Assembly (NCBI GenBank): GCA_033239525.1
Contig: BSYO01000036.1
Location: 6,780,126-6,844,125 of the forward strand
Direction: 5' to 3'
Source: Nepenthes gracilis
Lineage: Eukaryota > Streptophyta > Magnoliopsida > Caryophyllales > Nepenthaceae
DNA: 64,000 nucleotides
Position numbers and translations under genes: made by a program. Shown one piece after another: positions 1 to 64,000 of the stretch. The notes under the pieces were generated by a model that was not told the origin of the DNA, did not search any database, and saw nothing but the letters and a program-made list of their open reading frames with translations. Position 1 is the stretch's first letter. The number at the start of each line of letters is the position of its first letter.

Positions 1-1864
1 CGGGAACAAGATTTAGGTCCATTGACGTTTCATAAATCTTATGGGTCGGATCTTTTATCCATGTTTGAGTCCATATTGAGATGACTTCATTGATGAGTTC
101 AAAGGAACATAGGAAATATGTACTCCGTTTGAAAATTGTCATAGATTGAGAACGGTTTCTAACCAAAGGCTCGATCAAGAAGAGAACATGAGTTTAATCT
201 AAGAAAATGCCTCGTTGAGCATATGACATCTTTTGTAGCACAATTTTGGATCAGTAGGACATTAAGCGGTGACTAAATAGGGAAGACTGATTAATATTGA
301 AAAGGGGTTTGGTTTTCTTGGATTTAACTGAATCTGATGAGCGATTCGGCAAGTTTTCCTTGAGGATTGTAGAGTCCGTGGGACATCGAGTTGGAAGCAA
401 TCTATAATCACCAAAATGAGATATGTGATGATAGCTTTTGAGGAATGAAAGGTAAATTGTTGACTATGTCATTTGGGTCGATCCTTGAGGGATCAAGTTA
501 ATCGCAGTAGAATGAGATGTTTTTGAGGAAGAACTAGGATTATGTTTCTTTGCATCGTAATAGGAGGCTACCCTCAAATCACGTGGAGGAGAGGTTTATA
601 AGTTGAAAATTTTCACCCATAGTTGGGGATAACCAGTGAAATCCTTACTTTGAGGATTTATAGGTATTGCTTTTGGAGATAACTATCGTCTAATAGTTTT
701 AAGGGCCAGAATAATTATATTATAAAGGAAGGATGATCTTGTGATATTGCCTGTGGTTAGATCGGTTTAAGGATTGTGAAGAGGAACCTCCGTGTCTTTT
801 AAGGAAAGCGAATATTAGTATTAACAATTAATGTTGGGAGTCCTTAGACTTAAAATATTTTTGGTGCCTCATAGGAGATGTGAAAGATAAATCATGAGTA
901 GGTTCTAATATTTGAAAAATTGGGATGTCGTACTCTTGAATTGAGAAACTGAAATTGTAGTCGAAATAGCGGGACTATGAAGTTATGAAATGTGAAGTCT
1001 TTATGGTCTTATCTCAAGATGATTTCAAAGATCCACTCACTATGATTATGAAGGACACATTCGGAGTGAATCAGTTGACTTATCGGCATACTAACGAGAT
1101 CTTAAGGTTGCTAAATAATTGGGTTTTGAGATTTTGGGTGATGACCCGAAGTTATATTGAATCTTTGGGTGATTGTTACAATTATAGTTTTTAATTTGGC
1201 TGTAATTGAGGATTGTGGGCTGTGTCTTCATGGTATGGCTACCCTAAGATTTGTTTTAATCATGGTTACCATGTAATCTAGGTGTATAATATGGATTATG
1301 TAATTTGGAGATATGTCAACTTGTTGACTTACTAATAAAATAACAGGAATATAGAGTATTCCGATTTTGAGGTTTGATTACGGTTTAAGGTTTCTGTGAA
1401 AATCTTAGTCAACTTGATTAGAGAATTATGGACGTCAATTAAATTAGATGTGGTGATGGATTATGATTGGATGATTCGTAGTTAGATAATTAATTAGAGT
1501 AGCGCAGTGAAAATGTGGCAAAACCATATATGTTAATGTTCAGTCTATGGTTCAGAAGGAATAGTCCCTTTCGAGGCTTGGAGTAGGCTGAAGTAAGATT
1601 TATCAATCACTTGAGATTTTGAACTAAGTCAGAAAAGAAGTTAATATGTTTAAATTACTTTCAAACTTGATAGATTTGACATTTTGATAGAATGCATTGG
1701 GTGAAAGGGATTAGAATGATTCAAATGCTTAAGATTCTTTAGGATAATCGTTTAATCAATTAGGTGATTTGGAAACGCTAGAAGAATCTAGAAGATTATC
1801 TCTGATTATGGGAATTCGATATTCGCTAAATTTTTAGGATTAAATTTCTATAGTGGAGGAGAAT

Positions 1865-4328
1865 TGTAAAGTCCCGATTTCCAAAGCACAATAATTAGGA
1901 AATAATTAATATTATAATGATCAATATTATGCTTAATGTATGTGGAATAATATATATCGGAAGTAAAAATTGGATGAAAGCGGGCTACTACTGCTGCTTG
2001 CTAGTGCGCTGCTAGCAGCATGGCATCTGTCGTGCACTAGAGCAGTATAGGCAGCACCAAAAACAGATTGCCTTGGGCCCGCTGGGCACTCAAGCGCCCA
2101 GCAGGCACATGCTATAATATAAATATCGTGCGAGAGTTTCGACACGTCACTTTTCAGCCACTTTCTAATTTTGAGAGAGAGAGGGCACAATATTAGAGAA
2201 AGAAGGAGGAATCCAAGGCCTGTGAGTCCGAATCCGTCCGAGAGCCAATTAAAAGGTGGTAGATTGGGATAAGGTAAGTAAACTCATACCCTCATCTTTA
2301 GTTTTCTTGCACTTTTGTCTTGTTTTCTTTAAGTATCTTTATTCTGATAGCTGGTTAGGTATATATTTTGTAGTTTCCAAGACTCAAGTATGCATATATG
2401 TAATTTCCATGCCTAAATTTGTAGATTTAGTCAGTTTTCGGACACCGAAACCCTAACCCCACGCCCCGGACCTTTTACCCACGAATTTTTGGGTCTTTTG
2501 CTAAATTTGGGTTTAGAATATGATTACCCATGACTTAGGCATGTTATTTTATCAATTTGGTATCCAAATTTGTGGTTTTATGTGAAATTTCGTTTGAGGA
2601 GACCCAAACCCAAGCCCGAACTCTATTTAATGGATTAAATTTGATTGGATACATCAATTGACTTAGGATTATAATTACTCATACCTTAGATTTAATGAAT
2701 TGTTCATTGGATGTCCGAAATTATGATTTTATACGATTTCAGGAACATGGAAACCCTAACCCTCATGCCCGATTTCCGTTCAAGTTTTGATTTGGAGTTT
2801 GATATATAAATTGACTTAGGATTATATTACCCATGCCTTGAATTTGATAAGATATCCATTGGATGTCCGAAATTTTGAAGATTAGCCAATATGTGTATCC
2901 AAACGCACTGAACGATATTTGCATATTCTTTGTTATACTCAAATGTTAATTAAGTGATGTGTATATTTGTATAAGTTCGATGGAACAATCTGAAAGCTTT
3001 GATATATGCATTTGTAAAAGAAATCTACATCCAAAAGCTTTCAAAGTCAATCTGCTCTTCGATGGTAAGAATTTTGAATCTTCTCTATGATTATGATATT
3101 CGTATATGAGTTAAGTCATGAAAAGATTTAAATCAGTAAGCAAAATAATAAGTATACGAACATTTGAAGGGAGATTCCACATTCAAGAATTTTATGGATT
3201 TGTCCTCCCAAATGGAGATATTTGTAAAGATGTTTTGCTGGGTCCTCCTTTAAAGAACAAAAAAATCATAAAATTAGGACCACAAATTCATATTATGAAT
3301 GGTAACATCCCCAGGCATGCCACTAGTGTGACAGTGAAGGCTCAAGGAATCGTCTTGGCCGTGTGTTGTAGCAGGTGATACTATTGACATACCTTAGGGC
3401 GTTATAGTTATAATCGATGACAACTCCGTCTTTGTATTTTGAATATGTGAAATTATGTGGAAAGACAACTTTTGAAGCTTTGGCCGTTGATTGTGTACAA
3501 TGAATACAATCTATCCTCAATTATTTACTTCTTTGGCTGGACGATCTACTAGCTCAAGTCCACAAAAATGAATATTTATACCTAATCAGTATCTTTAAAA
3601 AAAATAAAAGAAAAGAAGTAAATTGTATTCTAAGTATATCTGATTAAGTTCATATTCATGCATATCCTTTATGCTCTTTTAATCTTCTTCTGCATAATCT
3701 TGTTTATATTATTTATTACTTTTGAATATAATTATATTTTTTGAGTTGTTAACTCACTCTTACTTTTTCTTCTTCCAGATAAGAGTTACGAGCTAACGCC
3801 CAATTAGATAAAACAAAGAGAGGGATTTGCTAAGGAGATTGCTAGATTTCGGAGGCTTAGAATTTTGGATATATTTAATGTATCGAAATATAAATAGTCT
3901 AGTAGATTAATGTTATGTAGTAAATTTTGATATGGCATGATGTTTATTATCATGGTTTATCGTTATACTTCCGCAAGTTGTTTATAAATTTAGTTCCACT
4001 TCTGCATTTATTTGGATTTTGGATTTATTTAGGCCTAAATGGTATCTCTATTTGATTTAGCATAGTAGTTAAAGAATACTATATTGGAGCCGTGGATGAT
4101 ATGAAAATTGTGGATCCTGTGTATGTGTTATGGTTAAATTTTTTAAAGTCTGGATATTTATATGCTTTATACAAGTTTGATTTAACCAGGTTGTATATAT
4201 GGTTTTAATCCATTTATAGAGGAAATTTTGTCTGATTTTTTGCAGAAATTGATGTTATTTAAAATTGGGTATTAGTTTTATAAGTTTATTGACAGAGGTT
4301 ATTGTGGATTATGACCCGGTCTATCATA
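1865..4328 (+). repeat. 3' LTR of element J
   Basis: The LTR starts TGTAAAGTCCCG right after the polypurine tract and ends near CTATCATA, matching the ends of element B's LTRs (TATGAGATCCCG to GTCATA/GTCACA). It is about 2.46 kb. A GC-rich block at 1980-2110 is followed by a TATA-like TATAAATA at 2118-2125, which places the likely R region just downstream. The right boundary may be off by two bases. Confidence 0.6.
2118..2125 (+). promoter_or_regulatory. TATA-like box in LTR of J
   Basis: TATAAATA lies directly downstream of a GC-rich block in the LTR. Elements A and B have a TATA-like box at the equivalent place, after a GC-rich block, which supports it as the element's core promoter. Confidence 0.4.
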
Positions 4329-5590
4329 ATTTTAACTTGGAACTATACAATTACCTTGATGCAATTTTTATTCCAAACTATCTAATACCTATATGATACT
4401 TATCATGAACGACATTCTATAAATACTCAAGCTATAATGAGCCCTAGACAACTTCATAAACCTAATTATAAAACTTTTCACCAATTAATCTCACGAACAC
4501 TTTGATACTTACAAAGAATTGAAGTTTTTTTCTAACCTTAGATACTCCACCTTTATTAAACAACTTATAATTTTTGCTTTTTGACTGTTCAACCTGATTT
4601 TATTCCACCTTTCTTAAATTTTACATTCTAGATGTATTCTTTAATGTTCTAAACACTAACTTAGCAACTATAAATCACAAGGTACCCTAATGATTCACAT
4701 AGTAATAGTTCATGATAATAATCGGTCAACAATATTATAATTTATTACGTTTACAAGTACCATTACCACCATTTATCTACAAAGTAAATTCTAATATTTA
4801 ATTTCTATAAATTCCCTTATTTCCCATCAAGTCCATCCGGCTTGTTTACGACTCAGTTATACTCTTTATTCTATAGACCCAAGAGTATTTAATTAATTCA
4901 TTCTTCCACATATTTTCTTCTCTAAACAATATATTTTACATGTTTTAAAGGCCAAAATCTAGAAATTACAAATATACGATCTAATTCTATGATAATTAGC
5001 GATTTGGCATATTAATCAATGTTTTCATGATTTCATCATTTAATTAAAAAATATAATTCTAAAGTACCACGAGAGATAAGAAATTATGTAGTTTCCTGAA
5101 TGTTATGAATTAATATGCATGCTCCACAAATCACAACTTTATATCTTTAATAAATTTGAAATAACTTTATAATTATTGCTTATTTACACCACTGGCATCA
5201 CAATTCATCATTCTTTTGCATAACAATTTCTTTATTATGCTTGATCCTCATTGTTGAAATCTTTAAACAATTTTTATCCATCATAACATGTGAAGAAAGA
5301 GTAATTTTATATAATTTTCATGAATTATGAATGAATTTGAATCTTTAAGGAAGGAATTAATCTACATATAACAATTTTCACATACACATCAGAAGGTCTG
5401 CTCTCACAACCCAATAATATGATACAATCTAAAGGTGTCCTTGACGTAATATTAAACAACTTAATAATCCTCATAATTCTTAAGCCATTTGGTGTTATTA
5501 TTTCACAGCTCACATCATTGATCACAATATTGGTTTACTCAATTGATTTTTAACATGTCGTGCAACCATCTTTGAACTCATAATACAATT
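4329..5590. other. AT-rich stretch, no gene recognised
   Basis: No open frame of recognisable content and no clear repeat boundary was found. The only frame above 60 codons (5325-5525, minus strand) has no recognised motif. The sequence is the left flank of element C and ends with C's target duplication CAATT at 5586-5590. Confidence 0.5.
5586..5590. repeat. Left target site duplication of element C (CAATT)
   Basis: CAATT immediately precedes the TG start of the 5' LTR and is repeated exactly at 16822-16826 after the CA end of the 3' LTR. A 5-bp duplication is the normal footprint of a Gypsy integrase. Confidence 0.92.
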
Positions 5591-6786
5591 TGATGGGTAT
5601 ACTGAAAATGGGTTGGCCCAAAGTCAACGTTGGCCCAAAACGGCCTACTAGACGGTCAACTTGTGAACGGCTTAGTTAGAGAACAGGCCCAAACCATGAA
5701 AGGCTCAGGACGATCAATGCTGGCGTTGACCGTCCAGACCTCAACAGACGGCCAACACACACGCAGACGGTCAACTCAAATGTTGACCGGGTGTACTGTA
5801 GCAGTAGGCCAAACAGAGGTTATTTTATGGTTACGAACCTGGCCCACTTGAGCCCACGATCCATCAAACGACCAGTAACGGCTCTCCCAACATCTTCCAC
5901 GATCCCAGCTGGCTCCTAAAATGGACACTAACAAAATCAGCACCCTTCCCATGAGGAAGGCGCCAGATTTTCTTAATTTTTTGTCAACTGGGGCTCTCCA
6001 ACGGTAAAATACACGTAAGAAATGTGAGCAGTTTGGAAAGCCGCTGACCGCCGTGGAAGGAAACTATCTTGGTCCGTTTGGTAACTGGCATCAGCTCTAA
6101 AAGGCAGGCCAACAAAGAATAACGCAGGGGATCACACCTTCCAAAGGAGGGAGATCACCCTGTCAACCATAAGTAAACCCTAAAATTCTGATTCAAGAGA
6201 CCGATCTTTGCTTTTGACTTCTTGTTGACACATTCTGGAAAAAAAAAAGGCATTCTTACTTACACACGAGAGGCTCTTACAGGCAATTTCTGGCTTATAG
6301 AGATGATATCTCACTTACCTAAGCTCTTGGTTACGAACACAGAGAAAACTCTCACATCCATGAACGCTGACAAAGTACTGGACGGAGACCCATCGTCTCT
6401 TCCACTCTTCCAGACGTTCAGATCCCACCAGAGGCCTCCAACTTCCTGGAGACCTAATCAGGCCTTCGAGAGTCGTTCCCGGAAGCTTCCACGCTTTCGG
6501 AATATAGTTTCCCAACTCTCTGTGGGTAGGAATCGATCGCTCACGTCCTCGACAAGCTAGCACTCCAAATCCTCTTACTTTCTCTCGCTTTTCAGCATTA
6601 CCTTCCCTATCATAGGAGGCTTTACTGATTTGAGCGTCGGAGTATTTTGGTGGGACAACCTCCCGCCGACACACTGACCTCTTGTTCACTTTAGTAGTGT
6701 GCATGATTCGCACTCAGTGAACGAAGCCTGTTCAAACCATCAAGACGAATCCGAATCTGTTTGAAGTCGGATCCAAGTACGCATCA
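5591..6786 (+). repeat. 5' LTR of element C
   Basis: It begins TGATGGGTAT and ends GTACGCATCA, so TGATG and CATCA form short terminal inverted repeats. Its partner is at 15629-16821. The first 200 bases (U3) carry five WRKY-box cores TTGAC[C/T] at 5622-5627, 5654-5659, 5726-5731, 5769-5774 and 5783-5788, counting both strands. No strong TATA box is visible; CTCTAAAAGGC near 6094 is the best candidate. Confidence 0.93.
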
Positions 6787-6805
6787 TTGGCAACGTCTGC
6801 GGGAA
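6787..6805 (+). other. Primer binding site of element C
   Basis: TTGGCAACGTCTGCGGGAA starts right after the 5' LTR. It resembles the TTGGCGCCGTYTG-type primer site of Tat/Athila elements, usually assigned to an Asp tRNA, with the GCGCC core changed to GCAAC. The tRNA assignment is an inference. Confidence 0.6.
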
Positions 6806-6836
6806 ACGCTTACAAAAGCCAACCACAAATCTCACA

Positions 6837-8418
6837 ATGCTCTCTTTTTCATCGTCTGATTCTGCATTCGCAATGGTGAACATGAGAGCTCAAGCTAGCG
6901 ATCCCGCTAGAGACATCACCAACCCCGACCATGACCACGCTACTGGTGTCATGGTCAACGGGGCTACAAGCGAAATACCAACGCCCTATTTTCAATAGCT
7001 GATAGAGCAGATGCAGGCCATCACGCGTCTTCTCAAAATACTTTGCTCCCAGAACGTGCATCGACTACAGGCGGCTCCTCCGGTAGCCGTCCCTACACCG
7101 GCCACCAAAAAAGGTGGTCAGAGGAAAAAGAAGCCGGCCAAAAGGCCCAGGATATCCCGGAACAATCCAATCCCAGCATCCTGCGTTCCTGGCCAGAATA
7201 GGCCTGAAGAACATTTCAGGAGCACAACTCCACGAGAAAGTCTGGAGAGAAGAAATCCCTGATACTCTCGGGTTGAAGACAGAAACACAGTCCAGGAGTG
7301 AGCATCTAGGACTACCAGGTCTGTAGGAGGCAGCAGCCCACCAGGCTGCTGAACCCTCCAGAGACAAGACGAAGCTGAGGGCTTACCTCAACTCCAAAAA
7401 AGCAGTGAACGCCACTCGCGCAGATCCGCAAGTGGACAAAATCTGGAACCATGTGTTCCAAGATGAAAAGCACGCCATCGACTTGGACCAAACTCCTTTC
7501 ACAGCGAAGATCTTGAGCCGTCCACTGACCACAAAGTTCAAGATGCGTTCCCTTGACTCATACGATGGGAGCAGCGATCCAGCTGACCACCTGGATCACT
7601 TCTGCACCCATCTAAGTCTACAAGGGTTGAAAGACTCAACGATGTGCCGCTACTTTCTGCCCACGCTGAAGGGAGATGCCCGAATCTGGTTCCATCACCT
7701 CCCTTCAGGTACCATCAACAGCTTCCATGAACTCACGGACCTCTTCTTGGCTCAGTACGCCTCGAGACGGCGGGAAGAGAAGCAACCGTGGCATCTCTCC
7801 CACATCAAGCAGAAACCGGGAGAAAACCCACGATGATTCCTAGATCGTTTTGTGGCGGAGGCCATGCGGATTACCGGATCACGGAGGAGATGAAGCTGGG
7901 CAGTTTCATCTCCGCACTGACCTACGGGACTTCTTCAAGCACCTAGCCACAAGAATCCCCAAACCTTTTAGGAAGCGGAGTCCATTACGCAGGCATACGC
8001 TGCGGCAGAGGAGGCCAATGAGGCAAAACGCCCGGAGAGGGCAGATTAGTCCCGATTGTTCCCTAGAGAGGGAAAAAGGAAGTACGGCGACAGTGATCAC
8101 TCTCATCGAAAGCAACAGAGGTCTGGGCCAGCGGAGCGTAGAGACTACGAGTCCACTGGCTTCACGCCTCTGATAGACACACGATCTAACGTCCTCATGC
8201 AGATTCGCAGAGAAAAGTTCTTCAAATGGCCAAAACCACTAAAAAAGGACTCTAGAAACCAGTCGAAGTACTGTGACTTCTTCTGCTCTGCTGGGCATAC
8301 GACAGAGGACTGTAAGATGCTGCAGAGGGAGATCGAGGAGCTGATTCGCAGAGGGCACCTCACCAAATACGTCAGGAGCTCCGGACAGAACTCTGGAGCA
8401 GCTGACAGAGAGGGGTAG
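6837..8418 (+). pseudogene. gag: gag of element C (capsid and zinc knuckle), broken
   Basis: This encodes the structural protein that packages element RNA in cytoplasmic virus-like particles. The first ATG after the primer site is at 6837. Its frame has an in-frame stop near 6999 and then continues through a basic, Lys/Pro-rich stretch (7011-7262). A frameshift leads to the capsid region at 7405-7836, with the typical tract SLDSYDGSSDPADHLDHF and later WFHHLPSGTINSF, where capsid domains of the Retrotrans_gag family carry Trp and Phe. A TGA at 7834 and a shift near 7850-8050 interrupt the rest. The last part (8056-8418) has a Cys-His knuckle, CDFFCSAGHTTEDC, of the unusual CxxxCxxxxH form seen in Tat elements (normally CxFHxxxGHxTxxC). 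The protein cannot be made intact from this copy. Confidence 0.85.
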
Positions 8419-8556
8419 GAACGGTCTCCTCCCCGAAATCGGGTTGCAGCTGGGGTGATTAACATGGTCACCGCCTGACCTGTTAAAAACACATCTGACG
8501 GCGAGGAACAACAGACTGGGAGGAAGAAGCAGCGCACGGTGGACAACACCATTGGC

Positions 8557-8960
8557 TTCAATGATGACGACTTAGTTCATGTAATATCCCCCATGCTGAT
8601 CCCCTCGTTGTATCCACACTTGTTTCGGATGATAGCATCGACTACCAGCTAAAGCGAGTTTTTGTCGATAATGGAAGTTCAAAAGATTTTCTTTACTTGG
8701 ATGTGTTCTTCAAATTAGGCTTAAAAAAGAATCAACTGAAACCTGCCAAAGGCCCATTATACGGCCTCGACAACGAGCCCGTGCCCTTTCAAGGACTATC
8801 CAATTGGAGGTCACCTTGGGTACGTATTCGAAACAGCAAGTCGAACACTCACCTTCATGGTGGTCGACCTACCCTCAGTGTATAATGCCATACTGGGTAG
8901 ACCATGCTTGACAGCGTTCGGAGCGGTTACCTCGATACCACCTCAAAATGAAGTTTCCAA
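8557..8960 (+). pseudogene. Aspartic protease region of element C
   Basis: The retroviral-type aspartic protease cuts the Gag-Pol polyprotein. The active-site loop reads VFVDNGSSKDFLYLD with the catalytic Asp codon at 8667-8669. DNGSS, rather than DTG or DSG, is the usual form in the Tat lineage. Downstream comes the flap-side segment GLDNEPVPFQG (in frame with 8667), and then the family's 'YNAILGRP' block appears around 8880-8905 (TATAATGCCATACTGGGTAG) in another frame. So the site is present but the domain is split by a frameshift near 8790-8870. It lies between the gag knuckle and reverse transcriptase, as expected. Confidence 0.8.
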
Positions 8961-9109
8961 CACCCTATGGTGTCGGGGAGGTGCTGGGTGACCAAGTTAC
9001 TGGATGAACTTGTTACATGTCACAGGTTGCCCCTAGTGGCAGCACTAGAATAGCTGGGAAACTCGACCATCGAGACAAGACAACCCTTCAGCAAGCGCAG
9101 TCCGGTGAA

Positions 9110-10120
9110 GCCACGGATCTAATCCCATTGGACCCGGGAGGAGCCGGAGAAGTGTGTACAGATCGGTGGCTCATTCACCGGACCACTGCACGATGAACTG
9201 ATTGCGTTCCTACGAAGGAACGCTGACCTATTTGCATGGACTCCAGTAGACATGCCTAGAAACACAGCAAAGATAATGTTCCATGAGTTGGGACTTGACT
9301 TCGGCCGAAAACCCGTCAAGCAGAAGTGAAGGAACCACTGTTGAAAAGCTGATCGCCATTTGAGAGGAGGTGAAGAAGCTGCTGGATGCAGGCTTCATTA
9401 GAGAAGTTTATTACCCGAACTAGCTCTCTAATGTCATCTTAGTAAAGAAAAGCAACAAAAAATAGTAGATGTGCGTCGATTTTACCGACCTTAACAAAGC
9501 CTGTCCAAAGGACAGCTTTCCTTGCCCAGGATCGACCTGCTGGTTGATTCAACAGCCAGACATGAACTACAAAGCTTCATGGATGCCTATTCGATTTACA
9601 ACCAGATCCGAATGAGTCCGAGAGGACAAGAAGCACACCTCGTTCATGACCGATCAGGGCACCTACTGCTATAAAGTAATGCCTTTCGGACTTAAAAACG
9701 TTGGAGCGACCTACCAACAGCTGGTCAATAAAATATTTAAAAAATAAATTGAATGCAACATGGAGGTCTACGTCGACGATGTACTCGTCAAGAGCAAGGT
9801 CACCGGCGACCACATCCGTGACCTAGAAGAGTCATTCGAGGTGCTCCGTAAGCATCACATGAAATTGAATCCAGCTAAGTGTATCTTCGGAGTAGCCTCT
9901 AGCAAATTTCTCTGGGTTTCATCGTCTCCTAATGGGGGATCGAGGCGAACCCTAAGAAGATCAAGGCGCTCGCCGACATGGCTCCGCCAAGGAACATAAA
10001 AGGACGTCCAGCGACTGACTGGACGGCTGGCAGCACTGTCCGCTTCCTTGTGAAGTCCGGTGACAAGTACCAGCCATTCTTCAAAGCCATTAGAGGAACA
10101 AAATCCAACGGGTTTTAATG
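9110..10120 (+). pseudogene. pol: Reverse transcriptase of element C, frameshifted
   Basis: The RT copies element RNA into DNA. The region opens with the linker typical of Tat polymerases (a DVFAWTP-like stretch near 9225-9250). It then has the fingers motif CVDFTDLNKACPKDSFP near 9472-9525, the MDAYSIYNQIRM palm motif near 9580-9612 and the FGLKN/ATYQ block near 9687-9720. The catalytic YVDD is at 9769-9780, intact, within VYVDDVLVKS. The C-terminal thumb (KLNPAKCIFGV) follows to about 9910. Several frameshifts and stops interrupt it, for instance between 9530 and 9620 and after 9910. It could not be translated as one protein, though all catalytic motifs are still legible. Confidence 0.9.
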
Positions 10121-10595
10121 GACGGTGGAATGCCAAACCGCTTTCGATGAACTGAAACGGTATTTGGCCAGCTCGCCGTTGTTGGAGTCACCCAAGGGCG
10201 GAGAGGAATTATATCTTTACTTGGCAGTGTCGGAGGCGTCCCTCAGTTCTGTCCTCGTGCGCTAGGACTCTGATGCTCAGCGGCCAGTCTACTACGTGAG
10301 TAAAATGTTGACCGGCCTAGAGACTTGTTACTCACGCGTAGAAAAATTGGCCTTGGAGCTAACATTCTCCACACAGAAGTTAAGGCCCTACTTTCAAGCC
10401 CACCGGATAGTGGTCCTCACGGACCAACCGCTGAAAAACATACTCTAGAAATCCAACATTTCTTGACGGTTGGTAAAATGGGCTATCGAGTTGGGCGAGT
10501 TCGACATTGAATTCGAGCCCAGGCCTGCTGTAAAGGCACAGGCCTTGGCTAACTTCATTGTTGAGACTACAACCCCAGTTCTCAAAGAACGGAGT
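10121..10595 (+). pseudogene. First RNase H of element C (RT-linked)
   Basis: This is the RNase H that normally follows RT in Gypsy polymerases and degrades the RNA template. Readable blocks are AFDELKRYLASSPLL, LYLYLAVSEASLSSVLV (first catalytic region, with the usual Asp not clearly kept), RPVYYVSKMLTG, YSRVEKLALEL, LRPYFQAHRIVVLTDQPLKNIL and finally LGEFDIEFEPRPAVKAQALANF. A TAG near 10264 and another near 10447 interrupt the frame, and a shift separates 10325-10470 from 10470 on. In Tat elements this copy is often the degenerating one, complemented by the second RNase H downstream. Confidence 0.8.
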
Positions 10596-10597
10596 TC

Positions 10598-11040
10598 TGA
10601 AATGGATACTCCACGTGGACGGATCATCTATGGATACGAGCAGTGGGCGCTGGAGTGGTCTTACGACTCCCGATGGGTTTAAGGTGAAATACTCACTTCC
10701 CGGCAACTAATAACGTTGTCGAGTACAAAGCCCTATTAGCCGGACTGTGATTAGCCAAGGAATGCTCCACCAAGAGACTCGCAGTCTAGTGACTCCGAGA
10801 TGATCGTTAACTAGGTTAACAGAGGGTTTGAGGCAAACAATCTTCTCTTGGCCAAGTACTTGGCAAAGGCAAGGGAGGCCGCCCAGGGTTTTGACAAACT
10901 GACCTTGGTTCATGTTCCCAAACTGAAAATTGGAAGGCGGACCAGCTGACCAAAGCCGCTGCAGCCCAAAACCCGGAACAATATTCGAGGGACATGCGGG
11001 AGATCCTAGACGCTCCCAGTATTGAGAAGCGAGAAGCAAT
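10598..11040 (+). pseudogene. Second, archaeal-type RNase H (aRNH) of element C
   Basis: A second RNase H domain directly follows the first. It reads WILHVDGSSMDTSSG at 10603-10650, where the Asp of VDGS is the first catalytic residue. A frame change leads to TPDGFKVKYSLPATNNVVEYKALLAGL, in which the Glu of the VEYKAL block is the second acidic residue. Then come LAKECSTKRLAV and later DNLSSAVNRGFEANN-like remnants near 10800-10840. Stops occur near 10750 and 10790. Acquisition of this extra domain, related to archaeal and plant-type RNase HI, is an established feature of the Tat lineage and is one reason for the lineage call. Confidence 0.8.
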
Positions 11041-12291
11041 GTAGATTTCTAAAGCGGAAAACTGGATGATGCCTTTCCTAAACTATCTGGCGAACAGATC
11101 GTTGCCAGAAGATGTGGAGACGGCCAAACGGGTCAGGAAGAATGTCGGCTGATATGCTGTGGTTGACGGCGGTTATACCGCCAGGGCTACTCGACTCCAT
11201 ACCTCCGCTGCCTAACTCCCAAAGAGGCTAACTACGCTTTAAGCAAGGTCCACCTCGAGATATGTGGGTCGCACATTGGCGAAAAACTTGGCCTTCAAGA
11301 TCATGCGCTAGGGCTATTATTTGCCCTCGATGAAAAAAAGACGCGCTGGAGTTTGTGAAGAAATGTGATAGCTGCCAGCTTCACAGTAACCTTCACCGCC
11401 AGCCATCCGCAAATCCAAAGACCCTTCAAGCCCTTTGCCCTTCGCGCAATGGGGGCTTAACCTTCTCGGCCCTTTTCCTATTTCCAAGGGGCAAAGGAAA
11501 TTCATCATCGTGGGCATCGACTACTTCACCAAGTGGGTCAAAGCCATCCCACTGGCTAAGATTACAGAGCATAACGCCCTGGAGTTCCTCCGCCAAAGCA
11601 TCGTCTGTAGATTCGGCGTCCCCAAGGTCATTGTGACCGACAACGGGACCCAGTTCTCTGGGAAATGCTTCACCAAGTATTGCACCAGCCTTGGCATCAA
11701 GCTGGTCCACACTTCGGTGGCATACGCCCAAGCAAACAGACCGGTGAAGATGACAAACCGAACACTACTCCATGGGTTAAAAACTAAGCTGGAGGACGCA
11801 GAGGGCTCCTGGGCGGAGCTCCCTTCCGTTCTTTGGTCATATCGAACAAGCCCGAAGGAACCAACGCGCGAGACGCCCTTCAAACACTGTTACGGGACTG
11901 AGGCAATAATCCCGGTCGAAATCGAGCTTCCAAGTCTCAGGGTGGAGTCCTTCACCTACTACCTAACTCCCAAAAAATCAAGGAGCACCTAGACTTGCTA
12001 AAGGAAGCCTGCGACATTTCCAGAGTACGCACAACGGCCTACCAACATCAAATTGCCCAATACTACAACAAAAAAGTTAAAGCGCGACGATTCAATATAG
12101 GAGACCTGGTCCTACAAGGCATCGAGGCCACAGGCAAGTTGGCCAGTCGCAATAAGCTCTCCCCCAATTGGGAAGGGCCTTTCCTCATCTCCGCCATCCT
12201 GCAAAACAGAGCCTACAAACTCTGGAGCCAGGATGGAAAGCTGGTTCCACGAACGTGGAACGCCATCCACCTCAGACAATACTTCCAGTAA
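11041..12291 (+). pseudogene. Integrase of element C, with altered catalytic residues
   Basis: The integrase inserts the cDNA copy into nuclear DNA. The N-terminal zinc-binding part is readable as two His (codons at about 11251 and 11272) and the pair CDSC at 11364-11375. A frameshift near 11430 leads to the catalytic core in the frame of 11435-11992. The core keeps VTDNGTQFSG with the second Asp. The first catalytic Asp, expected in the W-G-x-D-L-x-G-P-F-P block, is Asn (AAC at 11459-11461). The Glu expected in the GQAEVTNR block is Lys (AAG at 11747-11749, in NRPVKMTNR). A TAG at 11990-11992 separates the C-terminal part (11995-12291), which reads to the natural stop at 12289-12291. Both catalytic losses fit G-to-A changes. 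Confidence 0.88.
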
Positions 12292-12460
12292 CAGACGTAG
12301 GTACGCATTTGTTTTATTGTTTGCACTCGCTTGCTTGTTTTTAATTCGCAAAAAATAAGTGTTTACCTAGCATACTTCCTATGTGCATGTGCATTGTTTT
12401 TTTATAGGTTACCCGACCTAGACTGCCCCTAAGTCGGGATGGTTTTCACCCTCTCGTTAA

Positions 12461-12740
12461 ACCCTAGTCATCTAGGCGGCCCATAAGCGGTCGAACTTGA
12501 ACCTCGGTCATCCGAGCGGCCCGTTAGCGGTTGTATTTAAACCCTGGTCATCCAGGTAGCCCACAAGCAGTCTACTATAAACCCTGGTCATCCAAGTGGC
12601 CTATAAGTGGTCTAATATAAACCCAGGTCATCCAAGTGGCCCATAAGCAATCTAATATGAACCTTGGTCATCCGAGTGGCCCATAAGCGGTCGTATTAAA
12701 CCTTGGTCATCCAAGTAGCCCGATAGCAATCAAAACCTTA
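12461..12740 (+). repeat. 40-bp tandem array after pol in element C
   Basis: Seven units begin at 12461, 12501, 12541, 12581, 12621, 12661 and 12700, so the period is 40 bp (last step 39). The consensus is roughly ACCCTGGTCATCCAAGTGGC, CCATAAGCGGTCTAATATAA. The array lies between the integrase stop and the 3' end of the antisense gene. It shows no coding pattern. Tandem repeats in this hypervariable 3' part are known in Tat elements and can seed satellites. Confidence 0.9.
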
Positions 12741-13107
12741 GGGGGCTTACGCAACCCACGCAATGACCTCCTCTATAAGGTGATAGCGTGATCAGTCAAC
12801 GACGGTCAAAGGGAGAAGCATCATTCTCCAACGTTGGCCGTCCAAGTTATCACTTGGACGACACCACCAGGCTGGTTAACACAACCACCTGCCAAGCCTA
12901 GGGACTTTGCTTCCCAGGCAGCCCAACAATGGCAGTCGCCAACCAAGTTGGCCGCCCAATGCAACAAAGCATGCAAACATAAGAGCAATAAAAGCTAATG
13001 GACATGGAATTGAAAGAATTTCCATTTTATTGCCTCCAAGTGTGTTGCAAATTACATTTTATGTACATGAATATAATGGAGGTCACAAAAATGTACAACA
13101 TAGGCGG

Positions 13108-14903
13108 CTATGGGGGCGGCAAAGGCCCCTGAATGTCATGAGGCTCCCCTATGAGGTTGTCTCTGTGTTGCGATGTTCTGTTGGACAAATTAATGAGCTC
13201 AACTGGGAAGCCAGGATCAATCAACCGCGCAATACACCTACTAACATTGATCCCCTCCAATAGCCGCATGTGCATCATGCCTTCGACTTTGTGGGGGCAG
13301 ATACGGAGACTCAGGACATTCTCCAAGGTTGCTTACCTTCCGGCAAGTCGACTGATGTGCGTTTTGGCTTGTTCAGCCTCTTCCTTCAAGCGGGCAACCT
13401 CGACCTTCAAGTTAGCGTTCTCCGTCTCCACTCCCGCCAAGATCGCCTCGAGGGCTGCAGTCTCCTCGCGGTGCTTGCCTCTTGAAGCAGCCAGCCTGAC
13501 ATCCATCCAGGCGATCTCCGCCTCCCTATCGGCAATCTCCTGGTCGCACTGCACCACCTCCTTAAAGATGGAAGAAACCAGCTTCCTCAACTACATAAGA
13601 GAAAAAAAACAAAGAACAAGTCATAAATCTAAGAAATGAGAAAGTACGAGGAAGCCATCACCAAGAATCATACCTCACAAAATCTCCTCGCGGGCCTCTC
13701 GTCCTAGTCTCCAAAACTAGCCCAGGTAGCGGTGGACCAGGAGCATCCTCTCTAGCCGAGCTAGTGCAGCTTCCTCCAAAATGCTCTCCAGCAGCTCATC
13801 AGTATCGTCCATGGCAACTACGGCTCCTCAACTGCAGCCTCCAGAGCTGCTGCTGGAGGATCAAGCTCCACCATTGGCTCAACAGAAAAAGTCTGCGCGA
13901 CTGGAGAGCTACCTGATGGCTCCCGCACCTCCACCACTGGCTCGCAAGCAGGTTCTATAAAGGATTTTGTCAACGCCGCACAAGGAACCGCTTGCGGCAT
14001 GGGTTGCTCCAGGATGACTCTCTCTCAAGAGCCACCGGCCGGTTCTGGTGGGTCTCTTCAAGGGCCACGGTACTGCCAGGACCGCTGCAGATCCCAACAA
14101 CGATGTAATCAACGTGGGATGACGACGATGAAGGTGTCTCCAGCACCTTCTCAGGCAACGGGCCGATAAACCCTTCATAAGTATGCCACATACGGATGAT
14201 CAAGCTTTTGGAATCCTCCGGCCGCATCATCCTTGCTGGCGGCGTAGGCTTTTGAACCGGGGAAGGCGGTCCCTAGTTCACCTTTCTAATCTTCGCCTTG
14301 GAAACCAGGAAGTCCCTCTTAAAGTCAGCGGGGTTCTCCTTGACCAAATCGGTCAACCACTCCAAGGCCGCCGTCTCCGCCACAGACGGTGTCCACGTAT
14401 ACGCCTCCGAAACCTGGCCCCAGTCCTTCGCAAGGGGCCAGGTTGCCCCCACACTCACAAAAAAGAAAGGCTTTTTCCAGTTCTTCAACAAGTCGTATAT
14501 GGCCGTGTTTATTTTCAGGCCAGAAAGGGGATGAGTGATATCCACTCTCCTCCCTGGTTTATTTTAAACAAGCTCCTCACCATTGACATTCTTGGCCTCT
14601 TATAGAATGTTTTCGAAGAAAAATACATAACGTACAGAGATACCGGACGGCGTTGGCGTGGAGTTGAGCTATTGGGACTCATAGGACTCGTAGGACAAGT
14701 AGAAAATCGTCCGGCAATGAAAGACGGAGGCCGCTCCTCAAGTGGGCCTCATACACTGTGATATGCCCTGCCGGTGGAGCAAAGGCTCTGTCATCCTTTC
14801 CAGTGACCCTCCAAGCAATTTCCTTTGGAATGTTAAACTCTACGTACAAAGCTTTAACGTCCACCTCTCTAAGCACAGAGGCGATGTCGGCAACAGAGGC
14901 CAT
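13108..14903 (-). pseudogene. Antisense gene of element C (plant 'putative gypsy type transposon' family), spliced, damaged
   Basis: A gene on the strand opposite to pol, between integrase and the 3' LTR. The start at 14903 sits in a strong plant context (CCATGGCC). The N-terminus, MASVADIASVL, runs to a frame break near 14679 and contains FNIPKEIAWRV and HITVYEAHLRSGLRLSLPDD. This pattern matches, from memory, the N-terminus of the plant family described as putative gypsy-type transposon proteins (Pfam Transposase_28). The second block (14545-14273) has NWKKPFFFVSVGATWP. A Pro/Glu/Val-rich linker follows (about 14230-13818). An 83-bp intron (13591-13673) joins FCE to LRKLVSSIFKEVVQ, and 13590-13333 is a heptad-rich coiled coil (EIADREAEIAW.. 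to LKEEAEQAK). A TAA at 13333-13335 ends that frame, overlapping a possible splice donor; the same frame reopens to 13108. Several frameshifts make this copy non-functional. The role of the family is unknown. Confidence 0.7.
13591..13673 (-). other. Predicted 83-bp intron in antisense gene of C
   Basis: On the minus strand the donor reads GAG|GTATGA and the acceptor a pyrimidine tract ending TTATGTAG|TTGAGG. The length is typical of short plant introns. Removing it fuses two stretches in the same frame (FCE + LRKLVSS), just ahead of the coiled coil. Confidence 0.65.
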
Positions 14904-15020
14904 GGATTAGTGGAAGGACTAGGGTTTCTGAGAAGTTGGGAATGAAGAAGACGAAGGCTAGGAGGCGTAGAAAGCTTTCGAAACGTGGAGGGAAACTTGA
15001 ACGGCAAGAACGCTTTAAAA
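14904..15020 (-). promoter_or_regulatory. Leader and candidate core promoter of antisense gene
   Basis: Reading the minus strand, a TATA-like TTTTAAAG at 15020-15013 lies about 110 bases before the ATG at 14903. The leader between is pyrimidine-rich and contains a telo-box-like AAACCCTAG near 14930-14920, a motif common in 5' regions of plant housekeeping genes. The assignment is by inspection only. Confidence 0.4.
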
Positions 15021-15194
15021 CCCCTCATAAAGGACGTCGTCAGTCCTGCCACGTGTTGCCTCCCTATTTGGCTCTTCAAAAGGCAAATCTCTGATGCATT
15101 AATGCCAGGATATCCGCCCAACCAAAAGGAGATGTGTGTCTTCTTCTGGCCTGCAAGCCGGCTGATGGCCATGCATCCATCAAGGCTGACAAAA

Positions 15195-15507
15195 AGTTCT
15201 CCAGAACTGACCAAGATGGTCAATAGTTCTGGTCAACATTATTCTCCGAAACTGGCTAAAGACGATCAACAGTTCTGGTCAATATTCTTCTCCGAAACTG
15301 AACAAGACGGTCAACAGTTGTGGTCAATATTCTTCTCCAGAACTGGCCAAAGACGGTCAACAGTTCTAGTCAATATTCTTCTCCGGAACTGACCAAGACA
15401 GTCAACAGTTCTGGTCAATATTCTTCTCCGGAATTGGCCAAAGACGGTCAACAGTTCTTGTCAATATTCTTCTCTAAAACTGACCAAGACGGTCAACAGT
15501 TTTGGTA
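15195..15507. repeat. 45/46-bp alternating tandem array (91-bp dimer) in element C
   Basis: Seven units start at 15205, 15250, 15296, 15341, 15387, 15432 and 15478. Steps alternate 45, 46, 45, 46, 45, 46, because odd units read AACTGACCAAG and even units AACTGGCCAAAG (each with point changes), giving a 91-bp higher-order unit. The shared remainder is close to GACGGTCAACAGTTCTGGTC followed by AATATTCTTCTCCGG. Each unit carries one or two GGTCAA/AGTCAA, i.e. WRKY-box cores on the minus strand, about eleven in all. The array lies upstream of the antisense gene and upstream of the polypurine tract. Confidence 0.9.
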
Positions 15508-15611
15508 AAACTTTTCTCTCTACCTTTCATAAAGTCCTCCGGGATCCTCGAACGACGAAGGGCAGAAAGAGGCATCTCATCATTAACATACAGGAGGCCA
15601 GAATTCTAGCC

Positions 15612-15628
15612 ACCGGCATGGGGGCTAG
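15612..15628 (+). other. Polypurine tract region of element C
   Basis: ACCGGCATGGGGGCTAG directly precedes the TG start of the 3' LTR. The GGGGGCTA core is where plus-strand cDNA synthesis would be primed. It is shorter and less pure than in the Tekay elements of this window. Confidence 0.6.
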
Positions 15629-16821
15629 TGATGGGTATACCAAAAATGGGTTGGTCCAAAGTCAACGTAGGCCCAAAACGGCCTGCTGGACGGTCAACCC
15701 GTGAACGGCCCAGTTGGAGAACAGGCCCAAACCTTGAAAGACCTAGGACGGTCAAGCGTTGACCGTCCAAACCTTAACAGACGGCCAACTCACACACAGA
15801 CGGTTAACTCAAATGTTGACCGGATGTACTGTAGTAGTAGGCCCAACAGATGTTATTTTATGGTTATGAACCTAGCCCACTTAAGCCCGTGATCCATCAG
15901 ACGGCCAGCAACGGCTTTCCCAGCATCTTCCACGATCCCAGCTGGCTCCTAAAATGGACACTGACAAAATCAGCGCCCTTCCCATGAGAAAGGTGCCAGA
16001 TTTCCCCAATTCCTTGCCAACTGGGGCTCTCCAATGGTAAAATACACGTAAGGAAGGTGAGCGTTTGGAAAAGCCGCTGACCGCCATGGAAGGAAACTAT
16101 CTTGGTCCATTTGGCAACTGGCATCAGCTCTGAAAGGTTGGCCAAAGAAGAATAACATATGGGATCACACCTTCCAAAGGAGGGAGATCACCCTGTCAAC
16201 CATAAGTAAACCCTAGAATTCTGATTCAAGGGACCGATCTTTACTTTCGGCTTCTTGTTGACACATTCTGGAAAAAAAAAGACATTCTTACTTACACACG
16301 AGAGGCTCTTACAGGACAATTTCGGCTTATAAAGATGATCTCCCACTTACCCAAGCTCTTGCTTATAAACACAGAGAAAACTCTCACATCCATGAACGCT
16401 GACAGAGTACTGGACGGAGACCCATCGTCTCTTCCACTCTTCCAGAGGTTCAAATCCCACCAGAGGCCTCCAACTTCCTGGAGACCTAATCAGGCCTTCC
16501 GAGAGTCGTTCCCGGAAGCTTCCATTCTTTCGGAACATAGTTTCTCTACTCTCTCTGTGAGTAGGAATCGATCGTTCACGTCCTCGACAAGGTAGCACTC
16601 CAAATCCTCTTAATTTCTCTCGCTTTTCAGCATTACCTTTTCTATCATAGGAGGCTTTACTGATTTGAGTGTCAGAGTATTTTTGTTGGACAACCTCCCG
16701 CCGACACACTAACCTCTTGTTCGCTTTAGTGGTATGCAGGATTCACACTTAGTGAACGAAGCCGATTCAAACCATCCAGACGAATCTGAATCTATTCGAA
16801 GTCGGATCTAGGTACTCATCA
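15629..16821 (+). repeat. 3' LTR of element C
   Basis: It starts TGATGGGTAT and ends GTACTCATCA, and corresponds over its full length to the 5' LTR at 5591-6786. The WRKY-box cores of U3 are largely kept. CAATT follows at 16822-16826. Confidence 0.93.
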
Positions 16822-16826
16822 CAATT
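16822..16826. repeat. Right target site duplication of element C (CAATT)
   Basis: Exact copy of 5586-5590 directly after the CA end of the 3' LTR. Confidence 0.92.
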
Positions 16827-19800
16827 AATCTATCTTAAACTAATTAATCCCATTATTTTATTGATTCATTTTAAATCTCAAGACTCGAAATAAGGCCAAC
16901 AAATTCTTAAAATCTGAAATTTTAACATTGGATGTGACCCTACAATCATATGTCATCAAATATCCTGAAATAAAGTAATAAATCACATCTTAAAACCTGA
17001 AATGCCACACCATCGCATAGCTATAATTTCTAACAACAACCGGATCTCAAAACATTTGTAAGGGTAAGTATCTTTTTGATATCAAAGTACATGAAAATTA
17101 TAACTCAACTAAACTATTGAGAAAGAAAATAAAATCTAACTATATTACAAACACCATTAATCAAAATAAAAATTTACTAATCCTAAAGCTACTGTCTAGA
17201 GATAAAATACAACATCCAAAACTTTTTTGATTCCTAATTCTATTTTCTTGAATAACCTTTCTGCCAACCTCCACTTCCTGTAAGTGTGTCCAAACTCGCT
17301 AATTTGAAAGGGTTAGTAAAAATAAAAGTAAGAGTGAGTCAATCTCAACAAGGCATATAAATTTTTCCGTAATAAAATATACACTCTACCTCAAAATGAG
17401 TTGCAAGAAACGATAATCAAAATTCAGATGCAATGTTATGAATTTTCATAACATTCATGCATAATTTTTAAATCTTATATTTCAATTTTTATTCTAAACA
17501 AAACATTATGAAAACCTATTCAAATTATACTAATTTTTATGGATTAATAATTAGTAGAGTCTCATTAATAAATGAGTTAAAAATTAAAATTTGGGTTATA
17601 TATATTTTCACACAACCAAAAGCCTTTACTCTTATTTAAAATTTATAGGTGGACTACCATACATATAATTCTGTAGATGGGGTTGAATTCTGCTTCTAAC
17701 CAGGATATGGTAGGTTCAAATTTTGATTACTATTATAATATATTAAGATATATCATATATATTATCGTTGATTACTACAATAGTTAGTACATAATGAATA
17801 AAAGACTACAAAAATACAAATAATCTTTTACCAAAGAAAATATACAAAATCCTTTCACAATTTGTAGAGTTTTTTTCATAATTTTTTTAAATACTTGTCA
17901 TATACTGTATAAAAAATTCTGTAGAAACTGGATTATGTAAATTTAAAACATACATAAGCTATAATATTAAATTTTCAACATGTGGGACTATTTATAGAAG
18001 TATTGTTGAAAAACATCTATAAAAATGCTATGATTCTATCTTTTCTTCAATTGTCAAGTATGGAGGGACAATTTATAGCAATTTTAAGATATGTAAAGCA
18101 TATATTTAAGAATTTAAAATATACTAGGACACAATATACAAAAATCAAATCATATACGAGTATTAAATGAAAATTTTAGAATATGCACAAGTATAAATAT
18201 AAAAACTAGCTTGTCAACACATTATATATAAATTAAGGGTATGAACTTCATAAAATTTATAAATAATGGAATTGAGAGTTCATGACATATATAAGAATTT
18301 GAAATAATAAATACTTAATGGATTAGAGAAAGATCTGTGAGAAAGGAATAATCGTTTGGAATGCACTTCCCTTACCTTCAAATTTACCAAAATGTTTTTT
18401 AGATTTACTTTAAATTTCCTCCTCTAGCCTATTCTCTTTTCCTATCTTTCTTCTCTCAAAAATTTGGCAAAAATAATTAAAACTCAGTTGGATGAGACTT
18501 CTATAGAAAATTGGCACGCAAGAGCCCATCAGGTGCACATTAAATGTTGATATAGAACACAGTGACACACAAGTATCCATCAAGCGTTTATCAGATGTTG
18601 AGAATCTGCCAAAAGTACACATAAATATCCATCGGGCATAGATCAGGTGTGAGCAATATGCTAAAAGTATACTTAAGTGCTAGTTAGGCATCTTTTAAGC
18701 GCGATCCTTCTATCTAGAACACGCACATGCGCATGTTAGGCACTAGTCAAGTGTCACTCGACCCGATGTGACCAGATTCAAAAGTTAACTTTAACTAAAT
18801 TTTTATTTGATCTCAGAAATTATTTTATCTCAACTTAATTAATTATAATTAAAATTATAGTTTAATACTCGTACCTTACAAACTTGAGTCCTAAATCTGT
18901 AATAATAGTCTGACTAATTCTTAAATACAGTTTAGGTTCCTCTAAAATAATAAGCCCGAAGATTTGATTTTCCTTCTTACCTGATATTAAAGCAAAAACT
19001 CAGAAAACAATCATACTCCCGACTAACTCTATATCATGGATTGGTTACGTAATTTATTTAATCTTAACTTTCTAACACCCTTATGTTGAGTGTCAATAAA
19101 CACTTCCAAACATTTGATAATAATTTAAAAAGCCTAAGAAATTTTAAATATTCACCTTTGCTATGGATTATCCAAAATAATAACTTTCTAGATTAATTCA
19201 TTGATAGGTTTGATCTCTAAATAAATGGCCTAGGGATACCATCTTCACAAAACTCGAACCTTATGTTATTAAACAAGTACATACCTCAAAGTTCAATGGA
19301 CTAATCATTAAATACTCCAATGCTAAGGTACGCTCAGCGTAAGCCTAATTTCCATTAATAAAAACTACAACTCATTAGCCGTAATGCACTTTGAATGATC
19401 AATCCATTGACCCCAAGAATACCTTCCATGCATAACATTCACACTTCACTCTGAGCAATTTCTCCAAAATATTACTATCTTAGATCTAAGACATGTGATA
19501 CTTGATCATACGTCAATATTTAACATATTTGACTTCCTATTAATTGTATTCAAGTCCTTGATCATTGACTTGTTTAGCTCTCCATAGTCACAAATACCAT
19601 GGAACTTCTCCACTCATTTCTGCAATCGATGTCTTATGAGAAACATTAATGCCCTTGAATACATATCCCAGCTTTCTTCCTCTTTAAGATTAAAAAATGA
19701 TATTTCTTATTGACCTAAGATAACCCACTATAGAAAAAACCTTTAGTCTCAAAATAACCTCCAGGTGGAGCATAAAACACAAAAATCACAATAGAAAAGG

Positions 19801-19893
19801 TGTAACAAAATGTTGGATGGCAGAAGGAGACATAAAATACCTCCTTCAGTGATAGGCAGAAAGTATATACTTTAAGCTTGGTAGTAGTGAGAA
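16827..19893 (-). other. Old LTR-like relic and AT-rich flank, no gene
   Basis: No credible coding sequence. The part up to about 18873 resembles a decayed Tekay-type LTR in minus orientation. It has a GTGAGTCAATCTCAACAAGG-like block near 17330-17350, as in the LTR at 57709-59889, a motif-rich stretch of GCAC/GTGC near 18515-18770, and a CTTACA end near 18873. From there to 19893 a few blocks echo, in reverse, the non-coding interior of J and B (for example near 19200-19270). Element A is inserted at its right edge. Boundaries are not resolvable by eye. Confidence 0.35.
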
Positions 19894-20138
19894 TGTGACA
19901 GGCCACGTTTTTCTAACTGAAATCCGGTAGAGTTTCAACTTTAAAACAGCCACCAAAGTAGTACAATCTATACAAAATACCTATTCAATACAATATATAA
20001 TCACAAAAGATCTCAACAACAAGACACACAGGATTCAAACAACCACATCCAAGACGTGGCACCAACGTCATAACTCTAGTTACGATGTCGAGCTCAAATA
20101 AGATGCCACTAGGTACCCACATTAAAACCATAAAGACC
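19894..20138 (-). repeat. 3' LTR of A, outer piece
   Basis: It aligns with 35167-35395 of A's other LTR: both share CACAAAAGATCTCAACAACA, a GACACACAGGATTCAAACA-like block and the GATGCCACTAGG/AATGTCACTAGA motif. It ends ATAAAGACC, where element B is inserted, and the LTR resumes at 28754. Confidence 0.88.
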
Positions 20139-22443
20139 TATGAGATCCCAATCCCGAAACACGATAATTATGGAATAACTAAGTTGATGATAAACATGAT
20201 TACGCTTAAGAATAAAGAAAAAATAAAAACCAAAGCAAAAAGGAGCGGAACTAGCCAAAGGGGGAACCGACGCTCGACATGCACTCGAGCACCGGGGAGG
20301 CACGCTCGAGGCAAGGCGAAAGCAAGCTGGCTACGATGAGGGTGTTTGAGCAGTACTCGAGCACTGATAGGGCATGAAATTGTGAACATGAACGCCTGAA
20401 GGGCGCTCAATGAGCACCCGAGGCAATGCCATGGCCGAGAGGGAGCACTCGAAGAGCGCTTAGGCACGCTCGAGTGCCCTGACGAGTATAAAAGTGCGTT
20501 GTGCGATTTCCTTCATCCATTTCAGCCATTCCAGCAAAGAAGAACAGGAGAGAGAAGGGAAATGAGAAGAAAGAGGGGAAAATCCACCCATCTGATCTGG
20601 TCTAGGTAAAAATAATGGTAGATCGAGTTAAGGCAAGTGTACTTCAGACGTTATTTACTATTTTTATACCGTTTTAATATATCAGATATCGTGTTTATGC
20701 ATTAAATCCACTTTTCTCCATGTTTACTATAAATAGAGCATATTTCTCCTAATTAATCAGATAGATTTCATATTTACTGATATATACTGCAATATTTACC
20801 TCCAATTTCATGAATAAATATATGTTTGGTGTTCGTTTATCATCCGGACTATTTGGCAAAACCCTAAGCACAAAAATGAAGGGATTTAACGGTTTTAATT
20901 CAAATTTTGATATATAAAAGTTAATCTGTAATGAGATATTGCTTGTGTTATAATTTATAATTGAAAATTTTATATGGAACTGCAATGAAGAGTTAACCAT
21001 GAGATTCCAACCTATTTTCTAAAGAACAATAGATTATAAGCTTTCTGATATTGTAAATTATGACCTAGGACTAATATACAGTCAGGTAATATTCTCTGAC
21101 ATGCCTTAGAATGTTATAGTGGTAATCGAGGATAACTCTATCCATAGAGTTATACGTGATCCGCCCTTCCTCAGGGTGACAACCTAGAGGGTAGTTACTG
21201 TTACCGGCCAGCATTACCGTTCTAGATCCTATGAGAAGGGATATATCCCACGAGAAGGAATAACCGATACTGGCCTTAGATTATATGAAGTGAATATAAT
21301 TTATCATCGATTATTCGTCCTCTCTACTAGTAGGGTATACTGGTTAGATCCTTTACTGATAGAAAAAAAATTTCTACAATTTATAGAATTGATATTGTTT
21401 TTCGATTTCTAAAGCACGCTTTACCGATTTATGATTATCAAAACATGATTATACCGATTCATGATTTTGGACACATGTTCAAATAGCATTATACCTTATT
21501 TCTATTTCTAAGAACGCTACTGCTCTTCTAATCTTACCGTAGTCCATGAATACTTCTGTTTTCGTGATGTTATCATAGTTTTCTATTCTAATAAATATAT
21601 ATTTTGTAAGAAAGTATAAATAATGATTACCGAGGCCTGTGAACGTGAAATTATACTTTTCTCATGTTTCTCGTATATGTTCTATGATCTTCTGTATTTA
21701 TATTCTTTTAATATTTTCATAATCGATGCCTTAATACAATTATACTTTACATGCTACTGTGTTTGTTACATATGCAGTTATATTCTGCATATTTTAGTAC
21801 ATTGTTGGGTTTTAACTCACTATTTTACTATTTTCTCTCCCTCCAAATAAGGACATAATAACGATACCGGCCGAGCAGGCTTAATGAGAACTAGCAAGGA
21901 AGATCTGGACCCTTGGAGTTTCTGAAGACTTAGGACTGTGATTATGTTATTGTAAATATCTGGATTATGAAGGAAGATTTTGTATAAAGGGTTATGATAT
22001 GCTTTATATTCTGTTGATCAGTATTTATACTTCTGTAGGATTCTGTTATGGATATAGTTGCTTCCGCTATATGTTTTCTGATTTTGTACAGGTCCTCGAT
22101 GGAATCTCTCATCTGAACTCTAGTATAGTGGATAGGGTTGTTAAATACAAGCCATGGATGGCATTTATGATCCTATGTATACGTATTGTAGAATGGGAAT
22201 TATGATATTTAGTTAGTTGCTTGCTTGTATTGATCTTGTGATTGTGTTGTGGTCATAAGTCTAAGGTTTGGATATCGAGTAGGCTTTGTACAGGTGTAAA
22301 TAAGTAGGTTGTATTTTTAATTTTTATTTAGTTACAAAGGAGACTTTGTCAAAATTTTTATATAAGTTAAATAATTTAAGTTTATGGATTATATTTTGTA
22401 TCTGTTTGACGAAGGTATGAGAATTAGGATCCAATCTGTCATA
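20139..22443 (+). repeat. 5' LTR of element B
   Basis: It starts TATGAGATCC (TG expected, TGTGAG in relatives) and ends CTGTCATA. It contains a GC-rich block at 20260-20485 with many CTCGAG and GAGCAC/GTGCTC motifs, followed by TATAAAAG at 20487-20494. Its partner is at 26451-28753. Confidence 0.88.
20487..20494 (+). promoter_or_regulatory. TATA box in 5' LTR of B
   Basis: TATAAAAG lies directly after the GC-rich block. In the right LTR the same site reads TGTAAAAG near 26792, so only the left copy keeps a canonical box. Confidence 0.5.
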
Positions 22444-25400
22444 ATTGGTATCAGGGAAAATGAGATGCCTTAGGAATGATCTGAATCGTATGCAAAAATT
22501 TAGGAAATGATTTTGACTGACTGAATAGGTAAGGATAGATATAGATTGATTAAGTTAGGCTAGAAAATCCTAAGTGTTTTAGGTAGCATAAGTTAGGTGA
22601 AGACATGAGTTACATTAATTAGACTTAATCAATCTAGTCTGGCAAAGCAGGCTAGCACTAAGCAGGATCAGAACGTTGAGTCTAGGAAGTTTTGTGTCCT
22701 AGTTGATATTAGGGCCTGGATGAAATCTGACCGAGCTGCTTTGTTTTGTAAGTTGAAGTGTTAGCTAAAGGAATGGATGATGGCAAAACCTGGAAGCCTA
22801 TGGGAACATAGCCAAGGGTTATAAGGTTTGATTTGGGAAATTTGATCTGGAATATTTTGAGGTTAGCGGTTCTGGGATGATTGAATTGCCACTAATCAAG
22901 GTCGTTTGGGATAAAGACTATTAGTCAAACATATGGATGGCCCTTTTGAGACTTGCTATGGATGAATAATAATTGATTGAATGTCTAGACGAATGAATAC
23001 GATGCCAAGAGAAGGATTCTGTTGGACCATGTGAAGATGATCGATTATAGGACAAAAATGTGGAGAGTCCTTCGAATAATTATTTGGGAATGATCAATCT
23101 AATCAATATTTGGGACAATGATGCAGTTGGGCTTGAGATAATAGAAAGAGTATTTTGGTTGGTAAAATCTAGTTGGCTGCCTATAGGTTGAGTATAAAGC
23201 AAGCCGATAGTGGGCTTTTAGTATTGCGCTCCATCTTGTAGGAAGTTTTGAAGGCAAATTTTTGAAGAACTCCATCTTCATGTGACATTGGGATGTTTAA
23301 AAGTTGAAATTAGATAGTAAGTTGGTTCACAAAGAATATGTCCAAATTTGTATGAGCTCTGATGATATCAACCCTTGATAGGTAAATCTTGGTTTGATGG
23401 AATTATGTATACCAGTGCCCAGTTTGGGTCTGTGGATAAATTAGTTAACCTTATCTTAAGCACCGGACTTTGATGGGAAACCAAGATGATTAGCAAATTG
23501 CCCCACTAGAATCGATGATTTGAAAAGAGTGATATGAATTGCAATTTGGATCATAAGTTTTAAATTATCAGATAAATTATAAAAGAAGTAATGGAACCGA
23601 TGAGGTATGTGCTAAGCGTGGATGGCATATTAGGCCATATCTGAAAAAGTCATTAGGTGGATAAGGAACTTTGAGGAAACTATTAAAGAGAAGATTTGCT
23701 AATCTGATTAATGAATAAAGTTACTGTTGAGGTTATGCCGAGATCAGAAATGATCTTAAGGATTCAAGTATAAACGATAAGGATATTTGGTGGACTTTGA
23801 AATAATCAGAAGTTAAGAATTTGATGATTGGGAGTATCTGAGACTAAGATATCTGTAGACAAGTGAAGGATCACTACAAACAGGTCCCGCTATCGGAATA
23901 AGTATGATTATGAAAATATGAAAGGAAAACCCTTGTGATTTTATTTGATATTGATCGAACAGTAAGGCCTTTGGATTTTAGTCAAATTATTATAAAAGAT
24001 TGAGTGATTTGATTTTGAAGAATAATTTGGCTTGATGATAGAATATTAAGTTGCTAAATGTTGAAGTTTTTGTCGGAACTGGGAATTATGGCAAGTAGTT
24101 AGATTAGTATTCGACTGGAAGAAGGAATATTTGTTTTATTTGGTTAATATGGCGAATAAGTAGAACTAATGATCTAGAATTGATCTTTTAGTTGTGAGAA
24201 TCCTTTTAGTGTTGAAAAGATACTCAAGAATATCTGTATAATTTACATCGAAAGGATATGATGCCCTACAATTAGATTATGCATTCTGAGTAAGAGGCAA
24301 GGTTAATCGATTTGAGAAATAGACGTTGAGTCTAACTAGAAAATGAGGCTGCCCTTTTGAAGTCGGTAGATGACAGGTCAAGAATATGGTTATAAAAGTA
24401 CTGAGGATGTATGTATTTGAAAGAAAAGATCAAGCCAAACTGTTTTAATGGGCGGATCAGAGGTAAATAAATTTGGCACTATTCTCTCAGGATTTGTGCA
24501 AAATTGGAAGAGTATCGGTTAGAAGTTATTGAAGAAGCCTTAAGGCCTCTAGAAAGTAGGATTAACTAATAGGCTAGGTAATGAAACATAGATGGCAATG
24601 CTCTTAAGAAGGATTATAATTTTGTTAATTCTGTATCGATAAAGGTAATTACCCACAAGCAAAGTGGGGGAGGAGTTTATGGGTTGAAAATTGCTTCACC
24701 CGAAATCGGGACCTTGTGATTAGGTTTCGCTTTAAGGAATTGTTGTTAATGCTTTTAGGAGAAATTAATGTCTTGTGAACCTAAAAGTAAAAGGTTGTGA
24801 TAGATGAATCTCGGTATGATTTGGAGGAGGTGAATGTTAAGATCGATAGTTTATGTCAGAAGTCTTCATTCGGGAATATGTAGAATTGCTTTGGAGATAA
24901 TTCTGATCTAATAATTTTATGGATTAAAGTAATTATGTTATGATGGAGAGGTAACCTTAAGAAATCACAAGGGAATTATAGACCCTAAAAATTGTTAAGG
25001 GAACTTTAGGATTATATTTTCCTATATCGCTTGTGGATTAATACTCTTGGGATCAGCGGTGGAGGAATTCCCAGTTAGAGTTACTTTTCCATTGATTGAA
25101 ATCAATAATTGAAAGTCTCTATTTGAGAAATTGTGAAGATGGTCTTAGGTGATAGCTTTGTCTTGGGAGAATTTGTGGTTATGTTATGATTGAAGTCGAC
25201 CATGGGATTTTGTAAGTGGATAGGCCTGTCTAAGGGTTATGAAGATGAACTTTGGTATCTTGAAGGGAGAATGAACATCAGTATTTATCATGAATATTAA
25301 GGGTCTATAGCTTTGGTACTGATAGTGAACCATGAGTAGGCTCAATCGCTTGGAGTAATGGAGTGTTGCAATCCTAAGTTGGGAAGCAGATTGTGTCTGA

Positions 25401-26450
25401 AGTATGGAAATTATGAAGTTGGAAGCAAGAAGTTCTATGGTCTTGCTTTAGGGAAATCAAAATGGTTCACCCATGGTGATTAAAGGTGATGTATTCGGGT
25501 TGAACTAGTTGGCTCATCGGTGTGCCAATGAGATCTCGAGATAGTTAAATATAGGAGCTAAGGGAAAAAATTGGGATCTCTATGGTTTAATATCTGCACG
25601 ACCCACCAATCATGATTATGGAGGGAATGTTTAGGTTTAATTGAATGGCTTATTAGTGTGTTAATGAGATCTGGAGTTCCTTAGCGTTGGGACTTTGAAA
25701 TTTTGAGGTTGCTAATTGTTAAAAACATGAGATTTTGGTGACGATTTGAAATTGTATTGAACCTATGATAACTGTTATAATTAGAACTTCTTATTCTATG
25801 ATGAATTGAGGATCTGTGAGGATTATTTCTGTGGTATGGATATCCTAAAATTGGTTTTAATTAATGCTACCGCATAAGTTGGATGTTCGGAGGGGATTAT
25901 GTACCAAAAGGAAATGTCGATTTGGGGACATACCAACGATATGGTGAGAATGTAAAGTATCCCGCTCTTAAAGATTAATTGTGACTTGAAATTTATGCTT
26001 GGATTTTGACTGAGCTCTGTAAAGGAATTGTGATGTTAGGTTGTGATAGCGACGGTAAGTTGTAATCAAGCCATTCGATACTAAAAGATCGATCAGAGTG
26101 TATAGTGGAAGAGTGATGAACTTGTCTATGTATTAAGGTCTAAGGTAATGTTTAGATTAAATGCTCAATATTGAGGTTTAGTATGAAATGAAATGAGACA
26201 TTTTGCTTGTTTAAGGTTTGAAATTAAGTCAGAAAAGTAGTTAATGAAATATATTTGCCTTTGGACTTAGTAAATTTGGGTCTGGAAATGATGCGTCAAA
26301 TAACGAGAATCAAGGCAATTCTGATGATTATGGTTTTCTAAGATAACCATCCTAATTTATAAATTAATTGGAACATTAAGAAGGTTCCTTGATTCTAAAA
26401 ATTTAAGGATTATTAAATTTCGAGAACAAAATTTATATAAGTGGAGAAAG
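22444..26450 (+). other. Non-coding interior of element B
   Basis: Four kilobases without any supported reading frame and no recognisable gag, protease, RT or integrase motif in six frames. The 3' half aligns by eye with element J's interior (1-1850). The primer site is at 22446-22456 and the polypurine tract at 26439-26450. Whatever packaging or dimerisation signals the element needs should lie here. Confidence 0.7.
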
Positions 26451-28753
26451 TATGAGATCCCGATCCTAAAATACGGTAATTATTGAATAATTAAATTGAT
26501 GATAAATATGATTAGGCTTAAAAATAAGAGAAAAATGGGTACTAAAGTAAAAAGGAACGAAACCGGCCAAAGGGGGACCGGTGCTCGACGTGCTCTTGAG
26601 CACCGGGGAGGCATACCCAAGGCAAGGCGAGATCGAGCTGGCTACGACGAGGGCACTCGAGAGCGCTATCCGGGGTGTGAAATTGTGAACATGAATGCAT
26701 GAAGGGCGCTCAATGAGCACCCATGGCAGTGCTATGGCCTCGAGGGTCCGCTCGAAGAGCACTCGATACGCGCTCGAGCACCCCGATGGGTGTAAAAGCG
26801 CACTATACGATTTCCTTCCGCCATTTCGGCCATTCTAGCAAAGGGCAGCGGGAGAGGGGTGGGAAAGGAGAAGGAAGAGGGAAAAATCCACTGATCTGAT
26901 CCGATCTGGGTAAAAATAACAGTAGATCGAGTTAACGCAAGTGTACTTTGAACATTATTTACTATTTTTACAGCGTTTTAATATATCACATATCGTGGTT
27001 ATGCGTTAAATGCATGTTTCTGCATATTTACTATAAATAAAGCATATTTCTTCTGATTAATCAGATAGATTTCATATTTACTGGCATGTACTATAATATT
27101 TACCTTCGATTTCATGAATAAATATATGTTTGGTGTTCGTTTATTGTCCGGACTGTTTAGCGAAACCCTAAGCATGAAAATGAAGGGATTTAATAGTTTT
27201 AACCCAAATTTCTAATATGTAAAAGTTAATATATAACGAGATACTACTTGTGTTATGATTTATAATTGAAGATTTTATATGGAACTGCACTGAAGAGTTA
27301 ACCGTGAGATCCTAACCGATTTGCTGAAGAACGATAGATTGTAAGCTTTTTGATGTTGTAAATTAGGACTTAGGACTGATATATAGTCTGGTAAGATTAT
27401 CCGATATGCCTTAGAATGTTACAGTGGTAATCAAGGATAACTCTGTCCATGGAGTTATACGTGGCCCACCATTCCTCAAGTCGACAACCTAGAGGGTAGT
27501 TACTATTACCGGCCAGTATCCTCGTTCTAGATCCCATGAGAAGGGATAACCGTTACTAACCTTGGATTGTATGGAGTGAATACAATCTATCTTTGATTAT
27601 TCGCCCCCTCTGCTAGTAGGGTCTACTGGTTTGGTCCTATACTGATAGAAAAAAGAATTTTCTAAAATTTATAGAATTGATACTGTTTTTTGATTTCTGA
27701 AGCACGCTTTACCAACTTATGATTATCGAAACATGATTATACCGATTCACGATTTTGACACATATTTAAATAGCATTATGCCTTATTTCTATTTCCAAGA
27801 ACGCTACTGTTCTTCTGATCTTACTATAGTCCATGAATACTTCAGTTTTTCTGATATTATTGTAGTTTTCTATTCTAATGAATATATATTTTGTATGAAA
27901 ACATAAATAATGATTACCGAGGCCTGTTCACGTGGAATTATACTTTTCTCATACTTCTCGTATAAGTTCTATGATCTTCTACATTTATATTATGTTAATA
28001 TTTTCATAATCACTGCCTTAATGCAATTATGCTTTATATGCTACTGTATCTGTTATCTATGCAATTATGTTTTGTATGAGAATATTATATTCTGCATGTT
28101 TTAGTACCTTATTGGATTTTGGCTCACTAGTTTTACTATTTTTTCTCTCTAGATAAGGACATAACAATGATACCGGCTGAGCAAGCTTAGCGAGAGCTAG
28201 CAAGGAAGATCTGGAGCCTTGGAATTTCTAAAGACTTAAGATTGTGATTATGTTATTGTAAATATTTGGATCGTGAGAAAAGATTTTGTATAAAGGGTTA
28301 TGATATGCTTTATATTTTGTTAATCAATGTTTATACTTCCACAAGATTCCGTTATGGATATAGTTGCTTCCGCTATATGTTTTTTTGTTTTGTATAGATT
28401 CTAGATGGCATCTCTCATCTAAACTCTAATATAGTGAATAGAGTTGTTAAATAAAAGCCATAGATGGCATTTGTAATCCTGTGTACGCATGTTGTAGGAT
28501 GTGAATTATGATATTTGGTTAGTTGCATGCTTGTACTGGCCTTGTGATTGTATTGTGGTCATAAGTCTGAGGTTTGGATATCGAGTAGGCTTTGTACAGG
28601 TGTAAATAAGCAAGCTGTATTTTTAGTTTCTGTCTAATTACAGAGGAGAGTCTATCAAAATTTTTGTATAAGTTAAATGATTTAAATTTATGGGTTCTAT
28701 TTTGTATCTATTTGACGAAAGGTCCTATGAGAATTAGGATCCATTCCGTCACA
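26451..28753 (+). repeat. 3' LTR of element B
   Basis: It starts TATGAGATCC and ends CCGTCACA, collinear with the left LTR. The GC-rich block (26575-26790) is kept but the TATA box is changed to TGTAAAAG. Confidence 0.88.
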
Positions 28754-30509
28754 AGACTTGCGGAAGCACATACATCCATCAATCACAGTAGAGACAATAC
28801 TACAAGTATATAATCACTGATCATGTACATACATCAATATACAAAATAATTAATAATGATACAAAAAGCTCCCAGAGATACAAAAATCACAATATTAACT
28901 CCACAATTCTTTTTCTTCAAGATCTGTATCCTATCCAATTCCTAGGCTCTACTTGTGCTCATCAGGCATGAGGGCATGCTCATCTGGAGAAAAGAAAGTA
29001 GTACGGTTGAGCCAAATGCTCAACAAGTGTAATAAATAGTATATGCAAAATAAAATAGAGTTATTTAAGAGAAGAATAACGATGCATGAACATAAAGTAT
29101 GAATAAATATATTTTCAAAAATCATTTGTCTTTCATATTTTACTTATTCTTCCTTTAGGTTCCAAAATATGCAAAAAGTCTATTTAAACTTACAGACCAA
29201 GGCAAGTAGACCTTATTAACTAATGGTACAGTTGAACGAAGAAAGGAATGTTTATACTTCCACACATTCTAAGGTACAACCCATGCAGTTCAACACCCTA
29301 TGGTGAATGGTATACTTTTAACTCAATATATGAGGTCATATCACATATGCCACCATATCCCCCGTAGTCCTGAGATAGTCCTCGTGCTTCCACAGTAATA
29401 TCCTAAGGTATATCAGAGAATACTACCATCTGAAATGCAATCCTTGATCCAATATACATTTTCTTATTCTTAAGGAGATTTCATATTTGTTCATAAAATA
29501 TTGTTCTCGCTCCAAAGAACGGTTCATCCAACATAACACATTATGAAATTTTCTACTTATACTTCTCATAACATGTATAATTCTTAAGAGTTTACATTTT
29601 CTCATGAATTAGACTATATGCTTATTCGATAAAAAGCATGGAGAAAAATCAAAATTCTTACCACCGAGAGCCCAACACAACTTTAAAGCTTTCGGACAAT
29701 AATTTTTCTTCACAAATGTATATAACATAACTTTCGGAATATATATGAGATAGCATAGTTAATATACAAGCATATAAATAACCTGATTTATGTCCGATAA
29801 TGTTTTCAGTTTACTTAAAATAAGCAAATAATAATATATGTGAACAAATACCAAAAAATTAAGATACCGACGTCCACAAAGATAGGGTTCCCAATTTCTA
29901 AAGTTAAATCATGCAAAAACAACAAGGAAATCGGGTAATTTTGAAGAGGGGCATGGGTTAGGGTTTTTTGGGTGAGAAAACTGTACAAATCTCACAAGTT
30001 GGATGTGAAATTGAAGTATTTATATGCTAAGATCATGGGTAATACAAAATATAAATTTAATTGGGTATTAAAATGAAGATACCCCAAAATAATGGCATGA
30101 ACGCATAAGAAAACGAGAAAAAAGAGTATGAGTGTACTTGCCTCGACCAGATTTATAACTTCTCTAATTAGCTTGAGCTTGAAATCGGACTCAGTAACCT
30201 TAGATTCTTCCTTCTTTCTCTACTCCTTCGAGCTCTCTCTCTCTTCTATGTGGAAATCCCAAAAAATGACCGTTCAAAACCCTCACTGGGTATTTATATC
30301 GCGGGGCATGCTCAAGTATCGGCCGGCGCGCGGCAGGCGCACCATGTTCAGTTTCCAGCACCCAGTAAGCATGGCAAGTTCTGCTTCGGGTGCTCACGCT
30401 TTTTCCTATGTTCCCAAAACCAAATTTTTTCATATGAATTAAATTTAATTTTGATTATATTGACTTAATTATCTTCTAAATATTATGTTTTGAAATCCAG
30501 AATCTTACA
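28754..30509 (-). repeat. 3' LTR of A, inner piece
   Basis: It continues A's LTR after the insertion of B (AGACTTGCGGAAGCACATAC against AGACCTGCGAAAGCACATAT in the other LTR near 35394) and ends AATCTTACA, the reverse complement of the TGTAAGATT LTR start. A minus-strand TATAAATA lies near 30290-30297. Confidence 0.88.
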
Positions 30510-30523
30510 ACTCTCCCCCACTT
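30510..30523 (-). other. Polypurine tract of element A
   Basis: On the minus strand AAGTGGGGGAGAGT directly precedes the 3' LTR start. The same motif with small changes precedes the LTRs of J (1851-1864), B (26439-26450) and E (62710-62723). Confidence 0.8.
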
Positions 30524-30569
30524 AGAAAATTTCATACTCAAAATTAACGAATCCTAACACTTAAATGAG

Positions 30570-30759
30570 AAAATATACTTCGAAATAAATGGGGATACTT
30601 GCCCCGAATCTCTTCCTCCCTCTCCCACGTCACCTCATCGTGGAGGTGAATCTTCCACAAAACTTTCACTTGCGGAATGGTCTTCGAGCATAGGATTTGA
30701 TCCTTTTGATCTAAAATTTGAACGGCTCCTCCAAATACAATAAATCTTCTTGGATAGCC
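30570..30759 (-). pseudogene. Chromodomain at integrase C-terminus of A
   Basis: After a frameshift near 30715 the minus strand reads ILDQKDQILCSKTIPQVKVL, then WKIHLHDEVTWEREEEIRGK and YPHLF. This is the chromodomain block found at the integrase end of chromoviruses, with the W-x-x-H and ATWE-like core. Chromodomains in this group are thought to steer insertion to heterochromatin through histone marks such as methylated H3K9. It is the main reason for calling element A a chromovirus. It is out of frame with the integrase part at 30711-31127, so this copy could not make the fusion. Confidence 0.75.
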
Positions 30760-31960
30760 AAGGGGCCATAATTGATGATGTGCGTTGGATCATGGCCATA
30801 CTTCCTCAACATCGAGACATGGAAGACATTGTGCACCTCGACCAAACTCGGCGGCAATGCTAAACGATATGCCACTTTCCCAACTCTCTCTAGGATCTCA
30901 AAGGGTCCAATAAATTGTGACTTCAACATCCCCTTGACACCGAATCTAGAGTCTCCCTTCCACGGCAATGCCTTGAGGAAAACAAAATCTCCGACCTTGA
31001 ATCTAAGCTCAGATCTCATTCGATCGGCATAACTCTTCTGCCAACTCTGAACCATCTTCAACTTCTTAAAAACCACTGTGATCTTTTCCAATGCTTCCCG
31101 AATTATATCAGGACCCAACAAGTGCATATCTCCTATCTCCTCTCAATAGATGGGAAATCGACACTTCCTACTATATAGTGCCTCAAAAGGAGTCATGCCG
31201 ATACTCGCTTGGAAACTATTGTTGTAAGAAAACTTGGCCAACGCGAAGTGATCATCACATCACCAAGGCTCTAAGTATATCCTCCAATATCTGAATCGTC
31301 CACTTGGACTGGCCATTGGTCTGAGGGTAATACGCTATATTGAATTTCAGGTTTGCCCCTAACTCCCAGTGCAAGCTCTCCCAAAACTTAGAGACAAAAT
31401 GTAGATCACGATTGGACACAATAGATACTAGCACACCGTACAGTCAATAGTCTCATTGTTGTATAACTACACCAGATGATTATGAGAATACGTCATCTGA
31501 ATGGCTAAGAAATGAGTCGATTTTATTAGTCGGCCCACAAATAGTATTGTGATTCCTCAGGGTCCTAAGCAAGCCTAAAACAAAATCCATAGAAATATCT
31601 TTCCATTTCCGTCTCGGAATGGGCAAGAGCTACAACAATCCCATGGGTTTCCTTCTCTTAGCCTTCAACTGCTGACAAATTTGACATCGGCCAACAAAGG
31701 CAATAATCTCCCTCCATATATTTCTCCACCAGAATATTTTTTTCAAGTCCAGGAACATCTTGTTTATCACAAGGTGAATCATATACCTGGTTCTGTGAGC
31801 CTCATTCATGATCTCCTCTTTCAGATCCTTATTGTTAGGTACACACAAAGGATCCCGAAAGCACAAAACTCCATCAGTATCGATACAAAAATCTCTTTGG
31901 GAGTCTTGATCAAGGATTTTAACAATATCCATCAGAAATGGATCACTCACCTACCATTCC
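30760..31960 (-). pseudogene. Integrase of element A, broken
   Basis: The zinc-binding part (31630-31950) shows EAHRTRYMIHL with its His residues and the Cys pair RCQICQQLKAKRRKP (CQIC region near 31669-31690). The core between about 31200 and 31640 is legible only in pieces. One is an AYYPQTNGQSKWTIQILED-like stretch near 31280-31340, where the catalytic Glu of the usual GQSERTIQ block reads Lys. The C-terminal part (30711-31127) is open for 138 codons, with SYADRMRSELRFKVGDFVFL and FIGPFEILERVGKVAYRLALP, the GPF/Y module of Gypsy integrases. Several stops exclude an active enzyme. Confidence 0.85.
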
Positions 31961-31983
31961 TTAATCCTTTGAAGGATTTCGGG

Positions 31984-32619
31984 CTACATCTGTAAAAAAG
32001 ACAACATCATCCTGTTGCCTTTGCCATAATGCTGGATACTATAAAACTTCAAGCAATCTAATATCTTCATCTGGCTTGATCTCAGTCTCGCTACAAAATG
32101 AATCCAATGGCTCAAGGCATCTATGACCACATTCGTCTTCTTTGGCAAATAGTGGATCTTACAATAATAGTTTTTAAAGAACTTGATCCACCTCTGCTGC
32201 CTTATATTCAGCTCTTTCTGCGAGAACAAGTACTTGAGACTCTTATGATCAGAATACATAAGAAACTTCTTTCCATACAAGTAGTGCCTCCAAATCTTCA
32301 ACGTGAACACTACAGTGGCTAACTCTAAATCATGTGTTAGATAGTTCTTCTCATGAATCTTTAATTGCCTAAATCCATAAGCGACCACATTTCCATTTTG
32401 CATCAAGACACATCCGAGGCAAAACTTAGAGGCATCACAATACACCTCGAAACCACCCAAACCATCAAGAATAGTCAAAATCGGTGCCAAAGTCAAATGA
32501 TCCTTCAGCTCTTAGAAGCTTCGGTCATACTTTTTGGTCCAATAAAAAATTGCTTCCTTCTTCGTCAAATGGGTAAGATGCAAAGCAATCTAAAGAAGTT
32601 CTCTACGAAACGACGATAG
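31984..32619 (-). pseudogene. RNase H of element A
   Basis: An open stretch of 170 codons (32496-31984) covers most of the domain: [20 protein letters not shown] with the first catalytic Asp, [34 protein letters not shown] with the acidic Glu of the D-L-E-L block, [20 protein letters not shown] with the next Asp, and a C-terminal DALS block. The part towards RT (32500-32619) is in another frame (a WTKKYDRSF-like remnant). This is among the better kept modules of A. Confidence 0.85.
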
Positions 32620-33560
32620 TAACCAGCCATCCCCAAAAAGCTACGGACCTCTGTCACGGTCATCAATCAACTCCAACTGATCACCGCTTCCACTTTCTTT
32701 TGGTCCACCGAGGTGCCTCCATCAGAAATGACGTGGCCCAGGAACACAACCTCATCAAGCCAAAACTCGCACTTCTTCACCTTCGCATATAACTTATGCT
32801 CTCGAAGGGTCTGAAGCACGATCCTCAGATATTCCTCGTGCTCAACACAGCTTCTCGAATAAATCAAAATATCATCAATGAAAACCACAATAAATTTATC
32901 CAAGTACGGCTGGAAGACCCAGTTCATCAAATCCACAAACATGGTCGAAGCATTCATCAATCTAAACAGCATCACAAGAAACTCATAATGGACATATCTT
33001 ATCTAGAAATCCATCTTCTCCACATCATCATGCTTAATCCTAAGCTGATGATACCCAAACTGAAGATCGATCTTAGTAAACACGCAAGTCCCTTGCAACT
33101 AATCAAAGAAATCATTTGTCCTTGGCAATAGGTACTTATTTTTGTTCGTGATCTTATTCAGCTCATGATAGTCTACACACAATCTCAAGGTCCCATCCTT
33201 CTTCTTCACAAACAGGACCGGAGCACTCCATGGTGAAACATTGGGTCTAATAAAACGCATATCCAGAAGGTCCTGTAATTATTGCTTCAATTCTTTTAGC
33301 TCTGTAGGAGCCATATGGTATAGGGTCCTCAAAATAGGTGCCGATCCAGGCATGAGATCAATTCCAAACTTGATCTCTCGGTGTGATGGCAAAGTAAATA
33401 ACTTATTAGGGAACACATCTTCAAACTCGCACACTACCGGAATCTCCTTAGCCAATAGCTCACGGCTCTCCACCAAACTGGCATATGCCAAATAAGTTTC
33501 ACACCCACTTTTCAACAGATGACGAGTTTGCAGAGCCAAAATAAAGTTGAACAGCCCAAC
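32620..33560 (-). pseudogene. pol: Reverse transcriptase of element A, broken
   Basis: The N-terminal part (33539-33279) reads FEDVFPNKLFTLPSHREIKF and GIDLMPGSAPI, the usual entry to a Gypsy polymerase, ending at a stop near 33279. The palm region (32975-32667) has [18 protein letters not shown], the catalytic [11 protein letters not shown] (FIDD at 32871-32882) and [18 protein letters not shown]. Between them (32976-33278) the fingers motifs are present but shifted. The catalytic Asp pair is kept. Confidence 0.88.
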
Positions 33561-33639
33561 TCACCAAATTCTCTGAATGTGAAAGAGCTCACGTTCCCGA
33601 ATTGGAAAGTCGACCTTCTTATGAAAACAATTTATAGCT

Positions 33640-34019
33640 GCATGATTTCTTGACAATTAATCCATACTCAGAATAACATCAAAATTGTGCATCTCCAAGA
33701 GAATCAAATCAACAGCTAAAGTAAGCCCATTCACCTCAACCGAACACCCAAAGTAAGAAACATCAGTAACAACAGAAGATCTCATGGGCATCGACACAAC
33801 TAATAAATAATCAAGAGTCACAGGAGAGGGCATAAGATGTCAAGTAAACTAAGGAAAAATGAAAGAATGGGTGAATTCAGAATCAAAAAGTACCGAAGCA
33901 AAAGTACCACAATAGAAAGGATACCTTCCACCACATTATCAGATGTCTTGACTTCCCTTGCAGACACTATAAAAGCTTTTCCTTGAACAACGGGCTTAAA
34001 GGAGAGGGCCTTCACTGGA
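33640..34019 (-). pseudogene. Aspartic protease of element A
   Basis: A minus-strand reading gives VQGKAFIVSAREVKTSDNVV followed by VEGILSIV and, after a frame change, VLFDSEFTHSFIF near 33852-33893. Relatives read VLFDSGATHSFIS, so the catalytic Asp is kept while the DSG triplet is DSE. The module sits between the gag knuckle and RT as expected. Confidence 0.75.
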
Positions 34020-34920
34020 TGAGGACACTCTTTGATTTTGTACCCTGATTACCCACAGTTAAAGAATATGCCCAAGTTCTTATAATAAGGCTTATTCCCA
34101 TGTATCTTCCCACAATGCTGACACAAATCAATTTAAGCTTGTGAGTACGATGTAGTCTGGTTGCTCTTCTTCTCAGAATCTGGCTGTCTTATCCTATTGG
34201 GTGGTCTCCCAAAAGTTGCACCTAAGCTAGTACCAGTGCCACTTTTACTTGGCGACCACTTCCTATAAAATTCTTCCTTAGTAAGCTCCCTCTCATGGAT
34301 CAACATGCGGTCCAACACATCCACATATGTTGACAATTTTAAGGTTGCCAGTTGCTTGCGGATATTATCCCGCCTACTTTGAAGGAACTTCCTTGCTTTT
34401 CTTTCTTCATCTTCGACCATATACAGAGCATATCGAGCTTGCTCCATAAACTTTGCATTGAATTTAGCCACTGTCCTATTTCCTTGCCTTAGACGAATAA
34501 ATTCTTCCTCCTTCTGCACTCAGAGGGTGAATGGGAAATACTTTTCCATAAACTCATCCTTAACCATCGCCCAAGTAATCTTGTGCTTCGACATACATAA
34601 TGCCCTCTTTTTCATCTCCCACCAGTGGTGGGCTTTCAAATCGTTGCAAACACCTTCTTCAACCTTTGGAACCACATGTCCACTTTAACCAGATTGGACT
34701 CCCCCAAAAACTCAAAGACACGCCCCTGGATGAATCGATCATAAACTGATGGTCCAGGATTAGGAGGAACTGGGGGCAGAGTAGGAACAGGCACTGGGGC
34801 AAGATTCTTCTACCCCATATTCTCAATGATGTCCGCCATATGACCCAACAAATTCAAGTACTCAGCTTCTTGATCGCAAGGCTGGTTGCCTCCATGAATA
34901 GACCTCCTTCTTGGCGGCAT
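34020..34920 (-). pseudogene. gag: gag of element A, broken
   Basis: The start is an ATG at 34920-34918 (MPPRRRSIHGG). The frame runs through a Pro-rich stretch and FIQGRVFEFLGESNLVKVDM to a break near 34640. The C-terminal capsid half is open at 34519-34133: EEFIRLRQGNRTVAKFNAKF and MEQARYALYMVEDEERKARK, typical of Tekay Gag, then a basic Ser/Pro-rich tail. A decayed zinc knuckle (CQHCGKIHGNKPYY, then FNCG*SGYKIKECP) lies at 34025-34130. The product would coat element RNA in virus-like particles. Confidence 0.85.
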
Positions 34921-35150
34921 TATCGGCTATCAATGATTATTCTGAAATAAGAATTGTACGGGTTAGATTATAGATCAGACACTAGCTAGAACATGACAAT
35001 TCTATGTAATTTAAACATAACTACAGTTCTAAGCAGGACAACTAAACCACCCAAACTAGCTTAACCATCCTATGCCTATCTCTACTTACTCCATCTAGCC
35101 TATACTATCCTAGGCTTTCGTATAAGATTCAGATCAAACCTAAGGCATCT

Positions 35151-35164
35151 TATCTCTGATATCA
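35151..35164 (-). other. Primer binding site of element A
   Basis: On the minus strand TGATATCAGAGATA follows the 5' LTR by two bases. It differs by one base from the TGGTATCAGAG site complementary to initiator Met tRNA used by many chromoviruses. Confidence 0.75.
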
Positions 35165-35166
35165 AC

Positions 35167-37166
35167 TTTGACAGACCACGTTTTCCTAATCAAAATTTGA
35201 CAGAGTTTTGACTGTAAAATGGTCACCAAACTAGTACAACTTATACAGCACAATATACAATCACAAAAGATCTCAACAACAAGACACACAGGATTCAAAC
35301 AGCCACACTGAAGACATGACACCGACATCATAACTCTGGTTATGATATCGTCTCAGACAAAATGTCACTAGATAACCATAATAAAATCATAAAGACCTGC
35401 GAAAGCACATATATCCATCAATCATAGTGGAGACTATACTATAAGTATATCATCACTCATCATATATATATATCAATATATAAAATAATCAATAATAACA
35501 CAAAAAACTCCCAAAGATACAAAAACCACAATATTAAGTCCACAAGGCCTTTTTTTAAAGATCTACAGCCTATCCAACTCCTAGGTTCTACTCGACCTCA
35601 TTAGGCATGAGAGCGTACTCATCTGAAGGAAAGAAAGTGGTAAGGTTGAGCCAAATGCTCAACAAGTGCAATAAATAGTATATATAAAATAAAATAGAGG
35701 AGGGATGTAAGAGAAGAATAATGATGTATCAACATGAAGTATGAATAAATACATTTTTAAAAATTATTTGTCTTTCTCATTTTACTTATTCTTCCTTTAG
35801 GTTCCAAAACATGTAGAAAGTCCATTTAAACCTGCAGACCAAGGCCATTAGGCCTTACTAGCTAATTGTGCGGTCAAACGAGGAAAGAAATGTGTATACT
35901 TCTATAATTCTAAGACATAACTCACGTAGTTCAACACCCTGTGATGAGTAGTATATGTTTAACTTAATATATGGGGCCATATAACATATGCTACCATGTC
36001 CCCCATGGCCCAAAGGTAGTTGTCAAACTTTCACAATAATATCCTAATGCATGCTAGAGAATACTATCTTCTGAAATGTAATCCTTAGTCATCTATTCTT
36101 AAGAAAATTTCATATTTGTTCATAAAATATTGTTCTTGCTTTAGAAGAACGGTTCATCCAACATAACACATTATGGAATTTTTTACTTATACTTCTCACA
36201 ACTTGTATAATTCTTAAGAGTTTACATTTTCTCATGACTTAGACTACATGCATATTTGATATAAAGCATAGAGAAAAATCAAAATTCTTACCGCCGAGAG
36301 CCCAACACAACTTTAGAGCTTCCAAACAATAATTTCCTTTACAAATGCATATAACGTAATTTTCAAAGTATATACAAGATAAAATAGTTAATATACATGC
36401 ATATAAATATCCCGATTCATGTCGATAATGTTTTTGATTTATTTAAAATTAACATATAATAATATATGTGAACAAATACCGAAAAATTAAGATACCCATG
36501 TCCACAAAGTTAGGGTTCCCAATTTCTAAAGCCAAATCATGCAAAAACAATAAGAAAATCGAGTAATTTCGAAGAGGGGAGCGGGTTAGGGATTTTCAGG
36601 TGCGAAAACCGTACAAATCTCACAAGTCAGACATGGAATTGATGTATTTTTATGCTAAGATCAAGAGTATTATAAAATATAAATTTAATCGAGTATCGAA
36701 ATGATAATACCCAAAGAAAATGACATGAATGTGCAAGAAAATGAGAGAAAAGGACATGGGTGCACTTTCCTAGGCCCGATTTATGACTTCTCTAACTTGC
36801 TTGAGCTCAGAATTGGACTTGAGAACCTTAGATTCTTCCTTCTCTATCTACTCCTTTAAGCTCTCTCTCTCTCTCTCTCTTCCATGTAAAAATCCCAAAA
36901 AATGACCGTTCGAAATCCTCACTAGGTATTTATATCGCAGGCTAGCGCCCGGCGCTTGTGCACCGGCCTGCGCGCTGCAGGCTAGCCAGGCTTGGTTTCA
37001 GCGCCTACTCGGGCGCTCGTGGCACCGCCCAAGGTGCCTGACGAGTGCCCCTTGCCGTTTTTTCTATGTTATCATAACCTAATTTTTTTATATAAATTAA
37101 GCCTAATTTTTATCATATTGACTTAATTATTTTTAATTATTATGTTTTGAAATCCAGAATCTCACA
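35167..37166 (-). repeat. 5' LTR of element A
   Basis: A 2.0 kb LTR that reads TGTGAGATTC at its minus-strand start (37166) and ends near 35167. It aligns along its whole length with the two pieces of the 3' LTR. It holds a TCTC microsatellite near 36857-36880 and a GC-rich block at 36940-37060. Confidence 0.9.
36927..36934 (-). promoter_or_regulatory. TATA box in 5' LTR of A
   Basis: TATAAATA on the minus strand, directly downstream of the GC-rich block (36940-37060). It is conserved at the same place in the 3' LTR near 30290. Confidence 0.55.
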
Positions 37167-37171
37167 AAGAA

Positions 37172-37800
37172 CTCCCTTATGATTTTGTGGTTGCTGTTGG
37201 TTGAATTGGGCTAGTGTTTCCCTCCTTGGTGTATAGCAATGCTTGGCCACATGCCCTGGCTCACCATAACTAAAACAACTTTGAAGGCCTATCTAGCCTA
37301 CCGGGGGTGCTCTTGCAATATTTGCCTACATAATTACTCTACAATCCTTGACTAGGTAACTGATATTCTTGTATTTGAAGAAACTTTGCAAGTTATGCTG
37401 CTTACTCGCCTTTTGTTGTTTGTTCAGTGTGAACTAACATAGCCAAATTCCAGAGTCTATGGTGGATAATTCTGTCTTCTTATTCCATATATTTGAATGA
37501 CGGGGACTAATGTGATCACAACCTGAGAACTGACATCCAGAGATCTAATAGGCCCATTTATGAGCTAAGTCACAAATTGTAATACTCGAAGAACAACAAC
37601 TATTTGCGCTTGGTTACTGTCAGTAGTTTCAAAAGAATCTTTAGAGTTCATATCTAATTGCTTTGACATCTTGCAAATCAAGAAGGCTTAGAAGTTTTTC
37701 TATCCTACTTTTTCTATCTTATTCATCTCTCATTGACTCTGAGACACTCATCTATTCTATGTTCCAAAATATGTCATAAATTTCACAACCTCAAATAATA
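37172..37800 (-). pseudogene. gag zinc-knuckle remnant of an older retrotransposon
   Basis: On the minus strand 37277-37236 reads CFSYGEPGHVAKHC, a CCHC knuckle whose second Cys is Tyr (normally CxxCxxxGHxxxxC). It continues YTPRRETLAQFNQQQPQNHK up to the insertion point of element A. On the other side of A (19893 and lower) the same strand continues with TTTKLKVYTFC. Upstream (37300-37800) no frame stays open. This is the gag end of an element older than A; whether Gypsy or Copia cannot be decided. Confidence 0.6.
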
Positions 37801-39520
37801 AATAATATCCTGAGTTTTCAATCACTTAGTGAATTCTAATATTCATTGAATATTTCTGATTCCTAAATCCTTAAGGGTTTTTATAGAACCTTATTTAGTA
37901 GATATCATAACTATGGTAACCTAGACCCGAGTCCCTTGACAACCCGAACCTGTCCCCAATCCAATTTGAACTGACTTCACAAAAAACTTAAACAATAAAT
38001 AATCTTCATATATACATTATAACTAAAATATCCATAATAGATAACATTTCCTCAAAAATAAAAGAAAACATAAATATCTATAGAATCATTACTCTTGTGA
38101 ACGTTTTCCAATATAATATCCAAAACAAACAATATAATAATAGAGGATATTCATAATTTTTTCATTATGAAGTTTCTGAACTCTAAGATCACCTCCACCT
38201 GAAATATTTACAGCAAATGCACGGCCTTATCTAACTTGCTATTAACATTCTCTACTCTAGATCTATAAAAAAGTAAGGATTAGCTAAATACTCAATAAAT
38301 AAATAAAATAAATAATATTAGAATACAATAAAATATTTTATATAATAATATCAAATATATACAAAATAAATAACATGTGATAAATCAACTATTCGAGACT
38401 CAACGTTATGTCGTAAATACCACTCAAAAGCCACAAGACAACTAAATATCAAGAATACAATTAACATTTCACTAAATCCAAATATAAATAAAGGCATGGG
38501 TTCCATTAAGCCTATTTCAATAAAGGTTTCAATTATATGAGTATTACAATATTCTTCTTGGATTTTATATGTCAGTGTAAACCAACGACTATGTATCTGC
38601 TACCAACAGTTGGGTAAAATTTTTGCGGTACTAATATTCATAAGTTTGATAACCAATTAACTATATGGTTTTATAACATCTTGTAAGCTGTAGCTATAAG
38701 TATTAACTATATTTGAACAAACAATATTAGCATTACTCCCTCGATGTAAACCCAAAATATACTACAAACATATTCCTGTGGCCTAATCATGGTCCATGCC
38801 CAATAGGGGTATAGGATACTCATTCTCAACTACATTTGAAACCACATTCCCCCTTGGTACGATGTCTATTAATATTTCAATGAATATAATATTTCAAATC
38901 TCTATGTAATATATTCTGGATAAACTTATTATTTTGAGTTAAATGGGTGTAACAATATTATTTATAGGATTATAAAAATATCTTCAAATGGCCTTAATTC
39001 CTTCGGGGTATAGAAATTAATATCAGATAATTATAAACTATATCATAGTATTGTATATTCTATATTCCATGACATGGTGATGTCTCAATGTAATCTTCCC
39101 CACTGTAACCATGGACAACCAATAACACCACTCACATAAATTAAGTTAACGCTAAGAAATAATTATCAATAATATATGGAAAAAATTTAGTAATAACTAA
39201 AATTTTGACTAGCTCTTAATATTATACCTGATCTTTATCGATCTTACAGGTGTCCTAACCATATTTCTAAGGCCATGAAAAATATATTTTATTTTATTAC
39301 AACTGAACAAAGCTCACAAAATTTCAATTTAGTCAAATACAATCAATATTAAACAAATTCCACTGTAACACAATAACCTTACATTAACTTAATATATATT
39401 CCCTCGGTTTTGCATTAAAGCGCCACTTAAAATCTAGGATTTGTAATAGATCACCATGGTAGCCCTTCAACATAAATAAAATGCCTAGTGTGTTTGTTGT
39501 CATGTGTTTTGTCTAATAAT
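37801..39520. other. AT-rich stretch, possible old LTR, no gene
   Basis: No usable reading frame. A stretch near 38200-38310 (AAGGATTAGCTAAATACTCAATAA) recalls the block 'GAGC(T)AA..CTCAACAAG' of the Tekay-type LTRs here, and it lies upstream of the gag remnant, so it could be that element's decayed 5' LTR. It ends with ATAAT (39516-39520), the target duplication of element G. Confidence 0.35.
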
Positions 39521-40297
39521 GGTTGGAGCTTGAGCACTTGAGGAACCATGCGAAAATGCTCGACAATGCACAATGAACAAATAATAATCACAGATAAAGG
39601 AACAAATAAGATTTTACTTGGAAAGCCCTATACTAAATAAGGAAAAAAACTAAGGGACATGCATTTGAAATATCCACTATACAACTATCGGTTATGCAAA
39701 TCCCGAATACAAAATAAGAGCTCCACACCTTATAGTAGATAGACCCGAGTAACAAGGAGCACAAGATAAATGAGAAGAAATTGAAGATTGAAACACAGTT
39801 TGAAACTCTACCAAGTGTTTGAACCTTCTTCTTCTCTCTCTTCTATATTTCTCACTAATAGCGCTCATTGGTCTATAAAATTTCAAGTGATATTTTCATT
39901 CTTTTAACCCTAAAATGCATTGGTGAGTTTTTATATTATTGGCCATGTTTGGGCATATCTAGACTCGACACGCATCACCGCCCGATTGCTCCTTGAACTC
40001 GGCACCCGATTGCTCTTGAACTTGGCATCGGGTCACCCTTGGACTTAGCATCACTACTCAATTTCCCTTGGACTTGGCATCCTACCACTCTTCAGTATGT
40101 CGCTCTTCGACATCACTGCTCAGTCACCCTTGGACTTGGCAACCGGTGCGTGAGCACAGATGCTCCTCGGCCACTGGCCGCATGCGCAAACACTGCAATT
40201 CTCTATTTCAATATAGAACCCATTTGTATTCAATCGAACCTCCAAACAGTTCAACAATCAATTATGAGCCCATATGGGAATGACCTATAACCCAACA
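39521..40297 (-). repeat. 3' LTR of element G
   Basis: On the minus strand it starts TGTTGGGTTATAGG at 40297 and ends CTCCAACC at 39521 (the 5' copy ends CTCCAACA). A purine-rich GTCATGAAGGAAAGTT lies just outside at 40313-40298, the polypurine tract. A minisatellite of CTTGGACTTGGCATC-type units lies at about 39963-40145. Confidence 0.9.
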
Positions 40298-40319
40298 AAC
40301 TTTCCTTCATGACAATGTT

Positions 40320-40890
40320 GGGATAGTCATCGTCATCCTAGCAATAGTACAGCAGACTTTAGGCTCCCCCATTGCAACACCTTGGTCATCATATCTGATT
40401 TATTCTCCTCGGACCTAACCTTTTAGAGTGTCGACAACTCTGAGTCAACTACATTCCGCACCCAATGATATCTAATATTAATATGATTTGATTTGAAATG
40501 AAATAATGAGTTTCTACAAAGGTAAATTGCACTTTAATTGCCACAAAGTAGCACATATATCTTTTGCTTAAAGTTGAGCTTCCAAATGAACTTCATCATC
40601 CACAGCATCTCCTTACTTGCCTGCATCACAATAATAAACTCTGCCTTAGTGGTCGAGAAAGCAGCATATTTCTGTAACTTTAATTTTCAAGAGACAGCTC
40701 CTCCCATAAACATGACTAAATATCCCGATGTAGACTCCCAAAAGACGACATTGCCCGCCATATTTGCATCGGTATGCCCAACCAGTAGTGGCTTATTGCC
40801 TCCAAAACACAAGCACAATTTACAGGTTCATTGGAGATATCTTAATATCCACTTCACCGTAGACTAATACTCCTTACCGAGACTTGACAG
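40320..40890 (-). pseudogene. RNase H of Copia element G
   Basis: A minus-strand reading in pieces gives TGWAYRCKYGG-like (relatives GYTDADWAG), GYLFMFMGGAVSWK, YAAFSTTKAEFIIV with the acidic Glu, ASKEMLWMMKFIWKLNF, AIYLCRNSLFHFKSNHINIR and YHWVRNVVDSELSTL. These are the C-terminal blocks of Copia polymerases, ending shortly before the 3' LTR. Multiple frame changes and stops are present. Confidence 0.8.
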
Positions 40891-40899
40891 AAACTAGCT

Positions 40900-41533
40900 A
40901 ACCATGCCAACAACTTGAGCAATGTTTGGTCTTATACATACCATAGCATACATTAAGTTGCCCATGGCCGAAGAATATGATACACCTCTCATACTTGTCT
41001 TTTCACCATCCGAGGAAAGATATTATCAGTTACTTAATTTAAAGTAATTTACTAGCAAAGTGCTCACCGGCTTGAACTTCTCTATATTAAAGCATTGAAG
41101 GACTGTCTTAATATAACTCTCCAAGGACATCCATAACTTCCTAGTATTATAGCCGTGAAATATTCTAATACCTAGAATTTACTTTGCCGGCACCAACTCC
41201 TTCATAATAAAGATAATTTGAGCTACTATTTCAATTTGGTGATCCGACATGTATTTCCTCTGACAATTAACATATTATCCACATAGAGTAAGAGAATAAT
41301 GAAGTCATCTTTATAAAATCTCTACACAAAGACACAATAATTCAAAGTAGTCTTTTGGTAGTCTTAACCAGTCATAATAGACTCGAACTTCTTATATTAT
41401 TATCTTGGAGCCTGTTTCAACCCATATAAACTTTTCTTCAAATGACACACCATTCGTTCCTTCTCTTCAACTCAAAATCCCTCTGGCTACTCAATGTAAA
41501 TCTCTTCCTCAAGATCACCATGAAAAATACCTA
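40900..41533 (-). pseudogene. pol: Reverse transcriptase of Copia element G, C-terminal part
   Basis: From the insertion point leftwards the minus strand reads FHGDLEEEIYIE, then a stop, PEGF, MVCHLKKSLYGLKQAPR, QKTTLNYCVFV, and IILLLYVDNMLIV with YVDN (YVDD expected) at 41274-41285. The RT therefore has one of its catalytic Asp residues changed to Asn. It belongs with the N-terminal part at 42967-43590. Confidence 0.85.
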
Positions 41534-42966
41534 TATGGAGTAAAATTTCAATTTGCATTTGACAAAAAAATTCGGAAGGAATGCTTTATTCCTATTTGGA
41601 TTGTAGGTGTGTGTTTATTTGCCGGAATGGGTACATTTGGATGGTTTGGGAATATAACGACGAAATGGTGCCTTATGGGCGATTTTGTGCAAAATACCCA
41701 AAATGATGTTTTTATCGGTTTGGAATGTTTGTCGGAATTTAGGATTATGCCAGTATGGTGCAACTTGTCACTATGGAGTAAAATTCTGGTATGCATTTGA
41801 CCAATAGTGTCCGAGAACCTTTTTTTAGCTACATTCCTTAAAAAGAGTGCGGGGTCATTTGATGGCCAGTTTGGAATTTTCAGTATGGATGGTCGATTTG
41901 GCAGAATAGGGCGGGTTGTATGTGTATTAAGGGATTCTAGTATGTATGCATCTACCAGTATGATTTTATCGGTATGCTTTGAACGGTAGTGTGATATGGC
42001 CGAATGGATTTCCTGGGTGACAGATATGGATTAAATGGTTTTTTCCCTGTTTGGATTGGCTGATATTGTCGGTGTTATGATGATTTGTGTCAAAAAAAAG
42101 CATTCCGAAAGGGAATACTTTATTCCTGCTTGGATTGTAGGAATGAGACTTTTTGCCCGATATGGAAGCATCTATGTAGTTTGGAACAAATCATCAAAAT
42201 GGTGCTTTGTGGGTGGTTTTGTGCAAAATACCCGGAATGGTGTATTTTGCCGGTTTGGAGTGTTTGCCGAAATTTAGAATTTTGTTGGAATGTTGCAACT
42301 TGCCGGAATGGCGCAAATGACCGGTATGCATAGAAAAAAAATTAAATTGATGACTGTGATCCCTTTTTTTTTATTGTGTTCCTTAAAGAAAATGTGGGGT
42401 TTGTTGACCGAGGTCATTTGGGAGTGAAGTAATAGACCGTGGTAGTTACATTTGCACTTGACCAAGGTTAGTGAAAGACTGCAATGATTTGCTTCTGAAC
42501 GTGGTAACAATGTTGACCAAGATCTTCACTTGGCCGAGGTAGCAAATATGTCTGAGGGAGTTTCAATGAAGTCCGAGAGGAGCTTAAGACTGCAGGTTTT
42601 TAAATGATGCCCGAGATACCTGCATGTGGTCGAGGAGTCTGCCTTTGGCCGGAGAGGGCCTTGGATGATGCTCAAGGCCATATTGTCATGTCCTCTGTAG
42701 TTTTCTTTTGAATTGTGTGCATGTTAGTAAATGTTTGTTACAGGTGGAAGCCCTAGTTTTCTTCCACATATATTTCGTTTAAACTTTTGGTACATCACTA
42801 TATGCGAAGCTCAATTTTTACTTATTATACATGCGTCAATGTGATACTCGCGGAATGCCTTGGCCTCTATATTCTAAATTCAAGTCAACAAAATACTTGA
42901 AAATAGAATATATGTTTCTTGTACATTCCTTTATTTTAATACAATTTCACTTACTAACCAAAAAAA
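41534..42966 (+). mobile_element. Poly-A-ended insert in RT of G, probably non-LTR (LINE-related) element
   Basis: It splits the RT reading between LELE and FHGDLEEE. Left flank GAAAAATA and right flank AAAAAATA give a possible 7-8 bp duplication. The right end reads CACTTACTAACC followed by eight A, like the 3' end of a plant L1 element. The first 870 bases contain a diverged direct repeat: 41565-41810 recurs at 42093-42335 (ATTCC..TTTATTCCT..TTGGATTGTAGG, then ATGGTGC..GTG..GTTTTGTGCAAAATACCC), and ATGGAGTAAAATT..TGCATTTGAC occurs at 41536 and 41773. No RT or endonuclease is encoded. The class is an inference. Confidence 0.5.
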
Positions 42967-43590
42967 ATATTCCAATTCCAAGTCAAGAATAGCGGCCAGT
43001 TTGAGCACCACCCAGATTAAAAACATCTTCATAATCGGGGCAAAAATTTCATCAAAATTAACACCCTTCATCAAATTGAAACCTTTCACAACCAACCTTA
43101 CCTTTTATCACAATTATGGGCTATTCTCATCAGCCTTTAATTGGAAGACCCATTTGTTCTTCAGCGTTCGCTTTCCCTTCAACAACTTTGTTAGCTCAAA
43201 CATGTGATTTTCTTGCAACAACTTTATCTCATCTTGTATGGCTTCTATCCACTCTGCTTTATACTTATCATTCATAACTTCTTCAAAGCTTTCAAGTTCC
43301 CTTCCATTGATAAGTGATATATACTCATTAGCTAATAGATGAATAGAGAGCCTTCAGTCTCTTGTAGATCTTCGAAGTAGAATTGTCTCGACGGACTCAA
43401 CAATATCATGAGGAACAACATCATCCTCTCTCCATCGAGCATTAGATTCCGAAGGTCTCCTTCCTCCTCTACATGGACTCAGTCACCGTTTTCATGACGA
43501 ACTAGTACTGGTATCAATTACTCAAGCAAGCCGACTGTTGTCATTATTAGAAACAACATTCGCATCTTTACTAATATCTTCAATTATCTT
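42967..43590 (-). pseudogene. pol: Reverse transcriptase of Copia element G, N-terminal part
   Basis: The minus strand reads NKWVFQLKADE, RLVVKGFNLMKGVNFDEIFA, PIMKMFLIWVVLKLAAILDL and ELE up to the insert at 42966, the fingers region of Copia RT. Upstream towards integrase the frame is poor. Its other half is at 40900-41533. Confidence 0.8.
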
Positions 43591-44420
43591 ATCATCGACA
43601 AATACTACATTCCTTGATCAGACAAATTTTTTCACAATTGGGTCATAAAGTTGATATCTCAACTCATCTTCCTTATAGCTGAAAAAGGCACATTATCTTA
43701 TCTTCGGCTCCAACTTGGTCCTCTCATCTTTCAAGATGTAAGAAAGACATTGCACTTGAACACACACAAGTGGTCACAAAATACCTCCTTCCTAGACCGC
43801 ATCTTCTCTGGAATTTCTCCATTCAATGGGTTGCTCAGAGATAGGTAGATAATATAAGCCACAGCTTTCAGGGCTTCATGCCAAAATAATCTAGAGAGCT
43901 TCGCCTTTGAGAGTACATAGCAAACTCTCTCCATCAACGTCCTATTCATCCATTCGGCCATGCCATTTAGTTGCGATGTCTTTGGTGGAGTCCATTGATG
44001 ACGAATATCATAAGACCGACAATACACGTTAAATGTTCCAATGTACTCACCACCGTTGTTACTTCGGATGCTCTTCAATTTCTTCCCCATTTGCCTCTCA
44101 ACCAAGGCATCAAAATGTTTAAAAACATTAAGGGCTTGATCCTTCAACTTTCACAGATACATTCACAACTTTTTTGAACAATCATCGATCAATATCAAAA
44201 AGTATAGTACTCCTCTGAGTATCTTCATCTTGAAAAGGTTACATATGTCGGTGTGGACCAACTCAAGAAGGTCGGCCTTCCTCGGGGATGTGTTTTCATG
44301 GAACGAAACTTATTGTCACTTCCCCGCCATACAATGAAGACAAGTCTTCAGCTTAACTTCCTTCACACCTCGAAGGAAGTCCTTCTTGGTCAAGCTACTC
44401 AGCCGCTTCTCGCTCATGTG
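43591..44420 (-). pseudogene. Integrase of Copia element G
   Basis: The core is open for 138 codons at 44147-43731: ALVERQMGKKLKSIRSNNGGEY, where relatives have SDNGGEY, so the second catalytic Asp is Asn. Further on come GTFNVYCRSYDIRHQ, TPPKTSQLNGMAEWMNRTLMERV (the Glu is kept in the GMAEW block, relatives GVAER) and LFWHEALKAVAYI. The part before it (44148-44420) with the first Asp is broken by stops. Confidence 0.85.
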
Positions 44421-44945
44421 GCTTAGTTAACAATGCCACAGGTCCAAAGACTCCTCACTTCTTGTGACATGTACCTCTCCTACTGCAATAGAGACTTTCA
44501 ACACATACATACTAGAGACCTTCTTTTCTTGGGCAACTATTAGAGACCTTCTAGTCAACTTCCATGCATATTCACTGAAAGTATTGTAAAATTCCTCATT
44601 GTTGAGCCTGCCCGCTGAAATTAGATTCAATCAAGTGTCTGGGACACATCATACGTCCCTCAACAACAATCTGGTCTCATTGTTGGTGATGAGGGACACA
44701 TCACCACAACTGACAATCCGAGATGTCCCTTTGTTACCCATCTTTAACACTCCAAAATAAGTGAGAGTGTAAGATGTGAAAAATCCCTTCTGTGACGTAA
44801 TGTTGAGTGATACACCATTGTCCATCACCAAGTCAGTCTCATGATCAACTAGATTGATCATCTCGTCCTCTTTACACACCAACCAAACGTCACCCTCGGT
44901 AACAACTGAGGCTCTCTCCACATCTTTGGCCTTGCCGGCCTTCTT
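44421..44945 (-). pseudogene. Protease and GAG-pre-integrase region of Copia element G
   Basis: 44921-44649 carries the protease: DHETDLVMDNGVSLNITSQK, where relatives have W-VIDSGAS, so DSG is DNG with the catalytic Asp kept. FFTSYTLTYFGVLKMGNKGTSRIVSCGDV follows as in Copia proteases. 44630-44427 is the pre-integrase module NLISAGRLNNEEFYNTFSEY and AWKLTRRSLIVAQEKKVSSM, with the conserved LWHC zinc-binding end (relatives LWHxRLGH). Confidence 0.85.
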
Positions 44946-45738
44946 CTCATTACCTTCGATATTTTTACACTTTCACATGTAATAACATATTTTGATATGT
45001 CCATTATTCCTATAGTGATGGCACTCGAAGTTCTAATACCTTGACCAAGACTTGCTTCGACTCTTTTCTTTGGATTTAGGACTGCGCCCTTTATTCCTTC
45101 CCTATGATTCGTAGATTAGCACTTTGGAGTATAGAGAAAATAATCCTTGTGATTGACGACTCATCTCCTCATTTAGCACGGCTCCATTTGCTATTTTCAA
45201 AGTCACCATGCTATTCGGTGTGGTATTGATGATGGTGATCCATATCACCTCCTAGGTGTCTGATAGGGTTATCAATAGCCACAAGCCTAACAACTCGTTT
45301 TCAAATATGATATCCATACCACTCAACTAGTCCACACATCCTTAAAATTCGTTCAAATGGTCGGTAATAGGTGTACCCTCATTGTACCTCACTTACATCA
45401 ATTTCATTAAGTAAAACAACTTGTTACTGGTTTTAGAAGCATAGAGCGTTTCTAGCTTCCCCTCATAGTGCCTTAGCATTCATCTCATTCCGGATGTGAT
45501 CATACATATTGTCGTCCGAAAATTGCCAAACGTAGCTGCAAACTTGTTCATACTCAAAGCCCATTCCTCAAATTTTGGCTAGGAATTTTATTTGGCAAAC
45601 ATCGGATGATGTATTGTTTTGACAAATACTAAGTCCTTTATCTTGCTCCACCAAATTCATAGTTTGTACCATTCAAGCAAATCAAATCATTCCCGACCTC
45701 CATCGACTCTACTAAGACTCAATACCTGATATAGACAT
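44946..45738 (-). pseudogene. gag: gag of Copia element G, decayed
   Basis: A decayed zinc knuckle, ECHHYRNNGHIKICYY (second Cys now Tyr), lies near 44975-45040. The region upstream to the primer site has no long frame, but element I carries collinear sequence at about 50640-51430 (for example CATCTCCTCATTWAG), supporting a shared gag. Confidence 0.6.
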
Positions 45739-45754
45739 CCTGTCTCTAATACTA
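45739..45754 (-). other. Primer binding site of element G
   Basis: On the minus strand the 5' LTR end is followed by AGTAGTATTAGAGACAGG, a decayed form of the TGGTATCAGAGC-type Met-tRNA primer site. Element I shows the same AGTAGTATTA. Confidence 0.6.
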
Positions 45755-45756
45755 CT

Positions 45757-47488
45757 TGTTGGAGTCTGAACAACTATAGGAACCATAAGAAAATGCTCGA
45801 CAATGAACAATCAACAAACAATAATCACAAATAAATAGACAAAAAAATTTACATGGAAAGTCCTCTACTGAATAGGAGGAAAAAATAATGGGACAATGCA
45901 TCCAAAATATCCACTATATAGTTATCGATTATACAAACCCAAAATATAAAATAAGGGCTCTATGGTTTGTAGTAGATAGACCCGAGTAATCGTGAGTACA
46001 AGATAAATAAGAACAAATTGGAGACTGGAATACAATTTGAAACTCTACCAAGTGCTTAAACCTTCCTCTTCTCTTTCTTTTCCCTCTCTTTTTTTTCTCT
46101 TACTAACGGTGCTCATTGGTCTGTAAAATTGTAACTGACATTTTCACTCTTCTAACCCTAAAATGTATTAGTACATCTTTATATTGTGGGCCATGTTCGG
46201 GCACTTTTGGACTTTGTTAGGCATATTTTTAGTTGGCATATTTTGTGACCTGTTGGGTTGTTTACTTGGTCTCTTGTCGGCGTTTTCAGACACTGCAATA
46301 ATATATCGGCCTGGGAGATTTTCATCCGTTTCATACTTGAAGATAGTCATCATCCAATTCCAGTGTTCTTGACATTTCTCACCGTCCCGAATCATGTTTT
46401 TCTCCCGTCCTGGGCCCGATGCGCAAGCTAGGCGCGCCTCTCGTGCATTGAATGCCCGAATCGAGCTTGAGCTCCTTTTTGAGCACCAGGTGCTCGATGA
46501 GCACCCGAATACGGCTCGAGCACCTTTTTGTGAGTCAGGCGCTCAAGCAACGTGTGGTATTTGCCTCGTGCTCTAACCATCGCCCACCAAGCACTCGACC
46601 AGCACTCGAGCGGCGCAGGGCCCGTGTGTCTAACGGCTCCTTATTTTTGAAATCATTTTTGTTGTGTAACCTTCGTGACTACATCGGTGGTGTGAACACT
46701 AAGATCCAGTGAGTTCAGTAATTCAAGTGACACGAGATGGGAGATTGATGTGAAGACCAGAAGTATCCGATTTCGTTACCGTGGGCAAACCAAGGAGTTC
46801 CTTGGTAGAGATCACAAGACGGGAGTAAATCGGTTAGATTAGTACGTTATTATCACTCGATTTGTAAGTTGATTTTCATAGTGCATTTCTTCCTTCACCG
46901 TTGAATATCGGAGGGTTTTTCTCGATTACAGTGGGTATCGAGCTTTTCCTTCGTTACCAAAAATTGTCTTCTTATTATTGTTGTTACTTTATTTTTATAC
47001 TCGTATCACTCATATCATTTAGAAATAAATATTTTTTACGTGTATTGAATATTTGACTTTGTACTGTTTTCACTAATTTATTATGGTGGTCGAAATATTT
47101 ATTGTGTGACTTAAGAATGAAAACGTTCTTTTCAGACTCAACGCCCAGGTGCCCTTTGGCATCACTAACCGATAACTCCTTGGACTCGACATCCGGTCGC
47201 TCTTTGGCATCACCACCAAGTCGTTCTTTGACTTGGCATCCGATCACTCTTCGGCATCACCGCCCGATCCCCCTTGGACTTGGCATGTTGTTGCTCTTCG
47301 GTATCACCATCTAGTCACCCTTGGACTCGGCATCCAATGCATAAGTGCGGATGCCCCTCGACTGCTCACCGTCCGAGCAAATACCGCAATCCTCTGCCTC
47401 AATATAGAACCTGTGTATATTCAACCAAACCTCCGAATGGTCTAACAATTGGTTATGAGCCCATATAGGAGTGACCCATAACCTAACA
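45757..47488 (-). repeat. 5' LTR of element G, interrupted by solo LTR H
   Basis: Homologous to 39521-40297, with H at 46215-47134 inserted. Without H and one duplicated pentamer it is about 807 bp. A minisatellite of TTGGACTTGGCATCCG-type units fills 47135-47335. Confidence 0.88.
46215..47134 (+). mobile_element. Solo LTR H (Copia-like) inside 5' LTR of G
   Basis: A 920-bp block absent from the other LTR of G. It starts TGTTAGGCATAT and ends TTTTCA. GACTT (46210-46214) and GACTC (47135-47139) flank it, and the empty site in the 3' LTR reads GACTC once. A GC-rich block with GAGCACC/CTCGAG motifs lies at 46430-46620. The 3' part (TTTTTCTCGATTACAG.. to ..TTGTTGTTACTTTATTTT) resembles Copia LTR ends. 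A complete element reduced by LTR-LTR recombination explains it. Confidence 0.8.
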
Positions 47489-47493
47489 ATAAT

Positions 47494-48930
47494 TTCTATA
47501 TCTTTGAGTAATCAAAATCATATTCGATGACAAAATTAAAGCATGCATAGCATAGAGTAATAACTACAAGCTTATAGTAACAAATACATTTATTTACCAT
47601 ATTAACGATTTTCCAAAACACTACTAGTTGCACAGCCAACAAAATCTAAGAATGAGATTCTGTGATCGACAAGCTACTTTTTCATTCAATTTCTACTACT
47701 TCAAGAAGCCAAAACCACGACTCGGCAATACACCATTAAACTACTCAATGCATAGTTTAAGCGTAACAATCAAGAATATAAAATGTATTAGTTTAAGATG
47801 TAAATAAAAGGTTTGAAATTCATTCATTATTATGGTTAAAACTGAAATGAGAGATTTGAGTACTCGTCAAAATTTTGCTACTTGATTACCAATGAAAGAT
47901 TATACTGCACATGTCTTGGTATAAAAAAGGTAATTTTATTAGGATAACCATTGTTGTTTAACATTATACTGATTGACTCGAAAATAGTTGGGAATCAAGA
48001 AATTCTCCCCACAAGGCATACTGTTCGTCATATTCAACATAAAATAGTCATTGTTCACACGAGAATTGTAGTCATTTTGTTGTGCAGAAGCCACTTTGAG
48101 ATGTCCCAGATTTCTATGTAACAAGTTTTCTACTATATTTATAAGGTTTAAGCAACAACTTTGTGATAAAAGAATGTAAAAATTGTAGAGAAAGAAAACA
48201 ATTTTCACTTGGTTGATTTTCGTCTTCCTCCACTCATAGAAACAATAAAGTCGACTCCCCTTCACGGCACATGTAGTCGTAACGGAGCTTCTCTGCTCTC
48301 CCCCTCATGAGATACGCTTTCGTGTTATAAGTACACATGACTCCTCACAATTTCCACTATATCGACTCAATGCATGAGCAACTGAGAAATCGGTGAGATG
48401 AAGGGAATGAATGTAATGGAAAAGACGACAGAAATAACGGTGGAAGATGGGGGACTAGCTGTTTGTGAGTCCGGGTGAAAAGCGGGGGAATTTGATCTCT
48501 CATAGCTGCCACAGAAGAAGAAGGGACGTGAGTTTGGTGAAAAGGGCGTGTATTTTGTTTGTTGAAGGGGAGAAGAAAAGAGGGGGATTAATTAGGCATG
48601 GCGGCCAAGGAAAGATGAAAACGAGAGGGGCTGCTAGATCAATTTGTTTTGTTTTTTTATTTAATTAAACTAATTTAATTAATTTTCATAATAATAATTA
48701 CACCCACAAAAATGGTTAAATGCATATTATTAACTTAATAAGTTTTAATTATTTGTCTAAATTATTGAAAATAATTACTAAATATCGATGTCAAATTACC
48801 AACATTTTCTTCTAATACTGTTGAGAACCCAATTCATCCAACAATTTCATCAAATTAACATAAATTTGTCAACAATAATTAGCATATTAACAATCACGTC
48901 AAGTTGGGAGCCCAATGAACCCAAATTGAA
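47494..48930. other. Low-repeat stretch with a weak gene-like segment
   Basis: No transposon motif was recognised here. On the minus strand 48660-48240 is pyrimidine-rich like a plant 5' leader, with ATGs followed by short frames (MRDQIPPLFTRTHKQLVPHL at 48502 downwards). 48265-47939 is open for 108 codons, including SAQQNDYNSRVNNDYFMLNM. No family is recognised. It could be a truncated host gene, a captured fragment or chance. Confidence 0.25.
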
Positions 48931-49099
48931 ACAATAAGATGTTACAGATCACCTTCTCCGATTTGATGACATTCTCAATGGTCTTGTCTCAACAAACACC
49001 ACATTTCTAAATCTCATATGTTTTTTTTTTTCTATCTGACGTAGAACAGATAACCAAATTTATCTTCCCGTAATTGAAGAAAGTGCATTGCTATGTCTT

Positions 49100-49945
49100 C
49101 ATGTGAAGTTTGGACCTTTCAGCCCTTGAAAGATGGATAAAAGACTTGTACACAAACATGTACAATCGATCATAAAATATCTCTTTTCCAAACCACACAT
49201 TGTCGGGTATATCAACATTTAGGAACTGCTGGGAGAGGTGTTGATAACATGAGCCATGACATTCAGGACTTTCTCCTAAAACAAGCTATAGTGTTACACT
49301 TCCAAAAGTATACATTAAACTTTCTCAATTAATGTCTAATTTATCCTCCCGGCCACACCTTTTCGTTGTGATGCCTTGGATAAAGTATTTTGGTGTTGTA
49401 TCCTGAGTGAACAATATATACATCAAAGACCTTGCATACTATCCTCTATTGTCACTATAGAGTATTTTTGTTTTTTTTCCATTTGCCTTTCAACCAAAGC
49501 ATAAAATTATTTGAAGATAAAGTGTTGGATTTTTTGTTTTTAAGGGATATGTCCATAATTTTTTATAGCTATCATCAATAAAAACTATGTAATAAAATGT
49601 GCCGCTAAGAGGCTTTACCTTTAAAGGACCGTATACATTGGTATATATGAGTTCAAGAAGATCCATATCCACAACTCTATCCGAGATTGAGACTTACAAT
49701 ATGTATAAGCTCGAAAGCTTCTTCCCACGTGCCACAACTAGATAGTCTCTAGTGAGCTTTCATGAGTCCATGCAAAAAATATTACAAAATCCTTCATCGT
49801 TGATCTGACCGACAGAAATAAGATTGACTTGAATATTCGGTATATGTCATACATCCCTAAAACCCACATTATATTGTTCCTAATGGTCAAACACATGTCA
49901 CCACAATTCACATTTTGAGATAAGTTGTCATTGCCCAATTTTAAT
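49100..49945 (-). pseudogene. Integrase and pre-integrase part of Copia element I
   Basis: 49672-49490 reads MDMDLLELIYTNVYGPLKVK and LSGTFYYIVFIDDSYKKLWTYPLKTK, the start of a Copia integrase core, in which the first catalytic Asp (relatives HTDVCGP) is Asn. 49938-49738 covers the end of the protease (GNDNLSQNVNCGDMCLTI) and the start of the pre-integrase module, ending TLHESSLETI-like. Below 49490 the frame is lost but homology to G continues. Confidence 0.75.
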
Positions 49946-49959
49946 ACTTTAGAATCACT

Positions 49960-50445
49960 TTTTTTTTTCAGTAAGTAAGTAAATTTGCATTAAAAGAAGT
50001 GAAAAATTACAAAACTTATGATTTATCTCCAAGTGTTATTCCGACTTGGAGTTGAACCATAAAACACGAGGGCAAACCCCCCAACACCATTGTATAATAC
50101 ATGACTCAAAAAAAAATACGAAAACCTAGTACCACAAGACGAACTTCATTCCAAAGCCATCTGAAGACTAAAAGCATGTTACAGTCTTTATGGGAATTAT
50201 AAAACACCAGCACGCTTCAACATTTTCATCTGCAGCAGCCAGCGCCGGGTAGCAGTAGGATCCTTGGGCAGCTGCTGAAGAAAGCAGCATCAAGTAGTCA
50301 ACAAACTTCATACGACACGCTTCATCAGCAATCTTCAGATGCCAGCCACACCCCCTTGCACAGCACAAGATGGCAACACACATACAACATTTTATCCATT
50401 TTATATATAGCTAATTCCATTTTGTGGGATATAAGATTTTATTGT
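49960..50445 (-). mobile_element. Short non-LTR retrotransposon insert with 13-bp target duplication
   Basis: CTTTAGAATCACT occurs at 49947-49959 and again at 50446-50458, exactly bracketing a block that begins with T9 on the plus strand, i.e. a poly-A tail on the minus strand. The minus-strand 3' end AATGCAAATTTACTTACTTACTG before the A run is typical of plant L1 tails. The 486 bp encode nothing recognisable; a 71-codon frame is present (50383-50168). It is a 5'-truncated LINE copy, or possibly a SINE. Confidence 0.85.
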
Positions 50446-51430
50446 CTTTAGAATCACTATGAGTATAAAATGGGAAGAATTCCCTCTTGAACATTATGTA
50501 GAGTGATGCATCACTATCGATAACCCAACTTGTCTCGTATTCAACCATATTGATTACATCTTCACACACGATGAGAAGATTTGACTTGGCAACAACGGAA
50601 ACTCTCTTATCATCTCAAGACTACTTGGTCATCTTTTTACCAATATCTCCATTTTATCATTTTCATTCATAGCAATGCTTCTTGATATAACATTTCTTTC
50701 TACAATCGTGTTACTAGATGTTTTGATATATCGACTTTGATTTACTCTAGCTTTTTTTAGCCAATTTAATATTTCTAATTTTACTTCTTTTCCGTGACTT
50801 CGAGACTAGTGTTTCAGAATACGAAGACGTGAAGCCTTGTAATTTGCTATTCATCTCCTCATTAAGGACAGCATCATTGGCTATCACCAGTGTCAATACA
50901 CCACTTGGGAGTGGTATTGGCAACAACGATTTGGATAACCTCTCACAATTCTAGTAATACTATCAACAATTACAAGCCTAGTATTTTATCAACAAATTTT
51001 ATGCACAGGCCACTCAATTGATCGTGCTACCTTAAAACTTGTTTAGAGGATTAGCTATTGAACCCCCTTTCTAGTATTTAACTTACATTAATTTTATTAG
51101 ATGATACAATCAATTATTATTAATTTTTAATGTATAAGACACTTCAAGCTTCTCCCATAGAACCCTTTCCATTGTGGATGTGATTTTAAATGTCATCATT
51201 AATAAATTACTTAATATACTTACAAACTTATTTATATTGAAAAGCTAAATCTTCATCAAATTTTGATTTGTACTTTTGGGTAGTAAATATCAAAAGATAT
51301 ATTATTATAATGAATGATAAATATTTCATCTTACTCCTTTAAATGTCAAAATTCATAACATTCAGACAAATCATTTTGTTGCCACATTCCATTAACTCAA
51401 ACAATTTTGACACAATCACCTAAACCATTT
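50446..51430 (-). pseudogene. gag: gag and protease start of Copia element I
   Basis: Next to the insert the minus strand reads VEYETSWVIDSDASLYIMFK and REFFPFYTHSDSK, the Copia protease start with DSG changed to DSD. It is interrupted exactly at the 13-bp duplication and resumes at 49946. Upstream to the primer site (about 51430) lies gag-like sequence with many stops. Confidence 0.7.
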
Positions 51431-51439
51431 AATACTACT

Positions 51440-52150
51440 TGTTGGGTTCCGATCATCAAAAGTTTGCTCACAACATTGAAAACTACTTTTTATAAGAATT
51501 ATTTTTCAAACCCTTTGTTTAAATCTGTAAAGAGGCATACTATAGTACACAATAGTACAATGATAATCATAATAATAAAACATAATGTTTTACGTGAAGA
51601 GTTATTTTAAGAATAAGGAAACAAATGACATGATTATAAATTCATAAAGATATCCACTATACGGTATGTTTGGTTATAAAAAATATCTAATACAAGAATA
51701 TAATACATTATATTAAATAACTCAAGTGATAGAGAGTACAGAGACAAATGAGATAAAAAGAAGCAAAAAATATGTTATTCTCAATAATAAGCATATTGTA
51801 CCTAAAGTTGGCAGGTAAGGAAATACAATTTAGAGCTCAAAGATTGAGTGAACTTCCTCTTCTTTTCAATCTCTTCTTCCTATTTCTCGCTCTGCTTCGG
51901 TGCTAAAAAGAAGACTCAAAATCCTATATTATTTTCCCTAAAAATCACGTTTGGCTTGTATAGCGACCGCAGTGCAAGAGTGCTCAATAGATGTGCATCA
52001 AGTGCACTAGTGCTGTGCTAGCATGCACCAGTGCAATCACTTCTACTATAAACAAATGTGCACCATATCAGGCACATGCCAAGCATGGTCATTTTCATTA
52101 ATGATGATCCTTATCTGCATAACTATGGACCAATCAAGCCTCCTGCATAG
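51440..52150 (-). repeat. 5' LTR of Copia element I (right edge unresolved)
   Basis: It begins on the plus strand TGTTGGGTTCC at 51440, directly after AATACTACT (reverse of the primer site), as in G. It includes a GTGC/GCAC-rich block at 51970-52080. No second LTR is present for comparison, so the right edge is a guess based on G's LTR length. Confidence 0.5.
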
Positions 52151-53487
52151 CTTTATGTCGCTAGCCAATGATTTAAAAAATATGAACTAATAATTTATAA
52201 GGGTATGACACTTGTAAGGGAGTGATGCATCCCAAAAGTTTTATATGGACGACTGAGATTTAGAGACATGAGAATTGCTTCTACTTGTAACCCTTCTACT
52301 TTTTAGATATTAAGAGAATTTATCAAAGAAAGATAAGTGAAGAAGAAATTTTGTCACAAAATAGAACTTTTATTTTACTCAATTGAAAAAAAAAAAAAAA
52401 GAAGAAGCTAGAATGGATTGATATTTATAAGTGAATTACTCTAGAATGATTCATACTGAAAAGTTCATGTACCCCCATTTAAATTCCATATAACCAAAAA
52501 GCTAAAAGAGTATGACTCTTCCTCACACTAACATAAAATTATTGAACATAGAAGACATAAGTTACTAATCAAGTTTAGTAACAAACATTATGTACTCTTT
52601 GACTCAAGCTTAGTATATTCCTGACTTTTAGTATCATAAGGTGACAACTAGACATGTAAGAGTAGTTGCCATTGTATTAGTGGTCTAAAAGTAATACAAA
52701 ATGCTTAAAGATGCATGAGTTTGCTTATATCTATGGCTTTTCTTCATTGATCAAGTCACAAATTCTTTGTCCTTTTTTTTTGGGTAATATATATGATCAC
52801 CAATTCAAGACATTTGACCAAGGGGACGAGGAAACCTTTATCTTTTAAAAAGATGAAGAGGGTTATTCTTTGTATCTAGACTATTTATTTTTAAATAGAT
52901 AATTATAATTTAATAACTAATTTTAATTATTTTTTAATTTATTTTAAAATAATTAAATTAATATTACCTATTTAAAAATGAGCGGCATAAATTTGGATAA
53001 TAATTTTCATAATTTTTTAAGAGATTGAGCCCCCTTTGATCCTTTGATCACAGCCCATAAGATGAAGAGTGTTTTGGAATCAAAAGGAGGAAGCTTTCAC
53101 GGTTTTGGATCTTTCAAATAGATTTAGTAAATATACATCTCTTTGATGTGTTTTTCTTTCTTGCAGTTTTTCACAGCTGTAAAGTTCCCTCACTAAAGAT
53201 GAACAGGAGGAAAAACGCGTTGCAGTTTGCGGTCTGTAAAATCAGGGATTCGGATCCCACTATGAAATCGTGCAATTAGTGTAAAATAATCACAATAAAC
53301 CAGTAAAAGGTCAATTCAAAAGACATAATTTGATGGATGAATCAAAATTCAAGAATCAATTAGCTTGTGAGAAAAATTCTCAAAAGTTTTAAGTCAATAA
53401 ACCACAAATCTACTATGAAATCAACTTACAATCCATATGATAAAGACATATTAGACCCTTCAATTGACATTTCTTAAGACTCAGATT
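52151..53487. other. AT-rich stretch, no gene
   Basis: No supported frame. It contains an A15 run near 52387 and an AT-rich imperfect hairpin at 52886-52980 (arms 28 bp, 24 matching, loop 39). The rest shows no recognised repeat. Confidence 0.5.
52886..52980. repeat. Imperfect inverted repeat, MITE-like
   Basis: The left arm 52886-52913 (TATTTTTAAATAG..) and right arm 52953-52980 pair at 24 of 28 positions. No convincing target duplication was found, so the MITE reading is tentative. Confidence 0.35.
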
Positions 53488-53780
53488 TGTTGGGATATAG
53501 GTCACTTTCATGTAGATTCATATCCGATTAACAGGCTGATCAACGGTGTTGTTGAACACTCACATGGGTATAATACTAAGATAGAGTATTGAAGTGTTTG
53601 CACGCGCTCCACATGCGTGGCGAAGTGGCTGATGGCAACCAAGGCCAAAGGCCATCTAGCCAGACTACTGGACCGAAGGGCAGCCATGGCAAAAGCCGAC
53701 CAGCTGAACTGGCAAGACAAAGGTCGACCGGCTGGACAGATGAGATGAAAATGATCAATCGGACTGTCTAACCCGAGAAG
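53488..53780 (+). repeat. Copia LTR fragment, plus orientation
   Basis: TGTTGGGATATAGGTCACTT and the following 130 bases align with the start of G's LTR (TGTTGGGTTATAGGTCATTC), including GTATTGAAGTGTTTGC against ATTGCAGTGTTTGC. The right edge is unclear. No internal Copia sequence follows. Confidence 0.5.
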
Positions 53781-53889
53781 TGACTGGAGTGTTGAAATTC
53801 GAAGGAAGACCAAACTCCTTGAAGGATAACCGGCTGTTAGGCATCTTTAGAATTTCTGAAAAGCGCACTAAAACTCCTTGCGATTGCCT

Positions 53890-54386
53890 TGGTGGAGTAT
53901 GGAGCTCCCTTGATAGAGCTCCCTTCCGGTGAGGAGTCCCCTCCAAATTCCTCTTTTGATGTTGAGCCACAGGGAGTGGCCGTTGTGATCATTGGGGAAA
54001 CGACAACTGACATGCCTGAGCCCTAAGGGATCACCGAGGTGGATGACCTAGTGCCTGCACCAGAGCCCACAGAGACTCGGAAGGTTGTCTGTGCACCTAC
54101 CAGGTCACCGCTTGAGCCGTTCATCCAGGTTCCTACTGTTGTTGAGGAAGCCGACACGTCTAAACATGTTGGCGATGCTTCCACAGCCAATGTGATTCAG
54201 GAGGGTGACACGGCGATGGAGGCATATCAGTCGGAGCCCCCTAGCATTCCTCCACCTTTGGACGTGTCAGATTTTCCTAGCCCTGTGGAGGAGGCTGCCG
54301 AGCGTCTTGAGCCCCTAGGTGTGCCTGCATCAGGACTCACCTTTGACCTGGCTAGCAGTGCGGGTGAGCCGTTCATTCGGGTATGA
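53890..54386 (+). pseudogene. Remnant of antisense gene in element D
   Basis: A plus-strand frame running head-on to D's pol: VEYGAPLIELPSGEESPPNS, a stop near 54025, then 54039-54386 open for 115 codons and rich in Pro, Glu, Val and Thr (EVDDLVPAPEPTETRK.. to ..LASSAGEPFIRV, stop). Composition and position match the linker part of the antisense gene in C (13818-14230). The 5' part and coiled coil are absent or unrecognisable. Independent occurrence in a second Tat element supports the antisense gene as a lineage feature. Confidence 0.5.
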
Positions 54387-54434
54387 TTTCTCTAAGTGCT
54401 GCACCCCTTCACTGTCCTAGGCGTTATCTAGAGG

Positions 54435-54880
54435 ATCGCCTTCAGAGGCTGATCGGTTAACACGATGATCTGATGCCCCTAGAAGTAAGGCCTCAACTTT
54501 CGAGCTAAATAAATGAGGGCCAAGCCAACTCTCTCGACATGGGGGCACCAAGACTCCATGTTCGTCAGCACATTGCTCACGTAATACACGGGTCGCTACA
54601 CGCCTTCACATTGCCTAATGAGCACCGAACTCAGACTCGTGTTGGACATTGCCAAATAAAGATATAGGTCCTCGCCGTCTAATAACGAGGTCAGAAGGGG
54701 TGGACTGATGAGGTACACTTTCAATTCCTAGAACACTGCCTCGTACTCGTTTGTCCATCGGAATCCGGACGCTTTCGTTCCTCGGAGTGCCTTGAAGAAC
54801 GGTAGGTACTTCTTTGCGGATTTAGCTAAGAACCGCGATAGGACGACAAGTCACCCTATGAGCTTCTAAACTTCCTTCAC
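54435..54880 (-). pseudogene. RNase H of element D
   Basis: The minus strand reads LYLYLAMSNTSLSSVLIRQC, RPVYYVSNVLTNMES, ERVGLALIYLARKLRPYF and GHQIIVLTDQPLKAIL, collinear with the first RNase H of C. Stops occur near 54592 and 54510. Immediately after PLKAIL the homology ends and the antisense-type ORF begins. Confidence 0.8.
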
Positions 54881-55860
54881 TATCCTCGGGGGCTCAAGTT
54901 GAGGATGGCTCCGATCCTCTCCGAGTTCATTTCGATACCGTGTTGGGACACTATAAAGCCTAGGAACTTACCAAAGGTTACCCTGAATGCGCACTTTGTC
55001 AGGTTGAGCTTCATCCTATGAGCCCGAAGTACCTCAAAGGTTTCCTCCAGAACTAGAATGTGGTCATCTGCTACCTTACCTTTGTCAAGCATATCGTTCA
55101 CATACACCTCCATGTTTCTTCCGATTTGGGCTTCAAATATCTTGTTCACCAACCGCTAGTAGGTGGCCCCGACATTCTTCAAACCGAAGGGTATGACCTT
55201 GAAGCAGTATGTCCCTTGATCGGTCATAAAGGAGGTATGTTCTTTGTCATCCAGGCTCATTCTTATCTAGTTGTTGCCAGAGTAGGCGTCTATGAAACTT
55301 AAGAGTTTATACCCAGACGTGGAGTCCACCAGTTAATCGATCCGAGGGAGCGAAAAACTATTTATGGGGCAAGCCTTATTCACGTTAGTAAAGTTGACGC
55401 ACATTTGCCACTTGCCATTGCTTTTCTTTACAAGGACCACATTCGACAACCAATCCGATATTGGATCTCCCTTATGAACCCAACCTCAAGTAGTCTCTTT
55501 ACCTCTTCCCTTGTGGCTATCAACTTCTCGATGGAGTGGTTCTTACGCTTTTACCTAATGGGTTTGTGGTCGGTATCGAGGCCCAACTTATGGACCATTA
55601 CTCCGGCCAGTATCCTGGTTATGTTGGTAGAAACCCATGCGAAGACATCGGAGTTTCTCCTGATGAAGCTCACGAGCTGGTCGCGGGCCGTTGTAGTAAG
55701 GGAACCGCTGATGTGTACGTATTTCTCAGGTTCGGCTGGACCCAGAGGAACCATCTCTGTTGTCTCACCCGATTAGGCTTGCTGCAACGAAACCTCATCG
55801 CGAACATTTAGGTCCCCAGCTAGTCGGTCTGGCACTACGGGGGTGACATGGGATAGGTAG
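54881..55860 (-). pseudogene. pol: Reverse transcriptase of element D
   Basis: 55754-55551 is the linker TTARDQLVSFIRRNSDVFAW and ITRILAGVMVHKLGL before the polymerase. The fingers region lies at 55300-55550 in pieces. 55152-54880 is open for 90 codons, with MVNKIFEAQIGRNMEVYVND (YVDD changed to YVND), LEETFEVLRAHRMKLNLTKC and GFIVSQHGIEMN. A catalytic Asp is therefore lost. Confidence 0.88.
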
Positions 55861-56260
55861 CACATTTATCCCATCACCTGGTCTCCATGCACCTCCCCCA
55901 CTCCATACGGGGTCAGGAACTTCATCTTCAGATAAAGGATCTACGTTACAGCCTTGAAGGTAGCGAGGAATGATAGGCCTAAGATGGCATTATAGATCGA
56001 TGGCAAGTCAACGATGAGAAATGTTAACTCTTGCATGGCTACATGCGGGTAAGTTTCCATCGCGACCTCCAACTGGATCTCCCCTTGCACGGGAATGGGT
56101 CTAGGCCGTATGAAGGGCCTTTGACTGCTCTCATCTGGTTCTTTTTCAATCTAAGCTTAAAGAATGCATCAAGATACAACAAATTTCTAAAGCTTTCATT
56201 ATCAACAAAAACTCCTTTCAATTGCTAGTCAAGTGTACCGTCCGAAATAAGAGAGGATGC
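55861..56260 (-). pseudogene. Protease region of element D
   Basis: 56221-56039 reads GVFVDNESFRNLLYLDAFFK, where C has VFVDNGSSKDFLYLD. The Gly of the active-site triplet is Glu. LRLKKNQMRAVKGPSYGL follows as in C. Confidence 0.8.
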
Positions 56261-56539
56261 AACAAGAGGATCAGAATGAGAGAAGATTACATGTGTCATA
56301 TCATCGCTACTAAAGCTAATGACATCAATGCTAGTCTTTATTCTCACTCTATTGCTGCTGAAAGCGTGTTCGAGTCGCCCTTGTCTACTGCTCTTCACTA
56401 GGCCCGGTTGAAATTATGCTGACCATGTCAACGGTAGTACAGTTCCTCGGTGGCTATGTGGCTTTGCCTTCGGAAGCCCTAGGGGATTGCCCCGAGCCCC
56501 TCAAGAATGGTGTGAGATATCCCCAGCGGACCAAGTCTT

Positions 56540-57708
56540 CTATCTCCTTCTATAGGGTCCAACAATCCTCCTTGGTGTGTCCTAGAGATCGGTGAAAATG
56601 GCAGTACTTCGTTTGGTCTCTAGCTTCTGGGTTCTTCGGTGCCTTGCGCCACTTCAGGAACTTTTCATCCCTAATTTGTATCAAGATGTTCGAGTGGGTG
56701 TCATTTAGGGGAATCACGGTCGTTGGTTTGTACTCCCTTCGGGCACTCAGCACAGGCCACAACTGTTTGTGGCGCTCCTAAAAGCAGCCACCATCTCCAT
56801 TCCTCTTCTTCCCAGCAACCGACCCTTCCGGTGGCCAGTCCAAATGTTCAAGACGTCTTGCACCGTTGGCTTCCTTGGCCGAGATATAGGTTTGAGCGAT
56901 GGCCTCATCTTCCTAAAAGGACTGAGGGCACTGGTGCGCCAGGTGTTTGAAGAACTCCCCCACCACCAATGTGGCAATAAAGGTGCTGAGCTTCATTTTG
57001 TTAGAGAGCAAGGGGATCCAATGGACTTCGGTGATGAAGCAATTGAGGAACCGCTTCAGGCTCTCCTTTGGCCTCTAGCGGAGGCTGAAAAGTTGCCAGG
57101 GCTGCTTTTCCTCTCTCCTGTTGGAGGCGAACTGGCCCAGGAAGCAATCGGTAAGTTCATCGAAGGAGAAAATGGAGTTAGGCTAGAGGTCGTGGAACCA
57201 AAGCATGGCATCCCCTTTGAGTGTAAGAGGAAGTACTGGCATATAACATTCTCACTTGCTCCGTGGAGAGACAGGTGTGTATGGAAGTAGTCTAGGTGAT
57301 CCATCAGATCAGTACTTTTGTCGTATCCATCTAGCGTTGACATCTTAAACTTGAGGGGAAGTAGCTGAGTCCGGATGCCCATGGCGAACGGTGACCTTCG
57401 CAGGTCGAGCACTAGTCATCCAGACTCCCCCTTGAACACGTGGTTCCATATCTTCTCCACTTTCTCCTTTATCCACGGGGTTAACCCACTCTTCTTCGTG
57501 TTGATGATGTCTCGAAGCTCGGAGTTGTCCTGTGGGTCGTGCTGGTCGTGGCAGTTGCCTATGCAGGGTGGTCGCATACTATGCAAGCCCTCTCTTCTGG
57601 TTGTCGGCCTCCTCTCACTGCGAGAGTTACGGGGATTCTGCATCTCTGGGCTTTCCTAGCTCATCTCAGCTAGGGAGGTTCCTAGCTGTCGTCTGGGCCC
57701 TCTACCAG
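56540..57708 (-). pseudogene. gag: gag of element D, capsid and zinc knuckle
   Basis: 57643-57416 is the part before the capsid (EKVEKIWNHVFKGESG; C has VDKIWNHVFQDE). 57412-57056 has KFKMSTLDGYDKSTDLMDHL, then DYFHTHLSLHGASENVICQY, collinear with C's capsid, until a frameshift near 57230. 56762-56550 ends with the knuckle CHFHRSLGHTKEDC, the canonical Tat CxFHxxxGHxxxxC. The N-terminal part lies beyond insertion F at 59902-60243. Confidence 0.88.
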
Positions 57709-59889
<2,181 letters not shown>

Positions 59890-59901
59890 ACCAAAGATCG
59901 C

Positions 59902-60243
59902 TTAGGCCTCGGCGTCGCCAGCCCAAGTCGTCTTCACTCTGGGGGCCCTCGTGCCATGCCTTCGTCGTCTGGAGGTCAACGTCTGGGGTCCTGGGGGAGG
60001 AGCTCCCGTCCACTGGGCTCCTATCTGGAGTGCAAGTGCATGAAGCATTTGCCTCATGTCGCCTACATCAACAGTCAGTTTGCGCATATCAGGCTCTGGC
60101 TGCTCGCCGACACGACTACCCACTGAGGGGTTGTCACCGCAGGCGTTAGTGTCTCTCAATGGCACACTTGCTTGTGCTCTGGTGTGGATAATTTTTCGTA
60201 TAGGACAATGAACGTTGAGGTGGGAGGTTAGACTTTTTGTCAA
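59902..60243 (-). pseudogene. gag: N-terminal gag of element D
   Basis: A 113-codon frame on the side of insertion F next to the primer site: HLNVHCPIRKIIHTRAQASV, then DVGDMRQMLHALALQIGAQW and a basic Pro/Arg-rich end. In C the same place holds MQAITRLLKIL and a basic stretch. It has the position and character of a Tat gag leader but low sequence specificity. Confidence 0.55.
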
Positions 60244-60265
60244 TTTTCATAAATTATGCCAATGT

Positions 60266-60554
60266 TGCATCCCTAGGTTCGAGTTCTCTGGCGGATTAAA
60301 GAGCCTTCGGATTCCACGCTTGAGTCGAATCTCGAATAGGTCAAGTCTCTGCTCTCCTCAACGTGGGTTTTGCACAATACAAATTACAAACAAAAGGCTG
60401 GGTGTGATGGAAGACACACCGACGAAGACACTCCAACGCTCTAGTCATATATCTTCTGCAATAAACGGAAAGATACAGGAGCGAAAGTTAAAATGCGGTG
60501 AGAATGAAAGGATGTAAGGATGCAAGATTAGTTGAGTGATTAAGGGAGGTTGGG
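60266..60554 (-). repeat. U5/R end of the 5' LTR of element D
   Basis: The minus strand reads a GACTAGAGCGTTGGAGTGTC block and GGGATGCAACA at the end, directly before TTGGCATAATTTATG. The block corresponds to C's LTR at about 6624-6645. The LTR is cut at 60554 by element E. Confidence 0.65.
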
Positions 60555-60707
60555 TGTGATGGACCGGATTTCTTAATAGGCTACTATTCACGTCTGTTAA
60601 TATCTAAATATAAATAGAGTAATAAAGCAAAACGTAAATAACCATGCAATATATATATTTTACAATAACACACACAAGTAAATAATCCATGCAATATATA
60701 TATTTTG

Positions 60708-61205
60708 AAACGAATATCATATGAGATGCCATTAGGAACCAAAATACTCAAACCATAATAACCTACGGAAGTATGCAAATATCTATTTATTTACACGGCA
60801 AAATCACTTATACAAAAGTATCTCCAAAATGACCAAAAATATATCAAAAGTCGATCTTTAAATTGCCACATGAATCCAGATCGGCTTCCCAAGCCTAACT
60901 AGTCCGTCGGCCTAGTCTAGGCTGGCCACCACATATCTAGGTCGCCCTTATCTACGTCAGCTTCATCTGAGTCGATCATATCTAGGTTGGTTGCCTTTGA
61001 AGTGAAACCAATGTCATATGAGATGCCATTAGGAACAAAAATACTCAAACTATAATAACCTACGAAAGTATGCAAATATCTATTTATTTACACCGCAAAA
61101 TCACTTATACAAAAGTATCTCCAAAATGACCAAAAATATATCAAAAGTCGATCTTTAAATTGCCACATGAATCCAGATCGGCTTCCCAAGCCTAACTAGT
61201 CCGTC
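60708..61205. repeat. Direct duplication of about 200 bp in LTR of E
   Basis: 60708-60908 (GAAACGAATATCATATGAGA.. to ..CCTAACTAGTCCGTC) recurs at 61005-61205 with only a handful of differences, offset 297. A 97-bp spacer contains several CTAGG/TAGGTTGG-like motifs. High identity suggests it is much younger than the LTR itself. Confidence 0.92.
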
Positions 61206-62500
61206 CAACTCTTTCTTTCTCATCCGGCATGAACTCTTACTTGTCTGAAGGTATGAAAAATAGTAAGGAATGAGCCGATAACTCAGCAATGTACAATAAA
61301 TAAAGACATGCATAATTATTACTTTAAACGAAATCAAAAGAGACGAGATAGGAGCATAATGCATATAGGAACATAAATATGATTAGAAGCCGGTTTCATG
61401 AGTGTCGGTCCACTTTAAATCCTGATGTCATTTATTTTATTATTAATTTCTTTGTCTTCAAAATCATGCTAAAAAGTCAATTATCTTTGGGGATCGGACG
61501 GGAGCAGACAAATTAATGAAGGATTGTGTAATCTCCACACAATCTAAGGCCAATCCTCTTATTCTACTCCCAGAGGTGGATGACAATACCTTTAACCCGG
61601 AATATGGGGCCATAGTCCAAAGATGCCACCAAAAGTTTCCCCGTGGCCCAGGGGCAACCCCCGAATTATCACTCCAATATCCTTGATCTAGTTTTTTAAT
61701 AGCATTTTAGACGAAAATTCTATACAAAATTCTTTCATCCGATGGCCATATCTCAGATGACAAATAACATATAATAAATAACAAATTATAAAGTTTCCAC
61801 TTGCTATTCACATATATAATTTTTCCTTGGTTCTGTGGCTTGCATCTTAACTTCCAATAAACGAAGTTTTCAAATAAGTAAACTGATGTTTACAAATAAT
61901 TTGAATAAACATGCATGGTAATATTTTTCATGCACCATAGCCTAAACTTTACCAAATTTTACTACAATATTGAACTCAAACATAAGAAGAGAATTCTAGC
62001 AATATTCGAACATGAATCATGGAATGAAATTCAACATATAAAACATAGTACATGCACCGAAATATGAAGTTTATTCCTAAAACATGAGAAAGCACTTATC
62101 ATGATATTTAATCTATAGAAATATAGCGGAAAAATGTATTAGAATAATAATACCTGAAAAAATCAGACAAAAATCAACATTAGTCAAAGACAAAGTATAG
62201 AAAACCCTTGCATGATTTACAATTTTCTTACTCAAATTGGGCCTGAAAATTCTTCCTCTCCTTCTCCTTCATGCCCCTTTTTCTCTTATCCAAATTCTCT
62301 CCCTTAACCCCAAAATCACATATTTAAAGACAACGGGGTAGTTGAGAACAGGTGGAGATAAGTCACCTACTAAAAGGTCAACGGAGTAGGTGAAAGCAGG
62401 TCACTTACTCCGACTTTGGCCACTACGGCCTCTATTCCCATCCTACTAGTAAGCTTATCCAAACTAGTTAACATGTCAATTCGGTCATCTTCATCAATCT

Positions 62501-62632
62501 GGTCAACTTTTCTAATCCGGTCAACTATCTAACTGGTCAACTTCTCTAATCCAGTCAACTATCTAATCCAATCAACTTCTCTAATCCGGTCAACTATCTA
62601 ATCGATCAACATCTCTAATCCAATCAACTATC
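62501..62632. repeat. Short tandem array of TCTAATCC-GGTCAACT units in U3 of E
   Basis: Eight (G/A)(G/A/T)TCAAC cores lie at 62501, 62519, 62535, 62553, 62571, 62589, 62604 and 62623, spaced 15-19 bp, usually joined by TCTAATCC or ATCTAA. Five of the eight are WRKY-box cores (TTGACC or TTGACT on the minus strand, the element's sense strand). Confidence 0.85.
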
Positions 62633-62709
62633 CCTCCAGCTAACTTGCTACCTAGGCCGATTTTCCCATTAAGGCTGTGTTGCTATGTCCTAAGAACCAA
62701 ATCCTTACA

Positions 62710-62723
62710 ATTCTCCTCCACTT
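62710..62723 (-). other. Polypurine tract of element E
   Basis: AAGTGGAGGAGAAT on the minus strand directly before the 3' LTR, nearly identical to J's tract. Confidence 0.8.
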
Positions 62724-62939
62724 ATAAAATTTCATCCTTGAAATTTGATAAGACTTGTATACCTTATGAAAATAATTGGATGGATGTCTCTTTCTCACGC
62801 TTGGCTTCCGAATGATTCTTTTCTCTTTGGATGGATAGCTCCCAAAGTGGCTTCTAAAATCTACGGTGGCTCTTCAATAGAAATGATTTCTTCCATAAAA
62901 CTCAAAATTAATTTGGATGGATGGACATATTTATAGAGC

Positions 62940-64000
62940 AATGAAACGTAAAACACATTGTGAACATCCCTTTCAAGGCTCTAAAACTTCTTCAACTGGC
63001 TCTAGAATAGTCTCAAAAGATAAATTTTCAACTTTCCTTTAACCCCAAATCGAGATGTCCCTTTGGACGACGACACTTTCAAAAATACAAAATCACCGAC
63101 CTCAAATTTAACACCGTTCTCCTTTAGTCTACATAGCTTTTCTAACTACTTTGAGCTACCTTTAAATTCTCGTGAATCAACTTGATCTTCACTGTTGTCT
63201 CCTTGATAATGTCTGGACCAAGAAATTTCCTATCTCCAATTTCTTCCCAATGGATCGGCAATCGACATTTTCTCCCATATAGAGCTTCAAATGATATCAT
63301 ACCAATACTCGCCTAATAACTATTATTATAAGCAAACTCTGCTAGAGCCAAATGCTGATCCCAGCTACCGTTCATTTCTAACACTGAGGCCCTTAGCATG
63401 TCCTCTCATATTTGAATGGTGCGCTATAATTGGCCATCTATTTGGGTGATAAGCTGGGCTGAACTTCAATCCCGTCCCAAATTCTCAATGTAGGCTTTCC
63501 CAAAATTTTGAGACAAACCTTAGATCTCGGTCAGATACAATTGAGGATAACACACCATGGAGCCTAACAATCTCATTAATAAAAATGGGTCAATTTAGTC
63601 AGTCGATCAATGATAATCCATATGGCATCATGGTTGTTCGAAGTTCTTGGCAAACAAAACACAAAACCCATCATAATATCCTCCCACTTCTAACTCGGAA
63701 TGGGCATCGGTTGCAACAATCCAGCCAATTTCCTCTTCTTGACTTTCAATTGTTGACAGATAAGGCATTTACTTATAAAAACCGTAATTTTTTTTTCATA
63801 TTTCTCCACCAGAATATTTTTCTTAAATCCTAGTACATCTTATTAACTCTAGGGTGAATAATACACTTGGTTCAGTGGGCTTCCTTCATAAACTCTTACT
63901 TTAGTTTTTTTATCACCATGTACACATAACTGATCTCTAAATCTCAAGACTCCATTAGCACGAATATTAAAATCAACTCTAGAATCTTTCTTTAAGTCTC
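62940..64000 (-). pseudogene. Integrase of element E, broken, runs off window
   Basis: The minus strand reads CQQLKVKKRKLAGLLQPMPI, PSWKWEDIMMGFVFCLPRTS and [20 protein letters not shown] (after small gaps) at about 63770-63590. This is the zinc-binding end and the start of the core, with the usual MDFV/VDRLTK motifs slightly altered. Further on, RKFLGPDIIKETTVKIKLIH and ENLKVAQSS lie near 63220-63150, then the C-terminal module in broken frames. No clear chromodomain was read between 62725 and 62940. Confidence 0.78.

What the first reader, a model, noticed from the sequence alone, without database searches (positions are those of the whole stretch)
13108..14903. Antisense gene inside a Tat retrotransposon, with gene-like anatomy
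Element C carries, head-on to pol, a minus-strand gene with a strong start context (CCATGGCC at 14903), N-terminal blocks of the plant 'putative gypsy type transposon' family, an acidic/Pro linker and a C-terminal coiled coil. Seen directly: the frames, the start and the heptad pattern. Known: antisense ORFs occur in Tat elements, with unknown function. Inferred: this is a dedicated second transcription unit, not noise. Its conserved protein signature despite decay implies past selection.
Basis: partly seen in the sequence, partly recalled or inferred. Interest (0 to 1): 0.75.

Follow-up and report, generated by a model that had tools for sequence, protein, structure and literature searches.

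The report
Antisense accessory gene in plant retrotransposon
A worn-out plant jumping element carries, on the strand opposite its main genes, the remains of a real second gene that probably had its own promoter and an intron; antisense genes of this kind are already known from this class of element, so the find is mostly a well-described new example.

Summary
The minus-strand gene at 14903-13108 lies between pol and the 3' LTR of a full-length, Retand-type gypsy element (LTRs 5591-6786 and 15629-16821, flanking CAATT). It is decayed: 3 in-frame stops and at least 5 frame changes. Thirteen annotated Nepenthes gracilis proteins match it. The tail of one, P0005, is the antisense of integrase, so that relative also lies antisense to a pol gene. 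The 3 stops in homologous frames compare with 2.2 expected since insertion and about 16 at average frame density, so the gene was probably nearly open at insertion.

The Transposase_28 label is weak: one of 13 relatives, E=0.035, below cut-off. dN/dS could not be computed because no relative DNA was reachable.

The kind is known: a 2025 survey reports antisense TRP28 ORFs in 97% of Retand clusters, and maize Grande gene23 is reported to have its own promoter and a nuclear product. Verdict: new member of a known kind, with a candidate intron not mentioned in the two papers I searched for it. Function is inferred.

The parts
5591..6786 (+). 5' LTR (TGATGG...CATCA)
   Evidence: 90.1% identical to the 3' LTR; flanked by CAATT at 5586-5590
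7327..7833 (+). gag piece
   Evidence: Pfam Retrotrans_gag E=3.5e-8
9748..9996 (+). reverse transcriptase piece
   Evidence: Pfam RVT_1 E=1.9e-7
10119..10445 (+). RNase H pieces (10119-10262 and 10266-10445)
   Evidence: Pfam RT_RNaseH_2 E=2.8e-8 and RT_RNaseH E=1.2e-9
11390..11989 (+). integrase core piece
   Evidence: Pfam rve E=6.7e-12
12457..12721 (.). tandem array next to pol, 40-bp unit, 6.7 copies
   Evidence: Tandem Repeats Finder
13026..13031 (-). AATAAA downstream of the antisense stop
   Evidence: motif scan
13108..13590 (-). exon 2 of the antisense gene, coiled coil at about 13470-13345; one in-frame stop within
   Evidence: tblastn of P0005 to 13587-13234; heptad test
13591..13673 (-). 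83-nt intron-like segment, GT...AG on minus
   Evidence: splice-site scores and base composition, controls, protein relatives P0005 and P0006 without an insertion here
13674..14903 (-). exon 1 of the antisense gene, decayed
   Evidence: tblastn of 13 relatives
14610..14753 (-). block corresponding to the weak Transposase_28 match of relative P0009 (its residues 51-98)
14920..14927 (-). telobox-like AAACCCTA, 24 nt before the ATG
   Evidence: motif scan
15014..15019 (-). TTTAAA, 116 nt before the ATG; no TATAWA in the 300 nt searched
   Evidence: motif scan
15050..15055 (-). G-box CACGTG within ACACGTGGC, 152 nt before the ATG
   Evidence: motif scan
15197..15506 (-). tandem array next to the 3' LTR, 46-bp unit, 6.8 copies, holding 11 TTGAC[CT] sites all on minus
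15629..16821 (+). 3' LTR
   Evidence: followed by CAATT at 16822-16826

Best explanation
This is the antisense accessory gene of a Retand-type Ty3/gypsy retrotransposon, in a copy that inserted a few million years ago and has since decayed. In intact relatives it is most likely an independent minus-strand transcription unit: a promoter between the 3' LTR and the gene, beside a tandem array of W-box-like sites, starts an mRNA that crosses exon 1, loses an 83-nt intron and ends beyond exon 2. The intron could persist because the element copies itself through its sense RNA, where the segment reads CT...AC and is not spliced (inference). The protein has an N-terminal domain that weakly resembles Transposase_28, an acidic/Pro linker and a coiled coil for dimers. 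Its most likely role is a nuclear, dimeric, DNA-contacting regulator of the element's own transcription or silencing (inferred, about 40%). Shown: homology, gene layout, heptad pattern, splice-site quality, motif array, few stops. Not shown: transcription, splicing, DNA binding, function. The confidence given is for gene-level reading and role taken together; for the gene-level reading alone I would say 0.85.
For: 13 N. gracilis relatives, all placed on the minus strand of this region. P0005 joined to antisense integrase, 76% identity over 100 residues. 3 stops in 497 homologous codons against 2.2 expected since insertion and about 16 at average frame density. Intron-like pair: 1 in the interval on minus, 0 on plus, 0 on either strand of gag-pol, 2 of 500 shuffles. 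11 minus-strand W-box-like sites against shuffle mean 1.17, maximum 5 of 200 shuffles. Coiled coil 1 of 300 shuffles. Published: Grande gene23 transcribed in antisense from its own promoter, nuclear product (PMC7264820); TRP28 predicted to bind DNA (PMC11963269).
Against: No RNA, no relative DNA and no dN/dS. Frame changes are at least 5 against 2.5 expected, so the copy may not have been fully intact at insertion. PF04195 below cut-off in the one relative that matches, none in the other 12. Structure models too poor to read. Splice matrices were recalled and their thresholds set from the observed site; one pair of equal quality also occurs on minus in the other 47 kb scanned. The W-box sites come from one repeated unit and are not independent. 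No TATAWA in the 300 nt upstream.
Confidence: 0.6

Rival explanations
1. The antisense RNA, not the protein, is what matters: convergent transcription makes double-stranded RNA with the genomic RNA and tunes or silences the element.
For: Antisense gene and pol converge; PMC7264820 discusses this possibility and says both could be true at once.
Against: Protein similarity of relatives, the heptad pattern and the few stops point to a coding function; an RNA role alone would not keep a reading frame.
Confidence: 0.15
2. The protein helps the reverse-transcribed DNA reach or enter the nucleus or integrate, rather than regulating transcription.
For: Nuclear product of Grande gene23 and the discussion of pre-integration-complex transport in PMC7264820.
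Against: Nothing in this sequence separates it from a regulator; no nuclear-localisation test was made here.
Confidence: 0.15
3. The gene is a chance antisense frame, and the N. gracilis proteins are artefacts of gene prediction in repeats.
For: Several N. gracilis models skip segments (P0003, P0006, P0007), and P0005 runs into the antisense of integrase, as artefacts do.
Against: Similarity in consistent order with identities of about 35-85% per block, the splice pair and its controls, the heptads, and published lineage-wide occurrence.
Confidence: 0.04

Closest known systems
Antisense TRP28 ORFs of Retand-lineage elements (Vicient 2025, PMC11963269)
   Same: Antisense ORF between pol and 3' LTR; tandem arrays next to pol and next to the 3' LTR; pol-3'LTR region of 3.3 kb within the reported 2,933-6,566 bp
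   Different: Here decayed; Transposase_28 only below the Pfam cut-off; candidate intron, which that paper does not mention ('intron' 0 occurrences); 'Nepenthes' does not occur in its main text
Grande gene23 (maize; described in PMC7264820, the original Gomez-Orte 2013 not seen)
   Same: [quoted passage not shown] own promoter reported upstream of the gene, nuclear product reported
   Different: No expression or localisation data here; sequence relation not tested
HBZ of HTLV-1 (named in PMC11963269; otherwise recalled)
   Same: Antisense gene near the 3' end of a retroelement; product with a coiled coil; nuclear (reported for HBZ)
   Different: No basic region is seen before the zipper-like stretch, so not a bZIP; a different kind of retroelement; an analogy, not a relation
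VANC anti-silencing proteins of VANDAL transposons (abstracts of PMC5735166 and PMC10398659)
   Same: Element-encoded extra protein in a plant transposon that also carries tandem arrays
   Different: VANDALs are Arabidopsis elements not compared by sequence here; binding of the arrays by this protein is only a hypothesis

Membership tests
Retand lineage (Tat clade, Ty3/gypsy) | gag then RT, RNase H, integrase on the sense strand | tested here: met
   Pfam pieces in that order
Retand lineage (Tat clade, Ty3/gypsy) | long pol-3'LTR region (2,933-6,566 bp in PMC11963269) | tested here: met
   12292-15628, 3,337 bp
Retand lineage (Tat clade, Ty3/gypsy) | antisense ORF between pol and 3' LTR | tested here: met
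Retand lineage (Tat clade, Ty3/gypsy) | LTR length 315-1,194 bp and internal region 7,380-12,869 bp in the surveyed clusters | tested here: inconclusive
   internal 8,842 bp lies inside; LTRs are 1,196 and 1,193 bp, the first 2 bp above the range
Retand lineage (Tat clade, Ty3/gypsy) | additional RNase H between RH and INT (PMC6317226) | tested here: inconclusive
   no RNase H match in the broken pieces 10467-11041
Retand lineage (Tat clade, Ty3/gypsy) | position in an RT tree | not tested
   no reference RT sequences were fetched
Transposase_28 (PF04195) protein | score above the Pfam cut-off | tested here: not met
   window pieces none; 1 of 13 relatives at 14.8 bits against 26.2; so not filed as a member
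Transposase_28 (PF04195) protein | conserved G21, P25, L34, P46, N47, F55 (PMC11963269) | tested here: inconclusive
   by eye: relative P0004 has G, P, L and N in that spacing but A at P46 and L at F55; the window copy also has S at P25
Antisense accessory ORF (aORF-3R) | antisense, between pol and 3' LTR | tested here: met
Antisense accessory ORF (aORF-3R) | present in many copies of the family | tested here: met
   13 N. gracilis proteins; antisense position to integrase seen for 1 of 13, P0005
Antisense accessory ORF (aORF-3R) | transcribed from its own promoter, nuclear product (as in Grande) | not testable with these tools
   no RNA or cell data; only promoter-like motifs

The most novel reading that the evidence does not exclude
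The antisense gene is a spliced, stress-wired anti-silencing or self-recognition factor. Its dimeric product binds the element-specific tandem arrays that flank its own gene (12457-12721 and 15197-15506), the upstream array doubling as a WRKY-driven enhancer, so that protein and arrays co-evolve as VANC proteins and their targets are reported to do, but in an LTR retrotransposon. It would explain why Retand elements keep the antisense gene and often carry fast-changing arrays.
Probability: 0.1. Interest if true: 0.75.

Novelty: new member of a known kind. Interest (0 to 1): 0.35.

Why it matters
The antisense accessory genes of Retand elements have no known function. A minus-strand intron would give a clean, cheap test of whether they are real mRNAs: minus-strand spliced reads cannot come from the element's genomic RNA. 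The layout also suggests a concrete, testable hypothesis, that the protein acts on the arrays flanking its gene.

Tried and rejected
Transposase_28 by Pfam on nine stop-free pieces and on the single-stop read-through: no match. Fold of the N-terminal domain: two AlphaFold runs with 13 and 12 sequences gave mean pLDDT 40.0 and 42.1; too poor, so no fold search was made. Solved structures: one match, a designed coiled coil, E=0.086. NCBIfam, five proteins: only weak matches in the coiled-coil stretches of P0005 and P0007. Viral contigs: 11 stretches matched a pattern, none a relative. A bZIP reading of exon 2 (E=1.9e-4, below cut-off) was rejected because only profile positions 19-62 of 64 match and no basic region is seen by eye. 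A second intron at 13336 (the best donor score) was rejected because P0005 stays homologous across it. A 30-residue segment skipped in P0006 and P0007, and inside a longer skip in P0003, was taken as a gene-model effect because P0004, P0005, P0008, P0009, P0010 and P0011 keep it. The 10 stops printed came from one piece read in a wrong frame; one search replaced them. A second Retand-like remnant at 54.0-57.6 kb has no match to the antisense family.

The splice matrices and the names W-box, G-box, ABRE and telobox were recalled, not taken from a call. The substitution rates behind the age of 3.5-7.5 million years were assumed.

Full report
What is there. The element spans 5591-16821 (11.2 kb). 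Its LTRs, 5591-6786 and 15629-16821, are 90.1% identical; aligned end to end they differ at 115 of 1190 sites with 4 small indels, K2P 0.105, or 3.5-7.5 million years at assumed rates. CAATT stands on both sides. Pieces of gag, RT, RNase H and integrase follow in gypsy order on the plus strand; the last pol frame ends at 12291. Two tandem arrays flank the antisense gene: 40-bp units at 12457-12721 and 46-bp units at 15197-15506. I call the element Retand-type from this layout and from PMC11963269 and PMC6317226; no RT tree was made, and the additional RNase H was not detected in the broken pieces.

The antisense gene. On the minus strand an ATG at 14903 in CCATGGCC opens a frame that, with interruptions, runs to a stop at 13108. 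Protein searches found 2, 5 and 13 proteins, the last set including the others; all 13 are named Nepenthes gracilis. No other species appeared at the thresholds used (0.01, 0.01 and 1), but searches scored only the candidates sharing most words, so absence elsewhere is not shown. That the window itself is from Nepenthes is an inference. tblastn places all 13 on the minus strand within 14903-13234, apart from P0011's upstream extension and P0005's tail in integrase. Closest is P0009, 85% and 82% identical over two blocks.

Layout in a relative. P0005 (563 aa) covers the gene and then, by its gene model, continues into 100 residues 76% identical to the antisense of this element's integrase, window 11731-11432. 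Whatever that last exon is, it indicates that in N. gracilis too the gene lies antisense to integrase and near it. This is one relative of 13; the others give no context.

Decay. In 497 codons of homologous frames (six pieces; the stretches between the pieces were not counted) there are 3 stops. About 2.2 are expected since insertion from LTR divergence, and about 16 at the average stop density of the interval's six frames (densities). Frame changes are 4 among those pieces and at least 5 when the block at 13771-13703 is added, against 2.5 expected. So the gene was probably open, or nearly, when this copy inserted; the excess of frame changes speaks against a perfectly intact start. Because gene models favour open frames, the openness of the relatives is weaker evidence. 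Among relatives the region 46-105 (P0004 numbering) is on average 65% identical and the region 201-324 47% (55 and 28 pairs).

Candidate intron. Between 13674 and 13590 lies an 83-nt segment, GTATGA...TTATGTAG on the minus strand, 67% A+T (1.6% of element-interior windows reach that; the two exons are 46.8% and 45.5%). It has the second-best donor of 106 and the best acceptor of 154 in 13000-15000. With thresholds set just under both scores, the antisense interval holds exactly one such pair on minus and none on plus, gag-pol none on either strand, the 47 kb after the element one on minus and none on plus; 2 of 500 mononucleotide shuffles hold one. The first 5.6 kb and the LTRs were not scanned. 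P0005 and P0006 read across this point without an insertion, and P0007 leaves the alignment at the same codon. The matrices were recalled approximations, and whether the relatives carry the intron in their DNA is unknown. A minus-strand intron could persist in a retrotransposon because the sense genomic RNA does not splice it (inference). The two papers on antisense ORFs in which I searched for 'intron' hold none, and PMC7264820 asks for a look at spliced antisense transcripts. Gomez-Orte 2013 and Kejnovsky 2006 were not seen, so priority is not claimed.

Control signals. The 725 bp between the antisense ATG and the 3' LTR hold 11 W-box-like sites, all on minus, against a shuffle mean of 1.17 and maximum of 5 in 200 shuffles; the LTRs hold 6 and 5 (shuffle means 1.7), the internal region to the end of pol 6 (shuffle mean 7.0), the antisense gene 2 (2.2), and the 47 kb after the element 62 (55 in 20 shuffles). 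The sites come from one repeated unit (spacings of 13, 32-33 and 45-46 nt) and are not independent. A G-box, TTTAAA and a telobox lie at -152, -116 and -24; no TATAWA or CCAAT lies in the 300 nt searched; AATAAA follows the stop at 13031. In P0011, annotated upstream of the start, the residues EATRG recur where this window reads GAGGCAACACGTGGC, a weak hint that the G-box is conserved. CACGTG occurs 6 times in the window, so one occurrence alone means little.

Protein. The N-terminal domain resembles PF04195 only weakly: P0009, E=0.035; 12 of 13 relatives give no match. By eye four of the six conserved TRP28 positions of PMC11963269 are kept in P0004, three in the window copy. It is therefore called Transposase_28-like and not filed as a member. 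The coiled coil is supported by shuffles. Structure prediction failed.

Reading. [quoted passage not shown] PMC6317226 (passages) finds Transposase_28 in 23% of Retand elements. PMC7264820 (parts 1-2 of 3, and a word search) reports own-promoter antisense transcription and a nuclear product for Grande gene23. PMC10606437 (passages) lists PF04195 as the commonest domain in blackgrass circular DNAs. The window's gene is a new, probably Nepenthes, member of that kind. I commit to a nuclear, dimeric regulator of the element's own expression as the most likely role, at about 40%; the gene-level reading is much surer than the role. The boldest reading left open is a VANC-like factor acting on the flanking arrays (abstracts of PMC5735166 and PMC10398659).

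Noticed in passing
15197-15506 and both LTRs: W-box-like TTGAC[CT] sites are dense in the array (11, all on minus) and above the shuffle mean in both LTRs (6 and 5 against 1.7), which would fit shared WRKY control of the sense and antisense units.
   Followed up: partly
54027-57655: A second Retand-like remnant in minus orientation: DNA at 56293-55025 aligns to this element's 8578-9848 at 65%; a plus-strand acidic/Pro-rich open frame at 54027-54383 is in antisense to it, without a match to the antisense family.
   Followed up: partly
20467-22132 / 26771-28438; 28753-30094 / 35392-36722; 39640-39842 / 45877-46079: Three further pairs of direct repeats 6.2-6.6 kb apart, 79-92% identical, probably LTR pairs of other elements.
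   Followed up: no
60706-61205: Two 203-nt copies 297 nt apart and 97% identical, closer to each other than the other repeat pairs listed.
   Followed up: no
11432-11731 (-): The N. gracilis gene model P0005 joins the antisense gene to an exon antisense to integrase; either an artefact or a sign that antisense transcripts run into pol.
   Followed up: no
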